From the NCBI GenBank assembly GCA_030374765.1, contig JARGXX010000088.1, positions 1,550,001 to 1,614,000 on the forward strand: a stretch of 64,000 nt of DNA. The letters run 5' to 3'. Positions within the stretch are counted from its first letter, which is position 1. Every line of letters starts with the position of its first letter. Positions 1 through 64,000 of this stretch are shown here, piece after piece. The DNA is from Agarophyton chilense. Taxonomy: Eukaryota > Rhodophyta > Florideophyceae > Gracilariales > Gracilariaceae. Below the pieces are notes generated by a model that saw only the letters and a program-made list of their open reading frames with translations, made no database searches and was not told the DNA's origin. The translations under genes and the position numbers were made by a program.

Positions 1-753
1 ATCGAGAAAGCTACGTACGCATCTATCAACAGCTCCATTGGCTGGATTGGAACCATTGCTTCTCCTAGTTGTGCATTTTACGCAAGCTATCTCCAGCAGA
101 AAGCGCCTCAGACCCAAGTTCACCACCTTGTCGAACAGACAACTATTACTCGTCGCTTGAAGAATCTTGGCACTACCATAATGTACTCGCGCCCAAACGA
201 TAACTCTGACTAAGAGCTTTCGATTCTTGTCTTTGCTGATGCATCTCGAATCGACGATGTAGGACAGATAGGCGTCGTCACTGGACTTCTGCTAGGTCCC
301 ATGCAAAAAGGGTCCATTTATCATGTCATCTCGTGGATTTCTCACAAGGCTAAGCGTCCTGTTCGCAGTGTTCCCGCGGCAGAAGTTTTTGCCGCCGCAG
401 AGGGCATCGACGACGGCAAGGTAGTCTGCAATGTGTACAATTAACTACTGAATGTGAAGGTTAAATTGCATATTTGTGTTGACTCAAAGGATCTCTTCAG
501 TTCTATGTCGACTCAGAAACTATCAATTGATAAGTCGATTCGCGGAGATGTGGGCTCCATCAGGTACGAGTTTCAAACAGGTGCCGTCGACACGATATAC
601 TGGATTCCTGGCACCACAAACATCGCAGATCCACTCACAAAGAAAGACAGCTGCCTCACCGATGCACTACAACTAACTATGTTCACTCGGAAACTGACGA
701 TGGACTACGACTCCGTGGCCAAAACACAGAAGTGTGAAAAGAACTTTGGCTAA
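1..753 (+). pseudogene. Copia retrotransposon remnant: end of RT and RNase H
   Basis: This is the C-terminal part of a Ty1/copia polyprotein, read in one frame from base 1. It carries the family hallmark near the end: a Trp-Ile-Pro-Gly stretch followed by Asn-Ile-Ala-Asp-Pro-Leu-Thr-Lys-Lys (about 610-645), the RNase H tail seen in copia elements. The frame is broken by in-frame TAA codons at 211-213 and 442-444, so it is dead. It aligns along its length with 7861-8616, so both pieces belong to one family. The rest of the element lies outside the window to the left. Confidence 0.85.
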
Positions 754-3007
754 AGAGAGAGCGATATGAATGTAGACACTCTCGTAGACTCTATCGAAAG
801 CGCTGATATAAAATGCATCTCCATTTGTATTTGAATCCTGTATTACACGACGCCCGGTCTCACCTTAAGTGACAACCGCTTGTGCATGGAGCCTCATGGC
901 TACAAATACCAGAACTTGCACTCTGTTAAAGACGAGTAACGACAACCAGACTGTACTTCGACTACACTCTCTGCTTAGACTCCTGTATCTAACTCCGATC
1001 ATACTTAACTATGCTACATTCACGAAGGACAGTATCCTTCTCGCTTCAAGGTAATCGCTCCGACGCTGGAGAAGTACACCGGCCTTCAATTTCATCGATT
1101 ACGGGGGCCACTTTGAGTTGAGAGGAAGATCGGAAAATGGAGTTCAAGAGCGATTTGTAGGGTTTTCGTACTATACCAATTCTGACCCAAGTTTTGTTAT
1201 TAGTGCGCCAAGATCGTTTGTGAGACTCCTGTTCTCCTTGCCCGAGATGCCTCTTTTACTTCTGTTCTTGGCTTACCTCCCCATCAGTAATGAAACGCTC
1301 CTCTTCCATTGCCTTACCTCGCTTTTTAAGACCTCAATACGACGCACTTTCACCAACAATTCGTTCTGATGTCGTGTCATATATTACTCTAGACAGTCTT
1401 ATATTATCCTTACACGCTAGAATTTCATCTGATGACCCACAGTGTCTATTGATTTTCCGTTTCTAATTAAGTTGTATTGACCTTGTAATTGGAGTCAGAA
1501 TAAACGCCTTTGCTGTTGCGATCGGAAAAAAAAGTTGGGGGGAACTAAGTGAGTTTTTCAAAGGATTTGATGGGGTTGGATGCCCCAGTTTACATAGGGG
1601 GTGGAAATTTCGCGTCTTAAGTACCGTGACACGGTCTTTTGATTGCGACACACCCAGATCTAGGACATGCCTGCTGTCGTTCTAATTCTCACGTGTTCTA
1701 GGTCAGGGAACCTGTTTTGGTTCGATCCGACCTTAAAAAGCCGAATAAAGCTACATTGTAGGGTTAGAGACGACCTACTAGAGCCGAGTACGACAACAGT
1801 TCTTTCTTTCAAAGAAAGATTTCAATGCAGGCGTCTTTAGGCAAGTTTTTTGGCGGGTTTTTACGCTACAGTAGAGCCTTTAGCATAACAAGGACGTCTT
1901 CGTAAACACTACCGAGCGTTTCCGGAGTTTTTTCGCTAGCGCTTAGTTCTTTCCAAAGTAATTGTACCATATGTCCATTTTCGGTTTTAACTGTTTTCAT
2001 CAGTCGAGCTACAGGCATTCCTGTTTCAGATTTCATTACGTGTTACATTATTGCTTCAGTGTACAGGGAATGGAAATGATAGTGCTTGAGCCGAGACCCA
2101 TGAATGTCTTCAACAACTCGGTTGCGAAGATCTTCTACACAAAAAACATAGTCAGAAAGATCTTCTATCGGCGAACAGCTTTTTGAGTGGCTGGAGAGCA
2201 CTAAAAAACAACGTTTCGTCTCAGTTTAAAAAGTTCTAAACTCAATTGAAGTAGTGAAGAAATTCCGTTCCTTGTCAGAGAGATTTGCGGTCTTCTCTCA
2301 GAATGTGACGTACTGGCTAGCCAATATTCGGGGCAAAAAAGTAAGATATCCAAGTTCTCATTGAATGGAAAGCGTTTCTTCTGCGGCTGCACAGCCATGA
2401 AATTAGCAGTCAGTACTGCACGTGGGGGAGCAGCAGCGGAAGGATGTGATTCCAAAACAGTGGCGGGGTGCGGTGCGAATAGTTGTGCCGAAAATACTGT
2501 ATACAAAGGCTTCTTCGAAGGTGACGGGATAAGAAAGCTTGAAAAAAAGACCAGCTGGGGTATAAGAAGCCTCAATAGAGGTGCCCTAGTCAAAATGCAG
2601 AAGGAGAAAAGAAAACGGGATTCAAAAGAGAAAGGGGAGGGGTTATATCGTCATAAAGATGGCAGTGAAGTGATGCTGTCTGGTTGTAAGCATAGTAAGC
2701 TCTTTTCAACTGGTGTTCGCGTGATGTTTTGTTACTATATTTTTGTACGATTTCGAGGGCCCTGGTGTACAGTGTGCGAAATGCAATTAAAATCATCTCC
2801 CTTTTTGGTAATGCACTACATTTCTTTCGTGTTTCTCTCAGCCCTATCTCTTTAATTGCGTAACAAAAACAAAAGAAACACTCAATTTACCATTAAAAAA
2901 CATTTCTACTTCTCTACACTGTCAATAACTTTTTTATAAAAGAATATACCCCCGAAATATAATTAAAGACCACAACAGTATTCTTTCCTGTGAAAAATCG
3001 CCCGCTA
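754..3007. other. No gene recognised; probable LTR remnant at its left end
   Basis: Just after the copia stop codon, at 767, a TGAAT start resembles the LTR start of the related element (8634), and a TATAAAA-like sequence lies near 807. This suggests a decayed 3' LTR of unknown right end. The rest is AT-rich with short open frames in several phases, none with recognisable motifs. I see no RNA gene or clear repeat. Confidence 0.3.
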
Positions 3008-3296
3008 TGAATGGCATGGACTACAAGTAATATGCAAGAGAGAATAGATACTACATTGCAACCGCTTAGGTATTTGAATGTCATGTACTACAAGTAATAT
3101 GCAAAGGAGAATAGATATTTCATTGCAATAGATTATGTGTTTTGAGATGTATCACAAAGTATTACTATGTAGACTGAATACTGATCTCTATACAAACACA
3201 GTCTTTGCTGCTCGAAGTCACCTGACTACCGCGGATCGACGGAAACACTTTGAAAAGCTCGACCTAGGACTGTCATAGTAGCCGAATACTGCTCCA
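3008..3296 (+). repeat. 5' LTR of copia element 2
   Basis: This 289-bp segment begins TGAAT and ends CTCCA, and it matches 8634-8922 over its whole length with scattered differences, so the pair are the LTRs of one element. Inside it an about 45-bp subrepeat (built on GGACTACAAGTAATATG) occurs twice, at about 3016-3060 and 3084-3126. No 5-bp target duplication is visible at the outer edges. The LTRs are clearly diverged, so the insertion is old. Confidence 0.7.
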
Positions 3297-3312
3297 CAAA
3301 TAGATATGGGCC

Positions 3313-4365
3313 TTGGACCAGGTTCTTCAACTACCCCTAGCCGTCCAATATTTTTCTGGGACCTTAAAAACGTTCCCTGGACTGATTTCAAAGGAAACTA
3401 AGAAGATTATGCTAAATCTGTCTCGTTCTGGACTGCCTTCCAAGACAGGCTGCCCGACTCACAACTGCAATAAGATCCCTGTAGCCTTGCCAGGGATTCT
3501 GTTGAAGTCTCAACTGTATGGAAGGGAGATAGACGTGTGCTCCACAATCCCAGACACCGACATTTTGTCGGATACTGGTGCAGAATTGATAGTGAAGGCT
3601 GTATACAAACGAGATTCTCTCTCGGTTGTCAGTGAATTCTATGCTAACTTTATTAGCCTGCTTCAGGTTAAGCGTGCCACGACTGAATCCTTTAGGGGTT
3701 CGAACTCAGATACGACGCCCAGGTATCCAAGTTCAATGCTAAATCAGGAAGGGCCAAACTCCCCGAAGCCCTCACCGCGTTCATGCTCATGGCAAACTCG
3801 GCTGTTGAGAACGGACAGCGTGTTTCCGCATTAAGGCTTAATCAACAGACACAAAGTTGACACCGGAGGCCACCACAAGGTACTTCTTGAATACCGTTAA
3901 GTACGAAAAGGTAGAGTCGAAGTTGCGCCAGTGTCATGATGTTCACCATCCCGTACCGATTACTTCGTCCAATGTTCAACCTCTGTCTGCGAGTGCTGCT
4001 CGAATTCCTCCTCGCAACTTCAGAAGCAATGACCGTAATAGCTCGAAAGGACTGACCCCTAAAATGAAGTATCCCTGCGACACTTGCGGCAAGTATGGTC
4101 ACTTGAAGAGAAAACATAACCCCGACGGGTCCTTATCACCCCATGGTAGAAGTTTCGATGCTCCTGTATCATCTACATATGGTCGTTCGGGCGCTGACAG
4201 TGACACCAATGCCACAAAATATCCCAACAAGACGAAGTCATTTAATTCAATCTCCCTCGTCTGCTCTAAAGCCACTGTTAATTTTGGGTGTATACTCGAA
4301 AGGCTTGGCCCTCTTGTAGATGACGGCGCACCATACTTGGCAATCATCCAGGTGGAATTATGACT
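3313..4365 (+). pseudogene. Copia element 2 gag and protease, degenerate
   Basis: Two frame-shifted blocks follow the 5' LTR. The first (3313-3834) is Gag-like by position only. The second (from 3857) has a nucleocapsid-type zinc knuckle near 4078-4115, Cys-x2-Cys-Gly-x2-Gly-His then a final His where Cys is usual. An aspartic-protease-like active site follows near 4313-4345, reading Val-Asp-Asp-Gly-Ala-Pro rather than the common Asp-Ser-Gly-Ala. Stops and frameshifts show it is dead. Confidence 0.65.
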
Positions 4366-4552
4366 ACTGTCAAAAGAACTTGGCGTTCCTGCTGATGGGA
4401 CGCTTGACCGGATTCCTGACTCCTTAGAAGGACATACCAGATGGCAGTATGGCACTGGCCAAAATGCAAGCCCTCAAAGAAGAATTCTTGGCTCAGTAAT
4501 CCTTACGGCCACATCAGCCAACGGGGCCGTCATCGGTATCACCTACTCAGTT

Positions 4553-5640
4553 TTGGAAGGATCTTCGCAATGGGTATTCGGTAGAAATGTCACCCGTAAG
4601 ACCAACATTGTGCATCGTGGATGTAATGCACTGTGTTTCACCATTGCAGGAGAGCCTCATTCGATATCCATGATCGACGTAGGGTTCCCCAGTTACATTC
4701 CGGTTGAGAAGTTCACCTCTTCGACCAAGTACCTCAATTCTACTTTGTACTGCCTGTCGGTTGTCACCCTTGAGAGCTCACCTCGGTCGGATGTCAAGGC
4801 AATTGTGGATAAAGTCCACAAAAATGTCTGCGGACATGCATGTTTCAGTGACTTCACGCTGCTGATGCAATAAAATGGTCTATGGAACTATACGGTTGCA
4901 AGGTATGTTGCTGACATCGTGGCTAGCTGCACAGCCTGTCGATCAACTTCAGTTCCTTCAACAACTCGGAAAGTATCGATAAGCACTCTCTCGAAGTAAT
5001 TCAATGACGTAGTGTGTGTCGATCACTTCTTCCTAGATAAAATGTGTCTTTTGCACCTTATGCACCTGGTGTCAAGATACTCCACAGCCCGCATTGTGTC
5101 AACAGCTGCTCTTCAAGAAGCGGTCACAGCCTTTGAAGTAAGTTGGGTGTCCGCTTTCTGGTATCCCGATGCCATACGTGGCGACAAAGCCCTCATGGTA
5201 GGCTCATTTCGAAATTATTGTGACTCGCTCCCAATACCCCTGCACCCGGTTGCACCCCACCTCCATGCTAAAAACGCAATAGAATCGATACATATGATCA
5301 TAAGGAGCGTGTTTCTCCGCCTCAGGGCAGAGGCTAGCGACAGTTTTGATCTTATTCTATCGGCCTACATACCTGTGACCATCTCAAACGATCTCTACGG
5401 TAACGACCAACTCCCGGCATTCAAATTGGCAAAAGAGTTCACGAAGCTTGTGGAAAATAAGTACATCGACACCTCCATTCCTGCTGGATTAATTGAGGCA
5501 AGAGACCAGTTCGTTGCTCGAAAATAGTTTGCACGGATTCTCAGTTCAAAGTCTATCACCGAAGTACCCATATCGATCGGAGACAAGGTAGAGGTGTTCA
5601 TCAAGAAGAAAAAGGGAAACGGGGTCATTGGTCCACACCA
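4553..5640 (+). pseudogene. Copia element 2 integrase, degenerate
   Basis: A decayed integrase lies between the protease and RT remnants, the order expected for copia. The zinc-binding part is visible as a Cys-Gly-His-Ala segment near 4840 and a Ser-Cys-Thr-Ala-Cys segment near 4926-4945. The catalytic core begins around 5000: Val-Asp-His for the first Asp, Arg-Gly-Asp-Lys-Ala near 5180 for the second, and an Asn-Ala-Ile-Glu-Ser near 5275 for the Glu. Several frameshifts and a TAG at about 5525 break it. The stretch 5640-6147 is probably the integrase-RT linker and carries no recognisable domain. Confidence 0.65.
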
Positions 5641-6147
5641 AAGACAGTGAAATCTGTCCATCCACTGGCACGCTCCATCACGGTTCCAGGTAAAAATGGC
5701 AGAGAGATATCAGCTGTTTTTGAAGAAACTCGGTTGTCACTTCCAGATACTACATTCTCAAAGCTCGTACAAGAAGGCATTAATTCCATCAGCAAGGCTG
5801 ATGACATTGACCCAGTACTACCAATCATCAATGAGACCGAGAGCAGCCGAGATGATGCTGACTCTCATGGCTTCGATGCCAATTTTGATGGTGATGAATA
5901 TGGGAACAATGTCAATTTTGGAGATAGGGTCTAGGTCTTCTGGCCTCCTGACGACACCTATTAGACGGGGACTGTACACTCTGAAGCTACGGAAGGGCAT
6001 GTCAATCTACACTACGACGATGGTGAAACTGAAGTGCTGGATATGACAAAGGAAGTTTGAAACTACACTGATAGCTTGACTGCAAGTTCTAGACAAGTGG
6101 CTGAGCCACTGGAAGTGGTAAGAAAACAAGACAAAGTCCTCAAATAA

Positions 6148-7860
6148 ATGCTTGATCACTTCGGAAACAGGCCTTTCCTTCAGCATCAGGCACAAGCGTT
6201 TGATCAGTATCCAATGCATAAGGCGTACATCAAAGAAGAAAACAGCTTCCTCAAAACTGCGAAGCCAGTGTTTCGCCAGCTCGTTTCCCCCGGCTTCAAC
6301 ATAATATGTAGTCATACTCTATATAAAATCAAACATAATGATGACGAAACCCTGAAACTTAAAGCCCGTATCGCACCGCATGGAACTGAGGATGACATGA
6401 AAGATGAGCTTAACAAAGACTGTGCAACTTGTTTTCCTACTGATCTGCGCATCCTGGAGTCAATAGCGTCGCTCTATGGCTGGACGCTACACAAGGCTGA
6501 TGTAACATCTGCATTTATACAAACGGGAAAGGCACAGAGGGATTTATACGTAAGACCGCCCAAAAAAAGTAGAACAAAGTCTACTCATGTTTTGCTACTC
6601 TTGAATGCTGCCTATAAATTGGTGAATGTCAACGCGAAGTGGCAGAATGCGTCTAACACCATGATATGACAAAATGGCCTTTCACAGTCTGCATATATAC
6701 CGCAGCTCTTCTACCAGAAAGAAAAAGGAAGAACAGTTCTAATAATAGCCAAAATCGTAGATGATCTTGAAGAGCAACGTCCTCCAGGGAGGTTTTTGGG
6801 GACTTAAGTTTTTCCGGAGCCTCCAGCGTGCAACCTCGTTATGAGTAGGAGTAATCCATTTTCACGGCGATGGCCGGAACGCCGGTGATGCACCGGCGGG
6901 ACCGGGTGCCATACACGTGGCCGCAGCGACTGCGCGACACGTGGCCGCCAGATTGGCCCCTTTGTTAGACGGACATTTAGCTATTTATGATAGACTTTAT
7001 TTATTCTATTCCACGGTGACTACAGTACTTAGGCCGCCGGCCTCGCGGCCGCCGGTCCAGTAAAGTCTCCCAAACAAGGGTGATCTTGGTCTTCCAGATC
7101 TTGGCTCTGGGTCGAACCGCCTGCGCGGATATACAACTCCTTACGGAGGGATTTCCCGTGGTGCCCGGCTTCCCAACCCCCTTGGACGTTCAAGCAGCCT
7201 TCGTGTGTTGGGTATCTATTCCCACTTTCGTGGTTCCGCCCGTGTATACGGTTTTCTACACCCGGCAGTGCCGGCTATTCCCGAGTCCCCTCTTGCGACT
7301 CGTGGTCAACCTCGCCCTCTTGCCTTCGTTCCCATTTTCCTTCCCTTTTCCTCCCCTTCATTGGGCAATTCTCGCTCTTGCGGCTCGCACTGACCACCGT
7401 CGTGCTCGCCACTTTCGTGGGTTTTGCCTCGTCAGAGGATACGCAAGCACTGCTTCGGCGGATATTCTCGGCTTCTTTCAACCTCCCTGCGCCCGTCGCG
7501 ACCGTTCGGCTCCGGCTTACACCCGGCATTGCGCGCCGATCCCTGGGAGGGCTCTACCGCCCCGGTTACATCGTGAGAGGAAGATCCGGACGTCTTCGTA
7601 GGTTTTCTTCCTTGGGGGCATTGTCCTACAGATCTCAAGGTGGCTGGCAAAGGAGAACGTTCAAAAAGTTCCTAGAAGCCTTTAATGGTAATTTTAAGTT
7701 TATCGTAATGAAAAATGGCCCAGGATAACTACGATTTTTTGGGATTAATACCATCCAGAACATTGACTTCACCATCGAGACAAACGCCGAAAAAAAGCTG
7801 GAAGGTGTAATGGAATATCCCACCTCGCGTCTGCAACGAAAATAGTCTGCAGCAAGCCTC
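6148..7860 (+). pseudogene. Copia element 2 reverse transcriptase, split by a solo LTR
   Basis: The RT begins near 6148 and shows copia landmarks: Lys-Ala-Asp-Val-Thr-Ser-Ala-Phe near 6490-6515, Tyr-Val-Arg-Pro-Pro near 6545-6560, and the catalytic Val-Asp-Asp-Leu at about 6757-6767. The family usually has Tyr-Val-Asp-Asp; here the residue before Val is Ile. The reading is cut right after this motif by the solo LTR at 6768-7630 and resumes at 7636. Independent frameshifts and stops lie on both sides, so the element was decaying apart from the insertion. Confidence 0.8.
6768..7630 (+). mobile_element. Solo LTR of gypsy chromovirus family B with 5-bp target duplication
   Basis: This 863-bp segment begins TGAAG and ends CTACA. 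It is flanked on both sides by the same five bases, GATCT (6763-6767 and 7631-7635), as expected for a Ty3/gypsy insertion. It matches the LTR at 57771-58633 (other orientation), also 863 bp, at roughly 97% in the first 260 bases I compared by eye. No internal element sequence remains, so it arose by LTR-LTR recombination. Open frames inside it are incidental. It sits inside the copia RT at the catalytic Asp-Asp motif. Confidence 0.95.
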
Positions 7861-8616
7861 AAGAAAACTGAAAAGTCTGCATTTGCATCAATCAACAGCT
7901 CATCGAGCTGGATGGGGACTGCAGTTTCACTGCTGTGCTCAATGTGTAGCATTTATCTTCAACAGAAAGCACCTGACATCTATGTGAGTCACTTGATTGA
8001 ACAAATCAACACAATCAGAAAACTTAAGAAGCTAGGCACCATTATCGCATATCCAAAGCCAACTGACAAAGCTGACTACGAGCTTAATATTGTCTTATTC
8101 TCTAATGCATATCGTATCGATGATGTTGGAATACTGGGATTTTTAACTGGCCTATTGATAGGCAAGATGCACAAGAATTCAATCTATCATGTTGTCTTTT
8201 AGATTTCATACAAGGCAAAGCGCCCGGTGAAAAGTGTGCCAGCTGCAGAGATTTTTGCAGCAGAAGAAGGAATAGATGAAGGGAAAATTGTCAAAAACGT
8301 CTATCGCGAACTACTGGACATGAAAGTTAAGCTGAGAATTCTACTTGTCCAAAGACTTGTTCACGTCGATGTCTACGCAAAAAATTCCATCGACAAGTTA
8401 ATCAGAGATACTGTCAGCAGCATTAGATTTGAGTTCGAAATTGGAACTGTAGACTGGATCTCATGGATTCCCGGCTCTCTAAATCTAGCTGATCCCCTCA
8501 CAAAAAAGGATAGCTGTTTAAATGATGCACTACAGCTAACATTGTTTACTGGAAGATTAAAGATCCATTTTAGCGATTTCTTTGAGAGGAAGAGTTCAGA
8601 GAAGTATTTCGGTTAG
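7861..8616 (+). pseudogene. Copia element 2 RNase H, degenerate
   Basis: This is the RNase H end of the copia polyprotein, ending just before the 3' LTR. Landmarks are a Pro-Ala-Ala-Glu-Ile-Phe-Ala segment near 8240-8260 and the terminal Trp-Ile-Pro-Gly and Ala-Asp-Pro-Leu-Thr-Lys-Lys motif near 8463-8510. An in-frame TAG near 8200 interrupts it. It is homologous to 1-753 and better preserved. Confidence 0.8.
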
Positions 8617-8633
8617 CCAAAAAAATAAGAATA

Positions 8634-8922
8634 TGAATTTTATGGACTAAAAGTAATATGCATGAGAGAATAGATATTACAATGCCACCGCTTAGGTATA
8701 TGAATGTAATGGACTACAAGTAATATGGACGTGAGAATAGACTTTACATTGCAGGCCCTTATCTCTATTGAGATGAATCACAAAACACTAGTCTGTGTAC
8801 TAAACCCCTGATCTTTATATAAACACAGTCTCTGCTGCCGGGAGTCACCAGAATACCGCGGACCGACGGAAACACTTCGACTAGCTTAACCTAAGACTGT
8901 CATAGTACCGAAATACTGCTCA
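8634..8922 (+). repeat. 3' LTR of copia element 2
   Basis: It matches 3008-3296 from a TGAAT start to a CTCA end, including the duplicated about 45-bp subrepeat and the later stretch containing ACCGCGGA and CGACGGAAACACTT. It starts 18 bp after the RNase H stop codon. A TTATATAAA box at about 8816-8824 is a candidate promoter element. Confidence 0.7.
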
Positions 8923-9148
8923 ATACTTACGCGCGCATATAAAATAAAACAAAAGCTCTAACAAACTTCTGCTCTACCATTCCAACCAATTTGAACTTCA
9001 AAAACATAAAAATTAGCCGTAAAAAACCTTTCGCAGATAAAGAAAAACGCATTGTACATTTTTATCACGTTGTCGTTCAGATATTAACAGATATTAACAG
9101 TTTGATTGGCAGGACCATTTTGGAGACGTACGTCGTCCGCAGAAGTAG

Positions 9149-9604
9149 GCTGGCGGCGAAGGTTTGAAGGGCAGGAAGGTAAAGCGTTATACCTTCGTAC
9201 CGAAGAATCTCCTGACAGTTGATGCTGCCTTCGGCTTGGTTTTGACGTACTTGCAAGCAAGACAGCACAAGGTGCAGTGCGCGACTGATGATGCAAAACG
9301 GTTGATGATCCCTTTTCCGGAGAGGAGGAAAGAATTAGCTCGGACTGCAGAAGCAAGGCGCGAACGAGAACATATCTACAACATGATTGCCACAGTACAA
9401 CAGCAGTTTGACCGGTTGCAACAACAGTGGAGGCGTGAAATAGAGCTCCTCGCATATGCGGCTTTATTTGATTGTGGGTTCCTCCCTACACTGCTTTTGA
9501 GTGCGGGATTTCGGGGAGGAGCGGCACGGGTGGGTGTGTACAGCGTCGGTTTGGGCACGGGTGGGTGTGTACAGCGTTGGTTTCGACACAGAACAAAGTC
9601 GTGA
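9149..9604 (+). CDS. Hypothetical coiled-coil protein, uncertain
   Basis: An open frame runs from a stop at 9146 to 9604. The part after the first ATG (9306) has a charged helical stretch rich in Arg, Glu and Gln (about 9310-9450) that could form a coiled coil. The tail is encoded by an imperfect tandem repeat around GGTGGGTGTGTACAGCGT and looks non-coding. The open frame starts after a CAGAAGTAG that could be a 3' splice site, so an upstream exon is possible. I do not recognise the protein and it may be spurious. Confidence 0.22.
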   Translation, partial: AGGEGLKGRKVKRYTFVPKNLLTVDAAFGLVLTYLQARQHKVQCATDDAKRLMIPFPERRKELARTAEARREREHIYNMIATVQQQFDRLQQQWRREIELLAYAALFDCGFLPTLLLSAGFRGGAARVGVYSVGLGTGGCVQRWFRHRTKS

Positions 9605-9720
9605 CGTCGACAAGTGGACAGAAGTGCGGTTGGCGGGCAAGGAAAAGGTACAGCGCTTGACGAATGGTGCCAGGTATCGGGACATGTGATGACTGACGAT
9701 GAGGGTGCGAACAAAAGGTA

Positions 9721-9775
9721 AGCTGGTTGTGCTACAGCTGGTTGTGCTACAGCTGGTTGTGGCTCTGCCGTGGCT
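9721..9775. repeat. Short tandem repeat (GCTGGTTGTGCTACA)
   Basis: Two full copies and a partial third copy of a 15-bp unit built on GCTGGTTGTGCTACA lie in tandem. They are in unassigned sequence between the last copia LTR and the ARMC1-like gene; 9605-10003 otherwise shows no gene. Confidence 0.7.
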
Positions 9776-10003
9776 CTGCTGCGGCGTTGGGCGCATCGAA
9801 AAAGGTGCAGAGAGCGGCATTGTTGAGCACATAGGCTGTTGCAAAGGCACTCTCACAGTGCATGACGGGTAAGGAGCAATGTGATGCGGCGGGCACACGA
9901 CGGTGCAACACGGGAATATCGGTTTCGGTTACGGAAAAGTGAGCGTGCGCAAGCAGCTTGGAAGGGCATTCGGCAGAGCGGGGCGCATTGCAACGGTACA
10001 AAG

Positions 10004-10903
10004 TTACCACAGTCCCCAACCAGAAGTCATACCTCTACCAATACTATCTAACAATCTATTGGCGCGGGCCTTCTTTCGATTCTCCTCCTCGCGCTGGGCT
10101 CGAAGCCGCTCATGCAAGGAGCTGGCGCCTTGCGAAATGGTATGTTTGTTCTTGGCGTTTTTCTTGGCCAGGTCGCGGAGGCGCTGACCCGACTGGTCCA
10201 GATAGGCGGGGTGGGCGGCGGCGTCGGGGTCATTTTCAGAGGCGGTGTCGTCGTCGTCGGGATTAGGTTCGGGCGGGTCCGGGAGCTGTTGTACGGCGAC
10301 GCCGGTCATGGTGGCGAGGTAGGACACAAGCTGATCGGGCGGGGTTCTGGTGTAGATGACGGCGACCTCTGCGCCGAGCTCGAAGGCGACGGAGATGACG
10401 CCGCGCTTACGAATGACGAGCTGCTCAACGCGGACGCAGAAGACTTCGTCGGATATGCCCGGCACGTGCAGGCGGAATGTTTCGGGGAGGTGCAGCAGGC
10501 CGGGCTCCGGGGGAGGCTTTTCGCGCAGCCCAGCTTCGTTCTCGAGGCGGTCGAGCTCGTCCATCTCTTCGTCGTCGTCCTCGTCGACAAGCTGCTCCAG
10601 CACATCGAAGGTGGACTGGCGGAGGTCGCGGTCGGCGGCGTCGGCGAGCAGGAGGGTGCGCAGGGCGTGCAAAAGGGGATGTTCGGAGCGGAGCAGGTGG
10701 AAGTTGTCCGGATGGGAGGCGAGGTTTGCGACGGCGGCGACGGCGATGGAGGCGATGGGTGGGTGCTGGATGTCAACGAAGGAGATGAGGGCGCGCAGAC
10801 AGCCGTCCTCCCTCGCGATGATGGGCTGGTTGTCAGGATCGGCCGACAGGGCGCGCAGCTGCACGGCGACGGTGCGCACGCTGGCGGCGTCGGCGACGCT
10901 CAT
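10004..10903 (-). CDS. ARMC1-like armadillo and HMA-like domain protein
   Basis: A 299-residue protein starting Met-Ser-Val-Ala-Asp. Residues about 10-105 form helical armadillo-type repeats (the ADPDN...GCL..LI.F segment at 20-43 is typical), followed by an acidic linker (107-120). Residues about 140-208 resemble the C-terminal HMA-like fold of animal ARMC1, including Arg-Gly-Val-Ile-Ser-Val-Ala-Phe at 167-174, and like ARMC1 it lacks the metal-binding Cys-x2-Cys. The C-terminus is charged and ends in Gly-Trp-Gly-Leu-Trp. Animal ARMC1 acts at mitochondria in organelle distribution; the same role here is inference. The open frame continues upstream only through a GC-rich tandem repeat, so the first ATG was taken. 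Confidence 0.75.
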   Translation of the reverse strand: MSVADAASVRTVAVQLRALSADPDNQPIIAREDGCLRALISFVDIQHPPIASIAVAAVANLASHPDNFHLLRSEHPLLHALRTLLLADAADRDLRQSTFDVLEQLVDEDDDEEMDELDRLENEAGLREKPPPEPGLLHLPETFRLHVPGISDEVFCVRVEQLVIRKRGVISVAFELGAEVAVIYTRTPPDQLVSYLATMTGVAVQQLPDPPEPNPDDDDTASENDPDAAAHPAYLDQSGQRLRDLAKKNAKNKHTISQGASSLHERLRAQREEENRKKARANRLLDSIGRGMTSGWGLW

Positions 10904-10905
10904 GG

Positions 10906-10961
10906 CGGACGGCGGATGGCGGACGACGGATGGCGGACGGCGGACGGCGGACGGCAGATGG
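10906..10961. repeat. Four tandem 14-bp units upstream of the ARMC1-like gene
   Basis: Four consecutive 14-bp units of the form CGGACGGCGGATGG, with one or two changes each, lie directly upstream of the ARMC1-like start codon, where they would form its 5' leader or core promoter. Confidence 0.9.
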
Positions 10962-11082
10962 CGAGCGGCGGGGCGCGGCACGCAACGCGAACGGAGCGAT
11001 GCGCAATGCGCATACGAGACGAAGCGAGGGGGTGTCTGCGCCAAGAGCTTCTGCGTGGCAACAAAAACGAACGTTGCGCCGC

Positions 11083-11136
11083 GCCACGTGGCGACGCGTA
11101 CAACAGGGCGACGTGGTAAACGTACACACGTGTGTA
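11083..11136. promoter_or_regulatory. Two CACGTG-core palindromes upstream of the ARMC1-like gene
   Basis: GCCACGTGGC (11083-11092) and TACACACGTGTGTA (11123-11136) are perfect palindromes around CACGTG, the G-box/E-box core bound by bZIP or bHLH factors in many eukaryotes. They lie 180-235 bp upstream of the ARMC1-like ATG. Binding is inferred from the motif only. Confidence 0.4.
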
Positions 11137-11223
11137 ACAAGTCACACGGGGCCAGCAGTGAATTTAATTAATGTGGTGTTACTGTAGGAAGCGACAGAGA
11201 GATGCTCTGGGAGGGGCGGCCGC

Positions 11224-11829
11224 TCAGGACGCGGCGGTGGAAGGGCGCGGCGGCGGGGGCGGCGTGGGGGGTGCCGACGGCGGCGGCGACGGCGGCGGCG
11301 ACGACGGAGACGACGGAGACGACGGGACGCCGCAAGGCGGGTGGTCGGCGGTGGCCGTGATGGGGGCGCAGGTGATTGGAGCGGGAGCGGGAGCGGGAGC
11401 GGGAGCGGGAGCGAAAGTGGGAGCGGGAGCGAAAGTGGGAGCGGGAACGGGAGTGGGAGCGGGGGCGGGTGGGAGAAGACGGTGCGGATGGTCGTGGCGC
11501 ACGTGCAGCTTGAGGTGGACCGGGGTGGCAAAGTTGACGTGGCAGAAGGCGCAGGGGGAGCGCCGGTGTGCGACGTCGGGCGGAGCGGAGTGTGCACCAC
11601 GGATATGATCGTTGAGGTCGACGAGATGACCAAAGCAGACGCGACAATGAGGGCAGTGATGCGGACGACGACACTCATGCACGGCGCGAATGTGCAGGTT
11701 GAACATACGGCGCGTATGGTACACGGCGTTACATTGTGCACAGCGATAATGCGGGGCGTGTTCGACGGTGGCGCGGTGAAAGACGCGCGCAGACGGATGT
11801 TCGGGCGGCGGCGATGTAGCAGTCGGCAT
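11224..11829 (-). CDS. C2H2 zinc-finger protein with three fingers
   Basis: A 201-residue protein with three C2H2 fingers: Cys30-Cys33-His46-His51, Cys59-Cys62-His75-His80 and Cys93-Cys96-His109-His114. Spacing is Cys-x2-Cys-x12-His-x4-His in all three, so all metal ligands are present. The C-terminal half is low complexity: an Ala-Pro repeat encoded by a hexanucleotide array, then Ser/Pro-rich sequence. It is probably a nuclear nucleic-acid-binding protein. No acidic activation domain or nuclear localisation signal stands out. The start is the first ATG, upstream of all fingers. Confidence 0.75.
   Translation of the reverse strand: MPTATSPPPEHPSARVFHRATVEHAPHYRCAQCNAVYHTRRMFNLHIRAVHECRRPHHCPHCRVCFGHLVDLNDHIRGAHSAPPDVAHRRSPCAFCHVNFATPVHLKLHVRHDHPHRLLPPAPAPTPVPAPTFAPAPTFAPAPAPAPAPAPITCAPITATADHPPCGVPSSPSSPSSPPPSPPPSAPPTPPPPPRPSTAAS
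11379..11470. repeat. GAGCGG hexanucleotide array inside the zinc-finger gene
   Basis: A run of about fifteen GAGCGG-type hexamers, some as GAAAGT or GAGTGG, encodes the Ala-Pro tract of the zinc-finger protein on the minus strand. Such arrays vary in length between individuals; this one changes length without shifting the frame. Confidence 0.85.
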
Positions 11830-12165
11830 GGGGCGGTGTTTCGGGGAGGAATACGTTGGTGTGAAGCAGGGGATGGAGACGAAGGAGCGGGGTTGAGGGC
11901 GGGGGCGGGGGCGGGGGGCGGGGAGGGGTTGGGCGAGAAGGTGATGCTTTTAAGCGGCGGGTGCGCATGGGTGGTTGCGGAAGGGGCGCGGCGATGCATC
12001 GGATGCACTCGAGCACGAGCACACGCGCTGGCGGCACGCGTTCAAACTCAAAAAGTTGTCACAAATAAGACGTTGAAACTTTCAACGAGCGTCGATGCAC
12101 CAAAGGCGCGCGCGCCACGTGCCAAACGCTTCTGCCTCAATCAACGGCACTGGCGCGTTGCGAAA

Positions 12166-12783
12166 ATGGCGTCATCGTCGTCGTCGTCATTGTCTCACGT
12201 CTCGTCTCACGTCTCGTCTCCCGCGTCGTCTCGCGCGTCGTCGCGATCGTCTTCATCGTCGTCGCGGGGCGTGGCGGCGCCGCTTCTGGCGGCGGCGGCG
12301 CTAGCAGCGTTTGCCGTGCGACGCGCGCGACGCGCGCTGCAACGACGGCGCACGCCGCTACACGCGCCGTACCACGCGCCGCCCAAGCCGCCGCCATCGT
12401 CGTCGTCATCGTCGCCGTCGCGCTCGCCGCCGTCGACGCCATCGCGCTCGCCGCCGTCGACGCCATCGCCGCCATCGCCGCCATCGCCGCCATCGTCGCC
12501 GTCGCCGTCGCCGCAGGTGCGCCAGGTGCAGCAGCGCGTGTTTGTGCGCGCCGCATCGCCGCTGCCGCTGCCACTGCCGCTTCCGCGGGCGCGGGCGCAG
12601 CCGCGGGCGGCGGCGGCGGCGGCGGCGGTGGCGGCGGCGCGCGGGCGCAGACGCAGGCGCAAGCGGCGACGAGTGGGTCGAGCGCCAGCAACGGCGGGCA
12701 AGTGGAACGGCGACCAAGGCGGCGACCAAGGTGACGAGCATAGCGCCGGTCTAGCGGAGCTGTTCCGGCTGTGGTCAAGTTAA
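12166..12783 (+). CDS. Hypothetical Ser/Pro-rich protein with one possible membrane segment
   Basis: A 205-residue open frame from an ATG in good context (GAAAATGGC). The N-terminus is Ser-rich (residues 3-35), then comes a hydrophobic stretch of about 15 residues rich in Ala and Leu followed by Arg-rich sequence (about 37-60), a Pro/Ser-rich middle, an Ala run and a basic region. It could be a tail-in membrane protein or organelle protein. Most of the sequence is low complexity, which makes long open frames likely by chance. Its stop overlaps the convergent gene at 12775-13833 by 9 bp. Confidence 0.4.
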   Translation: MASSSSSSLSHVSSHVSSPASSRASSRSSSSSSRGVAAPLLAAAALAAFAVRRARRALQRRRTPLHAPYHAPPKPPPSSSSSSPSRSPPSTPSRSPPSTPSPPSPPSPPSSPSPSPQVRQVQQRVFVRAASPLPLPLPLPRARAQPRAAAAAAAVAAARGRRRRRKRRRVGRAPATAGKWNGDQGGDQGDEHSAGLAELFRLWSS

Positions 12784-13833
12784 TGATGCAGGCGGCGGCG
12801 GTTGATTAGGCACAAGACGTCCGCGCACGCGACGAAACGGTCCGCGCAGGCGCTTGCGCATAGCGCACAGGCGCGCTACGCGCTCAAAGCCGCCGAAGCG
12901 CATGACGGCGTAAGAAAGGTCATTGCGTCCAAAGCGTCTGAGCTGCGCCTCAGTGGGCATCACGCGCAGTCGCGCCAATCGAGGCATGCAACACTGCACA
13001 AAGCTGTGCATCTCGCGCACCAGACGCGCCTCACACCACAGCGTTGGTGCGCCGCGTCGCGCACGCGCTCTTCGTTCGTCGCCGTCGCCGTCGCCGTCGC
13101 TATTGCCGCCGCGTGCATCAAGCCCCAGTCGCGCCGCCACGGCGGGGAAGCCACCGTGCGCTGCCACTGCGTTTGATAGTGATGACTGTCCCATTGCGAC
13201 CAGCTCGCGCGCCGTGGGCATGATGGTGCGCGCCTCGCTTCGTGCCGCCGCTGCGCGCACGCCACGTTCCACGTTGCTAAAGTCGCGCCAATAACCGCAC
13301 GGTCGTCGCGCCGCCGCGCGCTTCACCACGCGCCTCTCGCGCGACACTGGCGGCGACGACGACGGCGACGTCGAGACGCGCGTGAAAAGCGGTGCGCACA
13401 CGCCGGGGGACGACGACGACGACGACGACGAGGTCGTGGCGGTCGGCGGCGCGCGGCGCGTGTAGCGAAGCAGCGCGGCCACGCGTCGCACGCCGCCATG
13501 CTTGGCAAGCGCGGCGAGCAGATCCCCGCGACCAAGCCGCTGTAGCGTAGCGATGCGCGGCATGGTGCGCGGAGCATAGCGCAATTGCATGCCAACCTGC
13601 TCCAACTCGCGTTGCACGTTGCTAAGATCGTTCCAATACCCGTGTGGCTTTCGCGCTCGTCGCGGCGGCAAAGGCGGCGGCGACGGCGGCGGCGACGGCG
13701 GCGGCACGGCGCGGCGACGACGCGGGCTGGGGCGATGCAAGGGCGTGACGACGACGGGCGGCACGACGGGGGCGACGACGGGGGCGCGCGCGCGGCGCGT
13801 AAGCGTGCACACAACGCTGGCGACGAACGCCAT
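12775..13833 (-). CDS. GYW-repeat protein, predicted organelle-targeted
   Basis: A 352-residue protein with three copies of a module of about 55-60 residues. Each begins with a Trp (Gly-Tyr-Trp-Asn/Arg-Asp at 65-69 and 180-184; Leu-Trp at 265-266), continues through a helix, then Met-Pro-x-x-x-x-Leu, then Gly-Arg/Gln-x-x-Leu-x-x-Ala-x-x-x-(His/Phe)-Gly-Gly and Val-Ala. The modules span about 65-125, 180-240 and 265-325. I recall similar modules in proteins of plants and algae but cannot name the family with certainty. The N-terminus (1-60) is basic, lacks acidic residues and is Pro/Ala/Val-rich, like a transit peptide. Ser-rich and Asp-Gly repeats link the modules. The first ATG was taken as the start. 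Confidence 0.6.
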   Translation of the reverse strand: MAFVASVVCTLTRRARAPVVAPVVPPVVVTPLHRPSPRRRRAVPPPSPPPSPPPLPPRRARKPHGYWNDLSNVQRELEQVGMQLRYAPRTMPRIATLQRLGRGDLLAALAKHGGVRRVAALLRYTRRAPPTATTSSSSSSSSPGVCAPLFTRVSTSPSSSPPVSRERRVVKRAAARRPCGYWRDFSNVERGVRAAAARSEARTIMPTARELVAMGQSSLSNAVAAHGGFPAVAARLGLDARGGNSDGDGDGDERRARARRGAPTLWCEARLVREMHSFVQCCMPRLARLRVMPTEAQLRRFGRNDLSYAVMRFGGFERVARLCAMRKRLRGPFRRVRGRLVPNQPPPPASLT

Positions 13834-14036
13834 GCGCGACGAAGGAGAGAAAAGCAGGGGGGGGCAACGCACGAGGTGGCGACGGGGAACAAGAGCGACA
13901 AGGTAAATGTAAATGTATGTAGATACAGTACGATTAGGTTTGCGAGGGCGAGCTCAGCGCACACGCGCTGATAGCGACGGTGCGGTGTGAAAGGAGGCAC
14001 TTTTTAGCGTAGTAAAATAATTATGTAAGTTAACGT

Positions 14037-14801
14037 CTATTCCTTGTACGGGCGTAGCAGCGCGGCGAGCTTGTCATAGCCGCAGCGCTTGGCCTCTGCG
14101 GCGGGGGTGATGCCCCAACGGTCGACGCGACGCGCGTCGGCTCCAGCGCTGAGCAAGTAGAGCGCAAGCGACGCGTCGCCATTAACAGCGGCAAAGTGCA
14201 ACGGTGTACGAGCGTCTGCGTTAGTAAAGTTAACATTCGCACCAAACTGACGCACCAACTGTTGCGTAGCGCGCAAGTTACGCGTTGCAGCCGCACATAA
14301 CAAGTCGCGACCCCAACAATAAGCCGGCTCCACGCATACGGCGGGTAACACGTCGCACAACACATCCACAGCAACTCGCGGCGCAACCAACGAAGGGTGA
14401 TGATGATTATGGTCATCAGCACGATGGTCCCACGCCACCAGCTCGCGCAACGCGAGCGTACGACCGGCTGCAACAGCGTCATGCACACAGGTACGACCGA
14501 AACGATCCTTTTGTGAGCAATCAGCGCCAGCAGCAAGTAACTCACGCACAACGGGGGCGTGGCCCTCACTACAGGCGATATGCAAAGCGGTGCGACCGTC
14601 ATAGTCGCTAAAGTTTGCCAGCATGGCGCGTTGTGCTGGAGAGGTGGCATGTAACAAGCGACGCACGCGCTGCACATCGGCTGCAGCGGCGGCGCTGATG
14701 AGCGCGAATCCGTCGCGTTGTGCGTCGCGCGGCGCGTCGCATGGAGACGGCGACGACGACGACGACGACGGCGGCTGCGAGTTGGAAGCCAGACGCGTCA
14801 T
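14037..14801 (-). CDS. Ankyrin repeat protein
   Basis: A 254-residue protein with about five ankyrin repeats. Clear copies include Asp-Gly-Arg-Thr-Ala-Leu-His-Ile-Ala-Cys-Ser-Glu-Gly-His (middle) and Ala-Arg-Thr-Pro-Leu-His-Phe-Ala-Ala-Val-Asn-Gly (C-terminal third), with the Ala-Gly-Ala-Asp turn present several times. One repeat is interrupted by a His/Asp-rich insertion. The N-terminal 25 residues are Ser/Pro-rich. The frame stays open further upstream to 15155, but only through a minisatellite and without an ATG, so the first ATG is preferred. The role, presumably protein binding, cannot be inferred further. Confidence 0.7.
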   Translation of the reverse strand: MTRLASNSQPPSSSSSSPSPCDAPRDAQRDGFALISAAAAADVQRVRRLLHATSPAQRAMLANFSDYDGRTALHIACSEGHAPVVRELLAAGADCSQKDRFGRTCVHDAVAAGRTLALRELVAWDHRADDHNHHHPSLVAPRVAVDVLCDVLPAVCVEPAYCWGRDLLCAAATRNLRATQQLVRQFGANVNFTNADARTPLHFAAVNGDASLALYLLSAGADARRVDRWGITPAAEAKRCGYDKLAALLRPYKE

Positions 14802-14906
14802 GGGGCGCGCGGCGCGTGCGCTCGGCGTGGCGGGCAAGGCGGGCAACGGCGGTGGATGGGGAGCGGCCGTGGTGGCGGAGAAGGAGGTGGGGACGAAGAC
14901 GGCGGT

Positions 14907-15000
14907 GGTAGTGACGATGGTGGTAATGACGATGGTGGTAGTGACGATGGTGGTGGTGACGATGGTGGTAGTAACGATGGTGGTGGTGACGATGGTAGCG
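14907..15000. repeat. GTAGTGACGATGGTG minisatellite
   Basis: About six imperfect units of 15 bp (GTAGTGACGATGGTG and variants) lie 105-200 bp upstream of the ankyrin gene start. On the minus strand the open frame through it would encode a Thr/Ile-Val repeat; I treat this as 5' non-coding. Confidence 0.8.
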
Positions 15001-15211
15001 CAACGAGCAAACAAGAAGGGCGCAATGGCGCGTGCGCGCGCGTTGATCAACAACGTGAAGGTGAACTTGCCGGGCAGCGTGCCTGACTCGGGCGGCACTG
15101 TCGCGGCGCAGCGGAGGCGCGCGAATGGGCGCGCGCGCGTGTGACACAAAAACACAAAAGCGCGTCGCCGCCGCCGCCGCCACTGCTGCCAACCGCAGCC
15201 ACGCGTGCCTT

Positions 15212-15221
15212 GTCACGTGAC
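15212..15221. promoter_or_regulatory. GTCACGTGAC palindrome
   Basis: A perfect 10-bp palindrome around CACGTG, about 410 bp upstream of the ankyrin gene; two more GCCACGTGCG sequences follow at about 15309-15330. It matches the core seen upstream of the ARMC1-like gene. Confidence 0.35.
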
Positions 15222-15404
15222 GCCACGCCACTCCCCCCACCATGCCGCCTTTTTTTCTCTCTCTCACATCATTCGAAGTTCGAACCGTTCCAAAGGCACA
15301 GTGGAAGCGCCACGTGCGTGCCACGTGCGCTGCGTGTGCATGCCGCTGCAACTTTTGCGTTTCGCTTCCACTTTGCGCTTCACTTTTCTTTTGTTTCGCT
15401 TCCC

Positions 15405-15582
15405 ACTTTGCGCTCGCTTCGTTTAGAGCGCCTAGCAAACTCCCACCTTTCGCTTCCACCTCGCGCTTCGTTCGGAGCGCCTGGCTAACTCCCACCTTTC
15501 GCGTCCACTTTGCGCTTCGTTTAGAGGCTGGCAAATTCTCACCTTTCGCTTGCACCTTTCGCTTGCACCTTTCGCTTCCACT
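15405..15582. repeat. About 60-bp tandem repeat between the ankyrin and SCO1 genes
   Basis: Three imperfect units share the order GCGCTTCGTT, AGAGCGCCTGGC, ACTCCCACCTTTCGC. The array ends in three short CACCTTTCGCTT copies just before the SCO1 stop codon, so it forms the SCO1 3' flank. The wider stretch 14802-15586 holds no other gene that I recognise. Confidence 0.75.
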
Positions 15583-15586
15583 GCGC

Positions 15587-16545
15587 TCAGCGTCGCGCCT
15601 TGCGCCACGCGAGCATCTGCGCGCGCACGCGCCCCGCCATCTCGCCCGCGCTCGTGTTACGCCCGTAGAACTCCACAAACTCGCCATCGGGGTCCATGAG
15701 GTACGTGATGATGGAGTGATCCACTAGATAGTCGTCATCGTCTCCGTCGTCGCGACTGTAGTACACACGGTACTGTCGCGCCATGTGAGCCACCTGCTGT
15801 TCACTCCCGCTCAGTCCCACGAAAGCTGTGTGAAACCCTTTCGCATACTCGTCTGCGCGCCGTGCGTCGTCGCGTCCCACATCCACTGTCACAAACACCG
15901 GCGCCACAGCGCCCTTCTCGTGCGCCACGCGCACCCCGCCGCGCTCCAGCTCGCGCAGTGCCTCTGCCACCTTGGTCATCTCCGCCGGGCAGATGTCCGG
16001 ACACATGGTGAATCCAAAGTACACCACGCTCCACCGTCCGCCCAGCATCTCATCCGTGAAAGCGTTCCCGCGCGCATCCACCAATTCGAACGGTCCGCCA
16101 ATCGCCGCCTTTCCCACCGTCTTACGTGCTGTCACGGCTGCGTTCGCGCCATATCTCCCGCTCCCCCTGTCAGAAGCGCTGTTGTCGTCCTTGTCGCCCG
16201 CCTTTCGCTCGTATCGGCGCGTGAACACGTACCTTTGATCTGTCGCTCGCGCTCGCGCGCATAGTATAGAAGCGCTCCCGTGCCCACCGCCCCGCACAAC
16301 GCCAGTGTGCGCCACGTCACCGGGCCGCCCACGCGCCGCCGCGCGCCTTCGCCGCCGCCTTCGCCGCCGCCTTTGTCACCGCCTTTGTCACCGCCCTTGT
16401 CACCGCCCTTGTCACCGCCGTTGCCACCGTCTTCGCGGCCGCGGCGCGCGAGCGGCGCCGCGGCGTACAGGCGTGGCGTCCCGTGCAGCTGCCGCACGGG
16501 CGCGCGCGCCGCCGCGCGTACTACTCGCATCATGTGAGCCATCAT
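15587..16545 (-). CDS. SCO1: SCO1-type copper chaperone for cytochrome c oxidase, two exons
   Basis: Exons at 16545-16233 and 16128-15587 give a 284-residue protein. The N-terminus is Arg/Ala-rich without acidic residues, as in mitochondrial presequences, followed by a Gly-Asp-Lys repeat and one membrane segment (about 80-95). The thioredoxin-like SCO domain holds Cys-Pro-Asp-Ile-Cys-Pro (Cys147, Cys151) and the distal copper ligand His242 in Val-Asp-His-Ser, so all three copper ligands are present. SCO proteins deliver copper to the CuA site of COX2 in the inner membrane. Two ATGs lie at 16545 and 16542; the first was taken. It is divergent to LeuRS. Confidence 0.9.
16129..16232 (-). other. 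Spliceosomal intron in SCO1
   Basis: On the coding strand the intron begins GTACGT and ends GACAG. It lies between the membrane segment and the conserved Gly-Lys-Ala-Ala-Ile-Gly-Gly-Pro-Phe start of the SCO domain. Removing it joins two frames in phase 1 and restores the expected family spacing. Length is 104 bp. Confidence 0.85.
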
Positions 16546-16687
16546 GCACCGTCGTCGACGACCGTCCGCGGCGCGACTCTTTGACACTTTTCGCGCCGCC
16601 ACGCCTTTGCGCAAGTTTTTTTCCGCCGTGCGCACGTGCGCTATCACCGAGATGATCACACGTCATACGTGCCCGCCGCGCGTGTCG

Positions 16688-16706
16688 TGACGTCAGTGCT
16701 GACGTC
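16688..16706. promoter_or_regulatory. Paired TGACGT sites in the SCO1-LeuRS divergent promoter
   Basis: The palindrome TGACGTCA (16688-16695) is followed five bases later by TGACGTC (16700-16706). Together with nearby ACACGTCA and ACACGTTAG they form a cluster of ACGT cores, typical of bZIP binding sites. The whole gap between the two start codons is 383 bp. Confidence 0.4.
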
Positions 16707-16900
16707 TAACATGTCCAGCTGACACGTTAGTCAACGTCAACCGTCGCACACGCCCCCACCACCGCCCGCCGTGCTGCTCTTCTCTCTCTCAACAACAAAG
16801 CTAAATACTCTGTACATGCTCTAGCTAGCTCTCTCTATAGATACCAACCGTGGTCGCACGCCACCGCCGTCGTCCACCCCCATTATTCCACCAACTCCCT

Positions 16901-16926
16901 CCCCCCCCCCCCCCCCCCCCCCCCAG
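16901..16926 (+). other. C24 tract ending in AG, next to the LeuRS start codon
   Basis: Twenty-four consecutive C, then AG, then CC and the LeuRS ATG at 16929. A long pyrimidine run followed by AG looks like a 3' splice acceptor, so it could end a 5' leader intron or mark a trans-splice site. It could equally be a simple C microsatellite, and similar C runs occur at 32477 and 34275. Confidence 0.4.
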
Positions 16927-16928
16927 CC

Positions 16929-19900
16929 ATGTCCACCGCCCGCAGAGACCACCTCATGCGCATCCAGCACCACGCGCAGCAAAAATGGCAAGCCATGCGT
17001 ATCTTCGAGCACGATGCGCCCGTCCCCGATCCGGAAAAGCCCCCACAACCCAAGTTCCTCGTCACCTTTCCTTACCCCTACTGCAACGGCTTCCTGCACA
17101 TCGGCCACGCCTTCACCATCTCCAAGGCCGACTTTGTCGTCGGTTATAAGCGCATGAAGGGCTTCAACTGCCTCTATCCCTTCGGCTTCCACTGCACCGG
17201 CATGCCCATCCAAACCTGTGCCGTCAAACTCGCAAACGAAATTCGTACATACGGCTGCCCCCCCGTGTTTCCGCCCGAACCAGACCAGAACTCCGCGAAG
17301 GAGCTCAGCGTCAGCATGCACCACCGCCACCACGACGGCGACGATGACAAGTCCAAGCGAAAAAAAGGAAAACTGGCCGCCAAAACCAGCAAGGCCAAGT
17401 ACCAGTGGCAAATCCTCCAGGAAAGCGGCATCGACCCCGGAATGCTCCCCAAGTTTGCAAACCCTCTGGAATGGCTCAAATACTTTCCGCGCCAAAACGT
17501 CACCGATCTCACCAACTTTGGACTCAAGACTGACTGGCGCCGCTCTTTCATCACCACCGACGTCAATCCGTACTACGACTCCTTCATTCGCTGGCAGTTT
17601 AGAAAGCTCCGTCAGTACAACAAGATCAAGTTTGGCAAGCGAAACGCCGTGTACTCCCCGATTGACCAACAGCCGTGCGCCGATCACGACCGCGCCTCTG
17701 GGGAGGGCGTGCAGCCCCAGGAATACACTCTCATCAAAATGAAGCTTCTCGAGCTGCCCAAAATTCCCAATGCATCGCAACTCTTTGCCGATAAGGACGT
17801 TTACCTGCCTGCCGCCACTCTGCGCCCCGAGACTATGTACGGCCAGACCAATTGCTGGGTTCTGCCCACTGGTGAGTACTCGGCTTACCAACTGGCCAAT
17901 GGAGAGGTATACATCGCATCAAAGCACTCGGCACGCAATATGGCTTATCAGCACTTTTTCGACGAGTTTGGAAAGATGACCGAGATTTGCACCCTCGAAG
18001 GCTCGCATTTGATTGGACTCCCCGTTAAAGCACCGCTAGCGCAGTACGATCACATTTACGTCCTTCCACTTCTCACCGTGAGCATGACAAAGGGAACCGG
18101 TATTGTCACATCGGTGCCAAGTGATGCCCCTGATGATTACAGGGGCCTCATGGATCTCAAAGAAAAAGATGCGCTGCGCGCCAAGTTCGATCTCAAGGAC
18201 CAGTGGGTCCTTCCTTTCGAGCCGATTGCTATTATCCAAACCCCTGGCTTTGGAGACCTAGCTGCTGTGGAAGCTTGTGCGCGCCACAAGATTCGGAGTC
18301 AAAACGACAAGGATGCGCTAGCGCGCGCGAAAGAGGAGGTGTACAAGGCTGGGTTTTACAACGGCACCATGCTTGTGGGTGAAATGGCCGGTGAGCCGGT
18401 CATGAACGCAAAAACAAGGATTCGTGATTATCTCATCAGCTCTGGAATGGCCCAAAAGTACTCGGAGCCGGAGAAGAAGGTAATGAGTCGAAGCGGTGAT
18501 GAATGCGTAGTGGCACTCTGTGATCAATGGTATCTGGAGTATGGGGAGCCCGGGTGGCGGGCTCAAGTGAAGAAATGCCTTGACAAAATGAACTTGTACG
18601 CTGACGAGACTCGGAACGGGTTTGAGGCGGTACTTGACTGGTTGAAGGAATGGGCGTGTTCCAGACAATTTGGACTGGGAACCAAGTTGCCGTGGGACGA
18701 GAGTTGGCTCATTGAGTCCCTTTCCGATTCCACAATCTATATGGCCTTTTACACAGTGGCACATCTTCTTCAGGGTGGTACAGACAACCTAGATGGGCAC
18801 CGCGTCGGGCCGTCCGGCCTTCCTCCTTCAGCAGTGAACGACGACTTTTGGGACTTTGTGATATTGGACAAGGGCAGTGTTTCGGACTTTCCAGATCTCG
18901 ACGCCGACATGTTGCTGAGGATGAGAAGGGAGTTTTCGTATTGGTATCCGGTCGACCTTCGAGTGTCGGGAAAAGACCTTGTCGGTAATCACCTGACGTT
19001 TTTCATCTACAACCATGTGGCAATCTTTCCCGAGCAGCATTGGCCGAGGGGGATCAGAGTGAATGGGCACGCACTGCTCAACGCCGAGAAGATGTCGAAA
19101 AGCACGGGAAACTTTTTGACTCTGAGGGATGCCATTGCAAAGTACACAGCAGACGGTGTGCGCTTCGCGCTGGCAGATGCATCTGATACCGTTGAAGATG
19201 CCAACGTGGCAATGAAGACGGCAGATGACGCCATTCTCAAGTTGTGGACGCTTGTTGACCTAGTTGAGGAAGCAGTGGAGAACATCGACAAGATGGTAAC
19301 TGGGCCGCTGTCAAGGTTTGCTGACCGGGTCTTCTCCAACCAGCTGAACCGGCAGCTTCGTCTCACGGAAGCCGCCTACGAGCAAGCTATGTTCCGGGAA
19401 GCTGTGAAAACTGGATTCTTCGAGATCATGAACGACATGGGAAAGTACAGGGAGGCAGTTGGTGCCGACAAGTCCTCACGAGTGGCCTCCACCCTTCCAA
19501 AAATGCATCGGGATGTCTTTTTGCAGTTTTCTTTATACCTCACTGTTGCTATTGCTCCGATTTGCCCGCACACCGCAGAGCACTTATGGGGATTGGTTGA
19601 GCCTATTCTAACCGAGCGAGACGGAGTTTCTCTCGGCGAGTCTATTATGCACGTACAATGGCCGGCATCAGAAGAACCAGACGAGTCGCTTCTGGCGGCA
19701 GCAAACTATGTCAATGAAACGCTATCGAGAATCCGAATGGCGATTCTGAAGCCTGCCAAAAAGAAGAAGAATGCTGCACCGCCTAAGAAGCCATCAAAGG
19801 TCACAATCTTTACATGCAAGGACGTTCCGAAATGGCAACAGGTCGTAACCGACTTCCTGAAAGAAAACTTTGATAAAGAAGCTTGGGAGCTGTCAAGAAA

Positions 19901-20234
19901 AGAAAATCCAAGGGATTCGAAAGCGTGGTGGACATACCCTGCCGACACTCCGAAAAGAGTGGTTGGTTCTCTGCCGCCAAGTGAAAAAAAGAACAAGAAG
20001 CTTATGCCATTCCTTGCAATGGTAAGGAAGGAAGTGGAGACAAGCGGTCCGAGTGCTCTTGACAGAACTTTAAAGTTCAACGAACAGGAGGTGTTGACGG
20101 AGAACCTGGAGCAAATCAGATCCCAACTTTCGACTTTTGGAATAACTGCAGTGGATGCTGGCGACTCTAGCAATGCACCCAGTACTTCTTCTGGAGATGC
20201 CGTACCTGGAGCGCCGATATTCGCTCTGTCGTAG
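16929..20234 (+). CDS. Leucyl-tRNA synthetase, cytosolic (eukaryal/archaeal type)
   Basis: A 1101-residue class I synthetase that charges tRNA-Leu. The His-Ile-Gly-His signature is at residues 57-60 and Lys-Met-Ser-Lys-Ser at 721-725, with a large inserted editing (CP1) domain between them. A Trp-Ala-Cys-Ser-Arg stretch precedes the C-terminal half of the catalytic core. The length and the C-terminal extension (from about 900) match cytosolic LeuRS of eukaryotes, not the shorter bacterial form. No transit peptide is seen. A lysine-rich insert near residue 140 (Lys-Ser-Lys-Arg-Lys-Lys-Gly-Lys) is unusual. No intron is seen. Base composition falls from strongly C-ending codons at the 5' end to mixed codons at the 3' end. 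Confidence 0.97.
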   Translation: MSTARRDHLMRIQHHAQQKWQAMRIFEHDAPVPDPEKPPQPKFLVTFPYPYCNGFLHIGHAFTISKADFVVGYKRMKGFNCLYPFGFHCTGMPIQTCAVKLANEIRTYGCPPVFPPEPDQNSAKELSVSMHHRHHDGDDDKSKRKKGKLAAKTSKAKYQWQILQESGIDPGMLPKFANPLEWLKYFPRQNVTDLTNFGLKTDWRRSFITTDVNPYYDSFIRWQFRKLRQYNKIKFGKRNAVYSPIDQQPCADHDRASGEGVQPQEYTLIKMKLLELPKIPNASQLFADKDVYLPAATLRPETMYGQTNCWVLPTGEYSAYQLANGEVYIASKHSARNMAYQHFFDEFGKMTEICTLEGSHLIGLPVKAPLAQYDHIYVLPLLTVSMTKGTGIVTSVPSDAPDDYRGLMDLKEKDALRAKFDLKDQWVLPFEPIAIIQTPGFGDLAAVEACARHKIRSQNDKDALARAKEEVYKAGFYNGTMLVGEMAGEPVMNAKTRIRDYLISSGMAQKYSEPEKKVMSRSGDECVVALCDQWYLEYGEPGWRAQVKKCLDKMNLYADETRNGFEAVLDWLKEWACSRQFGLGTKLPWDESWLIESLSDSTIYMAFYTVAHLLQGGTDNLDGHRVGPSGLPPSAVNDDFWDFVILDKGSVSDFPDLDADMLLRMRREFSYWYPVDLRVSGKDLVGNHLTFFIYNHVAIFPEQHWPRGIRVNGHALLNAEKMSKSTGNFLTLRDAIAKYTADGVRFALADASDTVEDANVAMKTADDAILKLWTLVDLVEEAVENIDKMVTGPLSRFADRVFSNQLNRQLRLTEAAYEQAMFREAVKTGFFEIMNDMGKYREAVGADKSSRVASTLPKMHRDVFLQFSLYLTVAIAPICPHTAEHLWGLVEPILTERDGVSLGESIMHVQWPASEEPDESLLAAANYVNETLSRIRMAILKPAKKKKNAAPPKKPSKVTIFTCKDVPKWQQVVTDFLKENFDKEAWELSRKENPRDSKAWWTYPADTPKRVVGSLPPSEKKNKKLMPFLAMVRKEVETSGPSALDRTLKFNEQEVLTENLEQIRSQLSTFGITAVDAGDSSNAPSTSSGDAVPGAPIFALS

Positions 20235-20982
20235 TGTAGTACTAACTGAAGCTAGTTTCCAACTAACAGTTATTTGCCAATGTGGCAAGTTCTATCATAT
20301 TCTTTGCTCTGTAAAAAATGCACTTCTCCTCGATCCAATCTCAAGTGCTCGAGTAGTTGGCGCCCGCGAATAGTTTTGTCATACCCGAATGCAGGGTCAT
20401 TTCCCCGCATTGTCCGTTTTCTTCAGCCAAAAGATTATGTTTTGGCAAAACGTACCTCAAACTGTCTGCTGTACGTAAAGTGTGTATGTGTTTATATTCA
20501 AGTAGCGAATAGTTAATTCCGTCTTAAGTGTAGTGCTAAACATTATTTCAATAGTGCAGCATTGGAGAAATTGCGCTTTCTCGCCACGCCGAAAAGTCAC
20601 AGCTGAGTGTCACAAACCGACCTCCTGTTCGACAAAACAAATGCGCAAAATGGGGCAAAGCATGCAACGAAAGCCGAAGACAGGCTGAGAAATCGGCGAG
20701 AGAACTAAAAAAAAAAGCGATGTGACACAATGAACGCGAGAGACAAAGAGATCGGCAAGTGGTGTTGCTCTGATTTTGGCGCCATCTCCATTCAAATAAA
20801 TCCTTTTCTGCGTGCCGAGAAATACGAGATCAAAAGCGCCACCGTCTCCCCGACGATGCAGATTGCCCAGAGCTCTTCAACTGGCGCACACGTGACGCAG
20901 AATCTACTGTACCGTCGTAAACGAGGATACGCAGATTACGTCGTGTCGGAAGAATCGTACAGGATTGGACGACAATGAGAAC
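20235..20982. other. Intergenic, no gene recognised
   Basis: The stretch holds the LeuRS 3' flank and small open frames only; the longest with an ATG is 82 codons at 20730-20978, with no motif. It has no clear repeat. Confidence 0.4.
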
Positions 20983-20988
20983 AAAAAA
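20983..20988 (-). terminator. Pol III terminator of tRNA-Phe
   Basis: Six A on the plus strand (six T on the tRNA strand) start 17 bp past the tRNA 3' end, as for RNA polymerase III termination. Confidence 0.7.
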
Positions 20989-21005
20989 GAGGACAGAGTT
21001 CGCGT

Positions 21006-21078
21006 TGCCGACTCTCAGGATCGAACTGAGGACCTCAAGAACTTCAGTCTTGCGCTCTCCCAACTGAGCTAAATCGGC
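21006..21078 (-). tRNA. tRNA-Phe (GAA)
   Basis: A complete 73-nt cloverleaf without intron. The acceptor stem GCCGATT pairs with AGTCGGC (one G-T), the D stem is GCTC/GAGC, the anticodon stem CAAGA/TCTTG closes the loop CTGAAGT with anticodon GAA, and the T arm is CTCAG-TTCGATC-CTGAG. The discriminator base is A, as usual for tRNA-Phe. No CCA is encoded, as expected for a nuclear gene. Confidence 0.96.
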
Positions 21079-21382
21079 CACTGCTCTCTACTTCCTGCGA
21101 GGGAAAAAAATTTTACTTTTAAACTCCGTGTATGTCGTGGTGCTCTGAAACTCTATCAACTTCCAGTTGACACCCTGCTCGGCCTTCTTGATCACGTCCT
21201 GACATCCTTTTCTGACAAAACCTGTCAATCAAACCAGTCGAAACTGTTAAAAGGTTTGTGACGTTTACAGGCAACTTAGAGCGACAGCACTGAGTTCGAG
21301 CACCGTCGTCGGAATAAAGCAACAGCCTGATCTATACTGATTCCACTTCTTGAATTTGCAAAAAAGGCCACCCACTCGTAAA

Positions 21383-22525
21383 ATGGTTGCCTTCAGGAAG
21401 CTAATTCCACTATCTCGGACACTTCGTCAGACGGTGTCCACTTCAGAGCATGCAACTGCTGTCTCACGCTTTAAAGACGGTAGAATACCACGTGCTGTAC
21501 GTCTTCAAGCAACACTCAACCAAAAAGCAGAGGAGCCCGATCTCGAGCACAAAGATGACTCTCCATCCACATTTCCGGCAATTGACAACAGCGAAAGTTC
21601 TGAGAAAAAATCAAGTGGTCCAGAAGAGAAGCCAGGTGCCATTGGTGGTTTCATGCGCGGTCTGATTGGTGGTCAAACAGTAGCTGTTGAAGATGCTTTC
21701 ATTGCTGAAGCTAAGAAACAAGGAATAAAAATTCCCCCTCCACCGCCACAGCGCCGAGCGGATCTTGTTCCGATAAAGCGCAAGAAACGACGAGAGGAAA
21801 CCGAAGAAGAGGAAACAATACGTGACCGTATTTTTGGCCGGTTTACAGGCTCCGCGTTTATGAGGGGGGCTTTTGAAGCCAAGGAACGCATTCAAGAGCG
21901 TATTGATGAAAGCGATAACCCTTTGATTAATATGTTCAGAAATATATACGATCGCTTTTTCGCCGAGAATGAAATGGCAATGGTAGTTAGGGAAATTCGA
22001 GATGAGGATCCATTTTTCAGAATCTCAGAGTTCTTAGAACAAGTTGAGACATTATTTGTACCGAAGATTTTGGGCGCTTACCTCCGTGGTGACCGAAGTT
22101 CGCTTCGAGAAAGTTGCACCGATGAGGCTTTCGAAATGCTCAATGCCTCTATACGTGAGCGAGATGCCGAAGGTATTCTCATGGATACGAACATTTTGGA
22201 TGTTGGTGACGTGGAGCTTACGGCTGGAAAACTGTTGGAGGATTCTCCGGTTTTGATTGTCACTTTCAACACACAACAGATTAATTGTCTTCGAGATCGT
22301 GCAGGAAATGTGGTGGAAGGGAAGGAGGACGATATTCGGGCAGTATACTACGCGTGGGCTTTTGTAAAAGAAGCGGAGTATGAAGATTTCGGTCCTATGG
22401 GAGGCGGTGTCGGGGCAGATGAAAAGAAAAGTAGAGACGCCGAACATACGAGGGATGAGAAGGAAGATGATCGACCGTGGAAGCTCAAAGAGATGGTCAT
22501 CCGAGCAGCCCACAGCACAATTTAG
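21383..22525 (+). CDS. TIM44: TIM44-like mitochondrial import protein
   Basis: A 380-residue protein. The N-terminus is basic and Ser/Thr-rich with only one acidic residue in the first 30, as for a mitochondrial presequence. A charged central region with a Lys/Arg/Glu-rich block (130-147) precedes the Tim44 domain at about 205-355, including Asp-Pro-x-Phe near 210 and a repeated Leu/Val-rich beta core. TIM44 tethers mitochondrial Hsp70 to the TIM23 translocase on the matrix face of the inner membrane. The usual family length is 420-480, so this copy is short, mostly in the region between presequence and domain. The start is the first ATG (21383). Confidence 0.85.
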   Translation: MVAFRKLIPLSRTLRQTVSTSEHATAVSRFKDGRIPRAVRLQATLNQKAEEPDLEHKDDSPSTFPAIDNSESSEKKSSGPEEKPGAIGGFMRGLIGGQTVAVEDAFIAEAKKQGIKIPPPPPQRRADLVPIKRKKRREETEEEETIRDRIFGRFTGSAFMRGAFEAKERIQERIDESDNPLINMFRNIYDRFFAENEMAMVVREIRDEDPFFRISEFLEQVETLFVPKILGAYLRGDRSSLRESCTDEAFEMLNASIRERDAEGILMDTNILDVGDVELTAGKLLEDSPVLIVTFNTQQINCLRDRAGNVVEGKEDDIRAVYYAWAFVKEAEYEDFGPMGGGVGADEKKSRDAEHTRDEKEDDRPWKLKEMVIRAAHSTI

Positions 22526-22699
22526 ACAATAGATCTGCGTGCAAACATAATTCTGTTACGGCGAAAGCCGTTCGAGTTTTGCCATATGACTTTCGGTGTA
22601 GAAAACTAAAACTCATCTTCGATATTTGGAGATATGCCTATGACGTTTCAAATCGCACGTGCTACGCATGTTAATCAGCTTGGAAGATTGTAGTAGACA

Positions 22700-23797
22700 T
22701 TAATGCTGCAAAACTTGATCCTCATGGGCCATTTCAGTGTCCGAGTCGGCACCGGAATTGCATTTGAGAGCAAGCTCTAACCCTCGAAGCACGACATCAC
22801 ATTTTCCGGTCAAAACGTTGAGAGCTTCCATCACCACTTCGTCGGCAGGCATTACTCCGGTGCTCTCGACGTCGAAAATAAAATGATCTCTCTTTCTTGT
22901 AAGTTCGACGTGATCAGAGAATGGTTTTTCTCTGATGCATTCCCGACACATTGTACAATCCCTTGGTCTCGCCACAAAAGCTCTATCGTCTTCTATGTCG
23001 AATACGTCTGCGGGACATAAGCTCTTCAAACTCTGAGCCAACTCTCCCCTGATCTCTTTCGCGATGGTCACTTCAGGTAGTAATCTATAGCTTGCCGTGC
23101 TAACTGGAGACCATTTTGCATGTTCTTTTCCAATGTTTTTTGTTGCGTTCATCTCGATATGGATATCTTGTCCAGGACGCATCTTAGCCAGGATAATATC
23201 ATCATGAACCGGAGTTGGGATGGACTCGAAGGTTTGCCCAGGCATTGAGACGTACTTCATATTGCCGGAGTACACCTTGTGTCCCTTGTACAAAACATCT
23301 GGGGGTGCTTCATCGTCTCTTGGAACACCCTTATTCATTTCACATCGAACTTTAAGGGAGAACTTTACGGTATTGCTTGCCGTGACATCATCACCCTTGT
23401 TCCACACAATCAATTTCCGCGGATCAATACGTAATGGCACAAGGCCGAGACGATGCGCAAGCATCTCATCGTGCATGATTGAGCTGTTACTGTGAACAAA
23501 TACAGTTTCCACAGCAACTGAAGGGACTTCTACAAGCAGTATTCTTCGGATGGCATTAGCAATCGGGGCATCAACGTGAATCAAGTCAAAGATTACTCGG
23601 TCTGAGTCACAGAAAGAAACATCGATTTGGAAATTGTTTTTGAATTCATCCATGTTGAAACTATTGTCATACCCCAACGGAGAGAAGGAACGAGCACCAT
23701 ACATACCAACCGGGTTATGGATTTTCTTGAAGCCTACGCCGACTCGCGAACGCATTTTCTCGATGTGAGATGGAAGCTGATTGTTCGGCGCTTCCAT
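22700..23797 (-). CDS. RPAC1: RNA polymerase I and III subunit RPAC1 (AC40)
   Basis: A 365-residue protein of the RPB3/alpha-like family. The D-domain signature is at residues about 77-120: Pro-Ile-Ala-Asn-Ala-Ile-Arg-Arg-Ile-Leu-Leu, Val-Glu-Val-Pro-Ser-Val-Ala and Asp-Glu-Met-Leu-Ala-His-Arg-Leu-Gly. A Gly-Lys-Glu-His-Ala-Lys-Trp-Ser-Pro-Val stretch and a Cys-x2-Cys-x2-Cys cluster (Asp-Cys-Thr-Met-Cys-Arg-Glu-Cys) follow. These features and the length favour AC40, shared by Pol I and Pol III, over Pol II RPB3. It pairs with AC19 to nucleate polymerase assembly in the nucleus. No intron is seen. It is divergent to FolD. Confidence 0.9.
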   Translation of the reverse strand: MEAPNNQLPSHIEKMRSRVGVGFKKIHNPVGMYGARSFSPLGYDNSFNMDEFKNNFQIDVSFCDSDRVIFDLIHVDAPIANAIRRILLVEVPSVAVETVFVHSNSSIMHDEMLAHRLGLVPLRIDPRKLIVWNKGDDVTASNTVKFSLKVRCEMNKGVPRDDEAPPDVLYKGHKVYSGNMKYVSMPGQTFESIPTPVHDDIILAKMRPGQDIHIEMNATKNIGKEHAKWSPVSTASYRLLPEVTIAKEIRGELAQSLKSLCPADVFDIEDDRAFVARPRDCTMCRECIREKPFSDHVELTRKRDHFIFDVESTGVMPADEVVMEALNVLTGKCDVVLRGLELALKCNSGADSDTEMAHEDQVLQH

Positions 23798-24248
23798 TGT
23801 GTATCATTAAATTAGAGATACAATTAGAGACTGGGAAAATGACGATGTCATGTGATACAGTTTTAAGGTCTTCAAAAACACACCCCAGTCCTATCGTACT
23901 GAGTTGATAACGAGTAGAGATCAGGATCACAGATATATTCCTCAGGAAGTACTATCCTTCTGGTGCTTCAGGAATACAAGAGTTGCAGGAAAAGAACGCA
24001 TACAGATGGATGACGCTTGCCAGTCAATCACAGATTGCATCCTACGCTGGTGAGTTCTTGGATACTTCACTCAACTCTGGTCTGCAGCGGTCACTGCAAG
24101 CGTTGATCTTGAAAAATAACTACAAAAATTAAATATGTACAGCGTACCTCTCTCTAGAGATATCCCACAAAGATTGAAGCTTTCTAAGCAGATCTATTCG
24201 CAATCTGCTGCCGGCAAGTACACATAACTCAGAACCACCCAACACAAA
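23798..24248. promoter_or_regulatory. Shared upstream region of RPAC1 and FolD
   Basis: A 451-bp AT-rich gap between two divergent start codons, without open frames or repeats. It should hold both promoters. I see no strong palindrome or canonical TATA box. Confidence 0.4.
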
Positions 24249-25361
24249 ATGACAGACATGCAGTCTTCACTGCCACACTGTTTCATTCTATCGCCCATCT
24301 CGAGAAATCTTTATGCGAGGGGGCTGCGGCGTGGTATATGCTCGAGTCGCACATCTTCTTTTCTTGCCACTGATGAGAAAAGAATCGCAAACTCTGTTTG
24401 GGTAGTCCGAGATCGTTTACCCAACACACCTCCTGTGTCCGCTTTTGCAGCGCCTCATGCACTCGCTCAAAAGCTAGACGGGAAGCTTACCGCTGCTACC
24501 ATTCGGAAAGAAGTCGCTGGCGAAATTGCGACCCTGGTGGGTAGAAAGGGAGCAACTGCTCGTCCTGGTCTCGCAGTAGTTATTGTTGGTGAGCGGAAAG
24601 ACTCCCAGACATATGTCAGATCAAAGCGAAAGGCGTGCAATGAAGTAGGAATAGCGTCTTTTGGATATGAATTGCCAGCGGATTGCTCCCAAAAACACGT
24701 TGAAGAGCTTGTCGATCAGCTTAATTCCCGTGAAGACGTGCATGGTATTCTCATACAGTTGCCCTTACCCGATCACATTGATGATGAAAAGCTATTGGAT
24801 CGCATCAAATTGGAAAAAGATGTAGATGGATTTCACCCACTAAATATCGGGCGATTGTGCATGAGTGGGAGAAGACCTCCCCTGTTCATTCCTTGTACGC
24901 CGCAAGGATGCATTGAGCTGCTTGACCGATATTCAGTTGATATTGAGGGCAAGAACGCAGTTGTCATCGGTCGAAGCAATATAGTCGGGCTACCGGTGGC
25001 AATGCTTTTAATGCATCGGAACGCTACAGTGACCATATGCCACTCTCGGACCAGGGACACCAAGGAGAAAGTTCAATCCGCGGATATTGTGATTGCGGCG
25101 TGTGGACGGGCCGAATTCGTCAAAGCTGACTGGTTGAAACCTGGTGCGGTGGTCATTGATGTCGGAATCAACGCCGTCGAGGATGCAACGAAGAAAAAAG
25201 GATATAGGCTGGTAGGAGATGTGGATTACGAAAACTCTGCAGACGTAGCATCTTATATAACCCCTGTTCCTGGTGGGGTTGGACCAATGACTATTGCTAT
25301 GTTGCTTTCAAACACTCTGAGAGCATGTAAACAGCAAATTGGAGAACAGAAAGACTCATAG
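24249..25361 (+). CDS. FOLD: Methylenetetrahydrofolate dehydrogenase/cyclohydrolase (FolD), organelle-type
   Basis: A 370-residue bifunctional enzyme that oxidises 5,10-methylene-THF with NADP and hydrolyses the product to 10-formyl-THF. Residues 1-68 are an extra N-terminus rich in Arg and Ser, consistent with a plastid or mitochondrial transit peptide; the core starts about residue 69. Tyr122 and Lys126 in Thr-Tyr-Val-Arg-Ser-Lys are the catalytic pair. Asp-Val-Asp-Gly-Phe (191-195), Cys-Thr-Pro-Gln-Gly (216-220), the Gly-Arg-Ser-Asn-Ile-Val-Gly-Leu-Pro nucleotide loop (241-249) and Pro-Val-Pro-Gly-Gly-Val-Gly-Pro-Met-Thr (339-348) are intact. No intron. Confidence 0.95.
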   Translation: MTDMQSSLPHCFILSPISRNLYARGLRRGICSSRTSSFLATDEKRIANSVWVVRDRLPNTPPVSAFAAPHALAQKLDGKLTAATIRKEVAGEIATLVGRKGATARPGLAVVIVGERKDSQTYVRSKRKACNEVGIASFGYELPADCSQKHVEELVDQLNSREDVHGILIQLPLPDHIDDEKLLDRIKLEKDVDGFHPLNIGRLCMSGRRPPLFIPCTPQGCIELLDRYSVDIEGKNAVVIGRSNIVGLPVAMLLMHRNATVTICHSRTRDTKEKVQSADIVIAACGRAEFVKADWLKPGAVVIDVGINAVEDATKKKGYRLVGDVDYENSADVASYITPVPGGVGPMTIAMLLSNTLRACKQQIGEQKDS

Positions 25362-25665
25362 CAGTCACTGCAGTCATGGCAATTTTGGATCCGATGCAGT
25401 TTGGGGATTTATAAAAAGCCTCCCCAACTCATATTTAAGCATCATTGGTCTTCCAGACATTACTATTAAGTCTGTGTCGAGCGCATTCAGGAGCGTATCA
25501 AATACCCTTTCGAAGGGGTGCTTGCTTATCGTAGGTAGAGCCGGTCTTTCCTTTTTGTATGTATGCCTGTACTGTATGCACCTTTACGCAAGAGTCCGGA
25601 TTAAAGTGGCCCATTCGCCCATAGCAGCATTTTCTGTTTCCAAAGCTGCGTAGGACAAGAAAGGA

Positions 25666-25827
25666 ATGGAGACCGATGTTCTCCAATCACTTCTTGCCCT
25701 GTGCTACTTGATTCTCAAAAACCCCGTCAAGATCTATCCCTTGCTTCTTCTCTTGGTATTTCTCGGCCGCTTCATCGGGCTTTTCCACGAATTCTTCACG
25801 CACGGAGAGACTTTGCCCTATTTGTAA
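25666..25827 (+). CDS. Possible 53-residue membrane protein
   Basis: A short open frame 305 bp after FolD. It has a charged start, a hydrophobic Leu/Val/Phe stretch of about 20 residues (29-48) and a polar end ending Glu-Thr-Leu-Pro-Tyr-Leu. It resembles the layout of small single-span membrane subunits but matches none that I can name. It could also be part of a spliced gene or noise. The gap 25362-25665 shows nothing else. Confidence 0.3.
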   Translation: METDVLQSLLALCYLILKNPVKIYPLLLLLVFLGRFIGLFHEFFTHGETLPYL

Positions 25828-26262
25828 GAGTTTTTTTGTAGGGATTACAATCGATTCATTGATTATTTATGAGTCTCGGAAGATATGATTTTGAACCTAG
25901 ATCGCCCGAAAAACGTATCATCGAAGGCGTTGTTACTGAACCAAAAAGTGAAGAGGATGCATTTGGCAGGTGCTGAAAAAGTGCTTTACTGAACAAGGTG
26001 AATTCTGAGCGTTCTTCATTGAAAACTGTAATTTGTACTTGAAATAGGTACCTCAGATGGGAACAAGAATGTACATGAAAGCCAAAGCCACATTGGAGGT
26101 GCATCTCTTTCACAGGCGATCACCAGTTTTCCATGATCATCCGTGATTGCTCAGAGGTTCCAGTGCCGATCGATCGTGCATCGCGATTCGCATGAGAAGA
26201 ACAGAGAAAAAGCGGTGGTCAGTAGGAAGGTCGGCTGATTGCATCGCTGAGGAAACGCTCGC

Positions 26263-26670
26263 GTGAAAGGGAAAGAACAACTTACCCAGGGAATTTTTAC
26301 AACCCGACGGCCGTGGGGACCGCCGGGAAGACCACTGAAGGCCTTGCTTTTCACAACCTGGATTGGACGACCTGAAGAAGGGCAGCCACAGGGGAAAATT
26401 TCACAACCCGAGGACCTCGGCAGGCGACGGGGAAGACCACTGAAGACCCTCGATTTTACAACCTGTGACGGAAAAGGAAGGGAGGCTCGAGCAGGACAGA
26501 GACGACAGTATTTATACGAAACCGAGGAGCATTCGGAAGAGACTGAATGCAACAGAAGGCCGACACCAGTCTGCTCTCCAACGACTGTGATGATGTACGA
26601 TGTTGAATTGGGAAAACGGCGTTGGTCTGTCATGTGCCGTGTCAGCATCTGGTTCACAGGAAGGAGATAG
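26263..26670 (+). pseudogene. Degenerate AT-hook repeat open frame
   Basis: An open frame of 135 codons without an ATG start. Three Gly-Arg-Pro cores appear in tandem: Pro-Pro-Gly-Arg-Pro-Leu-Lys, Ile-Gly-Arg-Pro-Glu and Arg-Arg-Gly-Arg-Pro-Leu-Lys, each followed by a Phe/Ile-x-x-Thr or Gln segment. The DNA repeats with them: GGGAAGACCACTGAAG occurs at about 26319 and 26430. AT-hooks bind the minor groove of AT-rich DNA and occur in chromatin proteins and some transposon proteins. It may be the tail of a decayed gene. Confidence 0.3.
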
Positions 26671-28125
26671 AATCGTGATGCTGAGTGTGGAGAGGTTTTT
26701 GATTAGATTGAGTCAAACGTGGAGGAATTGTTTATGCAACTGACATTCACAAACAATGCGATGCATCAAACACGCTTGGAGCTGAATCTGTCCGGGCCTG
26801 TGATTGTTTCTCACTGTTGGTATCTCTGGAAAGATATTCGTGGATGGTAACTCTTTTCTGTTTCTTTACAACTTTTTTTGAGCAGGTCGCAGTTCTCGAA
26901 CGGATAGAACTTCACTTTGCCCAAGTACGTGGTCTTTTGGGCTTCAGGGGTTTGTGGCAGTCGATTTTGGTTACAGCTGCTAATTGCAGCTTTAATGGAA
27001 GTCGTAAGACGTCTGCAAACAAAGATGCACCCACTCGATCGGAATCCAAATCATTGTTCACGACCTAGGATGTTGTAGAAATGGCGCAATATGTCGATAT
27101 GCTCATAGAAAGCCCTACTGGACTTCGACCTCACGCTACCGAAGCCATTCAACACAGCTGCAAGGTGTCCATAGAATCAACAGATCAAGATTGCTTCGCC
27201 GGAGAGTGGCTCTATTTTTGTGTAAATTTTGCCATTGTGGATAGAAAGGTTTAGAGAATGGTGGGGAAGAGGTGGTTGTACTATCTGATCTTGTCAATGT
27301 TAATGTGTTTAACGAAGAGAAATGTTTCCATTGTCTTTCTTCTTTGACGACAGAAAACGCGCAGAATTTCTATGTGCGAATCAAAGAGAGGTAAAAAAAG
27401 ACTGAGCTTGTTCAATGTGAAACGAGGCCATGTAAGAGATTGAATACATCGACCAATGCCCTACATTCTTGGACAGTAGAACAAGCGATTTCGCTATCCT
27501 TGTCTCCGACGGGAATCAAATCAACAGTTGCACGGAAGAGGCGATCTGGAGGTTACGGTACATGATTTGGAGCAGTGGAAAGGTCAGTACGTTCTGTCAC
27601 ATCAGCTCCTGTTGAGTGCGATATCTTTGGCACTCACAGAACTGAACAAAAGAGCAAAACAACGTACGAACGAACATTTTAAGGAGCTGTCCTCGCGTTT
27701 CTAACGTGACATTGGTGGGTGCATTGTCGCTGCTTCAACCGTTCATGCAACGATTTTCTTTTAAGCATAGATCACCTGAAGACCGAAGCAGCTCTCGATG
27801 CTAGGCTCGTTGGGCACCGAATCAGAGACAGGGTGTGCGTGTTGTTCGAAGACAGAATAACGCTAACGCACTTTATTCCTTTCAGATGCGAAAAGCAAAT
27901 GCATGGCGCAGGCCTCACGGAGCTAGCTAGAGACCTTGCTTCTTTTACGAACACAACGGCGGGCGCGGAAGTGAAGTCCTGAACTTCCGAAGCCGACGAA
28001 ATTGTGTCTGAAAAATAACGACTTTGATCAGAAGCTTTGTCCACAACGAACAAGATCTTCTATATGACGTGAAGTTATTCGTCAAATTTTGTTCGAGTAC
28101 ACAAAAAAGAGGAAACCCTTTTTTT
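26671..28125. other. Unassigned sequence
   Basis: Several open blocks in alternating frames (about 26817-27068, 27080-27240, 27500-27700, 27719-27982), each closed by stops, suggest decayed coding sequence. None shows a motif I can name. It ends where the left direct repeat of the tyrosine-recombinase element begins. The stretch 25828-26262 is likewise empty. Confidence 0.35.
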
Positions 28126-28316
28126 GTTGAGTGTAGACGTCCTCGTTTATGCAAATGAAACGCATTCACATACGTAGCGAGGCCGGCCACGTATGTGGCG
28201 TGCGCGACGTGTACGAAAAAAGTCGATCACGTATCTGATGCACCGCGGCCGGCGAGTCTACAAGAGCCAGGCGGGTGCCACGGCGATCTGCCGAGATCAC
28301 TGGCATGCCTCTCTCT
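28126..28316 (+). repeat. Left 191-bp direct repeat of the tyrosine-recombinase element
   Basis: It matches 32172-32362 in the same orientation over 191 bp, from GTTGAGTGTAG to GCCTCTCTCT, with only a handful of differences. It is too short and internally placed for an ordinary LTR and fits the A1/A2 repeat of PAT/Ngaro-type split direct repeats. Confidence 0.9.
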
Positions 28317-28408
28317 TTCAGAGAGTCCCCATCACTTGGCGGAAGGCAAATTTCTTAACGGTCAAACGAAGTAGACCAAGCAAAAAAACTGTTTGCAACA
28401 TACACAAC

Positions 28409-29095
28409 ATGACTACCAACGCATACTTCACAAACAGTCTTTCTCTTGCTGAGGATCTGCTCACAAGGTCTAAAGAGGTCTCAAGAGGCAAATCTCTTGC
28501 TGAAGCCGGAATTGATGTAAAGTACATGGCGGCCTACGCCACTATTACGAGGAGACGCCGTGACGATAAGGACTTTGGACTCTCTCGCTACCCCTATGAA
28601 CAAGGCCCAGCCGTTGGGGCGTTCACCGGGGGCTTCTTCGAGCACAGAGAGTGGCCGCTTCGTCGAGGAATGGAGTCGCACAAAAGCATGCGAGCGGTGT
28701 ACGAATATGAGACTAACTACATAAATGCAGCAGGGTTTTGGATGTCTTTCCACAACGCCGCAATCGCTTTGCGGCATGAGGCTCTACGCGACAATTTATT
28801 CGAGAAAGCGGAGCTGTACGATGTTTGGGCAATCATTGCAGTGCGGTATGGACTTCGGGTTACTGGACTTCGAGTCGAGTTTTATAAACTTGGGGCAAAG
28901 GACCCCGCCTACGCCAAGATGGTTCTTCCGAGTCTTGAACAGAGGAATGATACCCCGGCTGCCGATGACCTTGTCGAGCTGCTTGAGAAGCTTGATTCTC
29001 ACATGACTACCCAATTGATGAAAGCCGTCGCCACCCTCAGTGCCAGCAACGCAACGAAAAGAGCTGGGAAGGGTGGGGCTGCCGGGGATAATTAG
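28409..29095 (+). CDS. Gag-like ORF1 of the tyrosine-recombinase retroelement
   Basis: A 228-residue open frame without stops, starting at an ATG 93 bp after the left direct repeat and ending 9 bp before the RT frame opens. It contains a conserved-looking aromatic core (Tyr-Glu-Thr-Asn-Tyr-Ile-Asn-Ala-Ala-Gly-Phe-Trp) and a C-terminal amphipathic helix with Leu/Val heptads, then a basic Lys/Arg/Gly tail. Position and size fit the Gag protein of DIRS/Ngaro elements. I see no zinc knuckle. The frame also stays open upstream through the direct repeat. Confidence 0.6.
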   Translation: MTTNAYFTNSLSLAEDLLTRSKEVSRGKSLAEAGIDVKYMAAYATITRRRRDDKDFGLSRYPYEQGPAVGAFTGGFFEHREWPLRRGMESHKSMRAVYEYETNYINAAGFWMSFHNAAIALRHEALRDNLFEKAELYDVWAIIAVRYGLRVTGLRVEFYKLGAKDPAYAKMVLPSLEQRNDTPAADDLVELLEKLDSHMTTQLMKAVATLSASNATKRAGKGGAAGDN

Positions 29096-29103
29096 TCACC
29101 ATA

Positions 29104-31056
29104 GTGAGCTGGCGGCGCCCCCTTTGGCGTGGTCTGCAAAGCCGCGTCGAAGAATGGCGTCGTCTGGGTTGCTCGAAGTTCCTCTGCCGAGCAGTCCAAT
29201 ACGGAATCTACGAATCTCCTTCAGAACCATTCAAAGGGAATGGAGTAGAGCTCGCAAACATTCCGCAGACTATGGAGGACAAAGCCTTTGCTTCTGTGGA
29301 TCTCTCAGAAGGCTGCGCAAACGTAATATACCACGAGGTATCACATGTGCATGCAATGAAGGCAAAAGAAAATGGAGCGGTAATATCCTCAGCCTTCACC
29401 GTATGGCAGGACAGTCCTGGCGGAAAGAAAGAGAGGTTTGTAGTAAACCTCTCAGCGCAGTCAAAGCACTGGGTGAAGGGTACAATCCGGATGGAATCCT
29501 TGGCGGAGTTTGCGATGCAGATACAGCAAGGGGACCATTTCATTTCTTTCGATTTGCAGAAGGGATACCGGCATTTTCGGCTCCACCCAGACATGAGAGA
29601 CTGGTTCATCTTCTGGTACAATGGGAAGTATTATCAATGCGTCGCCCTCCCGTTCGGGTGGGGAAGATCTCCTCTTTGGTTCACACAGTAAACGGTGCCG
29701 TTCATACGCTGCTTACGGGGACATGGATTCAGGGTGTTAGCCTACCTCGACGACTTTCTGGTTGCTCCTTCGGTCTTCGGAACCGTTTCAACCAGGGATC
29801 ATTGCACCCGAGCGAAAAAGATCATCGCCGTCCTCCTCAGGCGATTCGGAATACGGCGAAATACATCCAAGGGGTGTTGGGAGGGAGCCACGAAGTTAGA
29901 ACATCTGGGGGTACTCATCGACACTGTAGAAATGAAGTTCCTCGTAGCACCGCACAAGTTGGAAAAGGTACAGAGCTTGGCCAAAGCTATCCTAAGGGAT
30001 GTCCGTTTCGGGAGGAGATGGGTCAGCAAGCGAAAGGTCGAGCACCTTTGCGGTGTCTGTGTCGCGCTCTCCTTGGCTATGCCATGGGCCAGGTTCTATA
30101 CCAGGGCGCTTTATTGGGACATTTCGCGAAAGAGGGAGCACGACGATCGGGGTCGGGTTCGCCTAAGCCACCAGAGTATTCGGGATCTCCGACGATGGAA
30201 GCAGCTCAGTGCTCAAGAGTTGGGAGGAAGACCAATGGTGCCGCCTACTCCATCCGCAGCGTTGCACACCGACGCCGTGGACGTGGGCTATGGAGGAACT
30301 TTCAACGCCCGGAACCTCGAGCCAGGCGTGGACAGTTGCTGGAAAGCCCAAGGAATATGGAATTGGCAAGATCGAGCGCAGTCAATAAGCTATCGCGAGC
30401 TCAAGGCCATACGCATGGTACTCACCGGGAAGCTGAAGCAGAAAATTCTGAGCGAGCAACACCAGGACTTACTAGTTCATGTGGACAACCAGGCCGTCGT
30501 TCATATCACCAACTCATTTGTTTCGGCTTCCCGTCCCATGATGAAAGAGCTACGAAAGCTAAAACTGGTTCTGGACGCTCTTGGTGTCCGTCTTCGCACG
30601 GAGTGGATCCCATCAGTCGCAAACAAATTTGCAGACGCTTTATCGCGACGCTTCTACCGAGGCGACTTGCAGATCAAGCGGCAGCTCAGGCGTTCCGTCG
30701 CGGCTGGTATGAAAGCCCCTCGGGATGCATTTCCATACCGCCCACTGGGCGAGCATCCTCCGTTTCTTCGCCGTCAGGCATACGCGGAGCTCGCCTCGAA
30801 GTGGGACAAAGAGCAGGCTCTTCTGTTATGCCCTCCGGTGAGCTTGATTTTCGCGACACTTCACAAATTGCGGGTAACGAAAGCCCCGTCGATGCTGCTG
30901 ATACCATTCTGGCCTCGGCAGGGATGGTGTCAGGACGCTTTGCGGATGGCATCACGGGTCAAAGAGCTGCGAGCCCCAGCGCACACAATGTGGGCCGGTT
31001 ACAGGAAGTTTAATCCCGCATGGAACCTACTATTGCTCGAGATCAACTTCGAATGA
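29104..31056 (+). pseudogene. Reverse transcriptase-RNase H of the tyrosine-recombinase element
   Basis: One frame encodes RT and RNase H of DIRS type. RT landmarks are Phe-Asp-Leu-Gln-Lys-Gly-Tyr-Arg-His-Phe (about 29550-29580), Leu-Pro-Phe-Gly-Trp (about 29650) and Tyr-Leu-Asp-Asp-Phe at 29743-29757. RNase H shows His-Thr-Asp-Ala (30266), Tyr-Arg-Glu-Leu-Lys-Ala-Ile, Val-Asp-Asn-Gln-Ala-Val and Trp-Ile-Pro-Ser-x5-Asp-Ala-Leu-Ser-Arg. A single in-frame TAA at 29689-29691 divides it, so this copy cannot make full-length RT unless read through. The 3' end overlaps the recombinase frame by 37 bp. Confidence 0.85.
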
Positions 31057-32111
31057 CTAACCGATCCGGCAGAAGAATAGAGTTGGCCAATGCAGGGATG
31101 TCGCGCCTAGGGTCACTGCCACCCACCTCAGGTATTCTGCGCTCGGCCGCCCTGCTCTCCGACTACGCTTGGAGTGGCCGTACTGCTGCAAGCCGCAGCT
31201 CCCAGTGGCGAGCATGGATAGAGTTCTGCACCGTAGAGCAGAGGTTTATACTTCCGGTAACGGAAGCGCATTTCATTGCGTTTGTCGGATGGCTGACGGC
31301 GGAGCGCGAGGCTGGGCGAAGAAGCGTTAGCAGCAAGTCCCTTCCCCATTATTTCAGTGCGGTGCGGCAGATGCAAGTAACCTTAACCGTCACACCGGTT
31401 CCTCCTTACCCATTTCTTTCGCATGTACTTCGGGCTTACCAACGGTGGGAAGAGAAGGAGTTTCCTCAGTCTACTGTTCGGTGTGGTGTGCCGGCGGAAG
31501 TGGTTCAAAGGATATGGGGACTCGGCATGGCGACGAACGCAACTGCAACTTTGCGAGATTGCGCAATGGTTGTATTTGCGTATTGTTTCAACGGGTTACG
31601 CGACAGCTCGGTAACGTCCCTGTTGACGCAAAACGTCGAGATCACGCAGACAGAAGTGCTCGCTCGGTTGACTACTCTGAAGGGCAAGCCTGCCAGTCGT
31701 GCGCCGCTAATGCGATATTGGCGAGTGTCCGAAGCTCCATCGCCGATCGATCTATGGCAGCGATTTGCAGTTGCACGTGGGAGGCACGACTGCTTCTTCG
31801 GACTTGACGGCGAGCGAACGCCATTAGCCGAGCAAACCACGACTCGAGCTTTGTTGCGCTGCCTCGCAGTGTTAAGGATCGAACCACCCGAGGGTGGAAA
31901 GTATACATCGCATTCGCTCCACATTGAGGCGCATACGGAACAGGTTTTGTTAGGATTTCCGCTCGAGGTTCGCTTGTCGCGCTTCGGTTGGGGACCTGGC
32001 GCAGGTGTGGAAATGGCAAGTACTTACTTTGACCGTACGATCGCTTTGTCTCCCGCTTCGTTCTGGGTATTCGGTCATCCATCGTGCGAGGTTCCCGCTT
32101 CCACCGCTTGA
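31020..32111 (+). CDS. Tyrosine recombinase of the DIRS/Ngaro-like element
   Basis: A 363-residue intact frame. The N-terminal core-binding domain spans about 35-150. In the catalytic domain the first Arg is Arg194 (Phe-Asn-Gly-Leu-Arg-Asp-Ser-Ser), His298 begins the His-x-x-Arg box, Trp324 fits the His/Trp position and Tyr336 (Ala-Ser-Thr-Tyr-Phe) is the nucleophile. The box reads His-Ser-Leu-His, so the second catalytic Arg is replaced by His301, which should abolish activity. The family integrates circular DNA by site-specific recombination, so no target duplication is made. Confidence 0.85.
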   Translation: MEPTIARDQLRMTNRSGRRIELANAGMSRLGSLPPTSGILRSAALLSDYAWSGRTAASRSSQWRAWIEFCTVEQRFILPVTEAHFIAFVGWLTAEREAGRRSVSSKSLPHYFSAVRQMQVTLTVTPVPPYPFLSHVLRAYQRWEEKEFPQSTVRCGVPAEVVQRIWGLGMATNATATLRDCAMVVFAYCFNGLRDSSVTSLLTQNVEITQTEVLARLTTLKGKPASRAPLMRYWRVSEAPSPIDLWQRFAVARGRHDCFFGLDGERTPLAEQTTTRALLRCLAVLRIEPPEGGKYTSHSLHIEAHTEQVLLGFPLEVRLSRFGWGPGAGVEMASTYFDRTIALSPASFWVFGHPSCEVPASTA

Positions 32112-32171
32112 TAAGCGGCCGCCTGATCAGTCGGAACAGAAAACGCTGCGCGATCGTAAGTTGGACGTTTC

Positions 32172-32362
32172 GTTGAGTGTAGACGTCCTCGTTTATGCAA
32201 ATGAAACGCATTCCCATACATAGCGAGGCCGGCCACGTATGTGGCGTGCGCGACGTGTACGAAAAAAGTCGATCACGTATCTGATGCATTGCGGCCGGCG
32301 AGTCTACAAGAGCCAGGCGGGTGCCACGGCGATCTGCCGAGATCACTGGCATGCCTCTCTCT
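32172..32362 (+). repeat. Right direct repeat of the tyrosine-recombinase element
   Basis: It is the partner of 28126-28316, 60 bp past the recombinase stop. It is followed by a C-rich tract. In a complete PAT/Ngaro element the right repeat is bracketed by a B pair; I find no such pair, so the right end may be truncated or of different design. Confidence 0.9.
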
Positions 32363-32839
32363 CCCCCCCACCCCCCCTGTGTAATCATGCCTCTCTTTCT
32401 GTGGCCGTAGGCGTGCTGGCATACGTGTTGAACAAAATGGCGAGCATGGATGCTGGAGTTCCTGCAAAGTAGGGCCCCCCCCCCCCCCCCCCAAAAGGGG
32501 GGCTTCCTTCCTTACACTACTGTGCGCAGATATCCTCAGCGCGAACCGGACCTTGACGGAACACTCACCAACTGTCGCCAGCATGGATATTGAGGTAGCA
32601 AGTTCGATTCTGGGTCGACTATTTATACCTGACAGTGGAGGAGACGGATGGAAAGGGACAGGGTTCGAATCCAGCCGCCTACGGGCCAATATTTGGTAGA
32701 AAACTCTAGAGACGTAGTGGCATTCTTCGGAAGTGGCCATCTCTAGAGGTTAAGTGTGGTAAAAAGAATTGTTTCATAAAAGATCATCACAAGAACAACG
32801 TAGAGTAGGCTGAAAAGGGTTAGAAAACTGAAAGAAATA
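32363..32839. other. C-tract-bearing sequence, no gene
   Basis: It contains a run of about 20 C near 32475-32495 followed by AAAAGGGGGG, and two GTTCGA-type sequences (about 32605 and 32663) that recall tRNA B boxes but lack cloverleaf structure. Confidence 0.4.
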
Positions 32840-33790
32840 AAGTTATCTTTTCTGACAAAAAAGTTCAATTTTGATGGTCCAGATTCCTAAAACTTTTATT
32901 GGCATGATCTACGAAAAGAAGAGAAGGAATTTGTCATGAGGTATTCAGAAGAAGCATCAGTCGTGGTTTGGGCTGGAATAGCTACAAAAGAAGCAACTAA
33001 AATAGCTTTTGTTGAAACAAATATAGACACTGGAAAGTATGCTAAGGTCCTAGAAAACTATCTGTTACCTTTTTGCATACTGTATGCACGAAGAAAAATT
33101 CATTTTTCAACGAGATTAATTACCAGTGCGTAACGTTGAAGAGGTCTTGCGAGAGGAGAATTACAACACGCAATCTGTTTTAGATAGCTGCGTAGGCTGC
33201 ACTATAATTCCAAGTAGCAAACGTTAGATAAACACGAAATAGAATCTTTAATTTGAATTAGTAGTTTAATCTAGGAGACGCTGAAATAGAATTACGCTGC
33301 TTACTTGGCACAGTAGAGCCCCACACCAAAGCTCCCAGCCACTATAAAAGAGCTCTGGACTAAATAACTACTTCTCTTGTTTGACATCATTCGACTGAAC
33401 AACTCTCAACCTCCTTCACTGCAACAACTTCATCACTGTTACCGTTCTTCTCGTTCGTCTTGCTCTTGCGCCGCCTTTCTACGCCGTTTACATCGATTCC
33501 GCCGCACCGCCGCCTTCTACGCCGTTTACACCGATTCCGCCGAACTGCCGCCTTCTACACTGCTTACACCGAATCGTCGTTTGCACAACACGGAAGTCTA
33601 ATTCTATAAAAAGTGGTTTAATAGTGTAAATATGTCGGTTATGGAATGGCCTGCGCGCTCTACTGACCTGAACTCTATTGAAAATATTTAGGGAATGCTA
33701 GTCCGAATTCTATATGGGCAAGAAAGACAATTTGATAAAGTATTTGATTTGAAATAAATTGTATCAAAGAATGCTATGAAAAGATTGACA
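32840..33790 (+). pseudogene. Tc1/mariner-like transposase, interrupted
   Basis: Two halves of one DDE transposase. The left (32840-33133) shows Phe-Ser-Asp near 32850, Val-Val-Val-Trp-Ala-Gly-Ile and the Leu-Glu-Asn-Tyr-Leu-Leu-Pro stretch. The right (about 33605-33790) shows Met-Glu-Trp-Pro-Ala-Arg-Ser-x-Asp-Leu-Asn-x-Ile-Glu-Asn, the classic third-acidic-residue region. An insertion of about 455 bp separates them. Frameshifts and TAG codons also mark decay. I could not find the terminal inverted repeats. Confidence 0.7.
33137..33590 (+). repeat. LTR-like insertion in the Tc1 transposase
   Basis: It begins TGAAGAGG and ends AACA. TATAAAAG at 33343-33350 is a good TATA box. At 33471-33579 lies a tandem repeat of about 38 bp, 2.7 copies, built on TTCTACGCCGTTTACACCGA. 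It lies exactly where the transposase is cut. No matching 5-bp target duplication is seen with these edges, so the limits and the LTR label are tentative. Confidence 0.4.
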
Positions 33791-34318
33791 GTAATGTTAT
33801 CAATCAATTTTTTTAATCAATGCGGAAGCGTTATATAAGCATTTTAAAGGCAAAAGAAGCAAAAATAAACTACTCATACGTGTAAGAGTGAGTGAAAAAT
33901 ATGCAATAAAGGTTATGATTTTGGAACAGTATTTTTACTTCAAATTTTTTTTCACACTCATTTTGGTAGTTTTAGTGTAGCCAGAACGTCGATTTTCGGA
34001 AATTTTGGGCGAGGGATATGATTTTGAAACAGACTTCACTTTGTAAATTAAACCTATACTACATTTCAAGGCCGTACATGTGACTGACAGACTTGAGGTC
34101 GAGTTGGGTTACTTCTGACTAACCGATTTCAAGTTTCTAGACAGTCAGCGCTTCAGAGTCCCTCATTACATGTGGCCCCGCTAAGGTATTTAACTAATCA
34201 GCACACGCAGTGTGTCCCTAAATGATACATACGCGACGACGGACGGTGTACACCCACTCCCATACTCGTCACAACCCCCCGCCCCCCCCCCCTCCCCCAG
34301 TGGCTTTCAGTCCCTCTT
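33791..34318. other. AT-rich sequence without recognised gene
   Basis: Probably the 3' flank of the Tc1 remnant; it includes a C-rich tract at about 34275-34297. No open frame with motifs. Confidence 0.35.
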
Positions 34319-34870
34319 TTGTTCCGAAAAATGTCAGATGATGACTCCTCGAGCAGTCGGGATCTCGGTAACACCTCCACTTCTGAACAAACAACAGCGA
34401 AACATCTCGTCGAGCATCAACACGAACGACAAAAACGTCGACACGGGCCTTCTGGAGGACGTGCATCGAGCGTTAGAACATCTTTATGGAGTACTATTGC
34501 TGTGATCGTCATTTGCCAAGAGAATTCTGGTTCCCAAAAGTTCAGATGTAAAGTGTATGATTGCCTTGGAGGAATGAACAGGCACATGTCTACGAGTTAT
34601 GTTATCAATCACTTCAAAAGCAAACACCATTTGCTTTAGAATCGTCTCACTCATCTCAACAAGAACAACGCCAGCCCTGCCACACTTCAAGGTGAGATCG
34701 ATCCAGCGCGTTCTGTTTTCCTGGAGCAAAAAATCCGTGCGGGTTTACAAGCGTTCTTCCAAATGCCTGGTAAGCCTCTTACTGTACCTCAAAAACCGAA
34801 ACAGGCACTGGAGACACCCTCGAAGCGGTCCGTTCAGAGCGTTACGCTGCTACTGTTTTTATATGCAGCA
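34319..34870 (+). pseudogene. BED-type zinc-finger fragment, hAT-like
   Basis: A short open frame with Gly-Ser-Gln-Lys-Phe-Arg-Cys-Lys-Val-Tyr-Asp-Cys near 34528-34565 and Ser-x-Val-Ile-Asn-His-Phe-Lys-Ser-Lys-His-His near 34595-34635, which fits the Cys-x(n)-Cys...His-x4-His layout of a BED finger at the N-terminus of hAT transposases. A stop follows at 34637, then about 60 more open codons. No transposase core is present. Confidence 0.5.
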
Positions 34871-35072
34871 TAATTGCCCTGCTCGCAGCTCTCATTCCCA
34901 CTGCGAAGGGGTCTACTTTATGTTTTCAATGGCAACCACAGCCCAGCATCACGTGAACTGCATGCCCTAAAACTCTCCCATATAAATATCACCGCAGCCC
35001 ATCGCCCACAACCGCTACGCTCCTTTGCTTCTTTTCCTTACTTCCGCCTCAACGCGCTCCCCGCATTCCACA

Positions 35073-38000
35073 TCATGCCTCGCTGCTGCTTCTCCCGTTG
35101 CTCCTTCTTCGCCTGCACCACCCCTGACCAGCAGCGCCACCAACTCAGGTGCCTTCACCGGCTCTCCCCCGCAAAACGCACGCCCCCACCAGCGATCACT
35201 GACTTCCTCCCACGCACAAAGCGATGCCATTTCCCTTTTCAACTTCACGCCCCTCTCACCCTCTCAAACCAACCCTCCAATAACGTCCTCGTCGCAGATG
35301 AAGACTCCTATTACCACCAGCAACATGTCCTCACCCTTCACACCGCAGACTCACACCACATCGCTAACAGTTCTCTCTGCTCAGTCTCATTTTCGGCCCC
35401 TCTCCCCCAAACCCCTTCACCCCCATCTCCCAACACCCCCAAGTAGAGCAGTTCGTCCTCTACATCTCCTCCATCGCCTCCAACCGCGGCAACCGAAAAG
35501 AGAAAAAGCTCATGGCCACCATCAACGACTCAAGCTTCTCCAAGTCAAATTTCCAGTAAACCATCTTTTCCGCCCGCCAATGCATCGAACTCCAGTCAAA
35601 CGTCTTCAAGAACCACATCACATACTTCGGCTTCGTCCCACACTCCATCGCCGACACTCTCAACGGCTTCTCCACAACCGTCTACATCAAAAACCCAATG
35701 GATGTCCTCAAAAATCAGCCTTCCCTCGCACAACACCACAACACATCCTTCCACCCCATCGCCCAAAAGTAACAATCCAATTCCCTCGCATTTGCTCACT
35801 TCATGGACGCCTCCCTCAGGCACAACGAATTCCCTGCACTCAAATCTGCCATCATGCAGTCCAAGAACGACAAACTCATATGGCAATGCCCCCAAACAAC
35901 CGGAATAGACTCCTTCATCGGCTTTATCCAGCTCTACTTTGACAAGTCCTTCACCTTCCTTAAAGTCTCCACCGGTACCTCCTGTCCTCCGCACATCACC
36001 GTTCTCAACTTCTCGGACTCTTTTAGACAAAAATGCATCTATCAAAACCTCGCCCTCGTCAATTACCTCCTAACCTCCTTCCAACCCACCGCATTGATGT
36101 AAGGAGAACACTTAGAACGCGAATAACTTGGTGAAGTGTAGACCTGAGTTCGTTTTTCGAGACTCAGCCTTTATTCTCCTATTCTTTCATAGTGCTCCAA
36201 AGCACTTCTACTTTGTTCTAGAAGCACAGTATTTCATCTAAAACAGTTCTTAGAGTTTCTATAATTAATGTTCTATGGAAGCTTCTAGATGCTTCTACAC
36301 GGTACTAATTCATAGAGAAGTTTCTAGTTGTTTCCTTAAGACCTTTTAGAGGTTTCTACAACACGTATTCGCCCCCGAAGCAGACGCTATCCCTCGCTCG
36401 TCCGGAAATATCCATCGCGAAATAAGAATAGAACTCACACTAGCCGCAATCAAAACTATCCTCTATCCTCTTCTGTTCTCTGATTTCCATGGCTTCCCCT
36501 TCCGCGACGCTCATAAAGTCCTCCTTTAATGTCCGCCATTCCTCGAAAGCTACTGCGTAGACATCTCCGAGGCCAGGTACATCCTCGCCTTCTCCCACGG
36601 AGCATGCCCCAAGAGACCCTGCCACCGATTTCTCCTCACTCGCTCCATTCTCCACGAACCCTCTCACAACGCTCCCTTCCGCACCCCCCCGCACACCTCC
36701 AACACTGGGAAGCTGCACGTCTCTCCCCTCCATGACTCCAAAAAGACGCTCCTCTCTCGAAAACTAAGAGTCGCCCGCACTAAGAATGAGAAAGGACTCA
36801 CAGCCCTCCAACAACTATCCTTCCCGAAATACAGCTCCATTCTCGAATCCTACACCCTCTACACTATCTCCTAAGAGCTCCCCCTGTACAGCATCTTCGA
36901 GTACGAACGCCTCCACAACGTTCACCTCGGAATCTCCAAGCTCATCACACTCACATCCATCGAACGGCTCAAGTTCGAATCTCTCTTCACCACCATCGGC
37001 CCCTCCAACACCTCCCGCTCCTTTATGTCCGTCCGCTTCTCCATACGTACCCACTCAAACTCCATTCTCGCAGCGATCGAAGCTCACTCTCCCGCCCAAG
37101 GCCTCTGCATCAACTTCTGCACCTCCGACAGCGCCCGTAACCTCAATGGATTCATCAATCCAGAAGGCATACGCGGCATGCTCGAAGCCAAAGAATAACG
37201 CGCTCTTAAAATGGTATTCCCCTTCATCGGCTTTTTCCACCAAATACACCGATCTCCTCCTCATAGCCATGCGCTACAAAATCGTTCCAGAATGGACAGG
37301 AGATGCACACGAAACACTTGAGGACTACATTCTCTCATTCAAACTCTCGGTAGTCACCGCCCTGGGCCCTCACCACACCTCCAATCTCGGTACCCTGAAG
37401 CTCCACCTTCTCGACCACATTGTCGAAGACATTCGAAGATACGGCGGCCTCCATTTCAACGATACTGGCATCTACGAACACTTCCACACTATCTTTAAAG
37501 CCCATTACCGCCACACCTCCAAGCGACGATCCACCGCCCACGCTGAAACCTTCCACACCATCGACCGGTCGCGCACACTCCAACACTGGAACACCATCCA
37601 CTCTCCCCCTTCCCTCTCCAAATCCTCCTCCAAAATTCTTCTCACACCCCGTCAGCCAGCCTTTGTCTGTGACTGCAGAACTATGCCACTTCCATATCTC
37701 ATCACCGCACACAGGCTCCTGCGCCTCAACCCTCTCTCCGACCCTTTCTTCTTTAAAGACCTCTTCTCTCCAGACACCATTTTCACCCTCTCACAAATTG
37801 GATTCACTGCACCCCCCTTCTTCATCGCCGTTACCCTCAATGCACTTTCCCTCCACGAGCACCATCCGGACATCCGTCTTTTCCATCTCACCTTCGTCAA
37901 GTCTGCGTACATCGTCGGTGGATACATTCCCACTTTGGAGGATAACCACCATACACAAAACGAAATCGCACACAAGGATCACCTCATCCCTGTCATTCAA

Positions 38001-38260
38001 CGCATCTTCTCCGCTCCCTCCTTCGGTCTCTCGAAGTCTTAAAAAATCTCCTACGTCATCGTCGCCGGCAAAACCCTCCTCCATCTCTTCCCCTCTCTTT
38101 CAGATTGTGCCATCTCAGCTTCTTCATTTGACTCTCATCAACAAAAACCCCCAACACCTCCACCAAGCTCGCAATCGTTCATTTCTTGGAGGTATTCCCC
38201 CAAAAGGGCATTATCGACTGGGCCCTCAATTTCATTTCTTTTCACTGGGTCACGGATGAC
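35073..38260 (+). pseudogene. CACTA/tnp2-like transposase 1, degenerate
   Basis: A decayed transposase in several frames. It starts with a Cys/His cluster (Phe-Ser-Arg-Cys-Ser-Phe...Gln-Gln-Arg-His...Cys-Leu-His) like the N-terminal finger of such proteins. After the insertion at 36098-36363 come Asp-Phe-His-Gly-Phe-Pro-Phe-Arg-Asp (about 36480-36510), Ala-Arg-Tyr-Ile-Leu-Ala-Phe-Ser-His-Gly-Ala-Cys-Pro-Lys-Arg-Pro-Cys-His (36570-36625) and Tyr-Glu-Arg-Leu-His-Asn-Val-His-Leu-Gly-Ile-Ser-Lys (36900-36940), which match tnp2/Plavaka-type transposases. The end reads Leu-Lys-Leu-His-Leu-Leu-Asp-His near 37395. Many stops. Confidence 0.55.
36098..36363 (+). repeat. AT-rich LTR-like insertion with heat-shock-element-like motifs
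   Basis: About 266 bp beginning TGTAAGG and ending ACAACA interrupts the transposase coding. It holds TTCTAGAA (36216-36223), GAAGCTTC (36278-36285) and GAAGTTTC (36317-36324), all fitting the alternating nGAAn/nTTCn heat-shock element. Flanks do not show a clear target duplication, so the edges are approximate. Confidence 0.45.
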
Positions 38261-38640
38261 TAACACAAACACACAGTTCCACTTGTACCCATCTCTTCAG
38301 CCTCGACTTCTGGAAACGTTTCTCTGTGGTTCGGTCTCATTCCTTCCTTCTATATCTTTGGCTCCGTCCATGTCCTCCGAGAGAACTACCCCGCTCCCCC
38401 CTTCGCAACACGCTTCGAATAGGGCTTCCACCACTTCTATATCAACCGTTTCTATAGGGACCCATGTGTGGAACCATTCATTAAACTTTTGCCTTAGTTC
38501 ATGGCTCCTAATACTACTTGTGTAGAACCCACAATTCTCACTTCTTACCCTTATTTCTCCATTGTATTTTCCACTTCGCTCCCAATCACTCTCTGCAACC
38601 GAGTAAAATAAGACTCTTCCTGTTTACAGGCTTCAACCTA

Positions 38641-41600
38641 TCAACTCAGCACAGCACCGAGACTTTTCATCAAGTTGTCCACAAAGAAGTTCTCCTTCAT
38701 TTCAAGGTAGATCTTCCCAAATGAAGACATACAAATTCCCACCGTCGCAACCCTCTCCGAATATCCTGCCACCTTCCTTCCATCCCCCGCAAGAAACACA
38801 TAGTGCTCAAACTCCACACCATTCCTCTTCCACACTACGTCCAAAGCCACCTCCAAAATCTCCTCCACTGCAAGCGGTAAATACTTACCATATAATGTAG
38901 AAAACAAGCCCTTGCGTCCAACATCTGTAGCATCCGCTCTAACGGAGAGAGCAGACACCTGCGACAGCGTTCGGACTGCCGATGGGTCGTTTGCGGCGAA
39001 TGAAAAGGGGTGGTAGAGCTACAACACCATCGAGCTGGAAGTGGGGTGCAAGGCCACTACTCGCCAGCGAGGGTGAACAGTGCAACTGTAAAACGTTGAT
39101 CGAACGTAGGTACGAGACGGCTCGTGAAGTGGTTGGGGGCTGACTATCTATTATAACTCGTCCGGATCTCCAGTTAAGGAATCCTAAGCGAGGAACAGAA
39201 TAGTCATGATGCCCATGTTGTCTCCTTTACTTGGAGTCGGCGCTCACCTCTGGTACACTGTATACTGTGTACCAGGGTGAGTGCCCAAATAATACGTAAA
39301 TAATACCCAGTGGTCAGCCACTTAGCCAAACCACTGTATGGGTACGGTCCCTAATGGACTTATATCTACAAAGGGTAGTAAAACCAGCCACGTGGATCGC
39401 CACTACATGCGCCGTTGCAAGCCACTCCACTCGTGATACCACGTGTTCCAACAATGTACCCTGCCTCCTGGCATCCTACGCGGTGTGCCGTTTCATATCA
39501 AAATGCTGATGATATCACTCACTTATGAGTTCCAACCGCGACTTCGCGAAAAATCAGCCTATCGGATTCCCCGACATAGTAAAATACTACAACCTCTCTG
39601 TCCATAGCCGTCAGCACGCAAACAATCCAAGCATCCATTATCGCAAGATGCATCACTGTCCCATCCGCGTTTTGAATCTCCCCATTCTTTTCCATCCTAC
39701 CATCGTTTTTTATTAACTCCTCCAACACTTCAACCGCAATTCCATTCGTAAAAAACAAAACCCCCCCATCAAATCTTCTGAACCCCGGAAGAGCCCTCGA
39801 CCCCGAATACATCCGATTTTCAATCCGGCGCATGCGCCATGCCGATAGCCTCCTCTTCACATCCTCATCCCCTACCCAGAACTTCTCTCGCGTCTCTTCT
39901 ATCTGCATCTTCAATTTTATTCCTTACTCTGTGCCCTCCTGCAACTTCCCACGCCTCGAAATCAAGTAATAACCAAGCAGCCCAAACAGTCGGTCACATG
40001 CACTCTGTTTTCGTACCCCTACCACATCACTCATCATCTGTCTAACCCGCTGTATCAAACGCATATCCTCACTCACCTCCTAAACGCACTCCTCCTTCCT
40101 CCTCGTCGTCTTTTTGGACTTCCACCGTTTGTTTCTCTTCCAACTCCGGGCCCGCAACATACTTCAGAAACGGAACTTTTCCCTCTTGAAAAATGACATT
40201 TTGAACGCCCTTATCAACGTCGCCACCTGAAACGGGCAATTCGGTACTATCTCGTTCTACCGTAACACGAACAAACTCTCGTCGTTTTCCTGTCCTACCG
40301 TCTCACTCCGATGAATCCAATTCCTCGCAGCCACCTTCTTTTTAAAGCATAGCTCCGATGTTTCTGTCTTCGAATAATGTAGAATCCTTTCGTACACATA
40401 CCGTTCAAATCCATGGAATCTCTCCTGCACTCCAAAGTCCTACTTCCGTCGCCTCGCCATCTCCCCCGATCCCCGCCCTTTCTCTCCCCTTTACGTCTCC
40501 CCCAACACATTCTTACAACTCATCTCTCCCCTCAAGGGCTCTCCTTCCTTCTGCGTCAAATTTAAACTCACCATAACACTATAGTAATTCTCCTTCACCT
40601 TAGTCAACTCTCCTTTCAAAACATTCACCTTTTCAAGCGAAGTCCTACGCGGAAACATACTCAAAATCTCCTCCAAAGCCTCTGTACCTTTCTCTTCGTC
40701 CTCTGCAAAAATCGTTCCCTTACAGCCCTAGCTCGCTCTGCTCACCCATAGCAGTCCTTCCCGTCATTCCTGGAGTTTCCCTCGTCCTTCTCACACGCAT
40801 GTCATCTGGGGTCCGCGAAATACTTTTAACCGTCACCTTTCTCTTCTCTACCAGACCCACGTACCAGAAACTCTCACAAAATACGTTTCATATTTTCCCT
40901 TTCATCCACTACTACGGTTGGGTCTTCCAGTTTTCTTGTTCGCAGTGCTTCTGTTCCTAGCAGTGTTTCTCGTATTTCCAAAACTTCTCCTCTTGACCTT
41001 ACTCTTACGGTGGTTTAGTGGGGTAGCGAAAATTTTTTCATCCTACTGGTCTACCGCCCATTCCTCCCTTCTAAGCGAACCAGTGTCTCATCATGTGCAG
41101 CGCCCCTAAGACCTGAAATCCCTGCGCCGTCGGCTGAGTGCCTGGTCCCGGCTCCAGTGCCCCTCTCAATATCATCTGTTACCATTATTCCCATTTCTAT
41201 AGTACTGTGAGATGTTTCATTTTCTCTTCTCGATTCCCATCTTCGTAATACATGCGAAGTCTGTCTCGGTGCTGACTCGTTCACCCCGCTTCTCGACTGC
41301 TCTTCTCCCTCATTTACCCTTTGAGCTATTTATTCCTCTCCAAAGTCCTGATCCACTGCCTGAATTCTAAGATATGCATTTGCCCATGGTGCAACGGTCC
41401 AACTTTCTTCCTCAATCGTGTTAGTAGGTCTCCTTACCTCTTTTATATCATCTCAGCGTTCTGGGAGTCCTACCATTCTGTCCACCCTCACTTCCACTCC
41501 TCCACACGCAGAGTACCCACGCTCATTTTTTGTATTTCCCGCCCTGCGTTGCGTGCACCTTCTCCATATGCCCATTTCGTCTTTTTGTCGCTTTTCTCGC

Positions 41601-41745
41601 ATTCTCTGTGCCCGGCTTTGCGGAGATCTCCTCACTTACCGTTGCTCCGAGCAACTGCCCTCGCTGCGAACCCTTTCGTCTCTCAAACTCCTCATCCCCT
41701 TCGTCGGCGACCCTTCTCTACCACGGCCAGCGCCGAAAACATGAA
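38641..41745 (-). pseudogene. Decayed minus-strand gene convergent to transposase 1
   Basis: Three better-preserved blocks lie on the minus strand: 38641-38958, 39519-39914 and 40491-41300. The last has a charged, helical Lys/Glu-rich segment that could be a coiled coil. A segment at about 38990-39500 does not fit any frame and may be an insertion. No domain is recognised. The gene faces the transposase tail to tail, the same layout as the second CACTA-like region. Confidence 0.35.
39243..39280. repeat. 38-bp imperfect palindrome
   Basis: Arms CTCACCTCTGGTACACTGT and ACTGTGTACCAGGGTGAG pair with one bulge and one mismatch about a central AT. It can extrude as a cruciform or fold as an RNA hairpin. 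It sits in the stretch that interrupts the minus-strand gene. Confidence 0.75.
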
Positions 41746-41793
41746 AACAATTAAAGTTTTTGATTATTTGGATATTCAAAACATTGTTTTAGG

Positions 41794-41921
41794 AGTGCCC
41801 GCGCACAGAAAGTACTCTGGTCGCCAGGGTGTGCACCCTGGCGTACTCACGCAGTTTAAATTTACTTATCTTGTGGGTGGTGTGTGTTCGCCAGGGCGCG
41901 CACCCTGGCGGCCAGGGCACT
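41794..41921. repeat. 128-bp element with terminal inverted repeats and two near-identical hairpins
   Basis: AGTGCCC (41794-41800) and GGGCACT (41915-41921) are inverted. Inside lie CGCCAGGGTG-TG-CACCCTGGCG (41822-41843), a perfect 10-bp hairpin, and CGCCAGGGCG-CG-CACCCTGGCG (41889-41910), the same with one mismatch. It looks like a small non-autonomous element or a structured RNA. Its GC content is far above that of the flanks. Confidence 0.6.
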
Positions 41922-42329
41922 TTCGTCCCACGGTACTGGAAATCCAAACTTTACACCCTCCACGCTTAGCACCTTATGGTTAATAGTTAACACCACGAGC
42001 ACCCCTTTTAGTGCGAGGTACGACCGCTAACATTTACGGCACAGTTTGTCCCTCTCTCTATTTAATTCCCATCTCCTCGTCGCTTCTTCCATGTGCTTTT
42101 ATTTTGATGTCCAACTCAGCAGGAGATAAGATGCTCCGTTTTTACAAGAATGCCGGCGCTATTTTCGCACCGCGTGATGCGTACGCGGAGAGTCAAATGG
42201 AATCCGAACGACCAAAGGAGGCCTAGTTCCGCCCAATATCGAGTACGCCGTTGACCATCATAAACAGAAGGAGGTAGCATAGTTTTTGAAGTATGAAGTG
42301 TAGTCACAGAATTTATCCAATTATGAAAC
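41922..42329. other. Unassigned sequence
   Basis: Short open frames only; nothing recognised between the hairpin element and the start of methyltransferase-related coding. Confidence 0.35.
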
Positions 42330-44940
42330 CGCTTTCGTACGAGACAGTATCGTGCGTAGGAAACCGCTGGAGCAGACACACATGGTGTGTTCCTTACTGG
42401 GTAAAACCGATGACGACGAGGATGAACGAACCGGATATTTCTTTATGTTGCTCTTTCGTTCGGCTCAGAATTTACAGCTACAAAGCTATCTGATAGAGTT
42501 CTATAGGTCAAAGAAAATGATGGTGAAAAGCCAACCCGAGGCCTTTTTCCGGACTTCGTTTCCTTCTACAAGCTTTGTTAACCTTCCTTATCTTTCCCAT
42601 CTTCTTTACATCTCGTGGGAGAAGGAAAGCACAAGGGGAAAAGGGCAACAAAGTTCTAGGGGGTAAGACCAGCGGTCTTTTGAAATTATTTTAAGAACTT
42701 CAGCCAAGACAAATGCCAACGAACTGGTTTCGCAGTTGAAAGGACTTTGTATTCGTGGGAGATCTTTGCTAGGGTGTTGTGGTTCGGTGATGTGAAGGAT
42801 ATGGTTTCACCATATGTAGTCTTCGACTGTGTCACATTGATGTACAGGGTCATATGGAAACGATCGTCTGGGTACGTCCATCTCGCTCAAAGCACGCGGA
42901 TTGAGCTCGACATGGTGCCTACAGCGGAAAGGACTGGAATGGTTTTCAATTTTGATAATGTGGTTGATGGAAATCTCCGAGTCCTTGCTTAGGAGTCTCG
43001 GCTGATGTCCTAGCCATCTGTAGGCACGATCGGTAGTATGCACTAAAAGCTAGGAGTTCCGAACTGTGTATGTCTCTTGAGCAGCTGAAGCCTGATTTAG
43101 ATGGGAAGAACATAGATCGTAATCATGTTCGTGACCTCCCGTACCCTGAACGGTTCCATAAGTTGGTAGAGGGCTAATGGATGCCCATTCAAAAGGCAAT
43201 AAGAAAATTACGCCCCACGTTGGACACAAGATAGTTGAGGAAAATTGAAACACTAAGAGCTGGGGCAAAACTATTGGCAAATCATAGCAAGCCTATGAAT
43301 CTTGAGTCCTCCGACGAAAAGGACTTCGTAGAGGATCGTAATTCTGAAGCTGTTTATTTCACATATGATGCCACGAAGACTGAGATTCAACTGCCTCATA
43401 TGTCTGCGGGTCGTCTACTGCACAGGGCAATGAACGATCTTGAGGGATTGATGAAGAACTCTCACTGTGCCATGTATCATGTGACTAGAAGAACTTGGAA
43501 TTAACCCAAGAGTATTTAGGAACAGAAAGCAGTGTCACTCTGGTGGACTCAAAGCTTGTTCTAACGGACCCTCCTTACAACACACGGCGTGCTCAGAAAA
43601 ATCTGAGTCGCAATCATGACCGGTAGCCAGAGGGCAAAATGGAGAGAACGGCTGAAACGATAAACGCAGTACTGCGTCCGTGGGGTCACTTCATCATCTT
43701 CTGTGATGTTTAGCAGTTTGAAAAATGGTATGAGATCCTCAATGATTCTGTGACGGAGGCGCGTATGGTCCGTTATCAGAATGGAAGGCGTACTCCAGTG
43801 AAAAAGTTGAATGCGATGTTTAGGGTGGACAAAAGCCCTCTCATATTCGTTCGTGAACCTGGTTTTCACATGAAGAATACCCTAAATTCTACTATTCTCT
43901 CCGAAACAGAGTACCCTTTACGCGGGGTGAAGACCGAGTTGACATGAGCAGAAGAGAGAAACAAAATCTTGTTAAGAAGTTTCAACTACGACCCCTCTAC
44001 TATGGAGCCCTTCAAAAATGTTATGAACAATGTTCCAAAGCCGAGAAGAGAAGAGCTTTTAAAGTGGAAATTGAAAACGGAGAAAGATTTGATGACGCAT
44101 TACATACGCCCGAAACAGAACCCAAGAGATCTTATGAAGGAGCTGGTGTATCGCTTCACTTGTCCCGATGATAGTGTCGTCGATTTATTTGGGGGAATTT
44201 CACGACTTCAGTGGCTTGGCTGTCGCTCCCAAAGCATCGAAAGTTAATTGGGTACAATCTTGATGCCGCTTACTTCTGGCGTGCCAGACAACATAAGTTG
44301 GTGGAGATGGCCCGTGCCATAGACCGTGGAGACACGTACATTACCGTGGATAAGAGCACCCTACAGGAATCGAGATTGGTTGCAGAAAAATGTTTTCGAC
44401 CAGAAGATCTACGGAGACTTGGACGCGCCCGATTGGGTTTCCCCTTTATCAACGTTTACCTCCACACATCGTCGTGTACCTTGAGAACATTTGGAGGGAC
44501 TCTTCTTTTCATGAGGTTGGTTTCCAAACAGAAATCGGGTACTGGCCAAAGAACTATAAAAGCTTAAACCGTATTCATGTGAGTTCCATCCTTTCTCAAG
44601 ATGCTACCGACTATCCCCTAAGAGTATCACTAGCTACAATCAGGCACACGAAAGCTGGGAAGGTCGTGTTTGCGGCTGTGGCGTTTATGACTGGGGATGT
44701 AATTTGTCACGTCGACGGAACGCGGGTGTATCACGATTTGAGCAAGCCGGATGAAGTGCGTACCACGCACTGGAATATGCTTGGGGCCACGCCCCCACGA
44801 TTCCAATGGTATTGTATGAAAACGGAGCTAGACGGGGGTGTGTTTTTTTCTTTCACGCGTAATTCGGGTGACAATAGGAAGAAGCCAGTGATGTGGGTCG
44901 TTTTCACCCCTATGAGAAATATTTCTAAAAAATGAGCGTA
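42330..44940 (+). pseudogene. Beta-class DNA methyltransferase followed by a SET-like segment, transposon-associated
   Basis: A decayed gene in shifting frames. The catalytic motif Thr-Asp-Pro-Pro-Tyr-Asn-Thr-Arg lies at 43564-43587 (Asp-Pro-Pro-Tyr at 43567-43578), and the AdoMet-binding region Ser-Val-Val-Asp-Leu-Phe-Gly-Gly follows near 44170-44200. This IV-before-I order is that of beta-class N6-adenine/N4-cytosine methyltransferases. Just beyond, Leu-Pro-Lys-His-Arg-Lys-Leu-Ile-Gly fits the motif after the AdoMet loop. At about 44650-44740 a SET-like start appears: Ala-Gly-Lys-Val-Val-Phe-Ala-Ala...Gly-Asp-Val-Ile-Cys-His-Val-Asp-Gly. In-frame TAGs (about 43624, 43711) and two frameshifts make it dead. 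Confidence 0.6.
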
Positions 44941-45815
44941 GATGGAGTGGGCATTCGAGATGTGCAACTCTTCGAATTTGCGGCATTTTGCAAACTAAAG
45001 TATTTTACAAAGTACGATGGCAATGGGATGCTTTATAAACCAATTCAACATCCATATGGACTAAGAATGAAATGAGTCCGACTTCCCAAGTAACACTTAC
45101 TCCTTGTCCGGAATCAAAGACTTTTGATGTGGTCCATTGCGTCATCCGTGTGCTCTCCAGATCGTGCAAATCTGCTTCTACATCTTTCTGAATGCCGTGA
45201 GATATTTTGTCGCATTTTGGCCTCCACTTGCGTTCCGATTTCCCTGCAGGACACAACCTGTATTGGATAATTCGTCGCACAATGAACTCAATTTTCACTG
45301 CCGTGCTTCAAAGCGCTGCGACAAAAATGGAAAACTTCGTTCACGACTAGCATCCAATTGATTTCCGATTGTGGCAGATCAATGGAGCGAATTGACAGCT
45401 CATGAAGTCACTCAACATCCATACGCTTTCATATTCTCCAAGACGGGGCCATAGACATATTGAAATATTTCATAATACGACATCCAAGTGCTTGCATATG
45501 TTCACCCTGGTAGCCTCTGACGCACGTCAACCTCAACATGCCCCATTACTACATCATAGGGCATCACGTTTCGTACACCCTTCGTCGCAGAAAAGCTCTC
45601 GATTGCTCCCATTACTCCCAGCATCTCAAGTTCTATTGCCCTCGCTGCCACCCTTCGCAACTGCTTGACATTTCCACAGCTGAAAGAATACTGCTTAGAA
45701 TGAAATTCTCGGCCAACTTTCACCCGTTCGTTCGTGCTCGCTTTCGTAAACCGTATTGTGATGGTTCTGACTTGACCAATTCATCCAAGAACATTCAGAA
45801 ACCCATTCGAAGCCT
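44941..45815. other. Sequence between two convergent transposon genes
   Basis: A tail open for about 45 codons continues the SET-like frame to about 45074. The rest holds only short frames. Confidence 0.35.
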
Positions 45816-48445
45816 TCATCTCTGACCCCTAAGTCCACACAGCACGTGGTTCACGTTGTCCACTGATGTTTCTTCTTCGCTAAGAAGACAATCTGATGTG
45901 AAATTGTCATCTATGAAGTAGCATCTTCGCCAGCGTCCACTACGTGGCCTTTGAGAAGGATCAATGTGATTCACAACAGTGATCAGTCTGAAAATGATGG
46001 AAAGGTCCTTCACAGTTTTTGACACAAAGGCATCGGCGGACGGGCAGTTCTTGTACACCTGAAGCAGGGATCCCACCCCAATACCGGCGGCCCATTGTAA
46101 TACAGCTACGTCATACTTTTTCTGCCAGTGATTCCATCTTGCAGAATGGTTAATGACTGTCGTCTCTACCGTAATCTCAAAAATCATATGTAAACGGTCA
46201 AAGTAAACTGCAGAAAGCCTTTCATTCTCCATCTCAGTAGCCATATACCAGTTTTCGCAAGAACGCCCTTGAATCTGATCAAATGTACCGGGATGAAATC
46301 TTTCCATTGTATCCTGCACCGCGTTACCAGTAACACAACGTAGTCGAGATCTGAAATTAAATCGATCGATGGTTTCCATAATTGCAAGGGCTTCTGAGGA
46401 TGTCAAACCATTGTACTTGCTCAAAAAAGTACCCTCAAATACTCGAAGAGAGAAATTGTCCATATTCGCACTGCTGCAGACCTCATACGTGGGCCCCTGA
46501 CCTCTAAGTACATACCCTCCTTTATGTACCACATTTTGTGAAAACTTCCCATTTCATCACTTTGTACTGACAAAAGAAAGAAGGCCTTTCCTCCTTCCAC
46601 AAATTTTGTATCCTTAAGTAGAGAAGCCGATGCCAAGTTCCCGGTGTTCATACGGCCCAAACTCCATCCAATGAATCGCTCCATCCAGTGTTACAAGTAC
46701 TTTACAGGGCTACCACACTCAAGAAATTTTTCTGCAAAAAGGAGAAGCATATGAAGCGAATATTTGCACAAATGATTTCTCTGAGGGTCGCCTTTGAAGT
46801 ACAAACCCTCAAATTGACTATAGAAACAAAACATCAATTGTTGCAATTTATCGACATCACTTTTTTTGAGCGTTGGACGCCAAAAATGTCAACTATATTT
46901 CCAAACATTTGCCAGCCTGATAGTTATGTCGTCGGTAGATGCCCATCAAGTACAACCAGAGTATAGGACAATACGAACGACCTAACGTCTGCTGATTTCA
47001 ACTCTGAAAACCCAATCAGCGGTCTTGGACGACTTCCGATTTGGCTAGAAATTTCTTTCCCGAAACACTTGAGTTCCTCATCAATTTGTCTTATTGAAGA
47101 CTTTCTCAATGAATAAGGTTCTGCTGGCATCAGAAACCAGAAAACCAGATCTTTTCCAATGTTGAAAAACAAATGCATTATGGAAATCGGAAAGGACTTA
47201 CAAAAGAGTAAATTAGGGAGAGAAAGGATAACTGAATCTCCAGTAATTCCAGAGTCTTTTTGCATATCAGACCTTCTTAACCCTTCAAACAGTTCTAATA
47301 TCATGATGGTTTGAACAGTTTCACTAAACGAACGCAAATGGAGACAAGATGGGTCAAACAGTGTACATATTCTACCAGATTCTCGTATCCTGCTCGAAAA
47401 ATAGTAATGTCGGTTGGAAGCAGACCAAACTCCCTCGATATTGCAAAAACGGCAGGGTCGCTTTCCTTCATGGCCCTTTAATTTTCCAATTTTCTTTATA
47501 ACTGGTAGATCTCCAGTAAACCATAACAGATGGACTCGAACCGTTCGCGATGTTGCGCGGTAGAACATAAACTCCGACCTAACACCATGTCTGTCCAACA
47601 ACTGGATTTCTTCGAGGAGAGGGTACATGAACGAATGAAGGTTTACAGGCTCAGTTGGTGCAGTGATACGCGTGAAGGGTAGCACTGTTTTGACCAGATA
47701 TCGCTTGCTAGGTTCAAGGTTCAAAAGTATTGCAGCAACTGGCCACACAATATATATTCGTTTCCTAACTGCCTGGAAACCATCACTGGATAGCGATAGA
47801 AACAAATCCTTCTTAATTTAATCCCTGCCAACAGACGCATATGAAATCCGAGTGACAGCTTCGGAGTCAAGAAAATCCCGTATTCGCGCTCTGTCATGGG
47901 TTTCTGCTCCCTCCGATTGTAACCAAAACTACAAATTTTCGCACCGTCCTTTGTCAGTAAACACGTTCATTAATCTTGTCTTCAAAGATTACCATGTCAA
48001 AGATGAAGCGGACTGGATTTCAGGCACTGATCGAAATTTACCGCAAACAGAGCTCTGATGAAGGGACTGGTTGTAAAAAAAAATGTCCAGGACAAATCAG
48101 AAATGTTCGCATTGCCCCTTCAGTTCCTGACCTCAAATTAATGCGAGCGATAACAGTTTTCTGGCACTTATACGGGACGTTGGTAAGATTCAAAATGTTA
48201 TTCATAACTTTTCGTGTTAAGCTATGCATGGAAAACAAGTCTATCCAGCGTTTGTTTGTCGTAGCTAACAACGATATTTCTACGTCGTTGTCACTGTTAT
48301 GAAGGAGGGTATGGTCTATGTCAGCAATGTCGAGCTTCTCTGCTGTAGAGTGTGCTCTAGAACGATTTTCCATTGTATTAATGCTTTGAATGGAGTTATG
48401 GTTTACCTCAGAGGAACCTGAGCGATCTGAATTGCAATTAAACAT
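45816..48445 (-). pseudogene. CACTA/tnp2-like transposase 2, degenerate
   Basis: Three blocks on the minus strand make one protein. The N-terminal block (48445-48038) has Cys-Pro-Gly-His-Phe. The central block (47805-46924) has the strongest tnp2 match: Leu-His-Ser-Phe-Met-Tyr-Pro-Leu-Leu-Glu-Glu, Phe-Thr-Gly-Asp-Leu-Pro-Val, Gly-His-Glu-Gly-Lys-Arg-Pro-Cys-Arg-Phe-Cys (a zinc-binding Cys-x2-Cys) and Ile-Met-His-Leu-Phe-Phe-Asn. The C-terminal blocks (46684-45816) hold the rest. CACTA transposases cut and paste DNA ends beginning CACTA; I found no terminal repeats. It faces the methyltransferase gene. Confidence 0.65.
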
Positions 48446-51400
48446 TTGGAAGTCATCTTGAAAGCCGTTTGCATGGATGAGCGGTATAACAAATTCAGGC
48501 GCATCAGATTCGGTTACTTCGGCCTATTGGCTAGTTCTCTCCTAATCAGGAGTAGAATACTCTCAAGAAACGCCGAATTCATGAACATTACCGTGTTTGA
48601 GATCTTCTTTATTTTCTCGGCTCTACTTCCGTTGATCAATAACTCAATCCTCAGGTATGAAAAGAGGCTCTTGTTGACCTTTCTTTGGAATCCCTTTGGA
48701 TATCAAGATTGTAAGTGACCTTTGCCCAGGACGCCAATTCCTAGGAATTCTATTATGTGTGTGGCATTCATGTAACATAACTTCGCTGTCAAAACTTATT
48801 TCAGCCATCTTTTCAACGATGGCTGAATTTTCTACTGCGAGAGGCAATACATTTTCTCCACTCGCAGGGGCCATGGCTTGAAGTCGATGGACTGTTACAC
48901 GACTCGAATGAGACGGTGATGGTGAACCATAAGTATTTGAAAGTCAATTCTCATCTCTCTGGAACCCAAGAGATTGCAGAACAAGATATCTGTATTGCAC
49001 AAGGACAAAAATGCTGACCTCCTCTATTGGTCCCCAAGGCAGGTCTGGTACAGTTCCACATCTTCTCCGGGAGATGTTTGTTTTTCTTTCTGTACTTCAA
49101 CAAAGTGGTTCGGCTCATTGCCTTTCTCGAAGATAGAAAATTCCGTAAATCTCTGGAAGATATACATACTTTGGGTACATTTTAATGATTCTAATAACCG
49201 GCAGTAGAATTAGAAACTGAGTTGTTGGGGAGGAAGAGTATGGTCAAAAGAAAAGTCGTTTCTCTAGGGAGCACTATCTCTACTCCGGTCTGAGTGAGAT
49301 CGTGGAGATTGTCGCTCAGAATAAAAACGCTGGCAATGTTTCAAAGGTTGATTTTCAAATTTGTTTTCGATTTGCTTCAATACACCAAAACGAAACGGGA
49401 GTGTGCGTCCATTTATACAGACCGTCAGTTACCCAAAGTCTGTTGAACGTCTGTTCAGAACTTATACCAGTAAATATTTTCCCACTTCCATATCCGAAAC
49501 GACTCATCCGAATGATCATGTCTCGTTAAGGCCTTCAAGCCCCACTTGAAAGATTTCTCTCTGAAATCAAGAACGAAGTAATCTGTAACTGGAAGTAGGA
49601 TTATGGAAAGATCACGAAACGTCTCGAAGCACTCGAGGCGTCCTCTCGACTTCCGCCAATACCCAGTACAGTAAAAAGAAGAGATTATGTGCGAGAGCCA
49701 AACGTGAGAGCGCTAATGAGAGCAGCTGTTGATTTCACAAATGCATTGTGGCCTGAAGGAGAAGAGAAGTATATCCAATTCATCGAAGGTTTCTCTGACA
49801 AGAAACTCAATTCAGATGCAAAAGATGCTCTGAAAATGATCATGAATAAAAATTCTTCGAGAAGGCACCCTGTTATGTTGTGATGCCATTGTCCAAGCAT
49901 CTTCGGTGTCTAGAGACTTTCTGGTATAAAGACAGAGTAGAACCCTTTGGTGTATCGGATGGCTTGCAGAACAGTAGATGAAAGCAAAAAGGCGTCAATC
50001 TCAAACACCAAGAGCCCGAAACGATGAACAACGTACACTTCCACCTCTTTCAAGTGAACGAGAGAATTTGAAGTGTACCGAAACCGAGACAGAGCGTATA
50101 CCAACCAATGACATCCCTGTTAATGCACATGTAGTGCCACACTTATCATCTCTACTGCCAGTTGTTGTTCCTTATCGGGTTCATAATTCACATGCATCTC
50201 AGTTTCGATGTTTTCCAAACAATCCAGGGGGGACTCAAACTCGACAACTGGGAACCGATATGCGGGATATGACGCAAAATGTTACGTCTAGAGTTGAAAC
50301 ATAATCCCAGAATGTTTCGAGGAAATATGAGAACGGAAAGAGGTGATGACCACCATCTTCTTTCCTAGTGCATGCTGGGGCTTTACGTTCTCATCGCATC
50401 CAACGGAAGTTGCGAACAATGGATTATCTCCAAGATCTAATACCCCACGAACTAAAACTTGGAATGTTTTGAGCAGAAGTGAGGCGGCGGGGGATAAGAA
50501 GTTAAACATATCCTCACCGTCCTTGGTATTCGTTCCGGCTCAACCATCATCCGAGCCGAATGAAATTGTGACAATCCATCTTGTACGCGAGATAAGTTGT
50601 CATCAGTAGAAAGTCTTGCTCTAAATCATTCTAGAGACCAATCCATCTCACGGGGAGAGCATTCTCATCCAGTACGTTCCAATGCAGAGAATCGAGCGCA
50701 ATTCTTTATGAAAAACCAGAGCTCAACTCCTTTTCTCAACAATGGGGAAAGGTTTGATTTGGCTGCACATTCACAACAAAATGGTAGCAGTATGCAAACG
50801 AGGATGAAGGGAATCATGCTTCGTCTACTGGTACAAGCTCCAATTAATAGCTCTCCTGCCAATGCAGAACCTAACTTGAGAGCCCGTTTGGAAGTACCCT
50901 GGCATCAAAATCAAATGAATATCCGAAATAATTACCAAGCAAGAATTAATCAAAAAGATGCGTTGAGCTCAACAGTAAGAGCTTCGTGTCAGCCACGTCA
51001 TCAAGAACACCCTGAAACACTTTCTATTTGCACATCGGACGATATAATGAGTGATATGGTTACAGCGTTCGATAATGCTTCCATTCAAGGCAAAGTTGGT
51101 GACAAGGGTACCGATGGGCATCATCTTGGACGTGCTCGAAGTCGTGTCCATCCTAGAGGTCTTGGACATGCTCAATGTCGCAGACGTGCTCCAGATCGCT
51201 GACATCCTCGAGGTCGCTGAAGAAAGAGCGATATAGTTAGAAACCGAGGTCAAACAATTGGGTTTGGACGTCGAGCTATATCCTATAGACATGCCATAGA
51301 GTTTTTGAATCCGAGGAGATTTATATATCATTTCCGGTTGTTGTGCGTCGAAAACGATCCACAACACTCTCCAGTTGGTATTTGACAACGGGCATTCAGA

Positions 51401-51903
51401 TCCTTGACCTAAATAGATAGATATATGAATTTTTGGTGGTTCCGATTCTCATACGCTCCAATTAATGATACATTACCCATATTCTTCGTATGTACTCTAT
51501 ATATTATTAAGAATTGCTTTTTCAATGCATTCGGGTTTTCATAATCTTTAAAGACGACAGATTGTTCCGATTCAGCTACGTCTGTGTTCTTGGAAAGCCA
51601 GTATTAGCAGCTAGTTTAGTATGCCGCAAGATATTCGGCAAAAAATCTGCGAAAAATGACGGATGGCGAATGCAGGCGCAATTTTTGTTAGATTTTTGGA
51701 GTACCAGCTAGACTTGGCATTCGATTCTAAAACAACACCCTGTAAATTATGGATGGGTAACGAATGCGCAAGGTGCTGCTAGTTTACTATGGATGTTTGG
51801 ATGACAGACGCTATATGTGAATAACGTGGGTGTGGCTCAAACCCCCCCCACACCAACTGATATCACAACGATAGCTCCTAGAAAAACGATCATCTGAGCG
51901 AAG
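48446..51903. other. Mostly unassigned, decayed transposon-like sequence
   Basis: Open blocks on the plus strand (about 49302-49529, 49630-49883, 50343-50609, 50597-51235) are rich in Ser, Asn and Gln or in basic residues and look like disordered parts of decayed mobile-element proteins. None has a recognisable domain. The right end abuts the truncated chromovirus copy A. Confidence 0.35.
51109..51233 (+). repeat. Imperfect 18-bp repeat coding for a Val-Leu-Asp/Glu-rich helix
   Basis: Units resembling GACATCCTCGAGGTCGCT recur about five times. In one frame they give repeating Asp-Val/Ile-Leu-Glu/Gln-Val/Ile-Ala/Val, an amphipathic six-residue period. The frame stops at 51236. Confidence 0.45.
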
Positions 51904-54318
51904 GTGGCGTTCCCCTTTTCCGAATTGGACGTCTTTCTTCTCTCGGAAGATTCCGAGAAACCCTTACCAGGGAACTTCGTGCCTATTACTCCAGAGGAGA
52001 TGATACGGGAGCAATTCGCTGGCCTGTTCTGCTCGAAGGTCCGCGCTCAACTCAATGGAGGAGGTACTCTCCCCTTTCAGGTGAATGACGCCGGATACCT
52101 TTTACGGACTGTCGCATCGCACCCACAAATCGTGGTACCACATAACCTCCAGTAGAGGGTATTGCGGTTGTCGCACTACTCCAAACTGAGTGGCCACGTC
52201 GGGGGACGGAAACTTTACCTCACCCTACGCCGTAACTTCTACTGGCCTGGCATGGCAGTGGACTGCTACGCAACAGTGCGGTTTTGTACCGATTGCGCTC
52301 GGAAACCGTGTCAAGCTCCGCCGTCAAGCGACGAAGTTGAAGCTGTTTCCAGGTCGCGCTCCATTGGAGTTTGCGGCCATCGATATACTCGGTCCCTTCC
52401 TTACCACTAAGCGGAATTACAAGTTCTTACTCGTAATTACGGATCGCTTCTCAAAGCTGGTCCGGACCGTACCGTTACGGATGATCTCCGCTCTGAGCGT
52501 GGCTCAAGCCTTCGTCCTACACTGGGTCTTCGTCTACGGTCCACCGGTCAACCTCCTCTCCGATAACGGGAGACAGTCCGCCTCTCGTTTCTTCGAGGAT
52601 GTGTGTCGCATCTTAGACAATAAGAACCTGTTCACGACCACTTACCACCCCCAATCTAATGGGCAGGCCGAACGGTTCAACCGGACATTACTTGCCATAC
52701 TCCGTTCATACGTTGCAGACCACCCCAAAGATTGGGACTTGCTCACCGATGCGATCACCTTTGCGTACAATACGCAGGTGCACAGGACAAGTGGATTAAA
52801 GCCCTTCGAGCTGGTACTTTCCCGTACCCCACCGCCCGTGGCGCTCGTACCACAGCCCACGCTGGATACCTTTCCTTCACCAACTGCTTATCGCGAAGCG
52901 TGGAAAACTTGGCTCACGAAGCTCGTTCCCGCCGCACGGCATTCAATGGGCCGAGCCCAGGCCGCTTAAAAGCTTGACTTTGATAACAAAGCACCTCGCT
53001 CGCCGCCACGTCTCGCCCCCGACGGTTATGTATTCATCCGCAAGGAGTATTGGAACCCAGAGAAGGAGAAACGACACAAGCTGTCACCCGTTGCCGACGG
53101 CCCCTTTCGGGTTATTTCGGTGGCTCCCGACACTGTCGTTGTTGAACTCGCTGGTAATCACAAACGCATCTCCCGCGATCGCGTGGTATCGGCTCCTCCG
53201 CCGTTAACATCCCAATCTACTGGTGTGACTGCTCCCGTTGAAACGGATTCATCGACCCCCTTACCCCAGGTCCACCCGCGTCCCTACGCCTTACCACATC
53301 CATCTCGGGGTTTGTCTGACCTTCCGCTACCCGCGGCGCTCAACCCGAAAGGAATCGTATCGCGCATTCGTCGCTCCTCCCCAGTCCACCCGACGGACAC
53401 CAACTCCGGTGCATCGTCTAAGGAGGGGGAGGCGCCCGACAGCCGTCGTAATCCGCTCGATACCGTCGCTGAAAACGCCGCACCGTCGCGTGTCATTCTT
53501 CGCCCATCAGGGGTGCCTGATACCGACGTCCTGCAGGACTCGACGCAGTCGCTATCCAAGCCTCAAAACGCAGCTGCAGATAACGCCACCAACACTCGCA
53601 GAGGTGTCACCACACGTGCAACACGGAATGAAAATGCGCTCGACGCACTGCAGCCTGATACAGTACGAGTGGACGATGCACCGCCAAGTAACCCGCACAG
53701 GGAGGCGGATACATCCACGGCGATGACGCCAGACAGCCAGCCATTGGAACCCTCACGTGACTACACGGAATCTCGCCGTGGGAGAGAGAGGTGCGACAAT
53801 GCGCCACCGCCCCAGCGAATCTCACCGCTGAAGCGAACTTCACCACGCCAATTAGCAGAACGACTACCCGGGTTACCGCCGGTGTGGGCCTTCCAACCGG
53901 AGTGGGAAACGCCGAAGCAAACCAGGCACTTGGCGAAGATGAACCGCCGAAGCCGGGTCGACATTCCACTCAGCCGAGGACTGCCTTGCGCGCTACACGG
54001 TCCGACCGGAGCGAAGCCGCCCAACGCGTGATCACTTCGGTACCCCCCGTCTCAGGACCGGTACCACGCGTAAATAGCGACACCGCCATACGGGATGGCC
54101 GGGATGTGTACCGACAAGAGTTCGTGGTCGGACGCATTTTGGAGCACTGCTACCACCCAAAGGGGTCCATCCAATACTTGGTCCGTTGGTACGGGTACGG
54201 CCCCGAATGGGATTCACAGGACCCGATAGAGCACCTATTTCGGTCAAAGGTGGTACAGTATCATCTTCATACTGTCATGGCTTTGCCGGCTACCATAGAC
54301 CGAACCCAAGTGGGATAA
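51904..54318 (+). pseudogene. Gypsy chromovirus copy A: integrase and chromodomain, 5'-truncated
   Basis: The copy starts abruptly in the linker before integrase, lacking gag, protease, RT and the left LTR. The integrase has the zinc region (His...His, Cys-Ala-Thr...Cys near 52260-52300), Ile-Asp-Ile-Leu-Gly (first Asp, about 52380), Ser-Asp-Asn-Gly (about 52557) and Ala-Glu-Arg-Phe-Asn-Arg (Glu, about 52670). A Pro/Ser/Thr-rich linker (53120-54030) leads to a chromodomain ending at 54318 (Phe-Val-Val-Gly-Arg-Ile-Leu-Glu-His...Val-Arg-Trp-Tyr-Gly-Tyr), which in this class guides integration to marked chromatin. Stops and frameshifts lie at 52155, 52967 and about 54030. Confidence 0.85.
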
Positions 54319-54530
54319 GAAGACACCCGATGGGGATAAAGGAACAGAAGATCTGGATAAGGACCCTTGGAAGAAGGAGAAGATGCACAGAAGACCTGGA
54401 GAAGGACACTCAGAAGAAGTGGAAGACAAGAAAGAAAACAAATACGTCATAGACGGAAGCAGTTTACTATTTTCGAAGTTGCTGCACACACTACCGCACA
54501 GCGGGATATACTAACCAAGATCACAAGGGA

Positions 54531-56409
54531 TTAGTTGGACGAACCAGGATTACCGTGCGCGCCAGCCGAATCGCTAGCAGAGTTACTCCCGCCGGTCAGG
54601 CGTGCCACGAGGGCGTCTCTCATCGCACCGATGTCGCCGCTCGCCGCTTGCGCGTTCAGTCCAACACCTCGAAGGAACTGGGAGATCACGAACGCCTCTG
54701 GGCCTATGTGAACCTCAATAACTTCCAGTTCGTCCGGCAACCCCGCCGCCAATGGATCGATGACTGCACCTGCGTGAGTCGCTCCCTGTGGCAGCTGCGC
54801 CGTAGTATCGGCACCATCGGGGTTTCCCACGTCTTCCATGACCTCTTCGCCACGGTATTCGCCCGCCTCCTCCGGGAGATCATCACCGCCATAGGCGAAG
54901 TAGAAGTCATCCAAGTTGACAAAATCCACGGGGTGCCCGTATGTTATGCCTCGTGGAGCCATCCAGAGTGCCGACGCCTTCGCCTCGGAGATCTTTTGCT
55001 GCTCCCACGGGTTAAAGAAGATGAAATCTCCCGCCAACGGCATGCGACGCCCCGGAGACCGATCAATCCCACCGGCTGCTTGACCACGGCTGCTCTGCCG
55101 GACGGGCACGACAGCCCAGTCGACACGCCCAATGATATCGATGAGCTCTTGACCTTCATCAGCGTTATTGACACCTCCAAGAGGGGGTTGAAGGTCCAGC
55201 TGCCGGATGTAACCACGCAAACGCGGAGGAAGATACCACAGTCGATACTGGTCGTAGGCATCCCACAAGATTTACGCCGCGGCGCGGACTGCCCAATCAG
55301 TTAGGACCACGGACCATAAGCCGGAGTGCGGATCCTCGATGAGGTACGAGCCCAGGTAGGAGCCGACTGGAGGCAACTCCACGTAACATACCCGGCACAC
55401 CTCGACGGAGGACCAGCACCCATGCAGGGGAACGTATCGCCCGTACTGATAGAAGGGACTAGTTCGGTTTATCTCCGTGTTCTGATAAGAGACAAGGAAC
55501 CCAAAGCGGAATCTGCCCCGACGCCCCTCTCGGATGAAGTTCTGTAACCACCGATATCGGGACTCACGACGAAGGTGACGAAACTCGGAACGAATGATCA
55601 GACGAACCCAGCAGATCGCATCTTGACGCGCTCGCGGTTGACCGCGCCATGCGTAAGTTTCCAACTCCGCAAGGCGGTCACAATAGCCGATCTCACCCTG
55701 CGTCCGGTACATCCGTAGGTCGAAGCCGAATTCGTCGGGGATGGGGTATTGGAAGTTCGCCCGGTTGATCCGTGAGTAGCCGATGCGGACGAATATACAA
55801 TGCGCCTCTTCCGCCAACTCGCGCCTTCTCGCGCCTTCGCCGCAGAATCGCGTGAATGGGAACCGCCACACGGCGTCCCCAGTCCCACGAAGTGGTGATC
55901 CAAGCCGGCAGCTCGCCCGGGAGACGCGCAGTGCCATCAACATACGCGGCCACGAGTTCTTCGTCGAAGACCGCTGTCGGATGGAACCACGGAGCTCTGC
56001 GGAGAATCGCCGCATGTTGACGCGGGTTTAACCCGACGAGTTCGTCGTAGCTGGGCACGGTGTCCTCCGCAGGAGTGATGTGGCTTGAAGCTTCAACGGG
56101 ACCCCGGGATCGGCTCGGCGCGGTTGACGAGGCACTCCCCCGCGGAAGGGGAGCCGAATGGAAACCGGAGAAGTAACCCCGGCGGGGATTGTTACCACCC
56201 TTCATCGGGAGTACTGGTCGCCGAGGTATCAGAATGTGGTCGCGGGAAGTTGGCGTACGATGCAGAAGAGCGCTCGAAGTTCGAGGAGTGGTTACCGCGT
56301 TGGTGCGTTTGTCGTTCGGTTGTGCTGCTCTGCCGTCGACAGTCGAGTGGTCTCTGGACGCGTTACGCGGCTCGCTCTTTTGCCGGTTTGACCGTTGCCT
56401 CCCCGCCAT
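54531..56409 (-). pseudogene. Antisense ORF of chromovirus copy A
   Basis: On the strand opposite pol, between chromodomain and 3' LTR, lies a reading of about 630 codons homologous to 58680-60455. It starts Met-Ala-Gly-Arg-Gln, 36 bp inside the LTR edge. A frameshift near 55820 and an in-frame TAA at 55272-55274 break it. Shared blocks: Ser-Trp-Asp-Trp; Tyr-Cys-Asp-Arg-Leu; Ala-Trp-Arg-Gly-x-Pro-x-Ala-Arg-Gln; Cys-Trp-Val-Arg; Tyr-Gln-Asn-Thr-Glu-Ile; Glu-Leu-Pro-Pro-Val; Ala-Tyr-Asp-Gln-Tyr-Arg-Leu-Trp-Tyr; and a C-terminal Gly-Asp-x-x-Ala-Met-Arg-Asp-Ala-Leu. The N-terminal 110 residues are basic and disordered; the middle is Trp/Tyr/Arg-rich, then acidic. The function is unknown. It is not Gag by position or strand. 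Confidence 0.75.
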
Positions 56410-56429
56410 GTCGACAGCGTGTTCGTCAC

Positions 56430-56444
56430 CTAAGGAGGGGGATA
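56430..56444 (+). promoter_or_regulatory. Polypurine tract of copy A
   Basis: TAAGGAGGGGGATA immediately precedes the 3' LTR start, the expected primer for plus-strand DNA synthesis. Copy B has an equivalent AAGGGGGGGATA at 58634-58645 on its own sense strand. Confidence 0.8.
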
Positions 56445-57331
56445 TGAAGGACAATGGCCTTCAAGTGGGTTTCTTCCCAGGACTTAGAGATTTCTCTCGC
56501 TTGAAGACTAGCTTGGTCTATGAAAAGCTATACGCTATTGCGTGCTGACGGCCGGTTAGGACCGAAAATGCACACTGGTGGAACACGTGGACTGCACGGA
56601 TGCCGACACTCGAGTGCGAGGCGTGCCACACGTGGCCCGGATTCTACCTAATGGTTAGTATTATTCAGTAATTTGTAGTATTTTTTTAGCTACGCTATCG
56701 CTATTTAGTGTCTATTTTTCGGGCGCGCGCCCACTGTCAGGGGCCGCGCGCCACACTACCTAGGAGGTTGAGCACTGCTCCCCAGTAAAAACCCTCTTGG
56801 GTGAGACCAAGGAGGGAGTCTTGGCTCTGAACGTTTCGCCTTCGGCGCGTCTTCACCGCATACTGCGTGAGCGCCCGTCGCACGTTAGTTCATCCACCTT
56901 TCTTTCGACCAGAGTGCTACAACCACCGTGGATTCATATTTAATCGCCGACACGTGTCGTAGTCTCGCCCCTGTATAGGGTTTCGCCCTCGTTTTCCTCT
57001 TGTTCTCCTTTTTGGCTCTCGTGAGTGGCCGCCTCACTCACCTCGCTCGTCCACCTCATACGAGTGTTTCATCGCTCCTTTTCCGACAATCGCCGTGGTA
57101 CCACTCCGCCTAGGATTGATCACACCCCGGACTGTGCCCTGCTCACCTAAACACTCTAGGTATATCCTGCCGGATTGGCCTCGGTCTTACACCCGACTTC
57201 GTCGTGCCTTTCCAGAGTGGCTCTGTTTTTGTGCTCCGCTGTGACGCGTCTCCTCCGCCTGAGGCGTGTCTCTCAAGAGAGGAAGATCCCGAACATCTTC
57301 GTGGTGTCTGCGCTCCAAGCGTTGTCCTACA
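56445..57331 (+). repeat. 3' LTR of chromovirus copy A
   Basis: 887 bp from TGAAGG to CTACA. It shares the ends and a GAGGAAGATCC...GTCCTACA right edge with the 863-bp family B LTR, but the middle is diverged, so it marks a separate subfamily. The left partner LTR is missing with the truncated 5' end. Confidence 0.8.
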
Positions 57332-57770
57332 AGTTTTGCAGAACGATTTCCGGTAACTGGGAACATGCCATGATATACCATGTGACAGTAGAGAAGTCGG
57401 ACAAGACGCACAAGAAGGAACCTAGAAAAGCAAAGGAAGAGCTCCTAGACCACCTAGACGCTGATATCAAGTACTTACTGCATGTATTTGAAGATATGTT
57501 TCGTACTGACCTTCCGTCTATACTGCCGCCAACTCTTCAAGTGGACCATGCGATTGAAATCAAACCTATTTGCCCTCCTCCCCATCGGTCTCTTTACCAA
57601 CTTTCCCCAAACGAACTATTGCCAGCTAAGGATTATGTTGAGACTCTCTTGAGGAGCGGAAAGATAAAACATAGCTAATCACCCTATGGATCCCCTTTAT
57701 TCTTTGTGAAGAAGCCAGTAAGGGCTCTTAGTGACGTAGTAGACTATTGAGCTATGAACCGAATAACAAA
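57332..57770 (+). pseudogene. Fragment of a third gypsy element: N-terminal RT
   Basis: An open frame encodes the start of a gypsy reverse transcriptase, including Tyr-Gln-Leu-Ser-Pro-Asn-Glu-Leu, a Gly-Lys-Ile-x-x-Ser step (with TAG in place of the next residue) and Pro-Leu-Phe-Phe-Val-Lys-Lys-Pro, ending at an Asn-Arg-Ile-Thr stretch where the copy B LTR begins. It was therefore a target of copy B; the other half should lie beyond the window. Confidence 0.75.
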
Positions 57771-58633
57771 TGTAGGACAATGCCCCCAAGGGGGAAAACC
57801 TACGAAGACGTCCGGATCTTCCTCTCACGAGGTAACCGGCGCCGTAGAGCCCTCCCAGGGATCGGCGCGCAATGCCGGGTGTAAGCCGGAGCCGAACCGT
57901 CGCAACGGGCGCAGGGAGGCTGAAAGAAGCCGAGGATATCCGCCGAAGCGGTGCTTGCGTATCCTCTGAGGAGGCAAAACCCACGAGAGTGGCAGCATGA
58001 CAGGTGTCAGTGCGAGCCGCAAGAGCGGGAATTGCCCAATGAAGGGGAGGAAAAGGGAAGGAAAATGGGAACGGAGGCAAGAGGGCGAGGTTGACCACGA
58101 GTCGCAAGAGGGGACTCGGGAATAGCCGGCACTGCCGGGTGTAACAAATCGTATACACGGGCGGAACCACGAAAGTGGGAATAGATACCCAACACACGAA
58201 GGCTGCTTGAACGTCCAAGGGGGTTGGGAAGCCGTGCACCACGGGAAATCCCTCCGTAAGGAGTTGTATATCCGCGCAGGCGGTTCGACCCAGAGCCAAG
58301 ATCTGGAAGACCAAGATCACCGTTGTTGGGGAGACTTTACTGGACCGGCGGCCGCGAGGCCGGCGGCCTAAGTACTGTAGTCACCGTAGAATAGAATAAA
58401 TAAAGTCTATCCTAAATAGCTAAATGTCCGTCTAGCAAAGGGGCCAATCTGGCGGCCACGTGTCGCGCGGGCGCTGCGGCCACGTGTATGGCACCCGGTC
58501 CCGCCGGTGCATCACCGGCGTTCTGGCCATCGCCGTGAAAACGGATTACTCCTACTCATAACGAGGTTGCACGCCGAAGGCTCCGGAAAAAACTTAAGTC
58601 CCCAAAAACCTCCCTGGAGGACGTTGCTCTTCA
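57771..58633 (-). repeat. 3' LTR of chromovirus copy B
   Basis: 863 bp, TGTAGGAC to CTCTTCA on the plus strand, that is TGAAGAG to CCTACA in element sense. It matches the solo LTR at 6768-7630 in length and nearly in sequence. The element runs leftward, so this is its 3' LTR. Confidence 0.95.
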
Positions 58634-58679
58634 TATCCCCCCCTTAAGACAGGGCGAACACCCTGAAGAGGAAGTCGGC

Positions 58680-60455
58680 ATGGCAGCTCGTCATGATAAG
58701 AGCGCGTCCGACACCGGGTCTCCGGAAACCAACACACCTTCACCAAGGATCCCACGCAAGCTCTTCGCATCCGATTCCAACCACAGCACACCAACACGCA
58801 CCATGTCCAACCCTGACCGTCATAACACATCCGCGACTCCCGCCCTTGGCGGTTCCACCGGCTTCCGGTCCGCGTCACACCCTGGGGATGTTACCAACCT
58901 CGCGTACGAAGACCGCCGTATTGGCACCCGCTTTCGCGGGCAGGCGGACCCACCGCAGTGGCCGACCTACGACGCCCTTGTGGGTGCTAATCCGAGAACT
59001 CGGCATGGCTCCACGATGTTGCGGTATGCGCCTTAGTTTCACCCATTGGCTGTCCGCGACGAGGATTTGATCCACTCCTACACCGATAATTCGGAGATGC
59101 TCCCGGGCGACCTGCCCGGCGTGGTGACCATGTCCTGGGATTGGCGTAATCGTATCGCCATCCCGGTACACCACATACTCCTCCGACGCGGTGAATCCTC
59201 TGCGGAGGCTCAGGCCGCGCTTGTGCGGATCGCTTATCTCAGGCACCATCGGGCGCCTTTCGAGTTCCCGATACCGCCAGAGGTCGAATTCGACGTCCAC
59301 CTTTACCGCACTCGCGGGGAAATGTCGTACTGTGACCGTCTTAACGGATTGGAAACCCTCGCTTGGAGGGGCACACCGATCGCTCGGCAAGAAGCCCTTT
59401 GCTGGGTACGACCGATTCTTCGGGCAGAGTTCCGCTACCAACCGCGGCAGTCGCGCTCGAACTTCCTTCAGAACTTCATCCACGATGAGCGGCGTTGGCG
59501 GGCCCGGACCGGGTATTTCGTACCGTACCAGAACACGGAGATTAAGCGCATCGCGCCTGCTCACCGACGTGGTCGGTACGTCAGTCTCCCAGACTGGTGG
59601 TCCTCCTTGGAGGCGTGCTGGGGTTGCTTCATTGAGCTGCCCCCGGTCTTCACCTATGTAGGGTCGTCGTTCTTGAACGATCCCCAGTCGGGGTGGTGGT
59701 TTGTCGTGGTAAGCGAATGGGCCGTCCGCACTGCGGCTTTTATCTTCGCTGAGGCGTACGACCAATACCGATTGTGGTACGTGCCACGGCGTGTGCCGGC
59801 TGCGATCCGCCGTTTGGACATGCGCGTCCCCCTCGGGGGCGAGACGAACGAAGAAGAGATGCTGGGCCTCCTCGATTTTGTGGAGGGGGTCCAGTGGGAT
59901 AAGGTCCCGCTGGAGAACTCCCAACGCATTCAACCGCGTCGCGGGTCTGGCCCCGGACTCGGGAGGAATACCGCGCTAGCGGGGGATTTCATCTACTTCG
60001 ACCCCTGGGAGTACCACGAGATCAGCCGCGAGGAAGCGGAAGCCAACCGGCCTGCGCCGCGTGAAGTCCCGGCCGACCACCCGCGAGGGTATGTCGACTC
60101 CAGGGACTATTACCGCGGCTATGCGGATGGTGACCCGATGGTCGAAAACGAACCGGGGGATCCGGGTTACGTTCCGATGGAGGATGACGAGTCCGGCGAG
60201 GCCGGTGAGGAGTCCGTTGAATGCAGTGGTGCGGCTCCATCTGGGGCTGCTGATGCCGTGCGAACGGATTCCTCTCTGACTCCATCGGTGGCGGGCCCGC
60301 CCGCAACTGCCGCTGGCGCGAAGCGGGGCGAGGTCATCGCGCGCTTCCTTCGGGAGGTGGGGCTTCGCCCTTCCGAGATCTCGGGTGATGTGGCCGCCAT
60401 GCGGGATGCCTTAGCCAACCGCCTGGGCGGGGGTCCACCTCGTGCGGAGGAATGA
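58680..60455 (+). pseudogene. Antisense ORF of chromovirus copy B
   Basis: A frame of 591 codons opposite to pol, from an ATG 47 bp inside the LTR edge to a TGA at 60453-60455. Only one in-frame stop breaks it: TAG at 59034-59036, where copy A has TGG (Trp) in Ala-Pro-Trp-Phe-His-Pro. The 112 codons before it are basic and Ser/Pro-rich, the core (about 125-370) is Trp, Tyr and Arg rich with the blocks listed for copy A, and the tail is acidic and ends in Met-Arg-Asp-Ala-Leu-Ala-Asn-Arg-Leu-Gly-Gly. The core aligns without large gaps to copy A at about 45-50% identity by eye. Such a long, near-intact frame opposite a dead pol is notable. The function is unknown. Confidence 0.8.
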
Positions 60456-60788
60456 CCGGAGCTTCCCGTAGAATGTAGGGCGGCGCCACTAGGGCGCCCT
60501 TGCCAGTAGTGAGAAATAAAAAGAAGAGGGTCGCCTTTCCGACGCCCTTTCCCAAGTCCGCTTCTTTCTTTCCGGGGTACCGGCCTTCTACCGGGGTTCC
60601 GGCGTTGCAGGGAACCAGCCTAGCTGGGAGTTCCGTGTTTAACGGTGGGCGCTTCGCGCGCGGACCAGGTAACTGGCACGACCACCAATGACGTTGGGAT
60701 AGCGTGAGCGGTTGCTTCCTTCCCCGCGTTGGGACATGGACGGAGATGGCGCGTGGCGCCATCAGCCATTCCATTCCGGGTTCACGGT
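60456..60788. other. Spacer between the antisense ORF and pol of copy B
   Basis: About 330 bp between the two convergent ORF ends, without its own long motif-bearing frame. Equivalent spacing in copy A is 212 bp (54319-54530). Confidence 0.5.
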
Positions 60789-63700
60789 TTATCTCTCTTG
60801 GGCGTTTACCAGCGTGGCTGGGAGTGCGGTCCCCGCAAGGCGGTGGTATCGCATTACCGCGGAGCGCGGGAGGTGCTCGATGGGCTCCGGGGTGTCCCAC
60901 TCCGGCCCGTATCCGTACCAACGGGTCCGGTACTGGAGCACCCCGTGCTCATCGTAGCTATGTCCGACGATTCGGTCGAGGACGTACTCCTGCACGTAAA
61001 CTTGCCGGCCTTGCCGGGTGGTGCTGGGCTCGTCATCGCCTGTTCCGGGTCACCCGGTTTGTCATTCCGCTCTGCGGTTGTTGCCGGGATGCCGGGGCTG
61101 CCGTACCGCTTCGCGGAAGTTGCCGGCGCGGCCGGGTTGTGTTTCCGCTGGGCGGTAGGGGCTTCCCTGAAGTCTGCTCTTACCGCGAGTTTGAGGGGGT
61201 CCTTCCGTCTTGGTGACGGTTCGCCGGAGGCCTCCGCTTGATTTGCGGCATGCGGCGTTCCCATTGGTGGGCAGTTTCAGCCGTGCGGTGCGCCGTGGGC
61301 GGTGAGTGGTTCACCGTCCCAGCGATCCGCCTCCGCGGGGTGGCTGTCAGCCAATGACCGAGATGCCGGGTGCCCATTGGTCCGATCTCCCGCCCGGGTC
61401 GCGTGACCTTGAAAACGGGTGGTCGGACCGTCGCGAACAGTTGGCTCCGATTGTTCGGCAAGGGAGGCGGTTTTCGACTTGTCGTCGCGCCCTTTTTCCT
61501 CCATGGGGTTCGTACCGTTCTCAACGGAGTGGCTCGCTAGACCTGCTTGCGCAGGGCCCGCCGGAGTACCGGTATCGACCGAAACGCTCGGTGTGCGACC
61601 GCGAATGTGCGGGGAGCCCTCAGTTGCTTCCACGCGATGCGGAGCGTCCGTAGGGTCTCGCTTCCCGGCTTCGGGTCTTCGAGCGCCTTGGTCTCCCTTG
61701 CGGGGTTGCGTGGCGGTCGAGTTGACCGCCGCGTCCCGCGGGAGCGGATTGGCGTCCGGCGACGATGCCGGTTGCCCGCTCGGGGGCCTTGCCCGGGTTG
61801 TCCGGTTAAACTTCCGTTGCGACGGCGATGCTTCCGCGATTGAGCGGGTCCCCTCACCCTCCTTAAACGGAGCGACAGGTGATGGTGGGCTAACCGCATG
61901 GCGGGTATAAATACCGCTGCGCGGCGCCCGTAAGGGTAGCTGGCCGCGAGGGCCAGGTTTTTCCGGCATTGCCGGTGGTTCCGATAAAGTCGGTATATCG
62001 GAGAGACCCCGTGAAGGGTGTGGTACCACGGCGGGGCGTGGTGCCACCGTTGTACCCGTGGTATCCGAGGCCGTTTCGACGGGGGCTGATGCGTTTTCCG
62101 CCTGCGGCGGTGGGGCGGCTAGGATGCGGTCTTGTGAAAGACGTTCGTTGTCGCCGTTCTTGTCCACCACAACGGTGCCGGGGAGGGAGGACACGACCCG
62201 GAACGGACCTTCAGCGACAGGCGAGAGCTTGTGACGCTTGTCGGTCCGGGGGTTGTAGTACTCCCGGCGAACGAACATGTAGGTTCCCGGCTTGGGCGGT
62301 GCCGGTAGTGGTCCGCGTAAGCGGTTATCAAAATCCCACTTGTAGGCGGCCTGGGCACGTTCCATGGACTTCCGGGCGACCGGTACGAGCTTAGTAAGCC
62401 AGTTCTTCCACATGAGGCGGTATTGACCCACAGATGGGAAAGAGTTGACCCTGTGTTGGGGTTCGACCGCCACTGGCGGGGGTGTCCTGGAGAGCACAAG
62501 CTCGAAGGGAGTCAGACCGGTTGTCCGGTGAACCTGCGTGTTGTAGGCGTAGGTGATAGCACCAGAATAAATTTCCCACGTCATTGGGTGATCGGATACG
62601 TAGGAGCGTAGCGACGCGAGTAGGGTGCGGTTGAAGCGTTCCACCTGCCCGTTTGTTTGCGGGTGGTAGGTGGTAGTAAACAGGTTCTTGACGTCGAGGA
62701 TGCGGCAGACGTACTGAAAGAACTTAGAGGCGAACTGCTTACCGTTATCGGATAGAACCTCTATCGGAGGGCCATAAACGAACGCCCAGTGCGTAACGAA
62801 GGCGTTCGCAACCGTGAAAGCGGTGATCTTCCGTAAAGGTACGGTGCGCACCAGCTTCGAAAAGCGGTCTGTGATAACCAAGAGGAACTTGTTTCCCTTG
62901 CGCGTCTTGAGTAGAGGCCCGAGAATGTCGATTGCGACAAACTCGAGGGGCGCCCTTGCGGGGAAAAGCTTCATCCGTTTGGAGTGCTTCCGGAGTTTCA
63001 CCCGGTTCTTTGCGCATTGGGTGCAGAACTGCACCGTAGCGTAGCAATCAACCGCCATAGCGGGCCAATAAAAGTCCCTTCGCAGGGTTAGATAAAGTTT
63101 TCTCCCACCGGAGTGTCCCCCGAGGGTCGGGTAGTGTGAGAGGTGGAGCACCCTGGTTTGCAGGGTGTGGGGGACCACGATCTGGGATCGGTGGTCCACC
63201 GTCCGGACGAGGTAACCGATGTCGTCTACCTCGAACGGGAGGTCCTCTCCACCGTTTAGGCGGGCCCGTATGCGCGTGCAGAACGGGTCGCCGAACTGTT
63301 CTCGGATCATCTCCTCGGTGGAGATGGGTACAAAGGTCCCGGGTACGGGTGTTTCATTCTCGCGCGCTGCGAGTAGCTCATCCATTTCCATGGTGTCTTC
63401 CCCGGTTTCGGGCCAATCCGACTCCGTCGGTGTTTTCCCTTCCAAGGTAAAGCTCGGGATCTCGTCGACCTCCGGGCCGGCAAGTGCTTCACCTGTCGTA
63501 GGTAATCGAGAGAGGGCGTCTGCTTGGGTGTTCTGGACACCCTTTTTTTAGACGACCTCGAAGTCGAATACCGCCTAAGCGGAGGCGCCACCGCATCAAG
63601 CGGCCAGAAGGATCTGCGATGTTCAGCAGCCACCTCAACGAGGCATGGTCCGTGTACACGGTGAAATGAACGCCCATGAGGTATGGGCGCAGCGTGGATA

Positions 63701-64000
63701 GCGCCCAGACCACTGCGAGACACTCCTTCTCGGAGACCGAGTAGTTGCACTCGTGGACGTTCAGCATGCGGGACCAATAGCCAATTGGTTTGCGTTCCCC
63801 CTCGGGGGTGGTTTGGAACAGTGCGCAGCCCACCTGGTGGTCGCTGGCGTCGGTGTCGATGGAGTAGGGAAGCCCAGGTTGGGGCAAGGATAGGATGGGA
63901 GCTGTTGTAACTGCCTTAAGCAAGGAGCGAAAAGATTCCGATTGATCGGTGGTAAATGGCGCAAGCTTCGGTGGCTGGCCCTTCCGCAGTAGCGCGTTTA
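60789..64000 (-). pseudogene. Chromovirus copy B pol: RNase H, integrase, chromodomain; cut by the window end
   Basis: Reading leftward, RNase H (to about 63500) has Asp-Thr-Asp-Ala-Ser near 63850 and Thr-Asp-His-Ala near 63650. A TAA at about 63549 and a frameshift follow. Integrase (63445-61277) has the His-x3-Gly-Gly-His and Cys-Thr-Gln-Cys zinc region, Ile-Asp-Ile-Leu-Gly, Ser-Asp-Asn-Gly and Val-Glu-Arg-Phe-Asn-Arg catalytic residues, then a Pro/Ser-rich linker. The chromodomain lies at 60995-60789 in another frame, so pol is broken near 61277. RT, protease, gag and the 5' LTR are beyond the window. Confidence 0.85.

Follow-up and report, generated by a model that had tools for sequence, protein, structure and literature searches.

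Two LTR-element copies in the window

The window, a stretch of 64,000 nucleotides from the red alga Agarophyton chilense, contains two copies of chromodomain-bearing Ty3/gypsy-type elements (copy 1, family F1; copy 2, family F2), and in both of them gag-pol is joined by one more coding unit, a gene on the antisense strand. The features of both copies are listed below.

52190–52969, + strand: integrase part of the copy 1 pol (PF00665, E = 6.5e-7, 30.0 bits, below the gathering cut-off of 32.6)
54121–54246, + strand: chromodomain of the copy 1 pol (PF00385, E = 2.9e-5, 24.4 bits, just below the gathering cut-off of 25.1)
54531–56409, − strand: copy 1 antisense gene, broken, with its ATG at 56409 and about 626 codon-equivalents
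56146–56166, − strand: motif GFHSAPL of the variable N-terminal tail, copy 1
56445–57331, + strand: copy 1 3' LTR, 887 bp, TG...CA
57771–58633, − strand: copy 2 3' LTR, 863 bp
58634–58679, + strand: stretch from the LTR edge to the antisense ATG of copy 2, 46 bp, containing a putative polypurine tract (CCCCCCC on this strand)
58680–60455, + strand: copy 2 antisense gene, 591 codons from the conserved ATG at 58680
58860–58880, + strand: motif GFRSASH of the variable N-terminal tail, copy 2
60801–60992, − strand: chromodomain-like segment of the copy 2 pol (QEYVLD...WYGYGPEWD...PIEHL), scored through its counterpart in the F2 locus L002
61277–63547, − strand: integrase part of the copy 2 pol (PF17921, E = 3.1e-12, and PF00665, E = 7.9e-10, both above cut-off)

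In both copies the antisense gene sits between the chromodomain and the 3' LTR, on the strand opposite to pol and tail to tail with it; in the F2 loci L031 and L033 it also lies between pol and the 3' LTR. The original prediction had placed the gene opposite pol, which was correct for strand and position but not for overlap, given that the chromodomain of copy 1 stands ahead of the antisense stop and the frame that bears it stops at 54318, short of the end of the gene at 54531. The antisense orientation relative to gag-pol was also seen in the representatives of two other families, F4 and F5, where the end of pol was seen; the placement between pol and LTR was mapped in F1 and F2. In F1, F2 and probably F4, the ATG adjoins the LTR; in copy 1 it is separated from the LTR edge by 35 bp (56410–56444). 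The LTR lengths agreed with those first proposed (887 versus 863 bp), and the partner LTR of copy 2, located outside the window (L032:3129–3992), was 98.0% identical.

Frames of about 630 and 591 codons had been predicted; the second length was recovered exactly and the first nearly so, yet neither frame is open throughout. The copy 1 frame shifts between the listed ORFs 55693–56460 and 55272–56027 and has an in-frame stop at 55272–55274, and copy 2 is interrupted by one in-frame stop (59034–59036). The two proteins do align: over 222 codons, the central part of copy 1 is 52% identical to copy 2. The copy 1 protein showed 77–100% identity to the F1 loci (L036 is copy 1 itself), and the last 472 codons of copy 2 were matched at 90 scored places with 91–100% protein identity, copy 2 counted in.

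The antisense protein has about 590–620 residues. Its N-terminal tail is variable and contains a short GFRSxPLP-like motif; this is followed by a conserved core of some 290–310 residues with a high content of Arg and Trp, by an acidic linker and by a short C-terminal segment, which is helical in low-confidence models alone. Most other family members have GF[RH]SxP where copy 2 has GFRSASH.

Families, copies and relatives of the antisense gene

At least four diverged element families with the gene (F1, F2, F4 and F5) were found in the 79.8 Mb host genome, and in every one of them a chromodomain lies on the opposite strand. The PF00385 scores were above the cut-off of 25.1 bits for F4 (33.9) and F5 (27.3), and below it for F1 (24.4) and F2 (20.4, E = 4.9e-4, locus L002). 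The chromodomain at the C-terminus of the integrase, the one feature on which the class assignment is based, makes the host elements candidate chromoviruses and speaks against a non-chromovirus; the available text of PMC12477816 places the chromodomain Gypsy elements of Ectocarpus outside the chromoviruses. For F2, the family covered by the pairing count, no fewer than 66 of the 90 integrase rows had the gene within 6 kb, so that the gene is not absent from most copies. Of the other 24 rows, five gained a gene match on comparison with a second listing, and at least part of the shortfall therefore reflects the listing.

The homologues among the matches listed, a set that may lack distant relatives, came from three named genera (Gracilariopsis chorda, Gracilaria domingensis and Agarophyton chilense). 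In the tree they interleave with the families of the host, and relatives of the protein are annotated as genes in other species.

Nothing in Pfam, NCBIfam or the PDB sequences matched the antisense protein significantly. Five proteins (P0002, P0004, P0005 and those of F2 and F4) hit no Pfam family at E values up to 5, with HMMER filters dropping most very weak matches, and TRP28 (PF04195) was not found in this same search. The sole Pfam row, DUF6127 for one piece of copy 1, had an E value of 0.2, below its cut-off, and was discarded; a scan of viral contigs pattern-matched 17 stretches, none of which was confirmed as a relative. Two AlphaFold runs on shallow alignments (12 and 11 rows) gave mean pLDDT values of 32.5 and 32.2 and no usable fold; in the second model the final 40 or so residues alone reached about 60. 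The gene was originally described as an unrelated or very distant accessory gene, which is consistent with a conserved gene for which no sequence relation to known proteins was detected.

Selection on the reading frame

The F2–F1 comparison (508 codons) yielded identities of 0.62, 0.64 and 0.36 at codon positions 1, 2 and 3, with an NG86 dN of 0.51, dS of 2.7 and omega of 0.19; omega was 0.23 for F2–F4 and 0.25 for F1–F4, all rough values, since the cross-family dS is saturated, and all from NG86, YN00 having given none. These omegas cover three pairs, dS not being computable for three further ones, and the fourth family showed the same codon-position pattern. In the F1–F2 pair, the core (dN = 0.36, 308 codons) diverged about as slowly as the chromodomain (0.37, 62 codons), with the integrase at 0.24 (238 codons). 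Pairwise counts indicated little or no constraint on the N-terminal tail and the C-terminal end (F2–F4 tail, dN = 1.24, dS = 1.58; C end, 20% identity, dN > dS). Judged from these alignments, purifying selection acts on the core between families, and its frame is conserved beyond chance according to the cross-family codon pattern. The predicted selection on the retained protein was thus supported between families, where dN/dS was not near 1.

Within families, omega was not clearly below 1 (NG86, 0.49–0.80; YN00, 0.54–1.11; six to seven pairs). A further in-family estimate (about 0.7, 27 sequences) was disregarded, since ranking its loci by protein score had made it biased. Retention of the open frame within one family was likewise rejected as evidence, because a chance frame of 366 codons on the opposite strand was stop-free in 81 of 112 F2 rows (hand count), as often as the gene itself (64 of 90).

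These within-family observations would also be expected if the frame were a by-product, that is, an unread frame held open in young copies by GC-rich DNA or by constraint on the pol strand; the region is indeed GC-rich (54–65%), and one opposite frame retained 31–43% identity between families. This is very improbable and is, in our view, refuted by the cross-family codon pattern: the gene frame, the only one conserved between families, kept 36–52% protein identity while third positions dropped to 0.29–0.36, and no other frame was free of stops in all copies; the opposite frame with the highest similarity had 14–23 per copy over 478–606 codons. Besides these stops, the end of pol ahead of the gene and the annotation of relatives as genes in other species argue against a frame on the pol strand as the cause.

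Proposed expression and role of the antisense protein

In the window copies the ATG lies inward of the LTR edge by 35–46 bp. Antisense transcripts would therefore have to begin within the 3' LTR or in flanking DNA and proceed toward the end of pol, in which case the protein would be made from integrated DNA and not from packaged sense RNA, and copies damaged at the 5' end could still supply it in trans. Since no domain or fold was found, the role is a guess from position; the likeliest would be that of an accessory factor regulating either expression of the element itself or silencing by the host. We tentatively favor, with slightly less than even confidence, a trans-acting accessory regulator that would be encoded by antisense transcripts leaving the 3' LTR of integrated copies. 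That neither window copy is intact counts against this explanation.

A transcript from the 3' LTR would head toward pol, and convergent transcription is expected; the active product could accordingly be the antisense RNA, limiting the element through double-stranded RNA formed with the genomic RNA, a role raised for other antisense ORFs in the available portion of a review (PMC7264820). We consider this unlikely, as it leaves unexplained both the amino-acid selection and the interleaved protein homologues in other species, although RNA and protein roles could coexist. There is similarly a small chance that the protein, encoded on the antisense strand, works with Gag in a structural or packaging capacity. 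The core is Arg-rich (36 of 290 residues in P0002), but its net charge is only about +1, no zinc knuckle was seen by eye in the protein alignment, and comparing its profile with those of the gag-pol frames of the element revealed no similarity (probabilities of 0.1% and 0.5%).

The scarcity of lysine allows a different proposal, in which a lysine-poor protein meets the ubiquitin system, either shielding element proteins or redirecting host silencing factors to degradation. Relative to expectations from codon-position base use, lysine was depleted in F2 (2 of 591 residues, 10.9 expected; one-sided Poisson, 0.001) and F1 (3 of 499, 9.9 expected; 0.01), and was scarce in P0002 (1 of 617), P0001 (2 of 488), P0006 (0 of 211) and P0007 (0 of 247); asparagine, also an AA-codon residue, was more frequent than expected in F1, F2 and F4, and lysine was not depleted in the four pol pieces examined. 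Lysine deserts are linked to ubiquitin-system proteins in the part of PMC10169902 that was available. Depletion was, however, weak in F4 (7 of 618, 12.4 expected; 0.07), F5 (7 of 486, 9.8 expected; 0.24), P0003, P0004, P0005 and P0008 (3, 5, 7 and 3 lysines, respectively), the lineages are not independent, and no ubiquitin-related domain was found in the Pfam, NCBIfam and PDB sequence searches. We regard this proposal as improbable. A broader scenario, also doubtful though marginally less so, would be an accessory-protein family predating the Gracilaria/Gracilariopsis split, made from integrated DNA only and never from packaged RNA, which is lysine-poor, escapes or exploits the ubiquitin system, and through even damaged copies acts in trans against host silencing. 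An envelope-like protein, as proposed for plant sense ORFs in the same interval between pol and the 3' LTR, is extremely unlikely, given the antisense strand and the finding that none of three proteins examined has a hydrophobic stretch that could span a membrane (highest Kyte-Doolittle mean over 19 residues, 1.45).

In the literature available to us in part, LTR elements with accessory genes on the antisense strand are described from flowering plants and Botrytis, with the functions of these genes open. Because antisense genes at the same position are known (Grande, Retand, Boty brtn), the novelty of the red algal gene lies in its protein family and not in its arrangement: the chromodomain elements of a red alga carry a conserved antisense gene with its own protein family, present in many copies in four families of one genome. 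Such a gene in red algae suggests repeated origins of this arrangement and some benefit from it to the element. Grande gene23, RIRE2 and Retand (the aORF-3R of plant Ty3/gypsy elements) are antisense additional ORFs as here, GENE23 of maize Grande in a comparable position, although in flowering plants rather than in red algae. Retand elements, moreover, are non-chromoviruses and nearly all have TRP28 in their antisense ORFs, whereas the algal elements bear a chromodomain and their antisense protein has no Pfam match. The brtn gene of the Boty-like elements of Botrytis cinerea is likewise an extra antisense gene, carried by gag-pol elements that have a CHROMO domain (available text of PMC4227169 and PMC7264820); it is fungal, whereas no fungal-named protein occurred among the 5 and 8 homologues listed for the algal gene, a comparison in which brtn may be missing from the annotations. 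ORF2 of PvRetro13 from Phaseolus is antisense, too, and lies between pol and the 3' LTR (PMC7264820, same portion), but it has an SMC domain. HBZ of HTLV-1, a retrovirus gene whose likeness to the algal gene is in layout only, is also antisense, and the HTLV antisense promoter is located inside the 3' LTR (PMC7264820 and PMC11963269, as far as their text was available).

Position and orientation of the antisense gene

An antisense protein gene (about 626 and 591 codons) lies between the chromodomain end of pol and the 3' LTR in both LTR retrotransposons of the window (C88:1550001-1614000), copy 1 (family F1) and copy 2 (family F2, read on the minus strand). On the strand of copy 1 pol (plus), the order is integrase, chromodomain, antisense gene and 3' LTR.

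Features of the two window copies
54121-54246, plus strand: copy 1 chromodomain (frame ends at 54318)
56409 (ATG) to 54531, minus strand: copy 1 antisense gene
56445-57331: copy 1 3' LTR (887 bp)
58633-57771, minus strand: copy 2 3' LTR (863 bp)
58680-60455, plus strand: copy 2 antisense gene
60992-60801, minus strand: copy 2 chromodomain-like segment
63547-61277, minus strand: copy 2 integrase

The original prediction placed the gene opposite pol; it is on the opposite strand, between chromodomain and 3' LTR, but in both copies the two genes are arranged tail to tail without overlap. The LTR lengths of the original prediction held, with an 887-bp LTR in copy 1 and an 863-bp LTR in copy 2, whose partner, 98.0% identical, starts 7.5 kb further along, outside the window. 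The ATG is 35 bp from the LTR edge in copy 1 and 46 bp in copy 2, a gap that looks to contain the polypurine tract; loci of a further family, F4, show the same order with a gap of roughly 80 bp, the LTR edge being set by analogy. The antisense gene is broken in copy 1 and in copy 2.

Between the facing 3' LTRs, a fragment (57160-57675) has a translation that by eye resembles the beginning of a reverse transcriptase from a retroelement, and its sole Pfam match was Dicer_PBD, below the cut-off. A lone F2-type LTR at 6768-7630, possibly a solo LTR, shares 96% identity with the copy 2 LTR and lies in the opposite orientation.

Copies and families in the host genome

A search of the host genome (79.8 Mb) with the final 472 codons of the copy 2 gene yielded at least 90 scored F2 places among 1824 loose candidates; the 90 listed all had at least 91% protein identity to the query, and the gene was stop-free in 64 and carried 1-3 stops in 26. 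Joining this list with that for the opposite-strand frame raised the count to at least 127 distinct F2 places. Of 40 DNA-ranked places, 18 had a full-length stop-free gene among the 90 listed, nine had one with stops and 13 were absent from those 90. The gene was present in most F2 copies checked: for at least 66 of 90 F2 integrase rows, a match to the gene lay on the other strand no more than 6 kb away (joined lists), and five of the remaining 24 were matched in a DNA search (compared by eye).

The chance ORF opposite the gene was stop-free in 81 of 112 rows listed (hand count), like the gene itself (64/90), so that an open frame within F2 shows only that the copies are young. In-family omega was weak, about 0.7 when pooled over 27 distinct sequences from 30 loci whose ranking by protein score biased the sample, and 0.49-0.80 (NG86) or 0.54-1.11 (YN00) in six pairs.

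Queries with a copy 1 piece (at least 152 genome matches) and two foreign relatives (at least 77 and at least 107, the 77 being absent from the 90 F2 places) reveal three further families, F1, F4 and F5. Just beyond the gene, on the opposite strand, a chromodomain (PF00385, cut-off 25.1 bits) scored above the cut-off in F4 (33.9) and F5 (27.3), and below it in window copy 1 (24.4) and F2 (20.4); none was seen in 1128 bases past the longest frame of one F1 locus, L044.

Exact spacings were observed between F2 genes: 9197 bp for three on contig C68 (C68:3138538, 3147735, 3156932; loci L023-L025, L031) and 9249 bp for two on contig C77 (C77:296246 and 305495), as if the elements were in tandem with LTRs in common. 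In L031, bases 1-803 are identical to 9198-10000.

Selection between families and relatives in other species

The protein core, a conserved middle of about 290-310 residues, is under selection. The expectation of a low dN/dS was borne out across families in three pairs (Table); in-family values were weak, and dS was not computable for the window copies, nor for F2-F5 and F4-F5, all three comparisons having 0.29-0.32 identical third positions and 0.53-0.71 identical first or second positions.

Table. Cross-family comparisons: codons; protein identity; identical codon positions 1/2/3; NG86 omega
F2 vs F1: 508; 49%; 0.62/0.64/0.36; 0.19
F2 vs F4: 606; 36%; 0.49/0.58/0.32; 0.23
F1 vs F4: 494; 41%; 0.53/0.60/0.33; 0.25

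A coding frame on the pol strand does not explain the similarity: pol does not overlap the gene, and in six cross-family comparisons no other frame was free of stops in both copies. The closest of these frames, on the opposite strand, kept 31-43% identity but was interrupted by 14-23 stops in each copy across 478-606 codons (by nine and 12 across 222 codons in the window copies). In the F1-F2 comparison, divergence of the core (dN 0.36) was close to that of the chromodomain (0.37) and somewhat above that of integrase (0.24). Outside the core, in the N-terminal tail, the linker and the C-terminal end, conservation was weak; a short GFRSxPLP-like motif, defined by a loose pattern written after the alignment was seen, occurs in the tail of F1, F2, F5 and the relatives P0002, P0004 and P0008, and less clearly in F4 and P0005.

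Compared with the numbers that base use at each codon position would predict, lysine was scarce in F2 (2/591 vs 10.9) and F1 (3/499 vs 9.9), and asparagine was in excess in both. The 290-residue P0002 core contained 36 Arg and lacked Lys. Four pol pieces tested were not lysine-poor, and depletion in F4 and F5 was not significant. No transmembrane stretch was found in three proteins tested, and two structure predictions gave no usable fold.

At least eight protein relatives were found; those named belong to Gracilariopsis chorda, Gracilaria domingensis and Agarophyton chilense, which suggests that the host is a red alga of the Gracilariales. In a midpoint-rooted tree of 15 proteins (seven of the eight and eight host-genome rows), F1 grouped with the protein from Agarophyton, and F2 with proteins from Gracilariopsis and Gracilaria, F4, F5, P0004 and P0005 falling outside both groups; the tree has some long branches and two rows less than half filled, and the P0005-F5 join was flagged unsure. 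The simplest reading of these sequences is that the gene families predate the species splits; horizontal transfer is a possible explanation of the interleaved relatives. An age of about 100 million years is given for four Gracilaria species (PMC12502185).

Possible role and other features of the window

Antisense transcription would start in the 3' LTR, and the protein would be made from integrated DNA and act in trans. By analogy with antisense genes themselves of unsettled function (PMC7264820, PMC11963269), it may be an accessory factor that regulates the element's expression or silencing by the host. Red algal DNA transposons are also reported with accessory genes (PMC12477816). No description of the gene was found in titles and abstract starts of the largely open-access literature covered on red algal, antisense and Gypsy/chromovirus elements; the arrangement is already known, and the protein family appears undescribed.

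The interval 10001-18000 is GC-rich (60-69%) and carries long ORFs on each strand; the host genes at or beside it include:
16731-20231: leucyl-tRNA synthetase-like
21341-22522: Tim44-like
24228-25358: tetrahydrofolate dehydrogenase

The 8 kb at 34001-42000 have a strongly strand-skewed composition, with a GC skew of -0.31 to -0.43, and two large ORFs tested had no Pfam family match. At 28122-32362, a 4.2 kb element, possibly of DIRS/Ngaro type, lies between 195-bp direct repeats (97% alike). It contains a reverse-transcriptase-like frame (29104-31056) with one internal stop, a YLDD motif and a PF00078 match just under the cut-off (E 2.6e-6), and an end ORF (31020-32111) without Pfam match that looks like a tyrosine recombinase. 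The reverse transcriptase frame is overlapped by a 663-codon frame, open over 1029 codons in near copies and over 1032 codons in a relative with 33% identity (C25:383632, on contig C25); this frame may be an overprinted gene or an effect of base composition.
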